The notes beneath the pieces were generated by a model. It saw only the letters and a list, made by a program, of their open reading frames with translations, was not told the origin of the DNA and did not search any database. DNA of 64,000 nt from Primulina eburnea. Lineage: Eukaryota > Streptophyta > Magnoliopsida > Lamiales > Gesneriaceae. The stretch's first letter is position 1, and each line of letters opens with the position of its first letter. Positions 1 to 64,000 of this stretch are shown in pieces. Made by a program: the position numbers and the translations under genes. Location: contig NC_133104.1 of assembly GCF_022965805.1 (NCBI RefSeq), positions 36,500,682 through 36,564,681 of the forward strand. Reading direction: 5' to 3'.

Positions 1-873
1 AATGTGGTTGCCTAGATTATGCTCAAAAGATATTCGACATCACTCTTAGAGATGAAGTATCATACAGCACGCTATTTCTTGGCTACTCACAAACTAGCTA
101 GTGCTCAAACTCTGTTATCTTGTTTAAAGAAAGGGAAATTTCAGGTCTGAAGCAAGATACGATCTCCTACATGGGAGTCCTCTCTGCATGTGCAAATCCA
201 TCGGCCGTTAGAGAAGGGAAGCAGATTCATGCTTTTGCAATGAGAAGGTTGTTCCGTGATCATCTTTTTGTTGCAAACTCACTTCTTGACTTCTACATTA
301 AATGTGGAAGACTTGATCTTTCGAAGAAGATTTTTTATCAGATTCCAAAAAAGGATATCGCATCTTGGGATAACATGATAATGGGGTTTGGAATGGTTGG
401 GGAATTGGATTCTGCTCTTAGTTTCTTTGAAGCTATGGAGGATGATGACGTTGAATTTAATTCAGTATCATATATAGCTGTTCTCTTTGCTTGTAGTCAT
501 GTTGGATTAGTTGGAAAGGTAAAAGCACACTTCCGTGACATGATAGTACAGTACATAACTCTCTCCGATATGCATTATGCTTGCATGGTGAATCTTCTTG
601 GGTGCTCCGGTCTTATGGAAAAAGCAGTGTTGCTAATCAATAATCTCAAGATTAAACCAGGTGTTAATATATGGGATGCTATACTTGGGGGCAAGTCGGC
701 TATATGGTGACGTGGGGCTTGGCTGTCGAGCAGCAGAACATTTACTTTAGCCGATGCCTGAACATTCTGGGTATTATGTATTGCTATCAAACATGTACGC
801 CGAAGCAGGGAGGTGGGATGAAGCAGATGGAATCAGAAAACTGATGAACACTACAGGCTGGGGAGGGAGAAAT
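1..873 (+). pseudogene. PPR (PLS-type) pseudogene, truncated and frameshifted
   Basis: This is the 3' part of a pentatricopeptide-repeat gene; the 5' part lies outside the window. Family members are organelle RNA-binding proteins. The reading frame starting at base 3 shows typical repeats (CGCLDYAQKIF, then LLDFYIKCGRLDLSKKIF, DIASWDNMIMGFG), followed by an E-domain-like part. It is broken three times: an in-frame TAG at 99-101, a frameshift near 700-708, and another stop in the continued frame at about 747. After the shift the recognisable E-domain text resumes (YVLLSNMYAEAGRWDEADGI). Homology ends at about 855-860, where the left terminal repeat of a transposon begins. I could not find the rest of the gene beyond that transposon. 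Three breaks plus a missing tail make a functional protein very unlikely. Confidence 0.85.
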
Positions 874-1080
874 TAATTTAAATTCTCCCCGGCCTGTCGT
901 TAATTTTTTTAAAATATTGCCCGCTTTTAAAATATTGCCCGCCGCGGACAGAAAAATTAATTATAAATTTTACCCGCCTTTTGCATAGGCGTGAGAATAT
1001 ATTTTTAAATTATAACATTTTAAATGCTTGCCCGCCTATTGCAGTGGCGAGCGAATTTAAATATTTTTAAAGTAGAATTC
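855..1080 (+). repeat. Left terminal inverted repeat of the 855-4728 element
   Basis: This matches the reverse complement of 4474-4728, with small gaps. It contains GC-rich blocks (CCCGCC/GGCGGG type) spaced by AT-rich stretches. Some of the short palindromes kept in the right copy are damaged here, so the two ends have diverged. Confidence 0.75.
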
Positions 1081-1930
1081 TTTTGTTTTTTATCACGTGT
1101 TCGTTTATTTTAGATATAATAATTTTGTTTTTTGTGTAATTATTGGTGGGTAATGTAAACCGACGAAATTAATATAATTTATTTTATGTAAAAAGATGAT
1201 TTAACATTACTATACAAAAAGATGGATTTGACCTCACGTGCAGAGACCATTATTATTGTCCTTCTATATGAATTGATATTGTTACACACTTATTGATGTA
1301 TATTTGATTGATAATTTTGGCTGTATCTTATCATATCTTTCAATGTCGACATGAATATCGTGAATTTGTATCGAATAATTAATGTTTTTGTATTTATTTG
1401 AAACACGAGTTGTCTTTAATTTTTTTTTAAAATATAGGCAATAAAGAATTCATGTATTGTTTCTCTATATATTTTGCTTGTTTTGCATCTGATAATAAGT
1501 ATTCTTTTCCGAGTTATTGTTCCGTCGGTGAATTTAAAGAGTGAAGAAATATTTGGCATCAATCAGTCCTGATTGAGGTATATCGCTAATTTTTCAAATA
1601 TGATATATCAATTTTTGTTTTGAAAATTACATCGATCTAAAAAATAATTTTCATACAAATAATTTATATTCATAATTATTTTTTGTTGTAGATTGAACGA
1701 CGAACGAAATATTTGTTCACGATAAAGGACATCTTTTTCGAGGTATATATCATAATTTCATAATTTAAATCTTATTAGATAAATACTTCTATTATTTTTT
1801 ATTGAACGAACCTAATTATATATTCCAAAAATATTTATGATCATTGATAAAAAATTTTTTATATCTTGTTTATAAAATATATGTGTGCGTAATATTTATG
1901 TATATTAAATCATGATGTATACACAAATTA

Positions 1931-1947
1931 TTATATATATATATTAT

Positions 1948-2030
<83 letters not shown>
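1931..2030. repeat. CA/TA microsatellite
   Basis: A short (CA)n tract runs directly into a long uninterrupted (TA)n tract. Both lie within the interior of the TIR element. Confidence 0.95.
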
Positions 2031-2034
<4 letters not shown>

Positions 2035-2270
2035 TGTTAGTATTTATAAATTATCGTTTTTTTTTCTGGTTTATATATCATAAAATTTATGAATTTCAAT
2101 GTCACGAACTTTTTAATATTTTTCGTACAAATCGTTCATTATTATTTTTGTGGTAGATTGTACAATAAATATTGAAGCACATAATCCACAACTTTCTACT
2201 TATTGTGGTCTATATCATAACTTTCCAATGTTAGTACTAGAAATGTTTATTTGACATATGAATTTTATTT

Positions 2271-2363
2271 GAAGTGTTAATACTAGAAATGTTTTTCTTT
2301 AAATTGAAAATTTATTTGAAGTGTTAATACTAGAAATGTTTTTCTTTAAATTGAAATTTTATT
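2271..2363. repeat. 47-bp tandem duplication
   Basis: Two nearly identical 47-bp units contain the core TGTTAATACTAGAAATG; a third, more diverged unit lies just upstream at about 2230-2270. The array sits just beyond the 3' end of the plant mobile domain ORF. Confidence 0.8.
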
Positions 2364-2413
2364 TTTAGATAAATTTAAATGCAGGTATGGATACAATTTA
2401 TTTTTAGATAAAT

Positions 2414-3130
2414 TTAAATAATAGTTGATGCAGTATACAGTTCACGGTAGAGGAATGCTAGTACAGCACTTCCCCAACTGTATTTTGAAACCTGATTCGT
2501 GTCTCGGAGAAGACGTAAGTACATCAAATTTACGGAACAACCATCTGAATCAGGTAACATACATCCTCTAATAATCATCAATGCCACACACCGAGTATAC
2601 CGCTCAACTTCTACATGTGTGCTATTATCGTTGATCAAAATTGATCTACAATATTGATCCAGCACTGACATTACCAATTTATTACCTCTGAATTGATTTA
2701 CGTGTGGCATAAAACCCAACCATTCAGCACATTGACTTTGCCACACGTGTGGCTTAAAAGATTCGTCAATGCCAGTAACATAAAAACCGTTAATATTTAG
2801 ATCCCATACCAGCTCAACATCTTGCAACGTTATTGTTGCCTCACCAACACGAAGATGAAATGTATGAGTCTCTCTACGCCATCTTTCAACGAGAGCCGTA
2901 ATCAAATGATTATCATATTTGAAGAATCCGCAACGAATAATGCCATAAAGACCCATATCATTTAAACGTGTAAGAACGCGATGATGCAGTATTTTATCTT
3001 CACACAATTTGGATATAATATTGTCGGATCGCCGCACCCTTAAAGTTCTATCCAAATTGTTTACACTTGATATATGAGTTTCTTGTCTATGTAAAACACT
3101 ACCATCTATTGGTCCAGCGTTAAATTCCAT
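2414..3130 (-). CDS. Plant mobile domain (PMD, MAIN-like) protein, C-terminally short
   Basis: The 238-residue frame starts with ATG and the GPIDGSVLHRQ segment usual for plant mobile domain (aminotransferase-like, PF10536) proteins. It goes on with LYGIIRCGFFKYDNHLITAL, ERWRRETHTFHL and GEATITLQDVELVWDLNING, all typical of the MAIN/MAIL group and of PMD proteins encoded by transposons. The family domain is usually longer (about 350 aa or more). Here it ends after FLYRELYTAST, close to the tandem repeats at 2271-2363, so the C-terminal part is missing or lies in an exon I cannot find. Its position inside an inverted-repeat element says it travels with the transposon. Whether it takes part in transposition is unknown. 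The PMD assignment is firm; function is not. Confidence 0.8.
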   Translation of the reverse strand: MEFNAGPIDGSVLHRQETHISSVNNLDRTLRVRRSDNIISKLCEDKILHHRVLTRLNDMGLYGIIRCGFFKYDNHLITALVERWRRETHTFHLRVGEATITLQDVELVWDLNINGFYVTGIDESFKPHVWQSQCAEWLGFMPHVNQFRGNKLVMSVLDQYCRSILINDNSTHVEVERYTRCVALMIIRGCMLPDSDGCSVNLMYLRLLRDTNQVSKYSWGSAVLAFLYRELYTASTII

Positions 3131-4473
3131 CTGTATTTCATATATAAAAAATTACCAGTTAGAAATAAATACATATTTATATATAATTTCATTGTGATTT
3201 AATTGATATAAATTTAATTATTATAGTCCATCTTAAGACACTAATTTTTAAAATATTCTTGTTTGTTAAAGATTTTATAATATAACATTGCATTATTTTA
3301 TAATCTTCAACTACATTTTTCACTATTACAACTTAGTGAATTATTTTTGATAAAAAACATTTGACCCATTTTATTCTCTAAAATTTCTCGAATAATAATT
3401 GAAATAAATATATTATATTACGCGATCTTTAATTTAACACTAAAAAATAATAAACATATAAAAGTTTATCTCGATGATTAAATTCATGTCTAATAATTTT
3501 TTAAATTTTATTTTATTTTTTATGTCTAATATTTTAATTAAATGATACTACTAAATCATAATTTTTTCTTCTACATTTTACAAATTATTAATATTACAAA
3601 ATATTAGATCTAATCTTAAAAAAAAACGCTACTACATACAAAGTAATAAATTTAATACGAAATATTACAAAATATTAGATCTAAATTTTAAATTCTTAAA
3701 GAATAGTTTGAATAGAATTGTGAAAATGATTATTTATATTAACAACGTATGTATTCATAAAAACAATGTAAAAAGCTAATTAACATATTTAGCAATTAAC
3801 ATAATTAATATGTTAGTTTGATTAGTTATTTAATCTAATGCCAAATTTAATTATGATGATAATAGGAAATAATCCCTCTTATTTGACTTAATTTAACGTG
3901 TTTTGTGTCATTATGAAAATGATTCAAAGGATATAATTAAAATTTAATTTAATTAAGTGCTAGTTTTAAAAACTAACTTAAAGTTAAATTTGATCATAAA
4001 CATACATGTGTAGAAGGTAATTTTAAATCTCTAATAATATATCATTTTTACGTAAACATAATAAATAAAAACACTTCAATAATATTTATGATAACAAATT
4101 AACAAATAAATATATCATAACAAAAATTAGGATAAAAATTTTAACGAATTAAGATTAAAAATTTCTAAACATAAATTAAAATTAATATAATACAACCATC
4201 AAATAAAATAATTGAATACAAATAATTTTAACAATACTTAGAAATATTACTTACATTTTAATAAGATATGCACGATAATACCAATATCTACGCTTCCTGA
4301 AATAAATCAAAAGATAGAAGGTATAAAATTATTAGAATTCAAAATTTTATTAAAAAAACTTGAGACGAAAAATAAATTAAATTCATACCGACAAACCTTT
4401 GAACACAATATAAGTGACAAACTTTGAATACAAAATGTAAGTTAATTTCTCATTTATATATATAGAAGAATTC

Positions 4474-4728
4474 TAATTTAAAAATATTTAAATTCGCCCG
4501 CCACTGCAATAGGCGGGCAAGCATTTAAAATTTTATAATTTAAAAATATATTCCCCGCCTATGCAAAAGCCGGTAAAATTTAAAATTAATTTTTTTACCC
4601 CGCCTTTGCATAAAAGCGGGCAATATTTAAAAAAAATTAACTCTCTCCCGCCTGTCGTACAGGCGGGGGAGAATTTAAATTAATTTCTCCCTCCCCCGCC
4701 TCCCCTACAGGCGGAGGCGGGGGAGGGG
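4474..4728 (-). repeat. Right terminal inverted repeat made of an array of small hairpins
   Basis: Four to five short palindromes with CCCGCC/GGCGGG arms and 8-10 base loops follow each other at about 4496-4518, 4554-4573, 4599-4620, 4647-4670 and 4693-4725. They are separated by AT-rich spacers. The block is the inverted partner of 855-1080. Confidence 0.75.
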
Positions 4729-5531
4729 AAAACAATTACTCCCCCCATTTGGAAGGGCGGGGGAGTAAAAGTTTTATTTATTTATTTTTTTAATTTTTTT
4801 CACAATATTTTAATAAATTTTTGAAAACTACCGTAATCTGGTAAAAAACCCCAGATACATGGCTTTATTTCTGTAAAAAGGTTGGATCCCTATATGTATC
4901 TTGCCAACTCAGGTTAATGGCTGGGAGCACATTCTATTCCTTCTGAGTTGAGAAGAACTGTGGAAGAACGATTGGAAGTTAAAAAAAAAAAAAAGGAAAC
5001 TGCTGCAGAGTATGCAGAGTGAAGAGAATAGGCACCAGGATAGCTAACTTCAAACTGAGAAACAAGGAAACATCAGAGATGATTGGAATTTGCCAATGAA
5101 TGCCAGGTATGACTGCCAGACTTCCGGGTCGCTGAAGAATCTCACAGTTTCTTTGTGAGTTGAGCCTTCACAGGTCAACAAGTGATACAATAATGACAAA
5201 CCACGATTATTAAATTTGTGCATCTTTACAACTCTCATGTCTTACTGATAGTGATTTTGATAGGTGTAGAAGTTGTATCTTTCTTTATTGATTTGCAGTT
5301 TGATTTGAGAAACTTTTATAGTTGGAGAGTAGGGATGACTTTAAAGTAGTTTATCTTAACAAGATTTACAATGCATGAATCTCTCAAACAAAATAACTAG
5401 CTGTGTTCTCGAACACAGATAAATGCAAATACCTGGTGCTTTGAAAAACATCCAGCAAAAGGCTGCTGATGTTGCAAAAAGAATTACACATTCGCAACTG
5501 TACAAATGATGCAGATTGCTGAGAAGCATTT
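4729..5531. other. Intergenic, 3' flank of the CIPK gene
   Basis: I see no gene here. A further GC-rich palindrome (CTCCCCC...GGGGGAG, 4740-4767) follows the transposon end. The rest is ordinary AT-rich sequence that probably includes the 3' UTR of the minus-strand kinase gene. Confidence 0.5.
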
Positions 5532-8500
5532 CTACTTCATTTCCTGCATTTCCTCTTCAGTTTTCCAAACTACATCCTGGAGACTTGTTGATAAATTTTT
5601 ATAGAACTGCATCAAAGAAAAACAAAAATACATAAACTGAGTCGAGAAGGAAACAGAAAGATGGTGTTTCAGGACACACATGGGGGTGGGGCACTAGAAC
5701 CTACCACCTTCAATGGAATAGGCCATGCCAACAAGCTAAGAGGTTTTCCGCAATCATTCAAGGAACTATTATAAGAACATTATTTTTACAGAACAAAAAA
5801 AGATCAAATTTGGCAAACCGGTGGACCTTGTGGAACTCCAGTGTGTCACCCTTTGTCTTTCGAACTTCAACCATATGCAGTGATGGAGCAACTTGAAAAA
5901 CCTGATTCGAGAACATTATTGGTGTTAACATTTTAAAGAAGTATAGATATGGATACTTTGATGGTAAGTTGAAAGATGAAACCATCTGGGTAAGAGTTGC
6001 TGAAAACCACTCTTTGTATCGCCGTACCTCAGTGGCTACATTAAGGTTGCCTTTTCTTCCAGCTTTCATGTTTTCAAGCCTCAACTGGGAAAATGACATC
6101 AAATTCATGAATGAATTATTTTCTTGTCTGAACTTAAAATACAGATTCTACTACCGAAATCTTATATAAGTACAAAATATATTCAAGTTTACCTTGTAAT
6201 TCTTCTTGTGAACATCAAAACCAAGAGGCTTTGCAGCTTCTTCAATTTTGCTAATTATCTCATTAGCAGGCCTTTTAGAAGCGAACCTTGTCTCTCTCTT
6301 AAAATCCTGTCACAAAAGAATGAGCAAAACATAGAGAAAAATGGGTAATGTCACTCTCTAAACATCAAAGAAACAGAAGGGTTTCATATGACCGAGGATC
6401 TGTCGCCATATCAAAATCTATAATTGAAGGAAATGATACAATTCAAATATTTTGACCTTGTTTGCATGAAATAGATTCCCAAGATTAAGGCCTCTAGACA
6501 TGGATATTAACTCGAAGGCATTCATTGGAGTTGGGTTCTCCTCCTTGTTCTCCATCACGTGATATTCCTACGTCAAGAAACTCTAACCAGATTTCGCTTT
6601 GCACGTTAAACATTCGACATAATTCAGAAAGTTAGCAAAATGCACCTCAGAGTCCTTAAACACGGCTTCCACATCATCAAGGTTTCTCTCTTTTTTCTCA
6701 TCAAATACTGGTGGTCTGTAATCCTTCTTAAACCACTCATCCTTCAAGATTTTAGGAATTGTGATGCGCTGAAAAACGTCACAAAATTTTACAGAGAACT
6801 TGTGAAAATAAACATTATTAATTAGCATGAGATGTTAATGAGGTAGCTGGTAGGGAGCTATTTTCATACTTACATTTACAGGATTTGGATCCAAGATTTG
6901 AGCAATCAATTTCATGGCACTGAAAGAAATCCAAGGTGGGCAGGTAAATTCGGCGGACGATATCTATACATAATCAAGAAAAAAAGTTAGTGAATCTGTC
7001 GAAGCAATAAAGGAAGTTAACTAGCAAAAAAGATTATAAAGTTGCCAAGAGATATGCTTACTTTTTTGTACAAATTCATGAGGTTGGAATCATCGAAAGG
7101 TAAGTAACCTGCGAGTAACACGAAAAGGATGACTCCGCACGACCACAAGTCTGCGGCTGCTCCATCATAACCTCGATCATTGATAACCTACTCCGATAAT
7201 CATCTCATTGATCACAAAGAGGAGAAAAAGACAAAAATGAAAGTGGTATAATTCAAAAATCATACCTCAGGAGCAACATAGTTTGGTGTTCCACACGTCG
7301 TATGCAACAGACCATCATCCTGGCACATCAAAGTTTATAAGAATTCTACTTTGATTCCAAAATTTGCATACAATCAAAGCACATAGTGAGTGCAACTTAA
7401 AGCATTTCATCATCTCCATCTGTTGGCCTAAACATTAGTTTGCGTCCATGAATTAATTGTCCAACACATTAAGCGTTTTAATATAAGCCTCGACGAACTA
7501 AGGTTCATGTAGGCTGCAGGAACTGCAAAGGATTGGTCAATAACTTCCAATGCCCACGTTGCAAGTAGTAGATGTCGGCAGTTAAAGAACTGACTCAGGG
7601 AACCAGTGCGAGGAACCATTCCTTTAAAAGAGCAGAAACACGAAAAAATGAAGCCCCATCAACACATCATCAATCAAATACTCTCAAAAGAGCAATCTAC
7701 AAAACTGCATCTCTGCAATTTTAGTTTCATATTTTCCAAGCTTTAGGGCCTTATTTTCTTAGTTCCCGTCATTTTCATTTCTAATTTTCAATAAATGTTG
7801 CATTGAGTTCCTTTCAGCAGTATAAATTTTCGTCTCCAGTGCACAAATTTATAGTTTTATCTTTTGCTTTGATTGCATCTCATTCTAAGGAGAATAGAAC
7901 GGACGGTCAAATTAGGAATCCAAATCGTTTGATATTTAGCTGTTAGATTTATTGTCAAATTCACACAAAATTGGTAGTTTTATACCCCTATCACGCCTGA
8001 ATTTTTAATATTTTGTCAAAACACTACGTGTGTACAACAATGCTTTTCACGACTATCTAAATTCTAAGCACATGAACAATGTAAATACTGAATGTTAAAT
8101 AATTTAAGAACAAATCATGATTCTGCAATCAATAATCACCTGGACTTGCTGGGACAAAGCACTCAATCCAAAATCAGAAACTTTGAGGTCTCCAGAAGCA
8201 TCCAGCAATAAATTTTCTGGCTGCACCAGTAAAGATATGGACTATAATTTTTAATTTTTTTCATCAATTCAAGGTCAAAACACATACCTTCAAATCCCTG
8301 TGGTAGACTCCCCTACTATGGCAAAAATCAACAGCATTAATCAGTTGCTGAAAATATTTTCTTGCTTCGTCTTCTTGCATCCGTCCGTGATTTACCTTCA
8401 TCGATACAAATGTTCAAATCAGACGAGGTTTCCATAATTCATATCATAAAATCTAGAAAACATACAAGAAGTGGAAATATCCATCTTCTGTAACGTACTT

Positions 8501-9291
8501 CACAAGATACAGAAAACGCCTATTCGTTTGAAGGGGAATAAATTTCTCATCTTACAATTTTGTCAAAGAGCTCCCCTCCACTGACAAATTCCATTACCAT
8601 AAATATCTTGGCCTTGCTCGCCATCACCTGATAATGATATATCATAAGAATTGCAGGTAACACAACCAAAAAGAGCAGGGAGAAAGAAGACGACCTCCAA
8701 CTTTACAACATAAGAATTGGTCCAAGAAGCAAAAGAAAGTGGTGCTTTGTGAAAGTTTTAGAATGTCTGTACTACAATTTGACAAAGGCCTAAAGATTCG
8801 TGTAGAGACAAACCTCGTACAATTGAACAACATTGGGATGCTTTACCAATTTCATTGTGGTAATCTCTCGCTTAATCTGTCAAATTTATACACAAGATAT
8901 GTTAGAGCCAGAATAGAAGTTTTATTATACCAAATTCGAGGGAAAAAAAAGGTCCATAACTAGTAAGATGAATTGAATACCACACAGACAAGCTCCTACC
9001 ATCAAGGTGGCCACCACACATGTAGTTCCAAATTACATAAATAACTCGTCCATTGGATATCATTGAATTCGATACAAAGGCTTTGAGGCATATCGAAAAA
9101 TGAAAAAGAAAGTTAACCTGCTCAGATAGTTTGTGCTTGAGAACCTTATCCTTGTCAAAAATCTTGATCGCCACAGGCTGTCCATTCTCAGTATTCCTAG
9201 CGAATTTAACTTTTGCAAATGTTCCCTCACCGATAGTTCTTCCAATCTCATACTTTCCAATTATTATCCGCCTCACTTTGGATTGATTCAT
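5532..9291 (-). CDS. CIPK: CBL-interacting protein kinase (CIPK3/CIPK26-like), 14 exons
   Basis: SnRK3-type serine/threonine kinase, activated by calcineurin-B-like calcium sensors in stress and ion-transport signalling. Exons (minus): 9118-9291, 8814-8876, 8556-8627, 8288-8395, 8140-8220, 7266-7319, 7062-7187, 6874-6963, 6646-6768, 6457-6567, 6193-6306, 6028-6084, 5827-5901, 5532-5606. All are multiples of three with GT-AG borders and give 440 aa, the usual family length. Visible: glycine loop GEGTFAKV (21-28), K43 in VAIK, HRDLKPEN with D137, DFG 155-157, activation loop ending APE184, NAF motif within [12 protein letters not shown] (NAF 313-315) for CBL binding, and the phosphatase-interaction region [15 protein letters not shown] is followed by MNQSKVRR. 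No defect is seen. The multi-intron layout and wording fit the CIPK3/9/23/26 clade, nearest to CIPK3 or CIPK26; the exact orthologue needs a tree. Confidence 0.95.
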
Positions 9292-10540
9292 TCGCTTATG
9301 ATTATAGAGTATGTTCTCCTCTTAACTCGCACCCTCCACTTTTAAATAGAAAATTTCCTGCACTGACTGATCATAAGTGTACGCAGTCAAACATTTTACT
9401 AACTTTAAAACCCAGTAAGATTTCTGCAATTTATAGCGAATATCAAATCGAACACGACAAATGGATTCAATACAACTGAAAGAAAAAAAAAATTGCAAAG
9501 GCCAGGAATTTATGATGTACATCTACGAATAAAAGAGCAGAATCACCAATTGTATGAGTCGAGACAATGATAAGTACCATTTCTTTAAAAGAAGTTACAG
9601 ATTAAAATATACTAAATCGATGGCATTCCTAGATTATGCAAATGATGACTAAAAAACAGAACAAATCAGTCAATAATAGAATAAAAAAACCCCAGAAAAT
9701 CATCAATCATGCCAACAAACTGTGAAGAAGATATTTAATTATCACTAATTCCAACACTAAATCTCAAACCACAAGCTAAACCAAAAAGGAAAACCAATTA
9801 TAACTTAAACAACACTGAATCAAAATCAGCTAAAAATCTCTCAACTTTCCCACCAAATTCCAACCAACCTTAAAGAAACCTTTTTTATTTACTATTTTGA
9901 ACTCGCCCAAGATTCCCAAGATCCAGCAAAAAGCTTTGAAGAACCTTGAAGTCAAAAGAAAATCTCACAACAGTCTCAACTTTCTGCACACAAATACTAT
10001 ACAAGAATTGAAATGATGAGCGACGAAGAGGATAAGCTTGAAGTTTTCGAAATGGACCTTTACAGATTGCTCCACCTGAAGTACAAAGCGGCTCAATACT
10101 TCAAAATAAAAGATTTCTAACCAAAAAAGAATAAAAAGAAGCTAGTACGTAAATGGCTAATAAACACTAGGTGACAGAAACCACAGAAAACACGCATCAG
10201 AATAAAGAATCCAAGATTCACCCCACCAGAAATTTGAAAAAAAAAATAACGATAGATTAAGATTAGATAACAATATATTGAAGTTCCAAAATAACTGCTA
10301 TAATGATAATAATTGTGATAAGGTAACGTTCGTACAGTTCGAACAGAGGAGCTAACCTTGTCACTGTTCTTTTTCTTGGTAGTGATCGCATGGAAATCGT
10401 GTGTAATTGGTGCAAGGGACCGCCATTATCTTATTTTTTTAAAAAAAACTTAACAACTTAAAAACATACTTTTTTATATTTTTAAACCCAAGTACCCAAC
10501 CAATCAATTTTTGACTTACCTATATTATAATAAATTTGAG
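9292..10540 (-). promoter_or_regulatory. Upstream region / probable 5' UTR of the CIPK gene
   Basis: No ORF of note. On the minus strand a possible UTR donor (GACAAG|GTTAGC near 10360) and an acceptor (GTGCAG|GAAATT near 9355) would allow a 1-kb leader intron before the start codon. This is only a reading of splice-like strings; the core promoter is not identifiable with confidence. Confidence 0.35.
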
Positions 10541-10726
10541 AGTAAATCTCTTGTGAGACGGTCGCACGAATTTTTATCTGTGATATGAATCAACCATAGC
10601 GATATTCACAATAAAAAGTAATACTTTTAGCATAAAAAGTATATTTATTTTTTCATGGATCACCTAAATAAAAGATCTGTCTCATAAAATACGACCCGTG
10701 AGACCGTCTTACACAAGTTTTTGCAT
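10541..10726 (+). mobile_element. MITE-like dispersed repeat, copy 1 (GTGAGACGGTC family)
   Basis: About 186 bp, with ends that are inverted forms of one another (TTGTGAGACGGTC... and ...GACCGTCTTACACAAG). The middle is conserved (ATATTCACAATAAAAAGTAA, CATGGATCACC). The same unit recurs at 15255-15435 in inverted orientation, at 49495-49650, and in decayed form at 42640-42765. Confidence 0.8.
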
Positions 10727-11399
10727 AAATTTTAATGATTATTTTTGCTTCCGAGATTTACTCAGCAAGTTCTCAGAAAATTGGGTTGTCGTATCAATAT
10801 GCAAAGAAAGGGCATGATATTCAATTCGTGATCAAACTATGAATTTTTATAGCATAAAAATTATGGTCAAGTTATATGATATTTATTAGTGAATGTTGTT
10901 GATCATATGATCCATGATATTCATGAGCTAATTGGCAATAAATTCAATGGAGTTTCTATCTTTCATGTATTAACCAATCATATTCATTCATCAACATGCT
11001 CATTTATCATATAACTTGTTTTCATATTTATATCATATCATTTACAAGATGCATTTTTATCAATATATAACAACGATAATTGTATTATGAATCATTAAAG
11101 AAATGCATAATACAAGTACATATATATTCAGAGAGCACGAATCCATTGAAAATCATGATGAAGTTATACTATGCTCATGAATTACATCAAAGAATAAGTC
11201 CAACTTACTCTCAAAGCTTAAGAACGCTTGTTGGAGTGGTTTTTGTTTATTCTAGGCTGTCAAAATTACACTAACATCAATTAATATCATCATTTTAATG
11301 TTAATCTTGAAAATTACCCCTACTCTATGATTTACATAACAATAAATTGAAGGAAAACTTGTAGCTCTAAGTTTCAAATTCCGTGTAAAACTCTAATAT

Positions 11400-12145
11400 G
11401 ACTTTTATCAGAGGTGAAGATGGATGTTCGGGTACAATTTGAGGAAGAAACGTGAGGAACCCAAGGTTCTCTTTATTTTTCGTGTATGGTAGTGAATAAT
11501 GATAGAAATATTGAAGCCCTCACGTTTTAAGTCAAAATTTCGCAGATAGAGAGTTGGGTCGGGTATATTTAGCCAGTAAAACGAGTTCTGCTGGGCTCTA
11601 TGGTGAGCCTTTTTAGCATCTGGGGCGCACCCTACTAGAACTAAACTTGATTTTCTTGCTTTAGTAGTGCCGGGCAATCCATTTTGGCCGTTGGGGCGTC
11701 CTTCCCTCGAATTTTCCAGCATTTTCTTCCTTTCAAGCTTTCTAAATCATCCTTATATCAATAGTTTTCATTTCTTTCCTATCACATTCATTGATCACTA
11801 TCTATACCTGCTCAAACATGTTCCCAACATTTTATTTCCACAACCACCAACATCCATCGTACAATTTCTCAATACTCATTGCTTTTATATCCATCAAATA
11901 TCACAATATGTTTACACATTTCAATGTCGATACTAATGCATCAATGTCATAGAAGTACTGTCAATTCATTTACATTGTTTGCACATACATATTTCATTTC
12001 ACAAAATGCATGCATGATACTAAATTACCATATATCATATCATATTGAACTTAAACCTATCGTATCGAATGTTTTAAACCCCAAATGGTAGCCATACCAA
12101 TGTAATTATCAATTAGATCATTTGTAGAGATAATCGGGCATTACA
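11400..12145 (-). repeat. LTR-like sequence, minus orientation
   Basis: Read on the minus strand, it begins TGTAATGCCCGATT at 12145. This resembles the starts of the solo LTRs at 23711 and 46040 (TATAATGCCCGAG, TGTAATGCCCGA). About 430-590 bases inside come GC-rich paired motifs (GACGCCCCAACGGCC, GGTGCGCCCCAGATG), as in those LTRs. The other end and a TSD could not be fixed; an end near 11079 is possible. Confidence 0.45.
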
Positions 12146-12429
12146 ACAATGCACATCGCTCAAACTTTCAAATAATCTTAAAAATCCCATAGCATTAGTT
12201 CAAGGGAATTTCAATTTTTCATTCTAGATTCCAGATATTTTTATCAGTTTTATTTCAGTTTCTAGCATTTTCATTAACTTTAATATATTTGATAGGGGTC
12301 ATATTTAATATTTTATTGCATTTTTTAAGTCTATGATTCCATAAGTTTGTATGTGTTGTGTCAACATTTCATTCATTTTGTCGTTAAATGTTGCATATGA
12401 TCATGGCTCACCTCGATTTATTGATTTGT

Positions 12430-12742
12430 AGGAAAAATGGCCGGAAAATATGAAAATCTAGGAGATTTGAAAAAGGTGGACAGTGCAAGGCGTGCTAGGG
12501 TTGTAATTCCAGACCGTCCCAGCGCGAGAAAGAAGAAATTTAAAAGCCGAGGCGATGAAAATTGCGCTACCGTGGTAATTCTGGACCTCCTCAGTGTGCC
12601 TGAAGGATTTTCAAGAGCACGAATAGAAAATGTCGCGCTAGGGCGGTAATTCTTAACTGCCCCAATGCGACTCAACATGGAAGCTTTTTTGTGGATGATT
12701 TCTTTATTTCTTTGGGTGGATTTTTAGACGCTAATAGGATAC
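12430..12742 (+). repeat. Part of an Athila/Tat-like LTR with GC-rich hairpin array
   Basis: Three units pair a GCGCTAGGGCGGT-like arm with an ACCGTCCCAGCGCG-like arm across about 8 bases (about 12490-12530, 12563-12600, 12632-12670). The sequence is interrupted at 12743 by the CACTA element and seems to continue at 16494. There it leads to a primer-binding-site-like string at 17416, so this block is probably the front part of an old LTR. Confidence 0.5.
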
Positions 12743-13892
12743 CTTCACTACAAAAAAATACTCTTACAGAAGCGGTTTTTTTCAATTTTAAGATCGGTTT
12801 TTAACCGCTCCAGCACTTGTACCACCGGTTGCAAAATCGCTCCTCTTATTGATGACCTTATATCTTATAGAAGCGGTTTTTTAAACCGATGGTACAAGTT
12901 TAAGAACCGCTTCTATTGTTTATTTTAGGTGCGGTTTGATAATGCTCGTACCCATCACGCATATTTACAACAGTTTCGAACCGTTTTTGTAGTTGTGTAT
13001 TTAGGAACTGTTTCAAAGTGTTCTAAAAGGCGTGAAGTGTAAGAACGGTCTTACACCTCTCCTACATGCCATGGATATAAGAGCGATTTCCAACCGCTAT
13101 TGATGTTGCCAATTAAAGAGCGATTTGAAACCAATTGTACATATTGTGAATATTACAACGGTTTTGGACTGCTCCCGTAGCTGTGCATTTAGGAGCCTCT
13201 TCAAAGCGTTAAAAAAGAGTGAGGTGTAAGAACGGTCATTCATCGTTCCTACGCGCCATCAATATAAGAGTGCTTTGCAACCACTATTGATGGTAGCAAC
13301 TGAAGAGCGGTTTGACACCGATCATACACGTCGCGCATATCACAATTTTAAGAGCGGTTGCAAATCACTCCTATATGACATCGATATAGGAGCAAGAAAT
13401 ATAGGACCGGTCTCAAACCGCTTTGGACACAGCTGGCAATAAGAATGGTTTTCCTCAGTTCCTATACGTTGTCAATATGAGAGTAGTTTTCAACCATTTC
13501 TAAATATATGAATTTAGGAGCAGTTGTAAACCACTTTTGAAAAAATACTGGATATAAGAACTTTTTGGAACCGTTCCTCAAGCCAATAACATTAGAACGA
13601 TTTCCAATCACTCTAGAAATTAATAATTTTGAAAACACTTCCAAACCAATCATGTGGATAAATTTGGGATTAATTTCTACTTTGTTGTCCAATCTGGATT
13701 CACAGATTCTAATCAAGATAATAAAGAACGCATGAAAGAAACAAGACCCAAGATCGTTCATAACCAAATACTCTTCAGATTCTTACATTAAAAACTAGAG
13801 GTTTTTAAGCTAAAAAATGCAGACATCACACCCACTAAGAACAAAGATCGTAAGCCTGAACCAAACCGGAAACCAGACTGCAAAGACTAATT

Positions 13893-14620
<728 letters not shown>

Positions 14621-14959
14621 CTCAAAGATTTGATATATAAATATTTGAAGAACAAATTTTAGAATTATATAAATATAAATATATGATCTTTGAAGTGACT
14701 TAATTATTATTACTTATAAATTAACACGACACTCTGAGTTTTACAATTTGTCTTCTATTTACATTTGTACATAAGTTTACTTTGGAAGCCACACCTTTAT
14801 TATTTATCGAGCATGTGTTCGAGTTTAAAGATATTCAGACTTGTTCGCAAGCTCAAACTTAAATTAAAAGCGCAATTGTTAAATTAGCGACAGTTTAATA
14901 AACAACCGTCGCTAATAGCGACAGTGTTTGCTTAACCGTCATAATGTTCCTAATAGTTA

Positions 14960-16330
14960 TATCAACATGAGCAGTTTGTAGTAGCGGTTTATAAAACCAA
15001 TACTAAAAGTATTCAACATGTGTACTACATAATAGTAGTGGTTCATATAGCCAATACTAAATATATTCAAAATACATAATTTTCAAACCAATCGTAAAGA
15101 ATAGAGTAATAACAACGGTTCATAGGACCAATTTTGTGAAAACCGATGTTAAAAATATTCAGTATGAGCAGTTTTTCATAATGATGCTAATAGTAATATT
15201 AACAAGAGAAATTTTTAGCAGCAATTTATACAAAAAAGTTCTAAAAATATTCAGGCAAAAACTTGTGTGAGACGGTCTCACGGGTCGTATTTTGTGAGAT
15301 GGATCTTTATTTGGATGATCCATGAAAAAGTATTACTTTTTATGCTAAGAGTATTACTTTTTATTGTGAATATGGGTAGGATTGACCCGTCTCACAGATT
15401 GTGATCCGTGAGACGGTCTCACATGAGACCTACTCAAATATTCAATAGGTATAATTTCAAATTAATCCTAAAATAAAACCACAAAAACAGTTCATAGCAC
15501 CATTTTTGAGAAAATCGCTGCTAAAAATATATAATTTGAGCAGTTTACAAAATTCTCCTAATAGTTATATCAGCAAGAGCAGTTTGCACTATATGTATAT
15601 AAAACAAAAGCTAAAAGTATTCAATAGATATATTTTAAAAACAATCTTAAAAACTAGAGCAATAAAAGCGGTCTACGACGACGTTTTTGTGAAAACCGTT
15701 GTTAAATGTCTTTAATATGAGAAGTTTCCGGAATGCTCCTAATAGTTGTATCAATAAGAGCAATTTATAAAAGTATTTTATACGACCAATACTAAAAGTA
15801 TTTAATAGGTACAATTTCTAAACCCATCCTAAAAAAATAGAGCAATAAAAGCGGGCAACGACACCGGTTCTGTGAAACCGTGGTTAGATGTCTTCAATAT
15901 GAGCAGTTTCCGGAATGCTCCTAATAGTAATATCAATAAGAACAATTTATAGAAGCGGTTTATAAGATCAATACTAAAAGTATTCAATAGGTACAATTTC
16001 TAAACCTATCCTAAAAAAATAGAGCAATAAAAGCGGTTCACGACACAGGTTCTGTGTAAACCGCTGTTACATGTCTTCAATAAGAGCAATTTCCGAAATG
16101 CTCTTAATAGTTATATCAATAAGAGCAATGTATAGGAATGGTTTATACGACCAATACTAAATGTATTTAATAGGTGCAATTTTCAAATCAATCCTAAAAA
16201 ACAGAGCTATAAGGGCGGTCCACAACACCGGTTTTGTGAAACCACTATTAAAAATAATCAATTAGAGTAGTTTCCAGAATGGTTCTAATAGCTAAATCAA
16301 TAGGAGCAATTTATAGCAGCGGTTGATACA
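14960..16330. repeat. Subterminal tandem repeat array of the CACTA element, about 182-bp period
   Basis: A unit containing GAGCAGTTTCCGGAATGCTC, then ATATCAATAAGAGCAATTTA, then AAAGCGGTNNACGACACCGGT recurs near 14970, 15170, 15535, 15718, 15900, 16083 and 16265. Subterminal repeats are the usual transposase-binding regions of CACTA elements. The regular 182-bp spacing is clearest in the last four units. Confidence 0.8.
15255..15435 (-). mobile_element. MITE-like repeat, copy 2, nested in the CACTA element
   Basis: This is an inverted copy of the 10541-10726 repeat, with ends GTGTGAGACGGTCTCAC and GTGAGACGGTCTCACATGAG. It interrupts the 182-bp array and so arrived after the array formed. Confidence 0.85.
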
Positions 16331-16496
16331 AATCGGTACTAAAAATTGCACAACTAAAGCGGTTATGCGACCACTCCTAAAAGTAAGGAAATAGAAACGG
16401 TTTAAGTAAAATTGATTTTGTTGTTCAGTTTGCACGAGCGGTTTTAGAAGTGCTCCTCAAAAACCGCTTCTAAAAACACTTTTTTTTGTAGTGCTT

Positions 16497-18760
16497 AATA
16501 CATGAGGGTAGATCATCAAATTGGAGACAAGACAACCGCCACAAGCAAGGAACGAGATAGGAGAAGAGGGAAAGCAAGCGATCAAGAGAAGAACGAGAAT
16601 TTAACAACAGGAGAAGAACAAGAATTTAACAACAGGAGAAGAACAAGAATTTAACAACATTTTTCTCCTCATCTTTTAATTCAGTTAGGATTTATGGGAT
16701 CCTTCATCCTACCCCAAACATTTATGTTATGCATTCTTTTTGAAGATTGAATTTGGTTTTGTAACCATTCTTGATTATGTAATTGATTTTTTAGAGCAAC
16801 TTTGGAGCACGATCAACTTCGAAGTGATTATATGTGTTCGTAAAATCGAGATGAGATTTTATAACATGATAGAGTAACATGATCTATATATCTACAACTT
16901 GCATATACATTTAAGGTTGAGCACATGTTAATAGTCATAGTCCAATAGGTCCAAAACAAGATAATTCCATGGTTCGTTAATGCGATTACAGTTGTTAAAT
17001 AACACAAGAACACTTAGTTACTTTATTTTATTAATTATATTAATATAGCTCGAAAGAGCATATTCTGTCAAAAGCATGGTTTATGAATTGAAATTTAATC
17101 ATTAAAAAAAGTCAGGGTAGGTGAACTGAAATCCTCATAATTGTTTGTTTATTCATTTGATTTAAATTATTTTTGTTATGGTTGTTGAATTATCTTATTT
17201 TACTTTCAATTTAGTTTTATAAAATTTATCTCTTCGTTGTAGTTATCTGAATAATTGTGTTTAAAGTGAATTAATCTAATCAATCTCTATCGGAATAATA
17301 CTCGTAATTTGTACACTATACTGTAACTTAGACTCGAGCACTTGTGATTTATTCGAGTATAAAATATTTATTTTTATTGGGGATTTTCAATGTAAGAAAA
17401 TCTTGATCAAGTTTCTGGCACCATTGTTGGTGATTGTAATTGAATTTTTTTTTATTTTCATTACTTTCTTTAGTTAATTTTATTTATTATTGTAGTTCAC
17501 TCCTACATAATCTATATGTTTATATTTATTTTTTCAGGAATTTATCCTATCTAACACTTTAACATGTTCCACCAACAAGTATTCATAAATTTTTTCCACA
17601 ACGCGGAAAGGTATTCTACTGAGTGTGAGATAGATTCAATATGATAGCAAACGACTCTCGGTATCGTGATTGTTTTAAATATTTTCTTGGCCAAATTTTC
17701 TTTAGAGGTTTGGATGAAGTGACACGAATATGGGTAATTAGTAGTTCTCTGGCAATTGTCAGTCCCATATTTCGTCTAGACTAGATGATAAGATTATACA
17801 CTTGTTCAATTGATATAGCAGACTTTACCATCAGTATTGAGATCCTTCATTTCAGGGTAAGAACCACCAATACCATCCATAAATTTATTATTCAGATTTT
17901 ATAAACCAACCGTTTGATTATCAAGACAAGGATGAAAATAGTTTGTAATTGATCATGGATCGACTCGAGGTTATGGTGGATGAATACTTGGCATTGATTG
18001 AGGAAGCTATAAAAATCGACCTCAATCGGAAAATGTCTTGGAAGAAATATAATATGAAAATGAGACATCAATGAACTTGGGAGATGACTAAGTTCTCAAA
18101 ACTATCGATTTAAGTTCATCAGTAGTATTATCACACAAATCCACATGATCCTTCTTTTCCTCCAACACCGATTTCGAAGGACGTTTTCCCCCGAAAGCCA
18201 ACACCAATATTCTCTTCCCATTTTTATCATTATTCGTGGATTGTTGTTGAGGTGACAAGCTTACAGTTTGTACATCAAGCCAGACTTGAGTGCACATGGA
18301 GCCAAGACACATATGTGGTGTCATATGGCACTTACTTTGAGTGTCAATTGCTCTTTGATAAGTGCTTCTGAGGGTCAAACCGATGACTAAAAATCAGGCA
18401 CTACTTGGGAGACAACTGAAGGATTTTACTTGATCTTAATTTAGTTTGTTTAATTTAGTTCTTGCATCGAGTTCTTTTTTCTATTGACTTGATCATGTTT
18501 AATCTCTTAAATTTTCATGCAAGGTGTGTACATTGGAGGAAGTAGAAGATTGGTGCTTAAAAAATTTATTGCAGCTGAAGAATATTGATGTCCATCTGCA
18601 GTCCTCAAGACCACTACCTTAAAATCAACTTGGGAGTTCTTTTATTGTTTTTTTTACATTCCGTATTCATGCATTTAGTTTGTGTTTAGTTGAATTTTGT
18701 CTTGCATTTCTTGCATTGGGGAAATGCGAGCCTTTAGCATGGGTATGAGGTAATTCTTTT
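16497..18760 (+). mobile_element. Decayed Athila/Tat-like LTR retrotransposon (continues from 12430-12742)
   Basis: After LTR-like leader sequence, a primer-binding-site-like string TGGCACCATTGTTGGTGATT occurs at 17416. It is a mutated form of the TGGCGCC... sites of Athila/Tat elements. Near 18715, TGCATTGGGGAAATGCGAG resembles the polypurine/end region of such elements. No long ORF remains between these points; gag or pol is unreadable. The CACTA element splits the left part. Confidence 0.5.
16586..16660 (+). repeat. 25-bp tandem repeat, three units
   Basis: Three copies of a unit GAGAAGAACAAGAATTTAAC plus ACAG lie end to end. The first copy has one difference. Confidence 0.9.
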
Positions 18761-19027
18761 CCTTTATTAATTATTTTTCATTTAAAAACACTTATCATGC
18801 ATTGTGTTGTGTCGAGTCATATGAAAACTAGTTGGTGGTGAAGAGATTGATAATTGTTGGTTAATGATGAATATGAATTGATGACATACTTGTTCACTAA
18901 TGTTAGTTACTTCATCACTTTAAGACACACATGTTATTGAAGCCTGAAATTTTGTGTGAATGTTGAATACTTATAAGCATGTATGTTGGAACTAGTAAAG
19001 TGTGTGAATAATAGTGAAATTAAATTT
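18761..19027. other. Unannotated AT-rich spacer
   Basis: No gene or clear repeat boundary is visible. It may be further decayed retrotransposon sequence. Confidence 0.4.
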
Positions 19028-20102
19028 TGTTGGACTTTATAAGTTTCGGAATTTGACAAACTGACCAGTAACCGATCAGAAGACTTGAACTGAACCAATA
19101 ACTAAACTGAAAGAACGTAACTGAACTGAATGAGACTTACAAGTAGAACTGAAGTAAACAAAATAAAGTTCTCGAAGGAAATGATAAAGTCTCAAACTGA
19201 TGAATCGAAGGTGGAAAAACTGGCCGATACCAGATCTGAAGAACTAAATGTGTTAATCGCAGAATTCGTATAATCGAAAACTGAAATGATGTTTTCAAAC
19301 TGAAAGGACATCAATTCGAACTGATGTAGACCAGCTGAACTAATTAGTTGACCAGTTTGACATCTGATCAGTTAGTCACGTTATCAGTTGCAATTTGAAT
19401 CTCAACATATGAATCATAACAGTCTAATACATCGTATCTCTGTCAGGAAAACTCATATACGCGGACTAAAATACGATTCAACAGATATTAATTATTAAAT
19501 GCATTCAATGTGACCATTTGAATCGGAGAATATATATAGCTGATGAGTTCAGTATGAAAATTTTAACAATTACGAACAACAATAACAAAGAGAACAATCA
19601 ATCAATTGCGATTTACTTTCAATTTTTATTCATTTTGCAAATCATAAATTCTAGCTCACACTTCATTGTTTTATTCGTATTGAGCTATTCAGTTATCAAT
19701 TGATAAGTGAAAAGAAAATCTAAGAGTTTCAATTTGATATTGTTTATGTCTAACTGATGTGGGTTATTACATTCCATTGAATTTAATCAAAGTATTGTAG
19801 TGAATTCATATCTTTGAGATAGAAGGGGTGAAGTATGTGCATTTGAAGACTCTAAACATTCATAAAAATCTTTGTGTCCATCGTTTTATTCATTAAGTTA
19901 TTACGATATCCCAGCCAAAATATCAAATCCATCTTTGAGTTTATTTCCGCAATAGTATCATTAGTTGACTGATCGATATAGACATACGAGGTTTCAGTAT
20001 CGGTTCATCAAAGAACTGATTCATATTTAAAAAAAATTAAAAAACTGAGTGTTTATTCAATCTCTTTTCTAAACAGTTCTCCCATATTAACTGATCCTAA
20101 CA
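19028..20102 (+). mobile_element. Probable solo LTR (copia-like), imperfect TSD
   Basis: It starts TGTTGGACTTTATAAG and ends ACTGATCCTAACA, i.e. TG...CA. Flanking pentamers are AATTT (19023-19027) and AATGT (20103-20107), a four-of-five match. The interior is rich in AACTGA/CAGTT words. A second copy of the same LTR start lies inverted at 20529. No internal coding region is attached, hence solo LTR. Confidence 0.55.
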
Positions 20103-20449
20103 AATGTTTGTGGGGAATTTGAAGAGCATGAGGTGTTTGTTGAATTTGAATGGTATATTTTGAAACAAAGTTCTAAACAGCAACATGAAAACGATTAGGC
20201 AAACTTTCTTGGATATTAACTAGAGTTAAGCCTATTATGAATCATGATTTTTTATGAAACACGTCTTTACATCAAGCCAAAACAGTGTACCCTAGAGGAA
20301 TAAAAACCCCAAAATCCAAATATTTATATTCCAAGGAGTACGTATGTGAAAATTTTCAATTGTAAAAGAAGAAAAAAAATTTCATGCAAAAAAAAAAATG
20401 AAAAAAGTTGAGGAGGAGCCAAATAAATAAATGAAATCATATTCGACTA

Positions 20450-20529
20450 GCAGTTTGCATAATTTAGATCAGTTAGTTCAATCGTTTAAGCATTCAGTTT
20501 GTCAAACATCCGAAATTCAGTTTCCAACA
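20450..20529 (-). repeat. Inverted fragment of the same LTR family
   Basis: Read on the minus strand from 20529 it begins TGTTGGAAACTGAATTTCGG and then TTTGACAAACTGA. This aligns with the start of the LTR at 19028. The fragment fades out after about 80 bases. Confidence 0.6.
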
Positions 20530-21328
20530 TAATCCCAACATGATTAAACAATAACACACGCAAACCATACGATTTAGAGAAAAGTGAGGTTTTATACTAT
20601 CTTTGGTGTATCATTTTCTCATACTCAAGACGCAAAGTAAGTTTTAAATTTTAAATTTTGTCATACAAAATTAATCTTTGGCACTCATATGGTTTAATCA
20701 TAACAAGATGATGTTTAATGAAAATTTACCTCTAAACGTGTTATGTTTGGTAATGAATTCAATTATTTCGGGATTAACGAAAATAGATCTTATTGTAAAT
20801 CCCTATGAATGGACCACCTCCTCGAAGAATTTCAAAATTTTCTGTGAATCCTTCTTCAAGATCTCCTCTATCAAGTCCACAAAATGCGACTTTGATATTT
20901 TTCTATAATACACCAGAAATCTAGATTTGTTTTTTTAACATAAATCTAGAAAAAATTTGGTGTCAAGATGATGTACAAATGTGGCGCACAAAATCCCCAA
21001 AATCTATGTATGAATTTTAGCCACTTGATGTGTGAGAGAGAAAATTTTTGAAAATATGGAGTTAATTGTCTCAAACAATAAAATCACGTAGCCTATTAAT
21101 AGATGAATGACCAACCCATGTAAGTCATCTACTAGTTTGATTGACATATGATTTGTTCCTAAAATTAGAACTTGCACAATCCAAATCAATCAAAACTCTC
21201 CAAATAAATTAAATCAACTTTTGATTCATTTCATAATACCGATTGACGATCGAATATCACCAATATAACGACTATAAATAACTTGCTATTGTGATATGTG
21301 GTTCGATTTTGGACCCGCTAAAAACTTT
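20530..21328. other. Intergenic, nothing recognised
   Basis: AT-rich sequence with no convincing ORF, RNA gene or repeat border. Confidence 0.4.
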
Positions 21329-21333
21329 CATGG

Positions 21334-23711
21334 TGTGGGGACCCAGACGCTAGTCATCTTCTTAATCGTTATTAGGATCAATATATTAGTCAAGTAATTA
21401 GGGTCATAAAATATATTTTTTTTAAATTGCGGAACGTAATGGAATTGATATAATATACAAATCAGTATACATGTACAAATTTAATACAACAATGTAAATT
21501 CAATTAACTAAGGTTCAACTACTACATGTCAAGAGCTGAAACCTATTTACATCCAAGTCCTGTAATCACCACGCTAATCTCAATTTCTCATCTTCTTCTC
21601 GACCCTGATCCTGTCCCACCTGTTGTCATGCACACATACAAACAAGACAACAGCCGGATAACTCCGGTGAGAATAAATCCATGTATAAACAATGTGTACA
21701 TGCCATGGTATAATAAAGCATGAAACAGATATCACTACATGTATCATAATCTGACAATGCGAATCGATATCAAACTGTAAATAAAACATGAATTGTAATC
21801 TACGAAACATAATTTATACAATCTGTAATTCAACTAATGACTCGGCATCTCAGACTCGACTCATCTCTCATCTAATCTAGGGATCCGGTGAATAAGAACG
21901 TAACAAGTCTCCCACCTACTACTACCGGTCGCGGTGGCGGTACGTTCTTATTTCTGGACTTTGGTCTAGTTTATATCGAATAATCTGTAATAAGGATGCT
22001 ATCTGTATCTGAAGCATCTCAATATACCAAACGTCCAGTGTCTTGGCATGTCTGTCCAAGACTAAACCTATTCTGACAATGTGCAATGGGCCAGTGACGC
22101 CTCTGTCATAGTCTAGCCCCTCTGTCATAGTCTAGCCCCTCTGTCAGTGACTCTCACTCAATAGCTCTCTGCTTTCTACTTTCTAATTCAATAGAATAAA
22201 CATAATCATTAAAACACAAAGGTATAAAAACAATACCATACAAGTATGTGGTTTAGGGAAACTCGAGTTAAATCTAACTCAAGTCGATCTCCCAGTTAAC
22301 ATCGATTTATACATTTCTCTTCTCGGTCTGACGAAGTTGAAGTCTCGGATTCTAATTTGTCCATTCCAATCTGACAATGACAATACCGAATAGTCACGAT
22401 ATCAATATACATTTTCGAATCAATACTGGATATCTTCAGAACTCAATCAAATTCTATTTAATGGCATAACTGCACAATAACGATATACCCAGTAATAACA
22501 TATCTATCAGATATCGATCCCAACCTCACAGAATTAATGATAATACAAATCTGATCTTCAATCTCAATCAATACTGAATCTAATCGAAATCCATTTACTG
22601 ATGTTTCGACGGTATAGCTAAACAATCTCGATATTCCCTTCATTACAATATTAACAGATATCAGGCTCAACTCATAATCAATAACAAACTCAAATCAATA
22701 CATGTACTTATCACTATTTCATTTCAATACATATCGACGGCATAACGGCGTAGTTTCTCGATACCGATCAACTCAAACAACAATAATCAAATCTCAACAA
22801 TGCATAGTCGATACCATATCATCACAATAACTCATACTCCTCAACAACATCAATCCAAAGGCTCAAAATCTGTATAATCATACACATATATGCTGGAATT
22901 TCATAACAATCACATATCCTATCCGTTCTTTGATCCGATTGCGAATAAACGTTGCTTATAATCATAGGAACATATAATCTCACTCATATCCAAATTTCCC
23001 CAACATATAAACTTCAAACCATCTAGGAAATGAATAAAACTTACATCCTCTTGAAGTGCTTGGTGAGAGCAACACAAATCTGAACTCGGATTGAAAATAG
23101 GATGAATATATCTTGCACAAGTTAAATTCTAAGCTACAAGAAACTTGAAGGAATTCTGAAGCTTTCTCGGTGGTCTGATGCTTAAGGACGAAGGAATGAA
23201 GACCAGAAGATATATCTTGCATGGTGAGGAACACATGGCTTATTCTTTGTTCAACACGCTAGATCGCGGGTGCGCTATCGTCCAGACCGTGGGTGTGCTA
23301 CGCTTACGGCACCACATCCAAAAATTCAGAAATAGCGACCGCGGGTGCGCTCAGTCATGTATCGCGGGTGCGGTGACCTCACTGTAGTAACACCGCGGGT
23401 GCGCTCTTTCTTGACCGCGGGTGCGCTTAGCTCTCGGCATCTCCTTCCAAATTTTCAACATCGACGACCGCGGGTGCGGTCCTGTTTTCACCGCGGGTAC
23501 GCTCACCCTACTGTATCACATCCAAAATTTCAGAATAACAACCGCAGGTGCACTAGCTCTTGCACCGCGAGTGCGGTCTTGCTACTGTAAATCTTCCACA
23601 TTTCATGAGCCACAACCGCGGGTGCGATAGAATACTAGGCACGAGTGCGGTCACTTCTTCAAGCAACACTTCATAATTTCATTTAACCAACCTATAATCT
23701 CGGGCATTATA
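21334..23711 (-). mobile_element. Solo LTR of a gypsy-like element, TSD CATGG
   Basis: A perfect 5-bp duplication CATGG flanks it (21329-21333 and 23712-23716). On the minus strand it begins TATAATGCCCGAG and ends GGGTCCCCACA. Its end region is homologous to the solo LTR at 46040-47994: both carry the CAGGTGGGACA/TGACAACAG region, TTACGTTCCGCA and a TAGCGTC...CCCCACA terminus. No internal region or second LTR is present, so I read it as the product of LTR-LTR recombination. At 2378 bp it is a long LTR. Confidence 0.88.
23265..23645. repeat. GC-rich paired 14-bp motif array inside the solo LTR
   Basis: About twelve copies of ACCGCGGGTGCGCT or close variants occur in six pairs. Members of a pair are 8-18 bases apart and pairs are spaced by about 60 bases of ordinary sequence. 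The array lies 70-450 bases from the LTR start. All copies point the same way. Confidence 0.9.
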
Positions 23712-23716
23712 CATGG

Positions 23717-24389
23717 TGACTGTCAAATTCGGAACACTTCCACACAAATTAGACAATTGTATTCTCTAAACTGTTTTTAGCATTTTTACTCTTTCTCTTC
23801 ATATTCTAGCAATAAATACACTTATAAACTCCTTTATAAGCAAACAAAGTTTGTCTGTATCAAACTCCAGTGCCAAATTCAGCAATTTGAATTTGATTAT
23901 CTCAACGGGAACTAAGAAATCAATACTTGTGTGATCCTCAATGGTTCATAAATACAGCTAGCTCTGGGGTCCACATCTCATTTTGATTTAGGATAACTTC
24001 ATCCTTTATTCGGGATTATCGTAGTTAGCTTTGTTCTATGTTTCAAGCCTTTGATCATAAGAACATCAGAACTAATTTCTGATTGTACCCGTAGAATCGT
24101 GGTAAGAGCATCTATTACTATCACCCCATGAATTCATTAATAGTGTTTGCAAGAACCAGTAGATTATAATTAACACACATTATAATTAACACACAATACA
24201 ATCCATTCATCTCAAATATCGCTACCGAATCTAAAATCATTGGTATATAGACGGTTGCATATGAATTTGATAACGATGATATGTATCTTTGAGTGATCAT
24301 AATGACAATACATGTGCAACTAGGGATCCACTTAACCTTAAAGCATATTTTATACTATGTCCAGAGATTCAAAGCACTATAAACTCATT
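23717..24389. repeat. Older dispersed repeat, left part (interrupted)
   Basis: Sequence here seems to continue at 27076 once the solo LTR at 24395-27070 and one TSD copy are removed (...AAACTCATTAGATC|ATATACGATATC...). It has the look of an old copia-type LTR or leader, but no coding part is left. Confidence 0.4.
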
Positions 24390-24394
24390 AGATC

Positions 24395-27070
24395 TGAAAC
24401 GGACCTTACTTTTTAATTTTGAAATTCTACTAATTTTTTTATATCTATTAATTCGAAAATCACCATTTATAAATAACTTATCATTTTCATAAATCAAAAT
24501 AATTTAACCATTTGAATCTCAAGTGCATAAAATCTCTAAAATTGTTTATTACCAAAAATTCAACTTCTACCTTTAACATGATCAAAATTAACTTCAAAAT
24601 AAAGCATAAAATCTCTAATAACATCCTTAACAAAATCTTTTAAACTTTTCCTCTCAATCTAGTGCGGAAATAAATGTTCCTTGGGAATGTACTGTCTACT
24701 CGATCTACTCAAACATCAGCGCCTCCCTCAATATCATCATCACCTGCAACATTCAAATCTAATGAGTCTAATGACTCAGCATGTTCTAAACATGAGTAGC
24801 AAATAATACATATATAAGCACATGCATTAAAACATACTTTTATCTAAAATAACTTTTAAGCATAAATAAATCATATATCGTAAAATTATAAAATCGTACC
24901 TTTATCATTTTGGGTGAAGTTTGATCCTTGAAAGTAACTAGTCTTTTATTCTCTGGTCGACTAATCAATCTTAGCTCACCATAGATCATGGGGACGAACA
25001 CTAGGCACCGCCATGGAAATACGATCGTCAGGCTCCCTCTGGAACCTTGTCCTGTAAACGGGCTCCATCTGGTGTCTTTCTCTCACGACATTCTCATAAA
25101 ATTGTAAGTTCACCGTTCTTTCATAAAACGGATCCCCCATATTCTCTATATCCTTTATCACAGTCAATTCACATCACTCAAAATATTTTTCTTTTTCCTT
25201 CTTAACATAAAATCATGACTTTCCAAAAGTAGTAGTTTAACATTAAAAATTGCACAGCTTACCGTAAATCATGAAGTTCCATTTTTTTTTTATCAAAATC
25301 ATCATTTTATATCATTTATCATGCGTTATGATCCTTCGGAATGCTGACAAGAATTTTCGTAGTACCCAGGTGTAAAATGATTGTTATGCCCCTAGACGTA
25401 AAATTTCTCGTTTTGACTTTAATTATTTGGTTGACTCTAAACCATCCAAATAATTATTTAAGCTTAAATTAAATTTTAGATATTTTATTTGACGTAAATT
25501 GGAAGATTTTGATTTAATTATTTAATTACTAATTCGTAAAGCGTTTTATTCTCGAATTAATTTAAACTTCAATATTTTCTTTTCCAAATTTAAACGTAGA
25601 CTTTTTATACCTAAAATACCCTCGTGAACCATGACTCCACCCCTTAGGACCATTGTTCGACCCTTTTTTTCTAGCTATAATTTGAACCCTACCTTATTTC
25701 CTCGAGCCATCTTGCATTTTTCTCGAGCCACACTCGAGCCACCTCGAGCCAATATCTGACCAGACCTCCTAGGGACCCAACCAAACCCCCATGAACCCGC
25801 ACGAGCCCTCCAGCCCATGCGAGAATCCCTTGCAAGCAGAACAAGAGCCGCGTGCTTTCCTGAAGCTTTGATCGAGCCACTAAGCACCAGCCCCTGACCT
25901 TACCCTAGACCATCCTCCCTAGACCCTACTGGACCATGCCAGACCCCAGCAAGCCCAGCCGCGCACCATCCTTCAGCAGCTGCCCCCACGCGTGGGCTCT
26001 TCCCCTATCGGCTGTACAACAGTCCTAGCCACTAGCACGACTCCCTTCCCAAGCCCAGGCTGAGCCGCAAGTCCCATTTCCCCTTTGCTGCACCCTTACA
26101 ACTCGAGAAGTCGTGAAAAGCCTAGGACTCCTCTTAGCTAGCCAAGCTCGATTTCCAGCCTCGTTTCCACATTAAATCGTCCTTGTTCTATCCATAAAAC
26201 ATCCTAGATTGGCACTGTACTCGTTGGAAATCATAACATGATCATATGCACATAAAAATCTTCAAAACTTTGAAAATAATCATCAAAACGATAAGCAATT
26301 CGAACACCAACATTTTTCATGCAAAAATACATCAAACATGCCTATAATAGTTTGAATGATGTGTCAAAAGGTTTATAAAACGTACATTTGCGTTTAAAAT
26401 GCTCGAATCCACGATCGTCGGCGAGGGGCACGAAAAGGGACGAATGGACAATGAAGTACACTAGCTTTCTCCTCTTTGAATTTTTCCAAAATATGATGCA
26501 CTGTGTGTGTGGTGTTTCGGCTGATAGGTGTCTCCAAGACCTAGCTTTTTATTTTAATTAATAGATTTTAATTTACATGTTAAAGGGCTTAGATTTTTGG
26601 CTTTCAAAGTATAGAAGCAATTGAGCATACTCAATTTAGTTAAATTGGACCCAATAACACTTATTTAATTGAAAAATAAAAATTTATAAAATTTAGTTTT
26701 TAAAAATAATGCATTTGATATTTTAAATGTCCCTTGTTTGCTCAAAACTGGCTTCCTGGATAAAATCGAGCTCGTCTCGTAAAATGATTTAAATTCTAAC
26801 ATTTTAGAAAAATTTAATCATTTTAATCATATTTTGAAGCATTGAAAATATTTAATGAAAAATATTTATTTTTATCTCCGTCGTTCCCGGGCTCTTAGCC
26901 TGTTATCGAATATTCGGTTAAAATCTACAATTTCATGAAACAATGACATATAATCATTTAATCATATCATATGCCTCAACTAAGCATTTAAAACCAATTA
27001 AATAAAACAATTATATAATTTAATTCATTTGCATGCATGTGATTTACGTATGTTGGTTTTGGATGTTACA
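24395..27070 (-). mobile_element. Solo LTR, TSD AGATC, nested in an older repeat
   Basis: A perfect 5-bp duplication AGATC flanks it (24390-24394 and 27071-27075). On the minus strand it begins TGTAACATCCAAAAC and ends GGTCCGTTTCA, so it has TG...CA ends. The 2676-bp interior has no retroviral-type ORF. It contains a GC-rich stretch at about 25680-26150 with repeated CTCGAGCCA words. Short ORFs in that stretch are compositional. Confidence 0.85.
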
Positions 27071-27075
27071 AGATC

Positions 27076-27640
27076 ATATACGATATCATCACCCATATGC
27101 GGAAGATGAATCCCCGAATGCAATGCACTGAATCATATATGCCTCGCCACTACGCTCAATCTTGTCACTTGATTACTCTCATGGATCCGATAAATGAGTC
27201 AAAGTATAACACTAGCACGTAAAAAAGACTCAGTGTTGTCTCAGGTCGTAAGAATTAATGTTGTACAACCATAACCATGGACTTATCTACTCGATAAATG
27301 ATAACCACTTTTAAAAACCGAGTGAGGTTCTTCAGTGAACTCATGAGCATCCTCATCTGTATGTTTGAATATCTCTATGTCCCTACCAATGAAATGTGTT
27401 ACATAACACCACTTATGTTAATTTCGTACTCGAGCGAGTTTTATCTTCTTTTAGACGGTTGAATTGACTAGACATGCTTATAATATACAGTAACTTATAT
27501 GTGTTTCATGATCACTATCATACGTACAACCTCATATGTGTTGTATTATAATATAACACATACTCTAATACAAAATTCCAAATTTAAGATAAAATTACGA
27601 ATTTGAAATTGTAATATAACAAACTCTCCAAACTAAAAAA
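27076..27640. repeat. Older dispersed repeat, right part (interrupted)
   Basis: This is the continuation of the repeat at 23717-24389 across the nested solo LTR. No coding content is visible, and the outer end before the NPC2 promoter is not defined. Confidence 0.4.
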
Positions 27641-28029
27641 AAAAAATACAAACGTAAATGAAAATGAGATAAGATTTAAATAAATGCATGCAAATTGGGT
27701 TAAATGACAAAACATGTCATGATACGTGGAAGTAAACAAGACCAAATATCTTTGCCACGTGTTATTTTAGATTAGGTTTTTTGTAATATATATTCCAGAT
27801 TATAAATAAAAGTATAAAAAGAGAAGGAAATTCAAATCTTTTTCAAGAAAGATTATATGTCTTTTATTTGGGGAAAAAATTATAATTTTTCTTTTTATGC
27901 TTAAAAAATGTTTAAAATTGTAATTTGTAAAAGGTAAAAGCATAATAGCATGAGTTCAGTGAACCATACAAACTATAAAGTATCCTCTTCCTCAAAGTAA
28001 ATCTTACTTGCAAAATCAAGATTTCATCC
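27641..28029 (+). promoter_or_regulatory. NPC2 promoter: G-box and TATA
   Basis: A CACGTG core (CCACGTGT, 27755-27762) is a good G-box/ABRE. A TATA-like string TATAAATAAA lies at 27801-27810, about 220 bases before the start codon, leaving room for a 5' UTR. G-boxes of this form bind bZIP/bHLH factors; any abscisic-acid or phosphate response is an inference. Confidence 0.55.
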
Positions 28030-30858
28030 ATGGCGAAAACCTCCACAGCCGCGGCTACCTTCATCATCATCCTCCTCCTCACCGCCTCCCGCCCGTATCG
28101 TACCTCCGCCGCCAGCCCAATAAAGACGGTGGTGATACTGGTAATGGAGAACCGCTCATTCGACCACATGCTCGGATGGATGAAGAAGCTCAACCCTGAA
28201 ATCAATGGCGTTGATGGTTCTGAAACCAACCCTCTCAACACAAATGATCCGAATTCATCCAAGATTTTCTTTGGGAATAAATCCCATTTCGTAGACCCTG
28301 ATCCGGGCCACTCATTTCAAGCTATTAGAGAACAGATTTTTGGATCAAATGGCACTTCTGTTAACACACCCCCCATGAATGGGTTTGCTCAGCAAGCTTT
28401 ATCCATGGATCCTAACATGCCACAGAGTGTCATGAATGGATTTTGTCCTGAAAAGGTTACTCTTTTCATTAATTTTTTGTCTGTTTTTTGGTTCTATATT
28501 TGTTGTCTTTGCTTGAAAATACACCTGTCGGAGAACAGGCAGTTGGTTTTTGTATGAATTTTTTTTAAAAAAATTTCATGTCGGCATTTATGTTTTGTGG
28601 CAATAATTTATTTAAAGCTTTAAAGTTAGGCCGAAGTTGCAGCTTTTAATGATCTGCATTAGACCATGATGTCACTTTTTCGTTAATTTGCCATTTCTTT
28701 AAGCTTAATGGGCATAGACCTGTTGTTATGTTGTTTTTTGTCCCATTCTCTTCTGTATAAAAATATCTTTCACACTGAATATCTTAGTGGAATGCATATT
28801 TTTGTTCAATTGATAAAGGGTGGACGAGAATGAATTTAATGTTGATTTTTTTAATATTTAGAAACATTAAATATGAAATTTCAAATTTTTAAAATTCTGC
28901 TCTCAGGTTGCTGTGTACGAGTCTTTGGTGTCTGAATTTGCAGTGGTGGATAGGTGGTTTGCATCCGTTCCGGCTTCGACCCAACCAAACCGTCTATACG
29001 TTCATTCGGGCACTTCCCATGGCGCCACGTCAAACGTGCCTGCACAGCTCGCCAAAGGATTCCCGCAACGAACCATTTTTGAGGATCTTGATGATGCCGG
29101 GATATCATTTGGAATATACTTCCAAAACATTCCAGCCACTCTCTTTTACAGAAACTTGAGAAAACTCAAATATTTTACGAAGTTTCATCCCTATGACTTG
29201 ACGTTCAAGAAGGATGCTAAAAATGGAAAATTACCGGGCTACGTTGTTATCGAGCAACGATACACAGATTCAAAGATCGAGCCTGCTAACGATGATCATC
29301 CATCACATGATGTGTATCAGGGGCAGATGTTTGTGAAGGAGGTGTATGAGACAATTAGGGGCAGTCCTCAGTGGAATGAAACTCTGTTTGTGATTACATA
29401 TGATGAACATGGAGGATTCTATGATCATGTTCCAACGCCGAATCGTGGGATTCCGAACCCCGATGGGATCGTGGGGCCTGAACCATTTTTGTTCAATTTT
29501 GACAGATTGGGAGTTAGAGTTCCTGCCATCCTTATTTCTCCTTGGATTGAAAAGGGCACTGGTGAGTTTAATATCTTTTTCGTTATTACTAGTTCTAAGG
29601 TGATTCTTTATTCGAAAAGTATTCTAGATGGGATTCTCGTGGTATGAATCATTGATTTAATGCAGCAGATGCGAATATGGCCCATCCTACTTGCGAAAAA
29701 AATCCCGTTCTTGTTGCAGCTCTTTAATGAATTTATTGGATCATGAACTGATGAAACATAGGAAATCAGGTCGAAGAATGAACTAATTACTCGAGAATAT
29801 ACTAGAAATTTGATTATTAACTTGTTATGGCCATTCATTAGCATAATAAATATGGTAGTTGGTGCAAAATTATGGATCATTAATAGATGAAACATAGGAA
29901 ATTGGGTTGAAAAATGAATAAATTAATCAAGAATCTACTGGAAATTTGATTGTTAACTTGTCCTCATCTGATGTAACATCACGGCCATTCATTGTCATAA
30001 TAAGTAAGGTCGTTGAAGTTTGAAAATGGTGACGCTGATTGTGATTTTCAGTTTTGATCATGGAAAGTGATCTTCTTCACCATCATCTTTGGCATCATAA
30101 ACAAAAAGGAGATAAGAAGAAGAAGAAGTAAAAAAGCAAAATATCCTCCCTTATTCTTTACATTACGTCAGTCAACATTTGACAGAACAGTCTTCTAAAT
30201 ATGCATGATGAAACTCTTATACGTGTTCATATTTGTGTTTCTCTAGTTTTGGAAGTCTTACACTCAGATTATTATCATAATGGTACAGTTGTTCATGGTC
30301 CCAACGGCTCTCCTTACCCGACTTCGGAATACGAGCATTCTTCTATTCCGGCTACAGTCAGGAAGATATTTAACTTGTCATCGCCTCCTCTAACGAAGAG
30401 AGAAAAATGGGCTGGCACATTTGAAGGCATTTTGAACAAGCGCAGTACTCCAAGAACGGATTGTGCAGGTTACTAAATGATTAGCTTCATTACAACTTTA
30501 AATTTCTGAAATTGGCTCTAAATTTTCTCACAGTTGCTGTTTTGATACTCTTTTTTACGTAGAGAAACTTCCCACTCCAGTTAAGATCAGGCAAGGAGAT
30601 GCAAATGAAGATGCCAAAGTAAGTGAATTTCAGCAGGAACTGATACAACTAGCAGCTGTGTTGAGAGGAGATGATATACTGACGAGCAATCTTGGGAATT
30701 TTGGGAAAGAAATGACGGTTAGAGAAGCGAAAAAATACATGGAAGACTCTGTCCAAAGCTTCTTCGAAGCAGGATTTGCAGCTGCAATGATGGGAGTTGA
30801 TGAAGAACAAATTGTGAAAATGAGGCCCTCCCTTTCGACAAGATTGTCGAAGCCTTGA
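28030..30858 (+). CDS. NPC2: Non-specific phospholipase C, NPC2 type, 4 exons
   Basis: Secreted-pathway phosphoesterase that cleaves the headgroup of phospholipids such as phosphatidylcholine to give diacylglycerol. Exons: 28030-28455, 28907-29561, 30289-30468, 30563-30858, all with GT-AG borders; spliced length 518 aa, close to the family's usual size. An N-terminal signal peptide (hydrophobic run FIIILLL, residues 11-17, cut around residue 28) is followed by the family motif ENRSFDH (40-46), [24 protein letters not shown] (180-185) and [13 protein letters not shown] (308-320), which hold catalytic and metal-site residues. The wording [22 protein letters not shown] and VHGPNGSP is closer to NPC2 than to NPC1. 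The reading frame is intact. The neighbouring C2-domain gene is convergent, only about 190 bp away stop to stop. Confidence 0.95.
29738..30015. repeat. 136-bp tandem duplication in NPC2 intron 2
   Basis: Two diverged copies begin GGATCATGAACTGATGAAAC (29738) and GGATCATTAATAGATGAAAC (29874) and run on through TTTGATTNTTAACTTGT. They enlarge intron 2 to 727 bp without touching the splice sites. Confidence 0.8.
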
Positions 30859-31051
30859 ACTGATTTATTCTCTCATCAACAGAAGTAACTTCCAGTCATG
30901 TAATATATGGAATTGAAACACAATATATATAGATGTGTAAAACATGAGCTTCTGAGATTCGGAGAAGGTTATTGAACGCAAATGATCTTGTTTCTTGATA
31001 TGTAATCGAGTCAACATATTAGAAACATAACCATTAAATGATAAATTTTTG

Positions 31052-32269
31052 CTAGAAAAATGCCCTGCTGCCATAAAATACCCTGGAACCATCTTTTCTG
31101 TTGTCGTCGGGCTCTACGTTTTCATTCGGATTCTGAACCGAATCGCCATGTTCATCAGCTTGAGGCTTATTTAAGTCCATTGGAAGCTTCATATTTGCCA
31201 GAGACTCTGTAAATTGCTGCATGCTCCTCATATACATATCAACTATCTGTTGCTGCATGGCGGACTCCTCGGCCTCAAGCTTAATATTGCTTGCTATTTT
31301 CACTGCATGTTTGTTCCTTTCTATGTTGCTTTCCACGTCTTTACTGGAAAAGTTAAGCTTGTTTCCAAATTGGGAATCGTCATTCTTCTTCAAAATAGAA
31401 GTTTCTGCTTTGATTGATCCATTCTCATCCAACGAAGTCGAATAATCACTGAACACTTGACTTCTTTTCTCCATTGTATGAAGACCTGAGTTTTGGATAC
31501 TTCCATCAGGTGATGTTGAAGCCGAATGATACCCCTCAGACGAGTTGCCAGCCATTTCATAGTCGTCGATAAGCACATCTGACGCAGCCCCAAGGCAAAG
31601 GAACAAGCCATCCGCCTTTAAAAGGCTTCCATTTTTAGCCAAATCAAAATACTCTGCAACCATCTGCTGATTTTCATCAACTACATTTATGTCAGGAAAT
31701 TCTATCCTCGAGTAATCTTCCGAAATCTTTTTATCCACTAAAAGTTCAGAAGTGGTAGAAGAATCAGCAACTGAATCAGCGAAAGGAACTGACATTAGAT
31801 TCAGCGGAGTGTTTGCATTTAAGGAAAGCGAAAGTTTGATGGTACCCGCAGGGGAATGAAACAGATCAGTTGAAGAAAGATCGAAATCTTGAGTCACTTT
31901 TCCTTTACCCAAAACAGAAGAAATTGGGACGAGAGCAAATCCAAGAAGCTGATCGTCCATGAAATTCTTGGCTCTACTAAGCATCCATATCTCACATTTG
32001 AGCACAGCATTCCTTATGTTGATTTTCATGATCAAATCCTCGTTGAATTCTGGGTTCTTGCCGCCTCCATTGATGATCCTGGTAGAGAGAACATCATCAG
32101 GATTGTATGTGAGGGAGAATTTTGCATAAACATCTTGGTTGTCGTATATGCATATGTTGTGAATGTTTCTTGCATGATGAACATGGATTTCAAGAATACC
32201 CGAAAAGGATGGTTCAGATTCTGGGTCCGATATCTGGTTGTAGGTGAATCGAGTGGTTTCCATGTTCAT
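31052..32269 (-). CDS. C2-domain protein, intronless
   Basis: 405 residues. Residues 22-150 form a C2 domain (GILEIHVHHARNIHN, DNQDVYAKFSL, KNPEFNEDL, LLGFALVPIS), a calcium- and/or phospholipid-binding fold. The stretch after it is acidic, serine-rich and probably disordered, with a short helical segment (QQQIVDMYMRSMQQFTESLA, about 338-357) and a polar tail rich in D/N/E. It resembles single-C2 plant proteins of unknown role. In the calcium loops only some aspartates are visible (YDNQD, DDQ), so calcium binding is uncertain. The first ATG is chosen; a second Met lies two residues later. There is no intron, and the frame is open from start to stop. The family assignment is good; the function is not known from sequence. 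Confidence 0.88.
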   Translation of the reverse strand: MNMETTRFTYNQISDPESEPSFSGILEIHVHHARNIHNICIYDNQDVYAKFSLTYNPDDVLSTRIINGGGKNPEFNEDLIMKINIRNAVLKCEIWMLSRAKNFMDDQLLGFALVPISSVLGKGKVTQDFDLSSTDLFHSPAGTIKLSLSLNANTPLNLMSVPFADSVADSSTTSELLVDKKISEDYSRIEFPDINVVDENQQMVAEYFDLAKNGSLLKADGLFLCLGAASDVLIDDYEMAGNSSEGYHSASTSPDGSIQNSGLHTMEKRSQVFSDYSTSLDENGSIKAETSILKKNDDSQFGNKLNFSSKDVESNIERNKHAVKIASNIKLEAEESAMQQQIVDMYMRSMQQFTESLANMKLPMDLNKPQADEHGDSVQNPNENVEPDDNRKDGSRVFYGSRAFF

Positions 32270-33661
32270 TTGATGCAGATTCTATGAACTTCAAGATTCG
32301 ATCAGGTGATGATTTTGGTCAAGAAACAGAGTTGATACGGCAAACAAAATGCAAGAAAACCAAAACATCAACTTGGCTTGAAACAAACAACGTAGGAATA
32401 GAACGCAAAATAGGTAGCTGTTCTTTTTATTCACTCACACTAGGCAAATTGTATTCATAATATGTATGTATGAAAATCAAAAAAGCTCGAGACCATCTAT
32501 ATTTAGTTTGTGATTTAAGAACACAAGGTTTTCCATGGATAGCAAATTCAATTTGCTCAAATATTTTGAAGATAATTTACTTAGTGGTAGGTGAGAAATA
32601 ATGGAAAATCAAGAACATGATGATGACATAGTATATTTAGTTAGGTAAAGATGGTGGTTTTGCTTTGCTTGAAAATGCAGCGTGTTCCACTTTCTTTCTG
32701 ATGAAAACTTGTCCCACTAAAGACAATGGAGGCCCCCATCAAACGAGAATTCAAAGTCCCATGATTATTGTTCCCACTACTCTAGGCAACATGCCAAATG
32801 CCTATTTCTAAATTAATTATAGTTCGGTTCAAACTACCATCAAACGAAAAAGCTAACAAGTGAAAAATATTTATGAAATTTCATTTTCTATCAACGAAAT
32901 GAAATAAAAGTACAAGTTCAATCAAAGAATACATCCAAATGAGTCTCAACATTTAAATGGTTCTAAATTTTCAATTAGTTTACCGTTACGTGCTACTCAA
33001 ATGTTTAAATATCACGGCGCGGTCGAAAGCATGCATCCATACGTTGAAAGCTTGCTTTGACAGTGTAAAGAAGTCTAATTTTAATCATGTAAAGATAAAT
33101 ATTGAATGTTTAAATGGACAATGGACAACTAAATCTTGGTGACATAGCAGAAAATTTTGGAATAAAGTTAAAAATCTAGTGTTTCCATGTCACACAAAGA
33201 AAGGCGCACACACATATCCTGCAGAGTGCCTGGATCAAGACCATGTAAGGTTTTTGTTCTACCCTATGCTGCTGATTTTTTTTGGGCTGCAGCCTCGTCG
33301 GCTGCTTCGCTAAATCGCAAATTTTAAGACATAATAACTCTGACATATAGCCTAAAATTATTAAAACGGTTGCTATAACTTCCGTTTTTTTGCGAGGCCT
33401 CGACATACTTTCATTTTATAAATTAGTCCTCGTGTCAGATTTTCATGCTAAAATATTTCTACTTTCAAAAAAATTTATTTCTGAACTCTCCATTGCAATT
33501 AATATGTACATTAAATTAGACTTTGTTTTAATTTTTTTTACATTAAAATTTTAATTAAATAAGAACCTCTCCCGATTTTCGCTCCGCTATCACCATCAAC
33601 ATTCTTCTTCTCCTTCCATTAATTCTTCCGATCATCTTCACTCCAAAGGCGGCCACTTCTT
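32270..33661. other. Intergenic, including the promoter of the C2 gene
   Basis: No supported gene. The first few hundred bases should hold the minus-strand promoter and 5' UTR of the C2-domain gene; I cannot point to a clear TATA box. The rest is AT-rich. Confidence 0.4.
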
Positions 33662-35139
33662 TGTGGGTCCCAGACTTATACAACATTATTCTTATTTGTA
33701 CAATTTATTTAATTAATTACAGGAGTACAATTATAATATGACGATCCATAACTTAGATATAATAAGTTACAAATTCTAGACTAGATAAAATAACAAACAA
33801 GATCCCTCTATAATATTTTTCACTTTTCTAGTTCATCTGGTTCAGGCTCTAATACTCCGATATCTGACATTTACAATAATAGAAAGGATAACAGATGTTA
33901 AATCTTTTAGAACTTTGCGAGAACATAAATTTTTCTTAATTAATATAAAATGTAGAACTATAACATATCAGTATAATAATTCAATATGTTATATAAATGA
34001 GAGGAAAACGGTAAATTGTTATAATTCAAAGTGAGGTCAACAAAAACACAATAATTGCACTGGTTTCTAGATATTGTATGCTAGAGAGGTGGCTTCCACC
34101 AACCTTCGATATAGTACTTTTCTCACATATTTAAATATGATTTATATAATGTATCGTTTACGATCCAATGTGAACTCAAATTTCCGGACCGAAGTCATTT
34201 TATTCAAATTAACCATATACTCGGGTTGACAACCGGTTATTCATTGGACTCACATTGTGGTTCAACGTTACGTTGTCCAGTTGACTCAATTTATGGTACG
34301 ATTATCGTTGTCCAGGGCTCCAATTAATAATCTGTCATCCATTTATTTGCAGTAGTTTATGAATTATTGAAAATCAATAACATTCTCGCAATATCAAACA
34401 TGCAATACGATATGACTAATATAATGTGACATTTCAATATGATGAAATATCTAAGAATGATATGATTTAAATTTTATCGTAAATACCAGGCCGAATGTCA
34501 AAAAGCTATATAGAAATTTTTTTTTGTAATAAAACATCACCTGAATAGCTTACTAAATAGCATGCTTTCTTCGTCTGATTGCTTCAATAACCATAAAATA
34601 ATAATTTTTGTGATGTTATCTGTGTTAGTCTCGCATTTAACACTTGACTCCTTAAATTCTATTTCTCGTAGAAAATCAAGTTCAATATTTTTTTGAATTA
34701 AAACAAAAATTCCTAACAAATCAGAATTTTTTTCAAAAAATCATGAAACTTGTAAAATAGGTCGGAAATGACTCCGATAACTTTCAGAAACTAGAATTTT
34801 TGAACTCCTGTGGCGCCAAGGAAATGACATGTGGCCGGTCTTAGGCCATGTTTTTCTAGTAGCTATGTCTTGTTGAGTTCTATATAATTTTTTTCAAAAT
34901 TCCTAGTTGATTTTGCTCAGAATGCGTATTTTCAAAAATGATTTTCAAGGGTTTTTGGTTGCTGCTAAAAGGTTATTTCCGATATAGCCAAAACCTAAAA
35001 TCAGTGCAAAAAATTTCGGATATAGCCAAAGTTGAAAAATGATGTGGCCCGTGGAGGACACGTTCACCTTTTCGGTGCATGGATGCGCTCGAGCGACCAC
35101 GTGCATGCGGAATTTTTAGGGTTAAACCTCTGTGTTACA
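33662..35139 (-). mobile_element. Possible LTR remnant, minus orientation
   Basis: On the minus strand it begins TGTAACACAGAGG and ends GGGACCCACA, echoing the solo LTRs at 21334 and 24395. A GC-rich pair (GATGCGCTCGAGCG, CACGTGCATGCGG) lies about 40-60 bases from the proposed start. The flanking pentamers do not match properly (TTCTT and TCTTA), so this is tentative. Confidence 0.35.
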
Positions 35140-35186
35140 TCTTACAACTTTTGTATACAAAATGTTTTAAAATTCTAAGTCGATGC

Positions 35187-35648
35187 TGTTGGGGAAAACC
35201 CATAAACCGCAGAATCCATCACGTTTAAATCATTAAGAATATGACTGAAAACTTAAGCGGAAGCGTACCTGAAGCCATAATTCTGAATTGTTTAGAACGT
35301 GTCTTGATCTTCCAGATCTACGCGCTCTTTCCTTGAGAGAATCCTTTAGTTTTCTCTTCAGATCTATTTTCTTAATGGGGGGGAGAATAGTGAAAGTGAC
35401 AACGCGAGATCTGGGGACCATGACCCTTATTTATAGATAATATCTTCTGATATTTCCGTTTTAACCCATCATAAAAACAGAAATTACACTTATGTCTCTA
35501 CACATTAAAGGCCCACAACCCATCAGATACATTAAAGCCCAATAACCCGAAACATTAATTGATCACTTTATTTTGGACTTAACTTAATAGACAACCCACA
35601 CACATAATTATTCACATATAAGCCCATATAAATAAAATTGATCTAACA
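35187..35648 (-). repeat. 3' LTR of the copia element
   Basis: Starts TGTTGGGGAAAACCC and ends TGATCTAACA. It is nearly identical to 41241-41702; visible differences are at the GATCT/GAAAT site, GGGGGGG/GGGAGGG, CCGTTT/CCGCTT and AAGCCC/AAGACC. Confidence 0.95.
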
Positions 35649-36073
35649 ATCTCCCACTTGGGCTATATGTGCAACCTTATAATTATGTTTGTGAAAATAA
35701 CCTTATGAGCTCAAAATTGTTGTCATTCCGAAATGTATCTATAACCAATCCGGTCCATCAATCACATCAACATAGGATCAAAGCAGTCTTCGCTACACTC
35801 AAGGTAACTCGACCCATCAATGGTCACATATGCCAACACAACTGAATGACAAGGATCATGAAGTGGATGTGTAGCATGGAAATTTCATGCAATGTGACCG
35901 TAACATGCCTATTTCCAACTGGTCCTCCCTTTAACCTTATTGAGATCAAACTTTAAATCATAATCAGAGTGTGACTTAACTTGAAATTTATTTCTGCAGA
36001 AAATAAATTTACATAACTGTAACTGAAAATGTCTACAACTGAAAAAAAAAGCATTTAAAATAACAAACTCCCA

Positions 36074-38557
36074 CTAAAACTGAATTTCCTCAATTGACAT
36101 AACACCCATACTAGCAGTGTGCTCATGAAACTGTTTGGGTGGTAGTCCCTTAGTAAGCGGATCCGCAACCATGGAGTTTGTACCGATATGCTCAATAGAC
36201 AACTTTCCACTCTGAATTCTTTCTTTAACAACCAGAAACTTGATGTCAATATGTTTTGACTTCGTCGAGCTCCTGTTGTTATTGGAATACATAACTGCTG
36301 ATTTATTGTCACAATATAATCTTAGTGGCTTTTCAATGCCATCAACAATGCGCAGTCTCGTGACAAAATTTTGCAGCCATATTCCGTGATTGGATGCCTC
36401 ATAACACGCTACAAACTCAGCTGCCATGGTGGAAGAGGCTATAAGTGACTGTTTAGCACTCTTCCAGGAAATGGCACCTCCAGCAAGGAGATAGATGTAG
36501 CCCAACGTAGATTTCATACTATCTTGGCATCCAGCAAAATCGGAGTCAGTATACCCAATGATCTCAAGCTGATCCAACCTCCGATATATGAGCATGTAAT
36601 CTTTTGTTCTCTGTAAGTACCGTAAAACCCTTTTGACTGCTTTCCAATGTTCCACTCCTGGATTACTTAAATATCGTCCCAACATTCCTGTCACGTACGC
36701 AATATCTGGACGTGTACAAACCTGAGCATACATCAGACTCCCCACTGCAGATGCATAGGGAACCTTCTGCATTTCTTTTTCCTCAAAATCATTCTTTGGG
36801 CATTGTTTGAGACTAAATTTGTCTCCCTTAGCCACAGGGGTATCTGTTGGTTTACAATCTTGCATTCCGTATCGCTTGAGAACTTTCTCGATATAGCTTT
36901 TCTGAGATAATCCAAGAATACCCCGAGAACGATCCCGATGTATCTGAATACCCAGTACAAAAGATGCATCACCAAGATCTTTCATCTCAAATTTCTTAGC
37001 TAGAAATCTCTTGGTTTCATGCAACAACTCTATATCGTTGCTAGCGAGCAGAATGTCATCAACATATAAAACCAAAAAAATATGCTTACTCCCACTGAAC
37101 TTATGGTACACACAATCATCGACCAAATTCATCTCAAAACCAAACGAGATGATCACTTGATGAAATTTGAAATACCATTGTCGAGATGCTTGCTTGAGCC
37201 CATAGATGGATTTCTTTAATTTGCAAACCATATTATTTGTGTCTTTGGACACAAAATTTTCTGGTTGCACCATATAAATCGTTTCATCAATGTCACCATT
37301 TAGAAACGCAGTCTTTACATCCATCTGATGAAGCTCAAGATCAAAATACGCCACCAAAGCCATTATAATCCTTAAAGAGTCTTTCGAAGAAACCGGAGAG
37401 AAAGTCTCTTTATAATCAATGCCTTCTTTCTGTGTAAAGCCTTTAGCGACAAGACGAGCCTTATATCTTTCCACATTGCCTTTCGAATCCCTCTTGGTTT
37501 TAAATATCCATTTGCAACCAATGGGCTTCGTACCTTTAGGCAATGGGACAAGATCCCATACGTCATTGTCCTTCATGGACTTTATCTCCTCATTCATGGC
37601 ATCATTCCACTTTTGAGAGTTAGAACTATCCATGGCTTGACGGAAGTTAATAGGATCATCCTCCATCAATCCAATGTCTGCCTCATGTTCTTGAAGAAAT
37701 ACAATGTAATCGTCCGGCACTGCATTTCTCCGCTCTCTAGTGGATCTCCTTAATGGCATAGGTTCTGGAGGTGCTTGAGTTTGTTCATCTGGAATGGGAG
37801 GATCTCTAATATTGTCTTCCTGTATTGTGTCTTGGTCAAAGTGAGGAATATGATCCTGATCAATGTCCAAGACACCTGTGGGAATATTTACATATTCCTC
37901 TTCAAAGACAATATCACTTACTTTATCTCCCCCCGCAAACTCAACATCCTCAAAGAACCTGGTATTTCCTGACTCAAAAATCGACTTACTCGTGGGATCA
38001 TAAAACTTGTACCCCCTAGATCTTTCAGAGTATCCAATAAAATAACAACTAACCGTCCTTGAGTCCAATTTATTTTCATTAGGCTTGTAAGGCCTTGCCT
38101 CAGCTGGACATCCCCAAACGTGCAGATGCTTAAGACTGGGCTTTTTACCCGTCCAAAGTTCATAAGGGGTTTTGGTCGCTGCCTTAGTTGGAACCCTGTT
38201 AAGGATATATGCTGCGGTCTTTAGTGCTTCTCCCCAGAGTGATTCTGGTAAGGTAGAATGACTGATCATACTCCTCACCATGTCCTTAAGCGTTCTGTTT
38301 CGTCTTTCAGCAACACCATTCATAGTGGGCGAACCCGGCATAGTGTACTGTGGGACGATACCGCATTCCTCTAGGAATCTTGCAAAAGGTCCTGGACGTT
38401 GTTCACCTGAACCGTCATATCTACCATAGTATTCACCACCACGGTCAGATCTAACGATTTTAATTTTTAAGCCAAGTTGATTTTCAACTTCAGCTTTATA
38501 GTTTTTGAACACATCCAATGACTGTGCCTTTTTCATGAATGAGATAAATGAAGCCAT
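36074..38557 (-). pseudogene. Copia polyprotein, part 3: integrase core, reverse transcriptase, RNase H
   Basis: 827 open codons. It begins in the integrase core (SDRGGEYYG with catalytic Asp; [13 protein letters not shown] with catalytic Glu). It continues through the RT ([31 protein letters not shown] with the YVDD active site) and ends in RNase H ([28 protein letters not shown]). The first 15 or so codons are out of frame with the real protein: the true reading enters from the preceding frame at about 38525, where one extra base lies near GAAAAAGGCACAG. Downstream of that point no stop occurs, so the RT and RNase H regions look intact. Marked as pseudogene only because the upstream frameshifts prevent a full polyprotein. 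Confidence 0.92.
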
Positions 38558-39008
38558 ATCTTGAAAAATCGTCTGTGAAAGTTATAAAATACTGTTGACC
38601 ATTCCAAGAAGCCGAAGGGAATGGTCCACAAATATCAGTATGTATAAGTTCTAAGACGCCTGAACACCTATTGGCTTCAAATCTCCTTTTGTTGGTTTGT
38701 TTTCCCTTTATACAATTAACACAATTATTAAAATCTGTGTAATCTAAAGGTTCGAGAATTTCGTCTGAAACAAGTCTCCTTATTCTCTTTTCAGAGATAT
38801 GACCCAATCTTTTGTGCCATAACGCAGCTGAATCCTCACTGGTTAATTTTCTTTTAGTGCCTCTACTTGTTTGCAGGGTTTCATTAAATGAAGCAATAAC
38901 ATCCAAAGAATAAAGATTATCGTAACCTGATAAAAAAACCAGAACCAACCAATTTTGAATCGAGAAACAAACTGAATATTCCATTTCCAAACGAACAAGA
39001 ATAACCAA
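38496..39008 (-). pseudogene. Copia polyprotein, part 2: pre-integrase zinc finger and start of integrase
   Basis: This frame carries the GAG-pre-integrase segment (WHKRLGHISEKRIRRL, NNCVNCIKGKQ; an H-H-C-C zinc-binding pattern) and the first catalytic Asp region ([24 protein letters not shown]). It links the gag/protease frame to the RT frame and is offset from both. The upstream shift lies in a T-run at about 38930 (homopolymer slippage, or an assembly error). The downstream shift is at about 38525. The first 20 or so codons of this frame are therefore not real protein. Confidence 0.9.
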
Positions 39009-40188
39009 ATTTGTCCAATGCAGAAATGGAAATCAAATTCCGCCTAAAAGACGGCACAACAAATGTTTCATAAAGATCCAAATATATTCCAGTCTTTAAC
39101 AACAATCTAAATTTTCCTATTGCCTCAACTTCAACTTTGTTGCCGTCACCAACATAGATGAATCTTTCAGCATCACTTGGTTTTCGGCAATCCAGGCAAC
39201 CCTGCATAGACACACTGATGTGAGTTGTTGCACCAGAATCTATCCACCACGTGTGTCTAGGCACTGAAGTTAAATTAACCTCAGAACAAACCATATTCAG
39301 AAGCATACCTTTCTTAGCACGCCAAGCGTGATAATTACTGCATTGCTTCTTCATATGCCCATCACTGCCACAGAAAAAACAACCAGAACTTTGAGAATCA
39401 CTAAGATTCTTCTGTTGTTTCTTCGAAGGCTGTGTATCCGCAGCAACCTTATCCTTCCTTTTCTTTCTTTTATCCTTCGAGGTAGAGGCATAATGAGCAC
39501 TTTCTGTCTTGTCTTGCTTCAACCTTTCCTCTTCCTGGACACAGTGCGAGATGAGCTCATTCAGAGACCAAGTCTCTTTCTGACAGTTATAGCTCACCTT
39601 GAACTGGTTAAATTGAGTAGGAAGAGATATTAAAACCAGATGCACCAGCAAGTCCTCAGAGAGGTCAAGCTTCAGTGCTTTCAACCTTGAAGCAAGATGA
39701 GACATTTCCATAATGTACTCCCTGATGTTGTCCTTACCCCTGTACCTCATTGAAATGAGGCTTGCCAAAAGTGTACCAATTTCAGACTTTTCACTTTTAG
39801 CAAACCTCTTTTGGAGGTCTTGAAGGAAAGCCTTAGCTGTAGCAATGTCGCTAGACATTGTGCCCCTGAATGTTTCCGGAATGGCCTTCTTCATGATCAT
39901 CATACACATGCGATTTGATCTTTCCCACCTTTCAAACTCCCTCTTTTCATCAGAGGTACTCTTATCCGTAATGGCGGAAGGAGAGTCAATCCTTATCGCA
40001 AGGTCTAAATCCATGACTCCGAGAACTATCAACAAATTCTCTTGCCATGATTTAAAATTCGAGCCATTTAACATAGGAATAGAATTTATGTTGGAATGAA
40101 TATTTGCAGGAGTCAAATCTGAACAGAGAACAAAAACAAAACATACATGCTCAACCAAATATCCAAATAAAATAATCAATAAATTCAA
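38917..40188 (-). pseudogene. Copia polyprotein, part 1: gag and protease
   Basis: Gag starts around PMLNGSNFKSWQENLL and shows the UBN2-type capsid pattern (AKAFLQDLQKRFAKSEKSE, SLISMRYRGKDNIREYIMEM). A CCHC zinc knuckle CFFCGSDGHMKKQC (CX2CX4HX4C) and the aspartic protease signature WWIDSGATTHIS follow. The codons before about residue 22 are probably leader rather than protein. The frame is lost at its end (SGFFIRLR), where a T-homopolymer is one base off. Gag packages the RNA and protease cuts the polyprotein. Confidence 0.9.
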
Positions 40189-40639
40189 ATAATGTAAACC
40201 CCCATAAACAAAATATCGAGCACTCCATTAATGTTTCATCTTTGGACAAAAGATTAACTTGTAAGTGATATCCTGGCGCAGCAGTCAAACACTGATAGTA
40301 ACTATCATGTCAAATAACAACCTTCCTTTGGGCCGATTTATTATTCACATGAAAAACCGAACAACTATCACATGTTTACCACCACAATTGCATATGTGAT
40401 TATATTAAATATTAACCTTCCTTTGGGCCGATCAATATTCATATAAATCACATATACCCAGAATCTTTTTGTATTTCAAAATAAAATTAATTTCCATAAA
40501 AGAGGTCACTTTGGCGACATTTTATTTCAATTAATCAATTTTAAAAATACATATAACCTTATCATTATTTGAATTAATGAAAATTTAACCTTAATCGAAA
40601 AACCTGAACCGAAAAAAAAAAAAAAATTGTAAAATTTTT

Positions 40640-40830
40640 TTTTTTTTTCGGAATTCCGTACGGGCCGGGCCGACTGGCCCGAATCCGTACGGTTCGGGCC
40701 AACCTGGTCCATAGGATCCGACCCGAATCCGTATGGGTCGGGTCGGCCTGGTCCGTCAGACCCGGACCGAACCCGTATGGGTCGGGTCGACCTGTTCCGT
40801 ACGACCCGACACGAAACCGTATCTTTTTTT
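40640..40830. repeat. GC-rich tandem repeat in the copia leader
   Basis: About four to five units of roughly 39 bp contain CCGTACGGGTCGGG and GGTCCGTCAGACCCG-like words. It lies between the primer-binding site and gag. Peptides read through it are repeats of the same few residues and are not genes. Confidence 0.75.
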
Positions 40831-40984
40831 TTTTTTTTAAATAAAATAAAAAAAAATCCGAATTTTCGATTTTCCTCTTAAATATTTTGTTGAACAAAAA
40901 CCGGAAGGAAAATCGAAATCTTATACCAAATCTTTAAATTTTTCAACCAAATCTTTTCACCAAAACTGAAACTTTAAAAGATTT

Positions 40985-41175
40985 GATTTTCAAACAAAAT
41001 ATTTTCCAGATCTGAAGCCATAGAACAAAAATTTTCAGATCTAAACCAAAATAGTTTTTCAGATCTGAAACCGTATCAAAATATTTTCAGATCTGAAAAC
41101 ATATCAATATATTTTTCAGATCTGAAGCCATATAAAAAAAATTTTAAACAAAATTTTATTTTTCAGATCTGGATC
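40985..41175. repeat. TCAGATCTGAA repeat cluster in the copia leader
   Basis: The near-palindrome TTTCAGATCTGAAACCATA recurs six to seven times at intervals of about 25-35 bases just downstream of the primer-binding site. Such a cluster could form hairpins in the packaging region; that role is inference. Confidence 0.75.
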
Positions 41176-41225
41176 CAAAAAGTATCCAAAAACTTTAAAC
41201 AAATCTCAATGATTCAAACATGAAT

Positions 41226-41238
41226 GGCTCTGATACCA
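41226..41238 (-). other. Primer-binding site of the copia element
   Basis: On the minus strand TGGTATCAGAGCC follows the 5' LTR after two bases. It matches the 3' end of initiator methionine tRNA, the usual copia primer. Confidence 0.9.
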
Positions 41239-41240
41239 CT

Positions 41241-41702
41241 TGTTGGGGAAAACCCATAAACCGCAGAATCCATCACGTTTAAATCATTAAGAATATGACT
41301 GAAAACTTAAGCGGAAGCGTACCTGAAGCCATAATTCTGAATTGTTTAGAACGTGTCTTGATCTTCCAGATCTACGCGCTCTTTCCTTGAGAGAATCCTT
41401 TAGTTTTCTCTTCAGAAATATTTTCTTAATGGGAGGGAGAATAGTGAAAGTGACAACGCGAGATCTGGGGACCATGACCCTTATTTATAGATAATATCTT
41501 CTGATATTTCCGCTTTAACCCATCATAAAAACAGAAATTACACTTATGTCTCTACACATTAAAGGCCCACAACCCATCAGATACATTAAAGCCCAATAAC
41601 CCGAAACATTAATTGATCACTTTATTTTGGACTTAACTTAATAGACAACCCACACACATAATTATTCACATATAAGACCATATAAATAAAATTGATCTAA
41701 CA
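41241..41702 (-). repeat. 5' LTR of the copia element
   Basis: 462 bp with TG...CA ends, partner of 35187-35648 and the same length. It should hold the promoter; on the minus strand a TATA-like string TATAAATAAGGG occurs at about 41480-41491. Confidence 0.95.
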
Positions 41703-41707
41703 GATGC

Positions 41708-42342
41708 GCCTCATATTTTGTATTTTTCAAAGGTATTTTCTTCATCGGAGAAACAGTGTTTCTAGTCACTTGAGAACAAATGGCTGAGATTTTCTGTAAA
41801 ATATGCATCATAATGAACAACTTTCTCTCAGCTGTTTTCTTGAAAATTTCCAACAATGTTCTTCGGGATTTTGATTTTTCTCAGTGATTTTGGATTATTA
41901 TTTCACGACACCTCCTATTTCTAAAGCTTTCTGGATGATTAAAGAGTGTTGATAATTTTTTGTTTGAATTTTGGAATAGTTTCGGTATTTTTTTTACAAT
42001 TTTATCTCTCAAATTTCACTCATTTTGCTCCAAACTTGTTTCTATAGACAAACTAGTAGATCACGAAATATATATATATACAGCCTATGTCTAATGATTT
42101 AGATGTGTTTGTATAGCCTAACTTGCATGAGAAATTTCTTTCGAATATTGACAAAGTACGAAATATCCCTCCCAGATCAACTTGTTTAGATTCAATTATT
42201 TGATTCGCATCTATTCGACATTTTCCGAAGTTGTGATACATGGAAAACATTATGTATTTCAAAAATAGTTTTTTCGATGATGATAATATGTATGCCTAAA
42301 GCCCTATTCGTGTGATGATTTAAAAGGTCTATTAAATCGTGG
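41708..42342. other. Intergenic, nothing recognised
   Basis: AT-rich flank of the copia insertion. No supported ORF or repeat border. Confidence 0.4.
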
Positions 42343-42540
42343 CTACAACTTTACCTGACTTCCCGCTTGTTTAATCCCTTTTCTTGGAGTTACCTTTAGG
42401 AGCACCTGATCTTCAATTCCAAATTCCAAATCCTTTCTCCTTTTATCTGCATAAGTTTTCTGTCGACTTTGAGTTGTTTGGATTCTTTGTTTGATGATAT
42501 GTATATTATCAATAGCTTCTTGTATGATATCAGGCAGCAT
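42343..42540 (-). pseudogene. Fragment of a gypsy (chromovirus-type) pol, integrase C-terminal region
   Basis: The 65-codon frame has the words QRIQTTQSRQKTYADKRRKD and LEFGIEDQVLLKVTPRKGI. These are typical of the segment after the integrase core in plant chromoviruses (the usual text is QSRQKSYADKRRxxLEF..GDxVxLKVSPxKG). No other part of the element is recognisable around it. It is a small relic, not a gene. Confidence 0.75.
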
Positions 42541-42639
42541 TAAAATTTAATAGTCGAGTATACAACTTTTAGTTTCATAAACTTTTGATTACATAACATG
42601 CAAAGAGGTTAACTTACGGTAGTATTCATAGATTGGTAG

Positions 42640-42765
42640 ACTCTATGTACCATGAAAAATAATATTTTCAACATAAAAATTAATATGTTTCATGAATTGT
42701 GTCACATCCGATATATGTCTTAGAAAATTATCTGTGAAACAGTCTCACATAAGTTTTGTATTATG
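42640..42765 (+). mobile_element. MITE-like repeat, decayed copy 4
   Basis: A diverged remnant of the 10541-10726 family. The end CTGTGAAACAGTCTCACATA and internal CATGAAAAATAATATTTTCA are still recognisable. Confidence 0.5.
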
Positions 42766-42888
42766 GAAAATGGATGTGGTCACGATTCAATTTCAATTAT
42801 TATAAACATGAAAAAAAAGTCATTTATAAAATTGGGATCGTTTTTTATTAATGTATGTTAAAGATTAAATAACATATTGATACACGAA

Positions 42889-43410
42889 GGGGGAGTTTGG
42901 TTTGGGTGATAAGGTGGGTTTATTTTTTTTAACCCACCTTATCACTCGTTTGGTACGCGTGATTATTTAACCAAGTCAATCCCTCCTATGAATGATTAAG
43001 TTATGTTAGGTATGTTAAAATAATACCTCATCACCTCCTAGGATTATTTATCCTACTCTTAATCCATCCTATTTTTTTAATTTTACCCTTCTCCTATATC
43101 CAAACTCACCATCACTTCCCTCCACCGACCGCCGACCGCCGCCGCCAGCAACTGCCGACCGCCGCCGCCACGATTCCGTCCCCCGTTGCCGGAGCACTGC
43201 CGGCCGTCGCCGGAGTAAAGAAAAACAAAATAAAGAAAAGGGCAATTGCATCATTTCATCAAAAAATTCAAAATTATCTCATACTTAAAAATCATACCAA
43301 ACATACTACTATTTTATATCATATATTACATTTCTATCACAATCATTTTTTTTATCATTTACATACTAATAATTAGTTTATCCTATCCTTCCAACCAAAC
43401 GTAGCCTAAA
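42889..43410. mobile_element. MITE-like element with GC-rich interior
   Basis: The left end GGGAGTTTGGTTTGGGTGAT and the right end, whose reverse complement is TAGGCTACGTTTGGTTGGAA, form imperfect inverted repeats. Between them is a GC-rich block (43110-43215) of repeated CCGACCGCCGCCGCC words that contrasts with the AT-rich rest and may be captured sequence. The ORF through this block is low complexity. TSD not established. Confidence 0.5.
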
Positions 43411-44162
43411 TACTTTTTTCCTCTGTCATTTTCTGTGATATCAATAATGGCAATTGATATATTTCTAGTACTGTTTAATTATTATCTTCATTCAATTTCA
43501 AAATTGGTTTTATTTTCACCTTATTCTATCCCATAATATATATGGATATAGACTTTTAATATTAGCAAATATCTCTGTATATTTACACAATATTTGTACT
43601 GATATTAGATTATTTAGTTAGCTTAACTTTCGATAGTTTCCTTATCCATTTCATTCTAAACTAGTTGATTATTTGCACCTATCTGTAAGCTAAGATACTT
43701 GTAACTCTTGTATGTATGATGAATGAATATTATTCATTTCCTATAAGCTCTTCATTGATGGGTCCAAATTTTGAGTTAAATTTGTATGATCGATGATCTT
43801 TCAATTGCGACAAAAAAAGAGAAAAAAAAAGAACAGTGATTATGTATATATATGTGTGTGTCTGTATATATTGTATATATATAGATGTGTGTGTATATAT
43901 ATATATTTATATATATGATATTATTAAAAGTTGATGATGATAAATTTAGTATTTTTTCAAGAGAGAAAAATATTAGATGCAAATTTAAAATAATGAAAAT
44001 AAATAATCTTGAATTGTAAAAACTAGGGATTGAAATATTGTATTTTTATATATTTTTTCAAAGAGTTGATAAACATAACATATCCATACATAACTTTTAC
44101 ACAACTTTTCCCTCCAAATTTTGACAACAAAAACTCTCTCCCTTCTCCCTCATTAAAAGCCA
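43411..44162. other. AT-rich intergenic with TG/TA microsatellite
   Basis: No gene is seen. A (TA)n/(TG)n mixed microsatellite lies at about 43840-43920. Confidence 0.5.
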
Positions 44163-44170
44163 TCAGTCAC

Positions 44171-44770
44171 TATGGGTGTTTATCGGTCGGTTCGGTTATG
44201 TTTTCGGTTTTTTATTTCGGTTTTTTCGATTTTCGGTTTTAGAAATATATAATCCAATATCCGAACTTTTTTCCTTCGGTTCGATTTTCTACCAAAACGT
44301 TTTGGTTATTTCGGTTTTAATATAATTATTTAAATTAATAATATGAATATATTGTAAAATAAAATATGTTAACTTTTTATATGTTTTCTTAGTGAAATAT
44401 TTGAATATAATGTCTAAATTAATTAAACAAACAACAATCACCTAAAAATTGTTCAAAATAGTTCTTCGTTCACTAAATATCATATCAAAATATATAATAT
44501 CAATAAAAATATAAAAAAAATTATTAATTTAATGAAATTTCGGTTTTTTCAGTTTTTTCGGTTTTGACATATATAATCCGAAACCGAACCAAATAAACTT
44601 CGGTTTTAACATTTATATCTAAACTATAATCCGAAACCGAACCAAATAAACTTCAGTTTTAACATTTATATCTAAATTACTAAATTCGGCTTTCGGTTCG
44701 GTTCCATTTTCGGTTTTTTCGGTTTGGATTTTCGGTTTTTTCGGTTTTATCCGAAGTTTGAACACCCCTA
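44171..44770. mobile_element. hAT-type MITE, 8-bp TSD
   Basis: The ends are TATGGGTGTT and AACACCCCTA, a 10-bp inverted repeat with one mismatch. Flanking octamers are TCAGTCAC (44163-44170) and TCGGTCAC (44771-44778), seven of eight identical; eight bases is the hAT duplication length. The interior is built of TTCGGTTTT words in both orientations (CCGAAACCGAACC near 44578 and 44632). No transposase. Confidence 0.75.
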
Positions 44771-44952
44771 TCGGTCACCTTAGGAAATAATTCTCACGGA
44801 GTAGACTTCCCAATGAAACTGACACTTCGCCAGAGTTTAAAAATAACATTGTCTTTACAACTGAAAAAAAAAGGCAGAAAAGTATTACAAGGAATTAAAA
44901 TTTCGAAACATGATTACTACTAATTTCGAGGATCAACAGACCCAGAATTGTC

Positions 44953-45102
44953 TTACTCTTCTTTCTCGACCTGTTCTTCGGATTTATATGGGGAGGGGAG
45001 AGTAATGAGTGAGTATTTTGCGAAATACTCAGCAAGTGGAGGTCGTTCGAGTACAACAAAAACAACATGCAAGAAATTCGAAACACACACCTTTCGTAAC
45101 AT
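44953..45102 (-). CDS. Hypothetical small protein, 49 aa
   Basis: An ATG-started frame of 49 codons. A hydrophobic stretch (FLHVVFVVLE, residues 10-19) could be a short membrane anchor. It is followed by RPPLAEYFAKYS and LPSPYKSEE and ends in an acidic/basic tail (QVEKEE). The proline, tyrosine and charged pattern looks more protein-like than the surrounding AT-rich sequence. The frame could also be the last exon of a larger minus-strand gene, because AAAG precedes GTGTGTG at an acceptor-like site near 45090. I do not recognise the family. No Kozak context or TATA box supports it strongly, so it may be chance. Confidence 0.25.
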   Translation of the reverse strand: MLRKVCVSNFLHVVFVVLERPPLAEYFAKYSLITLPSPYKSEEQVEKEE

Positions 45103-46034
45103 TATTTAAACCACATGCATAACGTCGACCAAACATTGAGATTCATCTACTCTCAATGGCTTACTGATATAAGTCATTAATTTTTAAATTTTCGCAGCGT
45201 TTTAGATTTAGTTTTCGGGACAAACCCAGCAAAGTATTCATAAAAGGTTGCAAAATCAGTTTCAGTTTACTAAGATAATGTGTCTTTGCAGGTTATATGC
45301 CCTTCACAACTACTACTAAATAAATCGGAACACACACAAAATTTCATTTCTTGCTTTCAGAAAAGGCACAAACTCGATTTTCTGATTTGAAGTTTAATGT
45401 GATCTCACATGTCACAAAATATCTGTATAATTTGAGATAAAAAGGGAAGAGGACAAAGCACCTCAAATTATTTCTTAGGCACCATAATAAAACCATAACT
45501 ACACGAAAATAACACCAATCAAAAGATTAACCAAGTCACGAGCAGACTAGAACGCAACAACAAATTCTTCTTCTAAACTCTAGAGCTGTTAATTAGAAGA
45601 AATTTAGTGCAAGTCAACTCATAATGCTTGCTTCCACTTTCTCTGGTTTTCTTTTCAAATGTTACATGGCATTCGTGTAACTTTGACAAAGATTAAGCAA
45701 CACAAATTTTCTCATTAACATTAACATCCTATATCATCCAAGTTTTAGGCACAATAATTCCTTTTCTCAGTAAATTGTTCCATAAAAAAAAACTACCAAA
45801 ACAAATGCAACTGATACAACACAAAATTAAAACGTAAAAATTTAAAACCTACATTATCTACTTTGACCTAAAAAGCTGAGACAACATCCAGACAAAATTG
45901 GAAACTCGAACAAAAATAAAAATTGGAAACTAACCCTTGACGAAACCCGAACTTGCATTGGAAGCAAAAGAACCCTTTAATTCTTACAATTTTTTGAAGC
46001 ATGTCAGTAGTATCAAATGCGGAATTTTACGGGA
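45103..46034. other. Intergenic, nothing recognised
   Basis: AT-rich. If the small frame at 44953-45102 is real, its upstream exons or promoter should lie here, but none can be defined. Confidence 0.35.
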
Positions 46035-46039
46035 TGTAC

Positions 46040-47994
46040 TGTAATGCCCGATATTTGAGTACTGTAATCAGAAGTTGATTAATTGACAGAATTGATATAT
46101 CAGGAGTTAAAATAAGACATGAAAGGAAAATCGGGCGTTGGTGCATAACAAGTCAAGAAGTTGGACAAAATATGTGGCGCCCGAGCGTTAGGAAAAGACC
46201 GCCCGAGCGCCAATGCATCACAAGATTTAAGTCTGGACAGAAAGTCTGGCGCTCGAGCGGTAGTTTGCGACCGCCCGAGCGCCAGTGTTTAACACGAGGA
46301 GGAATCGGGCAGAAAGTATGGCGCCCGAGCGGTAATTTTGACCGCCCGAGCGCCAGGAGATGTTAAGTTGAACATCTGGACAGAACATGCCGCGCCCGAG
46401 CGGTTCTTTCCAACCGCCCGAGCGCCGATTATAATACACGAAAATCTAGAACAAGCCACGTACGAAATGCATGCAAGAGATATATATAATTGTTGCTTCT
46501 CTTTCATTCCTTAGCCAGAAACGTAGAAAGCTCCAGAGAAAGCTTCAACTTCCTTTGACGTGAAGAATTCGCATTTGCGAGAAATCCGTCCGTCTGTTTT
46601 CGAATCCGAGTACAATACCGTATTCCTAGCGACGACAACTACAACTGGACGTAAGTTTTGTTACGTTTAGATATGATTTGTAATTATGATATTGTCAGAA
46701 TCGAATATGAATTATATATGGTGTTTCTGATATAGTAAACAGTATATAATTGAAGGCAGATCTAAGAACAGACTTTTTATGGAATTGATATGATTTTCAG
46801 AACGGATATGATCGAGATTTGTGATTATGATTTGTTATTACTGAGACTATGAGTTGTATTGATATTGATTTGAATTCTGGTAGTATCTCTGTGATGTTGA
46901 GATTGACGGGGTTATCGAGACTGTATTGTTATGTCGTCGAAACATCAGTAGATTGATATTGATCATATTCAATATTGATTGAGATTGTATTACTATGTTG
47001 TTGACAGTGATCAGATTATGTATTGATCAGATTATGTTTTGAATTGAGTATTGATCAGAACAGATCTTGAATAAGTTGTATATTGATATTGTATTTATGC
47101 AATTGTCATTGCCAGACTGGGTATGGACAGATTGGGATACAAGACTTCGTCTTCGTCAGACCGGGAAGACAAATGTATAAATAAATTTTGATTCAGGATT
47201 GCACAACTCGAGTTAGGTTTGACTTGAGTTTCCCTAAATCACATACTTTATTTTATTGCATTGATATTTGCAGATTATCAGATTGATGTGTTAATCTATC
47301 GACTTAGAGTAGAGTCATAGTTGGAGTCTAGGACAGATCAGCCTAGCTATGGCAGAACCGCCGAGTCTTTGTCAGAACAGCTGGGACTCTAGACTTACGG
47401 TGTATCGATGATCTTAGATGTAGATCGACTTCTATTGTAGATATTCGATACAGCATGCCGAAGTCTAAATTAGATTGGGATCCCTAGGATAGAAATAAGT
47501 TGAGATAAGATAACAAGTCATGGACTTAAATACATATTTGATTTAATTCATGTGGTCAGATCGGATACATGTTTCAATGTTTGTTTATGCTCTTATATAT
47601 TTTTTATATGATTGCATGCTTACATTGTTTATACTTGGATATTTTTATCTCACCAGAGTTATCCGGCTGTTGTCTTGTTTTGTATGTGTGCATGACAACA
47701 GGTGGGACAAGATCGGGGTCAAGAAGATGATGAGAGGAGATCGAGATTAGAGTGGTGATTCCGGACTTGGATGTAGACTTGGTTTGATACTTGAAATTTA
47801 GTAGTTGAACCTTAGATTAGCTTGAATAATTGTTGTACATTATTGTACTGTTATACTGAGATGTATAATAGGTTAAATTCTATTACGTTCCGCACTTATA
47901 TTTTAAAAAGAAAAATTTTTAGACCCTGTTTATCTTAATTGATATTTAAGTCTCAAAGATGTTTAAGAAGATGATTAGCGTCCGAGTCCCCACA
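46040..47994 (+). mobile_element. Solo LTR of the same gypsy-like family, plus orientation
   Basis: It begins TGTAATGCCCGATATTTGAG and ends GAGTCCCCACA. Flanking pentamers are TGTAC (46035-46039) and TGTAT (47995-47999), four of five alike, consistent with an ageing TSD. Homology to the reversed solo LTR at 21334-23711 is plain near the 3' end (ATCCGGCTGTTGTCTTGTTT, GCATGACAACAGGTGGGACA, TTACGTTCCGCAC). The 1955-bp copy is shorter than its relative and has a different GC-rich array near its start. Confidence 0.78.
46172..46432. repeat. Array of four GC-rich hairpins inside the solo LTR
   Basis: Four units are spaced by about 70 bases. Each has an arm GGCGCCCGAGCGGT (or a close variant), a 7-8 base loop and an arm ACCGCCCGAGCGCC. 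The arms pair at about 12 of 14 positions. The spacers contain the recurring word GGACAGAAAGT/GGGCAGAAAGT/GGACAGAACAT just before each hairpin. Confidence 0.92.
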
Positions 47995-47999
47995 TGTAT

Positions 48000-49494
48000 T
48001 GAGGGGGTTGATGGATGTTTGTGGAAGGGACAAACGAAACAATGTGAAATGGAGGGAAACTAAGTGGAACAGAAAAAACAAAGAGGGAAATTTGGGCCCA
48101 TATTTTTCCAAGCTCAATTGAAAAAAAAAAAAAAAGAATACTACGTCGTTTGATGGAACTGTGTGCAGTGCTGTTGTCCTCTGCACAACAGAGGATCTGG
48201 TCCCGCCCACGGGAGGAAACATATCTTGTTCAATAGCCAAAGTTTCTCTATACATGGAACTTTAAGTACTCTAATGATTTTTTCCTTTAAAATATTTTTA
48301 AAGATCCAACAAATTTTAGTAGCATGATTATATGAATTATGATGCTTATAATAAAGTAATGCCCCTAAAAATGTAAATGGATATTTAATATTTACATGAT
48401 TTTATAATTAACTAAATATTAAAAGTGACGAAAAATTCAATCATTCACTTATCCACTTCCGAGAGAATTTAAATGAATTATTTATTCAATTTCAATCAAT
48501 AAATATAGGTGATTAAATATTTAATTATGAAAGTATGTGCTACAGAGAACTTGTTTTGATATTTTCAGTAGGGGCATGATACGAACGAAGGGAAAAGAAA
48601 CTAGTCATGAAAGGGAAAAATTATGAAAATAATTATACATGTTTAATTTAATTTTATCGAATTTTTGAGGATTTTAATAAATGAAAATATTTTTTCTTTT
48701 AATTATACTCACGGGTCGGTTTTCGGACCAATTAAGTTAAACAAATAATAGAAGTCCAACTAGACAAAAAAAAAAACCTTTTCTCCATTCAGCTCCTTTC
48801 CCTCACCTCTAACATTTTGAAATTTTCATCCTCACATTCAAGGAGATTTTGGATTCGTTCTTCCACTTGAAGGCTGTATTAATGACATATTTTGATACGA
48901 GTAAGTGAAGCTTTTTTCATTCCATGTGATCCCAAAGTCCAAGTTTGGGCCAAAGGGAGCTAATTTAGAGTCTAAAAAGGGGGGGGTTTTTTTTTTTGTG
49001 GTTATTTGGGAGTTGTTTCACGATGAACGGTACCAAATGATAATCCTAGGTTGTAGAACTAGCTACATGATCATGAAACTTTAAACATGTGCTCAAATTA
49101 ACGTTACCACAACTGCGTCATATATCATCGTATAAAGTGAAACAAGAAGTGTTTCAAGTATTCACACGTGATCCTATGCATGTCTTACTATGGTATTATC
49201 TATTTTCTGGTACTTGAACGTGTTTGTTGAGTCCGTAAACTAATTATGCTTGGATGATGTAGGTGAGAATGAAGAAGTAGAAGAGACAGATGATGTAAAG
49301 GGCGCTTAATAGACGAGGAGCTGAGAAATATGCATGACTTGTTGTTCGAGAACCTTCTTTTCCACTAGTTTCCAATAAAATGCGCTTTCCAAATAGATAC
49401 AAGTTTGCTTATGTTTATTGACATTTGAATCATGTGCGCTCGGAGGGATCTCTCTTCTTTATGTTAGTCAATTTTAATATTAAACTTTATAAGA
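48000..49494. other. Repeat-derived intergenic sequence
   Basis: No supported gene. 48720-49430 has the look of a decayed gypsy LTR (pyrimidine-rich leader, GGTGAGAATGAAGAAGTAGA near 49260), but no ends can be set. A GGGGGGGTTTTTTTTTT homopolymer lies at about 48978-48998. Confidence 0.4.
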
Positions 49495-49650
49495 AGAGTG
49501 GGTCTCATGTAAGACCGTCTCACGGATCTTAATCTGTAAGACGGGTCAACCTTACCGATATTCATAGTAAAAAGTAATACTTTTTCATGGATGATCCAAA
49601 AAAATATCCGTCTCATAAATACGACATGTGAGACCGTCTCATTTGTCTAT
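49495..49650 (+). mobile_element. MITE-like repeat, copy 3
   Basis: Same family and orientation as 10541-10726, with ends TAAGACCGTCTCACGG and GTGAGACCGTCTCAT. Shortened internally by about 30 bases. Confidence 0.8.
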
Positions 49651-50089
49651 AAAAAAACCACTATAGCCTTCTTTTTGTAAAACTAAATAAGTTCCCGTAT
49701 CCGGTGACTTGAGGCCCAATTCAAATAAATCCATAAACTTTGTATACTCTCGGATATTGATTATTTTGATCAATCAAATCTGTGTATGGTTTTGACTTGT
49801 CTATGATCTGGCCCATATAATTCGTGAACCATTTTCCTCACCATATCCTCATCTACAACAATTAAATTTCTGAAAGGAAGAGGATGACGAGGATATTGTG
49901 TCCCCGAGCGTTCCAACCAGAATCAAATCCTCGAAAACAAGTATGTGTCATATGTTCATACGCTCCAAGTTTATATAAAGGATTGGTCATATCTTAAGCG
50001 TGATTCATTAGTTGCTTTCAACTCGCCAGTCATAGCCATTTGATTAAACATACAAAGATTCAGATTTGGCGGGACAACCAGACCCCAAG
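49651..50089. other. Intergenic, nothing recognised
   Basis: No gene or clear repeat apart from the minisatellite that starts at its right end. Confidence 0.4.
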
Positions 50090-50144
50090 GCCGACATCCA
50101 CTCGCCTTCAAAGTTGGTAGAGACACTCCAACCTAAAGGCTGAC
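50090..50144 (+). repeat. 50-bp minisatellite, left part (split by the Tat element)
   Basis: Unit 1 starts GCCGACATCCACTCGCC and contains CAAAGTTGGTAGAGACAC. Unit 2 starts GCTGAC and is cut by the retrotransposon, resuming at 62349 (ATCCAAAACCGTCGAAG TTGG). Unit 3 is 62392-62440. A more diverged unit may precede at 50060-50089. Confidence 0.8.
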
Positions 50145-50818
50145 TGATGCGATCCAGGCGAAATAGATGAGCAGGGTCGGGTGCTCCACCGGATCGAATC
50201 AAGTATTTGTAGTGTTGTTTAGGAAAATGAACAAGGTATATGGCTTCAATCTTGACCTGCAAACAAGAAGATGAACTCGTGAATGGGCGCCGGAGGGGTG
50301 TCCGACGTGACCACTCCGATGATTAAATCAGCAGGCAAAGAAGAAATTAAGCAATATATATGCGAATATATGTGAACAATACTTTTTAGTTCAAAGAGTC
50401 TCTCTTTTAAATGAATTTAATACCTGCTATTTATAGGGGAGGAATGAGTAGTTTCCTCGATTTCCGTGACATCTACTAAGTCGGTTTACCTTCCTAGCTT
50501 CTGATGACTTCTCGGACACTCCAAGCCCAAGTTGCTCTGGCAGATTAGATGGCATGTAATGATTATACTCAAGTGTGGCTCACTTGTCGAGGTAACGCTA
50601 TTTTCGAGGTTGCCAAAGTGGATATGCAACTGGGAAACACTACCCGGTCAGGGGAGAAGCACCCGACCAACTCTATGAGAGCCCGGGTAAATAATAAAGA
50701 ATTGCGTACAACACCAATCCATCCGGGAAGAGGAGTTATACCATCCGGGAAGAGGAGTTATACCCGGATACTCCTGAAATCGACCCTGACTATGACCCGG
50801 ATCCTACTAGGGGTATCA
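50145..50818 (-). repeat. 3' LTR of the Tat element
   Basis: Plus-strand text starts TGATGCGATCCAGGCG and ends AGGGGTATCA. It is identical in length (674 bp) and, as far as I compared, in sequence to 61670-62343. It contains a 23-bp internal duplication (CATCCGGGAAGAGGAGTTAT twice, near 50728 and 50746). A TATA-like CTATAAATAGC lies on the minus strand at about 50431-50441. Confidence 0.97.
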
Positions 50819-50832
50819 CCACCCATCCCTAA
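50819..50832 (-). other. Polypurine tract of the Tat element
   Basis: On the minus strand TAGGGATGGGTGG directly precedes the 3' LTR. It is the expected primer for plus-strand DNA synthesis. Confidence 0.8.
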
Positions 50833-51160
50833 AATAGTCGGGCTAGAGCTTGACTCGCTGTCCCGATTTGATCCTTTCTGCACTCTTTGCAATTGTGAAC
50901 AAATATTTAAACAAGGGAACTTTTGGAGTGTCTCGTATCCCATATCCTTGACTCCCCGATGTCTGATAATCACTATTCTCGAGAGAATCGATCGAATACA
51001 TTAATGAGGATGCTACTGAAAATTGCTCGTTTTTCAAGGTAATGATGAGTCTATACTCTCAATAACTGCACACGTCTCTTCACTTGGACGCACGATTTCC
51101 TAAGCGTCCTACGATCGTCCGATTAAATTTGAATCGAAGGTAGAGATGAACGCTCTACCC

Positions 51161-51170
51161 TATAAATAGA
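51161..51170 (+). promoter_or_regulatory. TATA box of antisense unit A
   Basis: CCTATAAATAGAGACC lies 42 bases upstream of the ATG at 51203. The preceding 45 bases (GTCCGATTAAATTTGAATCG, GGTAGAGAT) are related to those before the TATA box of unit C. Confidence 0.7.
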
Positions 51171-51202
51171 GACCTTGCTTATCCTTCCATCTTATCAATG
51201 CA

Positions 51203-51616
51203 ATGGCAAGCTCAAGCAATTCGAAAGCTCCTGATATGGCGGGGGAATTTATGCGTGCGGTCACAGAGAGACGGAAGACTGATTTGGAAGACGAAGTTTT
51301 CCACAAAATACTCCTATTTTGGGAAAGATTGTACGAGCTGGAATCTTCTCAGTACGCAGAAGGGGCTCCTGCTCCTGAGAACGTGGCTCGTATGCAGAAG
51401 TACCGTGAACGTCTTTGTGTTGCGGAGTATGTGGACATATTTACTCACCATGGTGTCTACGCACTAATGCTAGAAAAGGAGTTGAAGATCCTGGAAGACA
51501 TAGCCGGGTCAGATAGCTTTGGCAAGACCGCTACCGGAGATCTTAGCGGTTGGCTGCACAAATGGAGGGTTGCTGTAGAGGATGAACATCTCCGTGTAAT
51601 TCGTGCTCATTTTTAA
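51203..51616 (+). CDS. Antisense small ORF A of the Tat element, 137 aa
   Basis: Plus-strand frame, opposite to gag-pol, between the 3' LTR and the integrase. Residues 1-12 are Ser/Ala-rich. The rest looks like a compact helical protein (FHKILLFWERLYELE, KYRERLCVAEYVDIFTHHG, LMLEKELKILEDIAG, LSGWLHKWRVAVEDEHLRVI). It aligns over its last two thirds with ORF B at 52135-52566: KYRERLCVAEYVDIF with KYIREFAVARITDLV, and LSGWLHKWRVAVEDEHLRVI with LTNWITEWRDSVSVVMDDII. I do not recognise the family. Tat elements are known to carry extra ORFs, often antisense, but I cannot match this one. It has its own TATA box and ATG, so it is probably transcribed separately. Function unknown. Confidence 0.7.
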   Translation: MASSSNSKAPDMAGEFMRAVTERRKTDLEDEVFHKILLFWERLYELESSQYAEGAPAPENVARMQKYRERLCVAEYVDIFTHHGVYALMLEKELKILEDIAGSDSFGKTATGDLSGWLHKWRVAVEDEHLRVIRAHF

Positions 51617-52090
51617 TAATGAAATGTCCTTTTGTTTTCGTTCTAGCACTTATCTGGTAAATAGCGAAACCCACTTAAACGAAATTAAATAATGAAAATT
51701 GACATGACTAATAATCCCTAGATAATAATGCTTAGGCCAATGAGGTCTCGGTCTACCAGTTTGTTATGTTGAGATCTCGAGATTGTAGTCCGAGAGAAGG
51801 AATAAACAGGGACCAAGAATCCCCCGGTCTGCTGACGTGGTGCCATAATAATATGAGATTTATTGAACTCCTGCCAAACAAAAACGTTCCGTATTTCGAG
51901 GCACCTCAGACTTGACGTTTTGATAGCTGTTCAGATCCTTTCGTCTGCTCCGCGCAATTTACGAGGGACATCCTGATCATACACCTGTCCAAATCTGATG
52001 GCTATGATCAACTCTTGCCTTTGAATAATAAAGGAGACGCTTCGCATGGCTGAGACTCTTGGATTTCCCCCACATTTAAGGACGTTTGCC

Positions 52091-52100
52091 TATAAGTAAG
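52091..52100 (+). promoter_or_regulatory. TATA box of antisense unit B
   Basis: GCCTATAAGTAAGAGGG lies 44 bases upstream of the ATG at 52135, matching the geometry at unit A. Confidence 0.65.
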
Positions 52101-52134
52101 AGGGTGAACACAAAAAACAATTTCCCATTTTACC

Positions 52135-52566
52135 ATGTCGAGTTCAGGCGGTTCCAGTGCTTGCAGCAGCACACACGTCTTGGTGACCCCGGCAATGCGT
52201 CCTCATCTAGAGGAGCTGAAGAGAGGCATCGAGGAGAGCGTGTGGAGGAAAGTTATGACCGTACGAGATAAGGCCCACGATCTGGATTTTTCCTACCGCA
52301 ACAGTCTCGTTCTTACTCGAGCACAAAGAGCAAGAGCGAGGAAGTATATCCGAGAATTTGCAGTGGCTCGGATTACAGACCTGGTTAATGACCAGGTTCT
52401 ACTACACATGATGCTGCGGAAAGAATGGCATGCGCTAACCAAGATAATGCACAATGAAACCTTTGTCAATCTTCGAATCCACGAGCTGACTAACTGGATA
52501 ACAGAATGGCGAGATTCTGTGTCTGTTGTAATGGATGACATAATTGCTCGCCGCTTCTTTATGTAA
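52135..52566 (+). CDS. Antisense small ORF B of the Tat element, 143 aa, paralogue of ORF A
   Basis: Starts MSSSGGSSACSS, a Ser-rich head like that of ORF A (MASSSNSKAP). It continues with helical, charge-rich sequence (RPHLEELKRGIEESVWRKVM, LTRAQRARARKYIREFAVAR, LLHMMLRKEWHALTKIM, LTNWITEWRDSVSVVMDDI). Predicted layout, size and the aligned C-terminal WxxEWR/WxxKWR segment argue for duplication from a common ancestor with ORF A, now strongly diverged. Both frames have stayed open, which suggests selection. No domain is recognised. It lies on the strand opposite to gag-pol and has its own TATA box. Confidence 0.7.
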   Translation: MSSSGGSSACSSTHVLVTPAMRPHLEELKRGIEESVWRKVMTVRDKAHDLDFSYRNSLVLTRAQRARARKYIREFAVARITDLVNDQVLLHMMLRKEWHALTKIMHNETFVNLRIHELTNWITEWRDSVSVVMDDIIARRFFM

Positions 52567-52899
52567 TGAGAAATTTATTGCTTTTTATTGCTTTATTGCC
52601 TCTTTTCCAGAAAATCTATATAAATTTACGTGCGTCGCAACAATAGATGCTCAACCAATCGTAATAATTCGAATTATAAAACTGAAAACGTCTCCGCGAT
52701 ATACCTGTCTGGGAATCTATTCCGGGGTGCGATATCCTTCTTCCTGGACTAAAAACACAATCCCGGGTAATTAAATTTCCGGGCTATCGAACAAGTTGTC
52801 GGGGGCCTCGCCTTTTACTTCGCGCATTTTGCTTGTGTACTTCCCTCAAATTTACGTGTTTCCAAGTAAAAACCGGGATTTAAAATCTCCCCGGTTTAA

Positions 52900-53019
52900 C
52901 ATAACATATAACATATCGAGGCCTCAAACCTCCCGATTTATAAAATAACATGCCGGGGCCTTAAACCTCCCGGGCTCCCAAATAACATGCCGCGGCCTTA
53001 AACCCCCCGGGCTACCAAA
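52900..53019 (+). repeat. 37-bp tandem repeat, three units
   Basis: Units start TAACATATCGAGGCCTCAAA, TAACATGCCGGGGCCTTAAA and TAACATGCCGCGGCCTTAAA, each followed by CCTCCCG-type sequence. It lies between units B and C, upstream of the unit C promoter. Confidence 0.85.
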
Positions 53020-53208
53020 AACTGGGTAATTCAAAAGGTACCGTGATAGTACGTACCTTTCTTGCTTCAACGGTTATCAACGTTTCGAATTTCGAGGCGT
53101 TGATAAGTCTGACACCATAATGATTACGCGTGTCCTTACCGATTCCCAAGGATCATCTCGTCCATCCGATTAGATGCAAATCAAGGGTAGAGATCGAGTC
53201 CTTCTCCT

Positions 53209-53217
53209 TATAAGTAG
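53209..53217 (+). promoter_or_regulatory. TATA box of antisense unit C
   Basis: TATAAGTAG lies 153 bases upstream of the ATG at 53362, giving a longer 5' UTR than in units A and B. The 45 bases before it (TCCGATTAGATGCAAATCAA, GGTAGAGAT) match the unit A promoter. Confidence 0.65.
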
Positions 53218-53361
53218 TGCCTAAATTATTTTGAAAATATCACTTTCAAATTCGAATCTCCGGCGAAGCCCTGCTTAAATTGCTCCTCGAAGCTCTTCCG
53301 TGCAAAAAATCACCCACTTCCGAAGCTCCTCTTCAAAACCTGTAAGTTCTCTATTTTTATC

Positions 53362-55570
53362 ATGTCAAACTCTACTTCTTCAACGTCGGGAGCCAATGCG
53401 CGAGGCTCTCCTAGCGACGAATCTGCTGCGTTACGCTCCGATGCTTCTCAATCTCCCCCACCCCAACGCTCTGTCACCCAACCTGCTAAGAGACCAGTAG
53501 CCTCTTTAATTAAACCATCTTCTTCTAAACCCTCCATTCCTAATTCCTCCCGAATTCTCGCCCAAAGAAAAGGTAAGGGCAAAACTCGGGCCGTGAGCCC
53601 TCCTCCTGTCGAGGCCCCGGGATTTCCCTGGTTCTCCTCTCTGAGTAGCACCCTGCGCCCAGGGGCGGATGAAGAACTTAGGACCTTGGGTAGTATTCCT
53701 TCCAATCTTTCTATTTTAATACCCGAGTCCTCTGATAGGGCAAAAAACCCCCCTCAAGGGTACACTACTTTTTTCCGGGACCAAATTAAGAATGGTCTTA
53801 GATTTCCGATTCACCCCTTTTTCATTGCAGTTGCCAAATTTTTTGGCGTACCCATTAACCAATTTCACCCTAATTCTTTTAGGATAATGGCTGCCACTTA
53901 TGTCCTCTTTAACATGAATAATTTTCTTATTAACCCCCTCATTCTTCACTATTACTTTTCTTGCCGGTTTGGGGATAATGCCTTTTCCCTGACTGCCCGG
54001 CATAACGCTCGCTTCCTTGATGATATTCCCTCTTCTCAAAAAGGGTGGAAAGGAAGATACTTTTTTATTCGACTTCCGGGAGATCTTCCCTGCTTGTCTG
54101 GCTTTCTCTCTTCTCTGCCTACACAACCTTCGCTTCCCGGCACCTATAAATTTGAAGAACCCTTCATCGTGAGCCAGGATTTGGTGGAAGGGCGCAAATA
54201 CTCATCTTCCACATTAATTTCTGATGATAATTTGATCACATATGGGTTGAGTCCCCGGGGTGAGGATCCCGAAGATCGCATGATTGATGAGGTGGCGGGC
54301 TCGGGCCCTCAACCCGGTAATTCACCCTTCTTTCTTGCCACCCCCTCCCTTGTTCTTTCCTTAATTTACTCAACACTTACTTCTCCTCTGTCCAGATAAC
54401 TCCGAGATGCAAGCAGCTTTCGCTAAAAGACGAGCAGTCGAAAAGGCGGCCCGGGAAAAGGAACTCGCAACAAACCGGGCAATGGCCGAAGCAGAAAAAC
54501 AACGTGCTATGGAGGAAACGCCCCGGGGAATCGAAATTACTCGAGAGAATCCTTCCCGGGATGATACTCTTCGGGTAGTGGTTGAGACCTCAGAGGAGGC
54601 CGAAGATCTGGTTCCTCTTAGTAAAAGGCAAAGGATCTTGGCTGTCGAGCCCGAACTGATTATCTTGGATAATCCTCCTGCAGGTGATCAGGGTCCTTCT
54701 GGTTCCCACGAATCCCTTCCTCCTCCGCAGTTCAAGGAAGCCTCCAGCTCCGAATTTCCTTCGACTAACATTTTTTTCGAAGGGCCTACTTCTAGTGGCG
54801 CGAAACGCTTTAAGCAGATGCTCAGTCTTTCTGAGGCGGCCTTTCTAAAAAGTGTTCCGGCCTGCAATAGATTTCTGGAAGGATCGAATCGCCTCTATTC
54901 CGTAAGTTTTTCTCCTTATTACACTTATATTTTGACACATTCTTTATGACTTTTGCTCTTTGTTTTTGCTTAGGCTGCTCAAATGATAATGTCTGCTTTT
55001 GAGGAGGTGGCTGCAGTAGCCACCAAGACAAATAGGCAAGCCCGGGCGGCTCAAGAAATTCATGATCAACTTCGAGAAGATATTGCCCGGGCTACCAAGC
55101 TGCATGAGGAGAAAGTCACCGGTCTCCTGGCCTCCCTGGAAATGGCCAACCAGCATTTGGCTTCCGCTCAGCGTGCTCGGGATGAAAGTTTAATCCGAGA
55201 AGAGGCCTCTCAAAGGCAGATTGCTTTCTTGGAATCCCGGACCCGCTACCTTGAGGAAGAAGCTACTCGCCAACAACATCGAGTCGTGGCTGCTGAGGAT
55301 AAGCTTAAATCCTTACAGCTTACTCAAGAGGAATGGAAGACTATTTTCCTTCAATCCTCAGATTTCCAAGCGGCTGTTGAAGATAGATCATACAACTACT
55401 TCAAAGTCGGTTTTGAGAAATGCCGGGAACAGTTTGAAGAGGAAAACTTAATCCCGGCTAACAAAGAAGGCTTCCCGGATATTGACAAAGCCATTAACTC
55501 CCTTCCTAAAGATGGTGATGCTGACCAAGAGGCTGGGGAGTCCGGGGATCAAACTGCACCTTTAGAGTAG
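53362..55570 (+). CDS. Antisense spliced gene of the Tat element (Transposase_28-like), 3 exons, 685 aa
   Basis: Exons 53362-54316, 54396-54901 and 54974-55570 join in frame across GT-AG introns of 79 and 72 bp (CAACCCG|GTAATT...GTCCAG|ATAACT; TATTCC|GTAAGT...GCTTAG|GCTGCT). Exon 1: a Ser/Pro-rich head (1-80), then a region like the 'putative gypsy type transposon' family PF04195 (YTTFFRDQIKNGLRFPIHPF, FRIMAATYVLFNMNNFLI, GWKGRYFFIRLPGD). Exon 2: basic/acidic (QAAFAKRRAVEKAAREKELA, LVPLSKRQRILAV). Exon 3: a long coiled coil (HEEKVTGLLASLEMANQHLA, RYLEEEATRQQHRVVAAEDK) and an acidic tail. It runs opposite to gag-pol. Extra ORFs of this kind are known in Tat elements; their role is not established. 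The GC-rich arrays on either side are not part of it. Confidence 0.82.
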
Positions 55571-55716
55571 GATTGTTTACCTTCTCTCTTTTTTCTTTGT
55601 AATTTCCGGCCTTCGAGCCCTTTAATGAAGAACTTTCTTTTCTTCCTTGTGACTAAATGATATGTGAAATACATATGTATTCCCAGACCCGGTCCTCATG
55701 GTCATTTGGGCCTTTT

Positions 55717-56318
55717 AAGAGCCAAAGCGCGGAGCCTTGGGCCGGGGAGCACGTCCCGGGACTTGGAATGGTCGAGGTGTGTGGCCCCGAGCCAGGGTGT
55801 AGTGCCCTGGGCTTTTGAGAACCAAGGTGCGGAGCCTTGGGCCGGGGAGCATGTCCCGGGACTTGGAATGGTCGAGGTGTGTGGCCCCGAGCCAGGGTGT
55901 AGTGCCCTGGGCTTTTAAGAACCAAGGTGCGGAGCCTTGGGCCGGGGAGCATGTCCCGGGACTTGGAATGGTCGAGGTGTGTGGCCCCGAGCCAGGGTGT
56001 AGTGCCCTGGGCTTTTAAGAACCAAGGTGCGGAGCCTTGGGCCGGGGAGCATGTCCCGGGACTTGGAATGGTCGAGGTGTGTGGCCCCGAGCCAGGGTGT
56101 AGTGCCCTGGGCTTTTAAGAACCAAGGTGCGGAGCCTTGGGCCGGGGAGCATGTCCCGGGACTTGGAATGGTCGAGGTGTGTGGCCCCGAGCCAGGGTGT
56201 AGTGCCCTGGGCTTTTGAGAACCAAGGTGCGGAGCCTTGGGCCGGGGAGCATGTCCCGGGACTTGGAATGGTCGAGGTGTGTGGCCCCGAGCCAGGGTGT
56301 AGTGCCCTGGGCTTTTAA
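55717..56318. repeat. 100-bp tandem repeat, six near-identical copies
   Basis: Six head-to-tail units of 100 bp begin at about 55717, 55817, 55917, 56017, 56117 and 56217. Each contains GCGGAGCCTTGGGCCGGGGA, TCCCGGGACTTGGAATGGTC and GAGCCAGGGTGTAGTGCCCT. The first unit differs at a few positions; the others differ by one or two bases. The array lies between the 3' end of the antisense gene (plus) and the 3' end of integrase (minus). Frames that stay open through it exist because 100-bp units shift phase. Confidence 0.97.
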
Positions 56319-56410
56319 GATTAGTACTCGTCGAACTTAAGATGTAAGAAATAATAGAACACTTCTGAGAAAAATATATCTTCCATTATATCTTCAATCA
56401 ATACATCCAT

Positions 56411-57601
56411 TTAAGCATAATACTGTTTTAAATTAAATACATTCCAAGGTCTCTTGAGGGAACGCCCTTGTGCATCTTCTAAATAGAAAGATCCCGAACT
56501 GACTTTTCGAGTAATCTTGTAAGGTCCTTCCCACCTGGCTTCTAACTTTCCGACTTCCCCAGCAGGATTGACCTTTTTCATGACGAGATCTCCTATTTGG
56601 AAATTTCGGATCCGGACCCTTTTGTTATATGATTTCATAATCCGATTCTTATATGCTTCCATTCGGATGCATGCTCGATCTCTCTTTTCTTCTATCAGAT
56701 CCAATTCCATAGCCCTGGCCTGATCATTGCTGCTTGGGTAAGCTTCTACCCGAGAAGAAGTCATTCCGATCTCTACGGGAAGGACTGCCTCAGAACCATA
56801 CACTAAGCTGAAAGAAGTTTCTTGAGTAGGTGCCCGGGGAGTAGTCCGATAAGCCCAGAGAACACTAGGCAATTCTTCCACCCAATCTTTTCCTTTACCT
56901 TGTAATCTGGTCTTTAGTGCTTGCACAATGATTCTATTGACAACCTCTGTTTGACCGTTAGCTTGTGGATATGCAACAGAGGTAAAAGATTGAATAATCT
57001 TCATTTCCTGGCACCACAACATAATTTCTTTGCCCTGGAATTGTCTGCCATTGTCCGAGATTAGTCTTCTGGGCACCCCAAATCGGCATACAATATTCTT
57101 CCACAGAAATTTCAACACTTCCTGCTCGGTAATTCGGGCTAAGGGCTCGGCTTCAACCCACTTGGAAAAGTAATCCACTGCTACTAATAAAAATTTCTTC
57201 TGAGCCCGAGCAGTTGGGAAGGGACCCACAATATCCATACCCCATTGATCGAAAGGGCAAGATGCCCAGATGGGCTTCATGAGAGTGGCCGGGCTGTGCT
57301 TAAAATTTGCGTGATGTTGACAGCTCTGACAAGCTTGAACTATCTGGGTGGCATCTCGGTTAAGAGTTGGCCACCAAAACCCGGCAAGCATGGTTTTTCG
57401 AGCTAGAGACATTCCTCCAAGGTGCTCTGCGCAGCATCCTTCATGAATCTCCCGGAGTACATAATCTACCTCCTCTTCAGGTAAGCATTTTAAGAGAGGC
57501 CCCTGGAATGATCTTTTATACAAGATTGAGTTTAAGAAAACAAACCTGGAAGCCTGTCTCTTAATCTTCTGGGCTTGACCTCTGTCCTCGGGTAGTGCAC
57601 C
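56411..57601 (-). CDS. Tat element integrase
   Basis: The integrase inserts the cDNA into chromosomal DNA. The open frame can be followed upstream to about 57601 (ALPEDRGQAQKIKRQASRF, VFLNSILYKRSFQGPLL), with no ATG at its start, so it was the C-terminal part of a gag-pol polyprotein. An HHCC zinc finger (EIHEGCCAEHLGG ... CQSCQHH) precedes the DDE core: WGMDIVGPF with Asp, LISDNGRQF with Asp, NGQTEVVNR with Glu. A typical C-terminal domain follows (NFQIGDLVMKKVNP, GKLEARWEGPYKI). The preceding frame ends with VHYPRTEVKPRRLRD, which is the same DNA read one base off. Restoring continuity would need one base in the A-run at about 57602-57605. Whether the frameshift is real, an assembly error or bypassed by ribosomal frameshifting is open. 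Confidence 0.93.
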   Translation of the reverse strand, partial: GALPEDRGQAQKIKRQASRFVFLNSILYKRSFQGPLLKCLPEEEVDYVLREIHEGCCAEHLGGMSLARKTMLAGFWWPTLNRDATQIVQACQSCQHHANFKHSPATLMKPIWASCPFDQWGMDIVGPFPTARAQKKFLLVAVDYFSKWVEAEPLARITEQEVLKFLWKNIVCRFGVPRRLISDNGRQFQGKEIMLWCQEMKIIQSFTSVAYPQANGQTEVVNRIIVQALKTRLQGKGKDWVEELPSVLWAYRTTPRAPTQETSFSLVYGSEAVLPVEIGMTSSRVEAYPSSNDQARAMELDLIEEKRDRACIRMEAYKNRIMKSYNKRVRIRNFQIGDLVMKKVNPAGEVGKLEARWEGPYKITRKVSSGSFYLEDAQGRSLKRPWNVFNLKQYYA

Positions 57602-60600
57602 TTTTCAATAAATCTGATTAAGGGCGTCATCCAAGAGTTTTCTGGATCGGGGGCTCTTCCTTCGTCGGTCGAGAGGATCAAACGGGAGACGTGCAACACT
57701 TCTCGGGTACTTACTTCACTTAGGGAGGCAGCCATTTTTGCCAGAATATCCGCCTCGCTGTTCTCCTCTCGGGGTATCTGTTCGATACTCCAATCCGAAA
57801 AGCCCTCCGCTCGTGTTTTGATAAGCTGTAAATATTTCAGCATCCTGTCATCTTTGGCTTCGTAGACACCCCTTATCTGCTGAGTGACAAGCTGTGAATC
57901 AGAATATATAATTATTCGGGAAGCCCCGACTTCCCGAGCAGCTCGAATTCCAGCTAGCACAGCCTCGTACTCGGCCTCATTATTAGTTACTCGGGAATCA
58001 ATCCTTATTGCCAATTTGATTTTTTCTCCCGGGGGAGATATCATCACGACTCCTACTCCGCACCCTGCCAGGCTAGACGCCCCATCTACAAAAACTCTCC
58101 ACACTTCCTCTTCACTGGGCTGGATCATCTCAGACAAGAAGTCTGACAAAGCTTGTGCCTTGATAGCCACTCGTGGTTTATATTCGATATCGTACTCCCC
58201 CAATTCCACAGTCCACTTAATCATTCGCCCAGATACCTCAGCATGAGTCATGATTTTACCAAGAGGGCTGTTGGTAAGAACCACTATTTGATGTGATAAG
58301 AAGTACGGTCTTAGCTTCCGGGAAGTTACGATTAAAGCCAATGCAATCTTCTCTACCTCTGTATACCGGAGTTCGGGCCCTCTTAGAGCGTGGCTGACGT
58401 AATAAATAGGCTTCTGATCAGAGCCTTCCTCTTTGATCAACACTGAACTGACAGCATGCTCTGTAGAGGATAAATATAGGAATAATTTTTCCCCGGGCTC
58501 GGGCTTTACTAATACCGGGAGCTCTGCAAGATGGGCTTTCAAGTCCTGGAAGGCTTGTTCACATTTATCGTTCCACCCGAATTGCTGGGCCTTTCTCAAG
58601 ATTTGAAAGAAAGGATAACTTCGGTGTGCTGATCGGGATATAAATCGAGAAAGGGAAGCAATCCTTCCTGTCAGTTTTTGTACTTCTTTTACAGATTGGG
58701 GGGAAGGCATACATAAGACAGACTTCACCTTCTCTGGATTTACCTCAATTCCCCGATCTGTGACCATGAATCCCAAGAATTTGCCACTCTTTACGCCAAA
58801 AATACATTTGGCCGGGTTAAGCTTGATCCCATATTGCATGAGGGTGGCAAAAGTTTCCTCCAGATCATCAATAAAAGTAGTGACCTCCCGGGTCTTGCTT
58901 AAGATATCATCCACATAGACCTCTACGTTCCGCCCCAGCTGCTTCTCGAATACTTTATCCATAAGACGCTGATAGGTGGCCCCTGCATTTTTCAACCCGA
59001 AAGGCATTACAACATAACAAAATGTACCTCCCGAGGTGACGAAACTGGCCTTATCTTGATCTTTTTTGGCCAGGGGAATTTGATGATACCCCTGGTACGC
59101 ATCCATAAAGCTCAGCAGCTCATAACCAGAAGTGGAATCTACCAGCTGGTCAATCCGGGGCAGTGGATAATGATCTTTGGGGCATGCTTTGTTTAGATCA
59201 CGAAAATCTACGCACATGCGCCATTTGCCAGTGGATTTAGGTACTAAAACCACATTGGAAAGCCACGTAGGGAATTGAATCTCCCGAATGTGCCCTGCCT
59301 TCAGGAGCTCCTTTATTTGTTCGGATATGACCCTGTCCTTTTCAGGACCAAAATGCCTCTTTTTTTGCTTCACGGGGTGAGATCCCGGGATGATGTTCAA
59401 ATGATGCTCCGATATAAGGGGAGAAATCCCCGTAAGCTCCTGCTGGGACCAGGCAAATACGTGAATGTTAGTTTTTAAACACTTAATTAAACTTACCCGG
59501 GTGGTCATGCTGAGATCCCGAGCCACCCGGATTTGCTGTCCCGGCCCCACTTCCACCGCCTCCTGCTCTTCTTCTGCCACAAAGTGGATCTCCCCTTCCT
59601 CCACTATTCTTTCTCCTGTCCTAACTCTCTTCCCCTCCCTCTTAAATCTGCTCCGATCCGCCCGGACCGCTTCTACATAACACTTTCGAGAAGAGGGTTG
59701 ATCTCCCCGAACTTCTCCTACCCTTGCTCCCACAGGAAATTTTATTTTCTGGTGGTAGGTAGACGCTACAGCCCTTAACTCATTCATAGCCGGCCTCCCC
59801 AGGATAATGTTATATGATGACGGGGAGTTCACCACAGTGAAAGAAGTCATCACTGTTTTCTTTAGATCGTGAGAGCCCAGAGTCAGCGGCAAAATAATCT
59901 CCCCCTCTGGATAAACCATGTGTCCGGCGAAACCAAAAAGAGCAGTTTCCACTGTTTCCAGATGATAGCCCTGTAAGTCCATCTGCTCAAAAGCATCTTG
60001 GAAAATTACATTCACAGAACTGCCTGAATCTACGAAAACCCGCAGAATGTCATAATTCGCCACCCGGGCTTGGATCACCAAGGCATCGTTGTGGGGTAGA
60101 TTCACCCCTTTCAGGTCTTCCGGGCCGAAACTGATGACTGCCTCATTGCCCCTCATTCCTTCCACCTCCAAGCACTCTTTCCTACTTCTTGACTTCCTTG
60201 CCCGATTGGAGTCTCCGTCAGTAGAGCCTCCGGATATCATTTTAATTGTCCCTACAACGGGGGGTGACTTCTTTCTCTGCTCAGGTTCAGGCCCCCTTCT
60301 TCTTCCGGGCTCGGTTCTAGAGTTGTTTCTCACACCTCCTCTCTGAGAACTAGATCCGGGCTGTCGGGATGCCCACGGCGGCACCCTAGACATTTGAGTA
60401 TTGATAGTGGGTTTTGGGAAGGAAGGCGCAACATAATTTCCCTTTAGAACTTTGCAATCCTCAGTATTATGATAGCCTAATTTGTGAAGCGCACAAAATC
60501 CTGTCTTCTCTGGCCGAGCCAGTTGATGATCCGGAGCTAAATCCCTACTACACTCCTGCACCTCCCTCTCTCGGGCAATCTTCAGAGGCACATGATGAGA

Positions 60601-61626
60601 GAAATGCCCTGGATTGCCCCTCTTCTGTCCTCTCTCCTCGGGTTTGGATACCCGGTCTCCCCTTTCTTTCCTCACTGCTTCCCTCTTCTGTTTCTGGGCT
60701 TCCTCCATATTTATGTACTTCTCTGCCCGGGATAACAGATCCTCAAAATCCCCGGGCACTTTTTTGGTTAGCGATTTAAAGAATTCACCCTCTCTCAGAC
60801 CCTGGGTGAAGGCAGTAGTCTTGGTCTCGGTGGCACAAGATGGGACGTCTAGAGCCACTCTGTTGAACCTTTTGATGTAAGCCCGCAAACTCTCCTCGGG
60901 ACTCTGCTTCACCTCAAAAAGACTAAAAGCAGTCTTTTTGTACTTCTTGCTGCTACTGAAATGGTGTAAAAACACCCTCTGGAAATCCTGAAAGGAGTTA
61001 ATACTCTGGGATGCCAGGCCTTCGAACCACCTCTGAGCTGAATCCACCAACGTCGTTAGGAATACTTTACACTTAATTCGGTCAGTGTAGCAATGCAACA
61101 TGGCCGTATTTTCAAATCTGGCCAAGTGTTCCTCTGGGTCAGCGTTGCCATCATAATCTTTTACTTTGGCGGACTTGAAATTCCCGGGAAGAGGTTCCCG
61201 GACTATGATGTCTGCAAACGGACATCCTCTCAAGATTGTTCGGGCAACGCTTCGTTCTTCCAACTGTCCTTCGAGGACCTTCATCTTCTGCCGTAAATTT
61301 GACAATTCCTCTGCCATGGTAGGAGATTTGGATCCGGCGCTAGACTCCTCATCTTCCCCTGTTACTTCCTTTTCCCTCCTCTCCTGTTCTTGCTCCTCTT
61401 CATGTCCTTGTTTATCACCCTGTTTATCACCGGGTGGTGTAACAGGTCGAGAGACCTCCTTTCCAGCTGCATATAATGCGACGGCATCAGCCATCATTCT
61501 TTTTAACTCCTCAGGGGTCAGGGTAATGTTTGGCCCAGTATTATTGACATTGGCTTGTCTCGAAGTCTGTCCCCCATCCCCCTGGGCATGAGGATCACCC
61601 TGATCGGTTCTTCTTGTACGAGCCAT
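57532..61626 (-). CDS. Tat element gag-protease-RT-RNase H polyprotein, 1364 aa
   Basis: ATG start 44 bases inside the 5' LTR border. Order: basic/acidic head; gag capsid region (HLARFENTAMLHCYTDRIKC, AQRWFEGLASQSINSFQDF, about 165-320); a CX4H..HX4C-like finger CALHKLGYHNTEDC (about 379) in place of a standard CCHC knuckle; aspartic protease FVDSGSSVNVIF (about 532); reverse transcriptase with WRMCVDFRDLNKACPKDHYP and YVDDILSK (about 904); first RNase H with the usual initial Asp replaced (LYLSSTEHAVSS, about 1052); second, archaeal-type RNase H VFVDGASSLAGCGVG, NNEAEYEAVLAG, YSDSQLV (about 1180-1290). A double RNase H is diagnostic of the Tat clade. There are no internal stops. The last 25 or so codons are out of frame with integrase because of one missing base near 57602. 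Confidence 0.96.
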   Translation of the reverse strand: MARTRRTDQGDPHAQGDGGQTSRQANVNNTGPNITLTPEELKRMMADAVALYAAGKEVSRPVTPPGDKQGDKQGHEEEQEQERREKEVTGEDEESSAGSKSPTMAEELSNLRQKMKVLEGQLEERSVARTILRGCPFADIIVREPLPGNFKSAKVKDYDGNADPEEHLARFENTAMLHCYTDRIKCKVFLTTLVDSAQRWFEGLASQSINSFQDFQRVFLHHFSSSKKYKKTAFSLFEVKQSPEESLRAYIKRFNRVALDVPSCATETKTTAFTQGLREGEFFKSLTKKVPGDFEDLLSRAEKYINMEEAQKQKREAVRKERGDRVSKPEERGQKRGNPGHFSHHVPLKIAREREVQECSRDLAPDHQLARPEKTGFCALHKLGYHNTEDCKVLKGNYVAPSFPKPTINTQMSRVPPWASRQPGSSSQRGGVRNNSRTEPGRRRGPEPEQRKKSPPVVGTIKMISGGSTDGDSNRARKSRSRKECLEVEGMRGNEAVISFGPEDLKGVNLPHNDALVIQARVANYDILRVFVDSGSSVNVIFQDAFEQMDLQGYHLETVETALFGFAGHMVYPEGEIILPLTLGSHDLKKTVMTSFTVVNSPSSYNIILGRPAMNELRAVASTYHQKIKFPVGARVGEVRGDQPSSRKCYVEAVRADRSRFKREGKRVRTGERIVEEGEIHFVAEEEQEAVEVGPGQQIRVARDLSMTTRVSLIKCLKTNIHVFAWSQQELTGISPLISEHHLNIIPGSHPVKQKKRHFGPEKDRVISEQIKELLKAGHIREIQFPTWLSNVVLVPKSTGKWRMCVDFRDLNKACPKDHYPLPRIDQLVDSTSGYELLSFMDAYQGYHQIPLAKKDQDKASFVTSGGTFCYVVMPFGLKNAGATYQRLMDKVFEKQLGRNVEVYVDDILSKTREVTTFIDDLEETFATLMQYGIKLNPAKCIFGVKSGKFLGFMVTDRGIEVNPEKVKSVLCMPSPQSVKEVQKLTGRIASLSRFISRSAHRSYPFFQILRKAQQFGWNDKCEQAFQDLKAHLAELPVLVKPEPGEKLFLYLSSTEHAVSSVLIKEEGSDQKPIYYVSHALRGPELRYTEVEKIALALIVTSRKLRPYFLSHQIVVLTNSPLGKIMTHAEVSGRMIKWTVELGEYDIEYKPRVAIKAQALSDFLSEMIQPSEEEVWRVFVDGASSLAGCGVGVVMISPPGEKIKLAIRIDSRVTNNEAEYEAVLAGIRAAREVGASRIIIYSDSQLVTQQIRGVYEAKDDRMLKYLQLIKTRAEGFSDWSIEQIPREENSEADILAKMAASLSEVSTREVLHVSRLILSTDEGRAPDPENSWMTPLIRFIEKVHYPRTEVKPRRLRDRLPGLFS

Positions 61627-61652
61627 ATCAACGTCTTGAATTCAGTATATTT

Positions 61653-61669
61653 CCCACAGACGGCGCCAA
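61653..61669 (-). other. Primer-binding site of the Tat element
   Basis: On the minus strand TTGGCGCCGTCTGTGGG directly follows the 5' LTR end. TGGCGCC... sites are typical for Tat/Athila elements. Confidence 0.9.
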
Positions 61670-62343
61670 TGATGCGATCCAGGCGAAATAGATGAGCAGG
61701 GTCGGGTGCTCCACCGGATCGAATCAAGTATTTGTAGTGTTGTTTAGGAAAATGAACAAGGTATATGGCTTCAATCTTGACCTGCAAACAAGAAGATGAA
61801 CTCGTGAATGGGCGCCGGAGGGGTGTCCGACGTGACCACTCCGATGATTAAATCAGCAGGCAAAGAAGAAATTAAGCAATATATATGCGAATATATGTGA
61901 ACAATACTTTTTAGTTCAAAGAGTCTCTCTTTTAAATGAATTTAATACCTGCTATTTATAGGGGAGGAATGAGTAGTTTCCTCGATTTCCGTGACATCTA
62001 CTAAGTCGGTTTACCTTCCTAGCTTCTGATGACTTCTCGGACACTCCAAGCCCAAGTTGCTCTGGCAGATTAGATGGCATGTAATGATTATACTCAAGTG
62101 TGGCTCACTTGTCGAGGTAACGCTATTTTCGAGGTTGCCAAAGTGGATATGCAACTGGGAAACACTACCCGGTCAGGGGAGAAGCACCCGACCAACTCTA
62201 TGAGAGCCCGGGTAAATAATAAAGAATTGCGTACAACACCAATCCATCCGGGAAGAGGAGTTATACCATCCGGGAAGAGGAGTTATACCCGGATACTCCT
62301 GAAATCGACCCTGACTATGACCCGGATCCTACTAGGGGTATCA
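61670..62343 (-). repeat. 5' LTR of the Tat element
   Basis: 674 bp, TG...CA ends, partner of 50145-50818 with no difference noticed. Adjacent to the primer-binding site and followed by the CTGAC duplication at 62344-62348. Confidence 0.97.
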
Positions 62344-62440
62344 CTGACATCCAAAACCGTCGAAGTTGGCTGAGAGACACCACGACGCGGAAGTCGGCAT
62401 CCAAATCTGTCAAAGTTGGCAAAGACACCTCGACTTGAAT
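62344..62440 (+). repeat. 50-bp minisatellite, right part
   Basis: The remainder of unit 2 and all of unit 3 (GTCGGCATCCAAATCTGTCA, AAAGTTGGCAAAGACAC). This is the other half of the array that begins at 50090. Confidence 0.8.
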
Positions 62441-62584
62441 ACTCACATCCAAAGATCACATCTGTCATACGTTCATCACATATCATTAAATTTTTTTACA
62501 GTTTCTTTCTTAAAACTTTGAGAATATTCTGTCCAATTTTTAAAATTTACACACACATCCTAAAATCTTTTAAACTACACATAG

Positions 62585-62945
62585 AGCACGTTTGGTATCA
62601 AAAGTTTTTTGATTAAAAAAGTGATTTTTTAAGTTGGCTTTTAAAAGTGTTTTTTTTAAGTAAAAGTTGTGTTAATATTGTGTTTGGATGAATAGATAAA
62701 AAGCACTTTTTAAATTAATAAATGTGTTTGGATACATATCATTAAAGTGCTTTTTTAACTCATTAATTTATATATATATATATTTTATAACGGATTTCTA
62801 AACAAATGTGATGTATAAATATAAATAATTAAATTCATACCAAAACAATAAAATATTGAAATCTTAAAAACTATAAAAATAATTGTTAATAACAATGGTT
62901 AATGTTTACATTCTACTTTAATTTATTTAAATAAAAACTAATAGT
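62585..62945. other. 3' flank of the Harbinger relic, possible transposon end
   Basis: GAGCACGTTTGGTATCAAAAG at 62585 resembles the terminal repeat of PIF/Harbinger or MITE elements (GTTTGG). TTTTTAA-rich sequence and CATTTGG/GTTTGGAT words follow. It may be the end of the element whose transposase relic starts at 62946; a TTA/TAA duplication is not visible. Confidence 0.4.
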
Positions 62946-64000
62946 TCAATGTCGACCTTGTATTGGCAGTGAATTTCTTATGTCATCTCTCAATTCTTTC
63001 ATTTCCGTAATATTTTCTTGTGTTGGCTCTTGCCATCTCGTACCTCTGTCATGGACATAAACATTTTCACCATCTTGCTCGATTTCTTGTAAATCATCAA
63101 TATTTTCGAGTTGTTCAAGAATATCTCCAGCCGCATCATATCATCTTATGAAATTGTGTAAAGCAAAACATGTCACTATAATTTTAAATTGATTATCTAG
63201 ACAAAATGTGAGTATATTTTGTAATACCTTCCATCATGCTTTGCACACTCCAAATGTTCTTTCAATAACCGTCCTTAAACTGGAATGATGATAATTAAAT
63301 ACTTCGTTTTTTATCTGAACTTTGGAGCCAATCGAAATTGAGGTAAATGATATCTAGTATCTTTATACGGTCATAAAGCCTTTGAAAGTAGGATAACCTG
63401 CATCAACTAAATAATATTTACCTGCAAAAAATAAGAGTTAAAGTGTAAATATTTATCTAACAATTATTTAAAAAAACATATAAGATATATTAATATCAAA
63501 CCTTCAGGTAGGAGTGGAAAATGCAATCTCTCTCTGCACATAGCCTCTTTAAAAATTTTAGAATCATGAGCAGAACCTTCCCAACCAGCCCATACAAAAG
63601 TAAAGCACATGTCGAAGTCGCATACAGCCATAACATTTGTTGAAGTATACCCTTTTCTTCCAATGAAATCTATTTGCTTGCTAGGCGGAACACGAATGCA
63701 TATATGTGTGCCATCAATAGCCCCTATACAATCTTTAAAATAAGGCCAATATCTTTTGTCATTCTTAATATATTCAAGGACATCTGTAAAATTAAGATCG
63801 ATAGGTTTGATGATATCTCTCGACAACTTCCATATGGACTCTAAAACGATGTGAAACTGTCTTGAAACAGTTTCCCCTGAGTGTTGAAAACGCTCTTGAA
63901 CATTTCTAACTGAAGCAGGTTGACCCATCATGTACAAAAATAATCCCACCTTTTCATAGATATCAACTCCTTTTGTTGGCTGTAAGCTATATTTTTGGAG
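62946..64000 (-). pseudogene. PIF/Harbinger transposase (HARBI1-like) pseudogene, runs off the window
   Basis: DDE transposase of the PIF/Harbinger superfamily. The first visible exon (about 63501-64000) is open and shows YEKVGLFLYMMGQPASVRNV, FKDCIGAIDGTHICIRVP (first Asp) and RKGYTSTNVMAVCDFDM. After a short intron the next part reads KYYLVDAGYPTFKGFM (second Asp), [13 protein letters not shown] (catalytic Glu) and ALHNFIR, ending NSLPIQGRH and a stop at 62946-62948. This second part has a frameshift or stop after GFMTV, a TGA at the Arg of CKARW, and another stop after NFIR, so it cannot make the full enzyme. The N-terminal part lies outside the window. Confidence 0.85.

Follow-up and report, generated by a model that had tools for sequence, protein, structure and literature searches.

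Reverse transcription of spliced RNA should remove introns from retroelements. How, then, can a plant LTR retrotransposon contain an intact gene that is interrupted by two introns, and is such a gene a mere passenger or a part of the element? The question is raised by a stretch of 64,000 nucleotides (the window; positions 36500682-36564681 of an 812-Mb assembly), and copies of the gene concerned were sought in that one plant genome. A preliminary description of the window had proposed that three plus-strand exons with GT-AG introns join to 685 codons within a young element, on the strand opposite to gag-pol, and had taken the resulting gene, here called gene C, for a passenger. The analysis described below makes it very likely that gene C is instead an accessory gene that forms a regular part of a Retand/Tat-type element, lies opposite gag-pol and has a TATA promoter of its own as well as two spliceosomal introns.

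The host element is bounded by long terminal repeats that are identical over all 675 bp, start with TG and end with CA, and are flanked on either side by CTGAC; judged by this LTR identity the element is young. Gag-RT-RNase H and the integrase are encoded on the minus strand, and thereby the repeats, the duplication and the antisense orientation of gene C had all been read correctly. A profile search yielded two RNase H matches in the 1364-aa frame, i.e. RT_RNaseH at 1044-1145 and a separate RVT_3/RNase_H match at 1177-1299, and a dual RNase H is a feature of the Tat group (PMC9289625). An antisense ORF with a PF04195 domain lies between pol and the 3' LTR, and antisense ORFs at that position are characteristic of Retand elements (PMC7264820, PMC11963269). 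The sizes of the LTR (675 bp), the internal region (10,850 bp) and the stretch from POL to the 3' LTR (about 5,590 bp) all lie within the ranges given for Retand (315-1,194, 7,380-12,869 and 2,933-6,566 bp, respectively; PMC11963269). By its domain content (RT domain included), antisense PF04195 layout and sizes, the element is taken to be of the Retand/Tat type. The pol frame of the window copy is interrupted between RNase H and integrase (57523-57534), a break that had been overlooked before, and the same stretch is open in all three relatives examined (L048, L050, L055). All three antisense genes of the window copy (see table) are open despite the interrupted pol frame, and for moving this copy would probably need the help of other copies. 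The 100-bp units of the tandem array are near-identical, and a repeat-like stretch is present at a similar place in one of the distant loci discussed below (L060).

Table. Features of the element and of its antisense genes, in window coordinates.
Feature	Positions	Strand	Details
Target-site duplication CTGAC, left	50140..50144		TSD comparison
Complete Retand/Tat-type Ty3/gypsy element	50145..62344	-	12,200 bp; LTR and TSD comparison, domain content
3' LTR	50145..50819	-	675 bp; same sequence as 5' LTR
PPT candidate	50820..50850	-	purine-rich run in the stretch adjoining the 3' LTR
TATA box (TATAAATA) of gene A	51161..51168	+	sequence
Antisense gene A	51203..51616	+	137 aa; distant paralogue of B
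TATA box (TATAAGTA) of gene B	52091..52098	+	TATAA core kept in 12/13 copies listed
Antisense gene B	52135..52566	+	143 aa; helical bundle by model
TATA box (TATAAGTA) of gene C (PF04195)	53209..53216	+	TATAA core kept in 12/13 copies listed
Gene C exon 1	53362..54316	+	Transposase_28 domain
Gene C intron 1	54317..54395	+	79 nt, phase 1
Gene C exon 2	54396..54901	+	charged linker; basic KR-rich stretch, NLS-like by reading of letters
Gene C intron 2	54902..54973	+	72 nt, phase 0
Gene C exon 3	54974..55570	+	coiled-coil-like part (by eye), conserved C-terminal motif, stop
Tandem repeat array	55709..56320		about six 100-bp units; between integrase and antisense gene C
Integrase frame	56411..57523	-	370 aa; frame differs from upstream pol part in window copy
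Gag-protease-RT-RNase H frame	57532..61626	-	1364 aa; two RNase H-type regions
Primer binding site candidate	61651..61668	-	adjoins 5' LTR; starts TGGCGCC; read from sequence
5' LTR	61670..62344	-	675 bp
Target-site duplication CTGAC, right	62345..62349		TSD comparison

Removal of the two introns of gene C, each of which has GT-AG borders, leaves three exons that form one continuous frame of 685 codons followed by a stop, and in a small scan of positions around these boundaries they formed the sole GT-AG combination, so that the structure first proposed proved exact to the base. A profile search of the spliced product, suggested earlier as a check, gave a match to PF04195 at 26.3 bits, which barely exceeds the Pfam cut-off of 26.2; the domain piece of the protein scores 28.3 bits against the same cut-off, and all 16 aligned domain pieces match the profile. 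A donor-like word, GTAAGT, is found at 53342-53347, ending 14 bases upstream of the ATG, and a leader intron or an alternative start of gene C is possible.

When the genome was queried with exon 3, at least 40 matches were recovered (of 128 candidates, 40 were scored), 28 of them (the window included) at 98-100% and 12 at 80-86%. The antisense half was retrieved for the 39 other copies, i.e. 27 close and 12 diverged ones; one close copy (L024) gives no alignment upstream of exon 2 and was left out, which reduces the close set to 26. GT-AG is present at both introns in every one of these 26, of which 20 have an undamaged spliced frame, the remainder having altered last codons (L022) or a broken frame (L017, L019, L020, L029, L033). 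Among the 12 diverged copies, nine have GT-AG at intron 1 and nine at intron 2, those without it having decayed, suffered a deletion (L042) or failed to align; three (L042, L045, L046) have a joined frame that is whole, off-frame exon gaps occur in several, and most of these copies are decayed. Frequent stops in sister copies, which according to the earlier proposal would speak against the gene, are thus not what the close family shows, its copies being largely whole, although the older copies do decay. In L042, where the gene lies on the minus strand, a deletion takes intron 1 together with parts of exons 1 and 2; the joined frame that remains can be read through to its end (644 codons, stop counted), and genes A and B of this copy hold stops. 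Compared with all 26 close copies, the window has two private bases in 50820-55620, namely 54363 and 54971, one in each intron; under an even spread such a placement is estimated to arise about 1 in 2000 times, and it is perhaps due to chance.

Selection on gene C was assessed by Nei-Gojobori counts between the window and ten diverged copies, i.e. all 12 except L041 and L043. The dN/dS ratio amounts to 0.123-0.180 in nine of the ten, values that are rough as the synonymous distances of these nine copies are 0.68-1.07, and that are the opposite of the neutral ratio named beforehand as a refutation. In L036, the decay control, the joined read contains 23 stops and the ratio is 0.75. Because most diverged copies decayed after inserting, the ratio of gene C should mainly reflect the period before insertion. 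Control frames and intergenic stretches were evaluated in three copies (L045, L040, L038): the shifted plus-strand frames of exons 1 and 3 gave ratios above 1, two of the minus frames 0.9-2.4, and the two intergenic stretches, in which the codon positions are flat, 0.39-1.12. The remaining minus frame, the third positions of which coincide with those of exons 1 and 3, gave 0.11-0.22, a low ratio that is expected because the third positions overlap, and this frame holds stops. The integrase, which was used as a yardstick, has ratios of 0.027-0.065 in eight copies (in one of these over 74 codons only, and with dS near or above 1); these are lower, and gene C is therefore constrained, but less so than the integrase. 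Together, the ratios indicate that gene C is under purifying selection.

A comparison of site classes with eight of the 12 diverged copies (L036, L041, L042 and L043 left out) gave differences of 0.11-0.14 at codon positions 1 and 2, of 0.28-0.39 at four-fold sites and of 0.27-0.46 in the intron interiors, which in terms of sequence is the pattern of a spliced coding gene. In L045 and L046, which have both introns and the whole frame, the gap runs in exons are 15 and 6, and those in introns include 4, 5 and 7. These data bear on the reading in which the three ORFs specify separate, unspliced antisense proteins (of 345, 180 and 195 aa). Each ORF has its own ATG, and the published annotation of Retand elements relied on ORF Finder (PMC11963269); nevertheless we consider separate proteins very improbable, since the introns evolve like four-fold sites and carry indels that are not in threes, the coding pattern matches the joined exons, and distant families show the same intron phases and the same position of intron 2 (see below). 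The same codon-position pattern, together with the low dN/dS ratios, implies that a protein is being selected, which leaves very little room for the view that the antisense region acts as a non-coding RNA in dsRNA or small-RNA control of the element, its coding capacity being incidental. Control by dsRNA through antisense transcripts has been raised for such elements (PMC7264820), and an added role of the RNA would be compatible with a selected protein. We therefore retain the reading of gene C as a selected, very probably spliced accessory gene. It combines GT-AG borders, a frame that continues across the exons and intron interiors that resemble silent sites, as found in genes with spliceosomal introns, and on this comparative evidence its intron structure is real.

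The PF04195 domain is present at no fewer than 150 places in the genome (150 of 841 candidates were scored, all above the cut-off). Six distant loci (L056-L061), picked non-randomly for differing scores and frame lengths, were analysed, and all six contain a PF04195 ORF. An ORF with the third-exon part comes next in L056, L057, L058, L060 and L061, and L059 has a shorter third-exon ORF that is fused to the middle ORF. A search within set coordinate ranges recovered an intact spliced model in L056, L060 and L061; the other three loci (L057, L058, L059) yielded no such model. The best-scored models of the former three repeat the intron phases of the window, 1 for intron 1 and 0 for intron 2. Junction 2 occupies an alignment column common to all four, and junction 1 shares the column of the window in L060 and lies four columns off, beside a gap, in L056 and L061. 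The domain is 51% identical to that of the window in L060, 32% in L056, 29% in L061 and 28-33% in L057, L058 and L059. In L060 the end of an integrase on the opposite strand adjoins the gene, i.e. the layout recurs; such an integrase end was not seen in the other five distant stretches retrieved.

A true passenger would be a host gene that was recently captured in antisense orientation with its introns, and the introns and the TATA promoter of gene C indeed resemble those of a host gene. The domain, however, is matched throughout the genome, its identity among loci of this same genome goes down to 28-33%, it occurs in 97% of the Retand clusters, and none was found outside transposable elements by the author of the survey that reports this figure (PMC11963269). 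Recent capture is accordingly extremely improbable. As Retand elements regularly carry PF04195 ORFs in antisense (PMC11963269) and gene C is under purifying selection, the label of passenger has to be given up. In the preliminary description, then, the intact gene and its introns were well recognised, but its relation to the element was not, and two further antisense genes (A and B) escaped notice.

The genome was scanned for the unspliced end of exon 1 and for the spliced junction. A pattern for the end of exon 1 plus the first donor base has 118 genomic occurrences (72 forward, 46 reverse), and its reversed control has none. The spliced exon-1/exon-2 junction of the window family is absent from the genome when up to three mismatches are allowed, a pattern that fits only this family and its near kin and that would miss distant families. 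Among 100 boundary places listed, three end in A; loss of the intron was considered for these three and rejected, since all of them retain the intron with an altered donor. The 118 exon-1 ends against zero spliced junctions imply that the copies arise from the unspliced strand. That gene C has kept its introns is thus very probably due to copying through the RNA of the opposite strand, as had been proposed for this locus, and the counts fit this explanation.

Genes A and B are plus-strand ORFs located between gene C and the 3' LTR, and with 25% identity (E 5e-12) they are distant paralogues. In the close copies, gene A is open in 24 of 26 and gene B in 23 of 26. Where the alignment is good, dN/dS is 0.157-0.212 for gene A (L038, L040, L042, L047) and 0.146-0.204 for gene B (L037, L038, L039, L040, L042, L044, L047); in L036 the ratios are 1.30 and 0.96, respectively. 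No usable synonymous distance was obtained for gene A in L044, L045 and L046 or for gene B in L045 and L046, and gene A is unalignable in L037 and L039. The one copy of 13 that lacks the TATAA core upstream of B and of C is in both cases L036; the TATA stretch of gene A fails to align in some copies. The promoters of A and C are alike over about 155 bp, TATA box included (z 13.1, a value reached by none of 200 shuffles), and those of B and C show a weak likeness in the window (z 3.5) and a strong one in L037, L040, L042 and L047. A structure model of the gene B protein is a helical bundle (pLDDT 85.8). In L044 and L045 the gene A protein is only 39-43% identical, as against about 83-93% for exon 1 of gene C, for which an exchange between families is one possible cause.

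Under the explanation that we prefer, the sense RNA would be the template for replication, in which the introns stand as their reverse complement and would remain uncut, so that each new copy of the element would receive the introns of gene C unspliced. RNA polymerase II would transcribe the antisense strand from the internal promoter, after which the two introns would be removed, and the single product of 685 aa would consist of a low-complexity tail, Transposase_28, a charged linker that includes an NLS-like stretch, a coiled-coil-like part and a conserved C-terminus. We infer that gene C is transcribed and spliced in vivo and that its product is located in the nucleus. With regard to function, our guess, held with somewhat less than even confidence, is that the protein could be a nuclear regulator of the element, i.e. 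of its transcription, silencing or integration, working with the two small antisense proteins that would be made from partly similar promoters; an anti-silencing role in particular is a guess. A nuclear regulator is favoured because of the PF04195 domain, the basic stretch in exon 2, the coiled-coil-like part, the gene's own promoter and the reported nuclear location of the Grande protein (PMC7264820). The predicted fold of the PF04195 domain has no Foldseek match at E <= 0.001, and structure therefore gives no pointer to function. Some of the same features would also suit a spliced accessory gene with a structural role, for instance in the import of the pre-integration complex: nuclear import of this complex is discussed for these proteins in PMC7264820, and exon 2 has, by reading of its letters, an NLS-like stretch. 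A promoter that is separate from the LTR, however, favours independent timing, and we regard a structural role, as opposed to regulation or anti-silencing, as rather unlikely.

At a higher level, we lean slightly towards the view that writing genes in antisense is this lineage's device for owning spliceosomal introns, the opposite strand carrying a second programme that comprises three or more TATA-driven genes, among them one whose two introns predate the split of its families. If this is true, the PF04195 ORFs and the coiled-coil ORFs that are listed apart in Retand elements contribute, as exons, to a single nuclear protein made from a spliced transcript; judging from the one genome examined, the coiled-coil ORFs may be the 3' exons of the PF04195 gene. 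As far as sequence comparison goes, a plant LTR element would be able to keep spliceosomal introns in the long term when the gene is encoded opposite to the strand that serves for copying. ORF surveys that are blind to splicing would report a single PF04195 protein as two or three separate ORFs, and size limits would overlook small antisense genes, which alters how a common family of plant genes (PF04195) is to be read. Full-length proteins that can be tested have thereby become available for the question of what the antisense genes of Retand do, which is left open in PMC7264820 and PMC11963269.

Several known systems share part of these properties. The TRP28 (PF04195) ORFs of Retand elements (PMC11963269) have in common with gene C the antisense orientation, the position between pol and 3' LTR, the domain, a long internal region, tandem repeats and sizes. 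That survey took ORF Finder output of at least 600 bp, plus shorter ORFs with PF04195, and counted the Smc-like domains of antisense ORFs; it lists ORFs, whereas here one gene includes both the PF04195 and the coiled-coil ORFs as its exons, and genes A and B are shorter than its 600-bp limit. In the available text of the survey the word 'intron' has no occurrence and 'splic' appears in one reference title only, and 'intron' is likewise without occurrence in the available text of the review PMC7264820. The latter describes gene23 of maize Grande, an accessory gene that, like gene C, is antisense and driven by an internal promoter of its own, and whose protein is nuclear. Introns in plant LTR elements are known from Ogre and EVADE (PMC12786077), but there they serve subgenomic RNAs of the sense programme, whereas those of gene C are on the other strand. 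A homing endonuclease gene that has a spliceosomal intron and lies antisense in a group I intron (PMC9548176) also combines a mobile element with an intron-bearing antisense gene, although in a different class of element that is without a reverse-transcribed genomic RNA. Another spliced antisense gene of a retroelement is HBZ of HTLV-1 (PMC1459196), the intron of which presumably survives for the same strand reason; its transcripts begin in the 3' LTR, whereas the promoter of gene C is internal, between pol and the LTR. The proposed second programme of Retand would closely resemble the antisense regulatory gene of HTLV-1, except for its internal location and its several genes. Antisense PF04195 ORFs and a spliced antisense retroelement gene, that of HTLV-1, are therefore already known, and what the comparison of the sequences adds are the introns, the single protein that is formed from several ORFs and two more small antisense genes.
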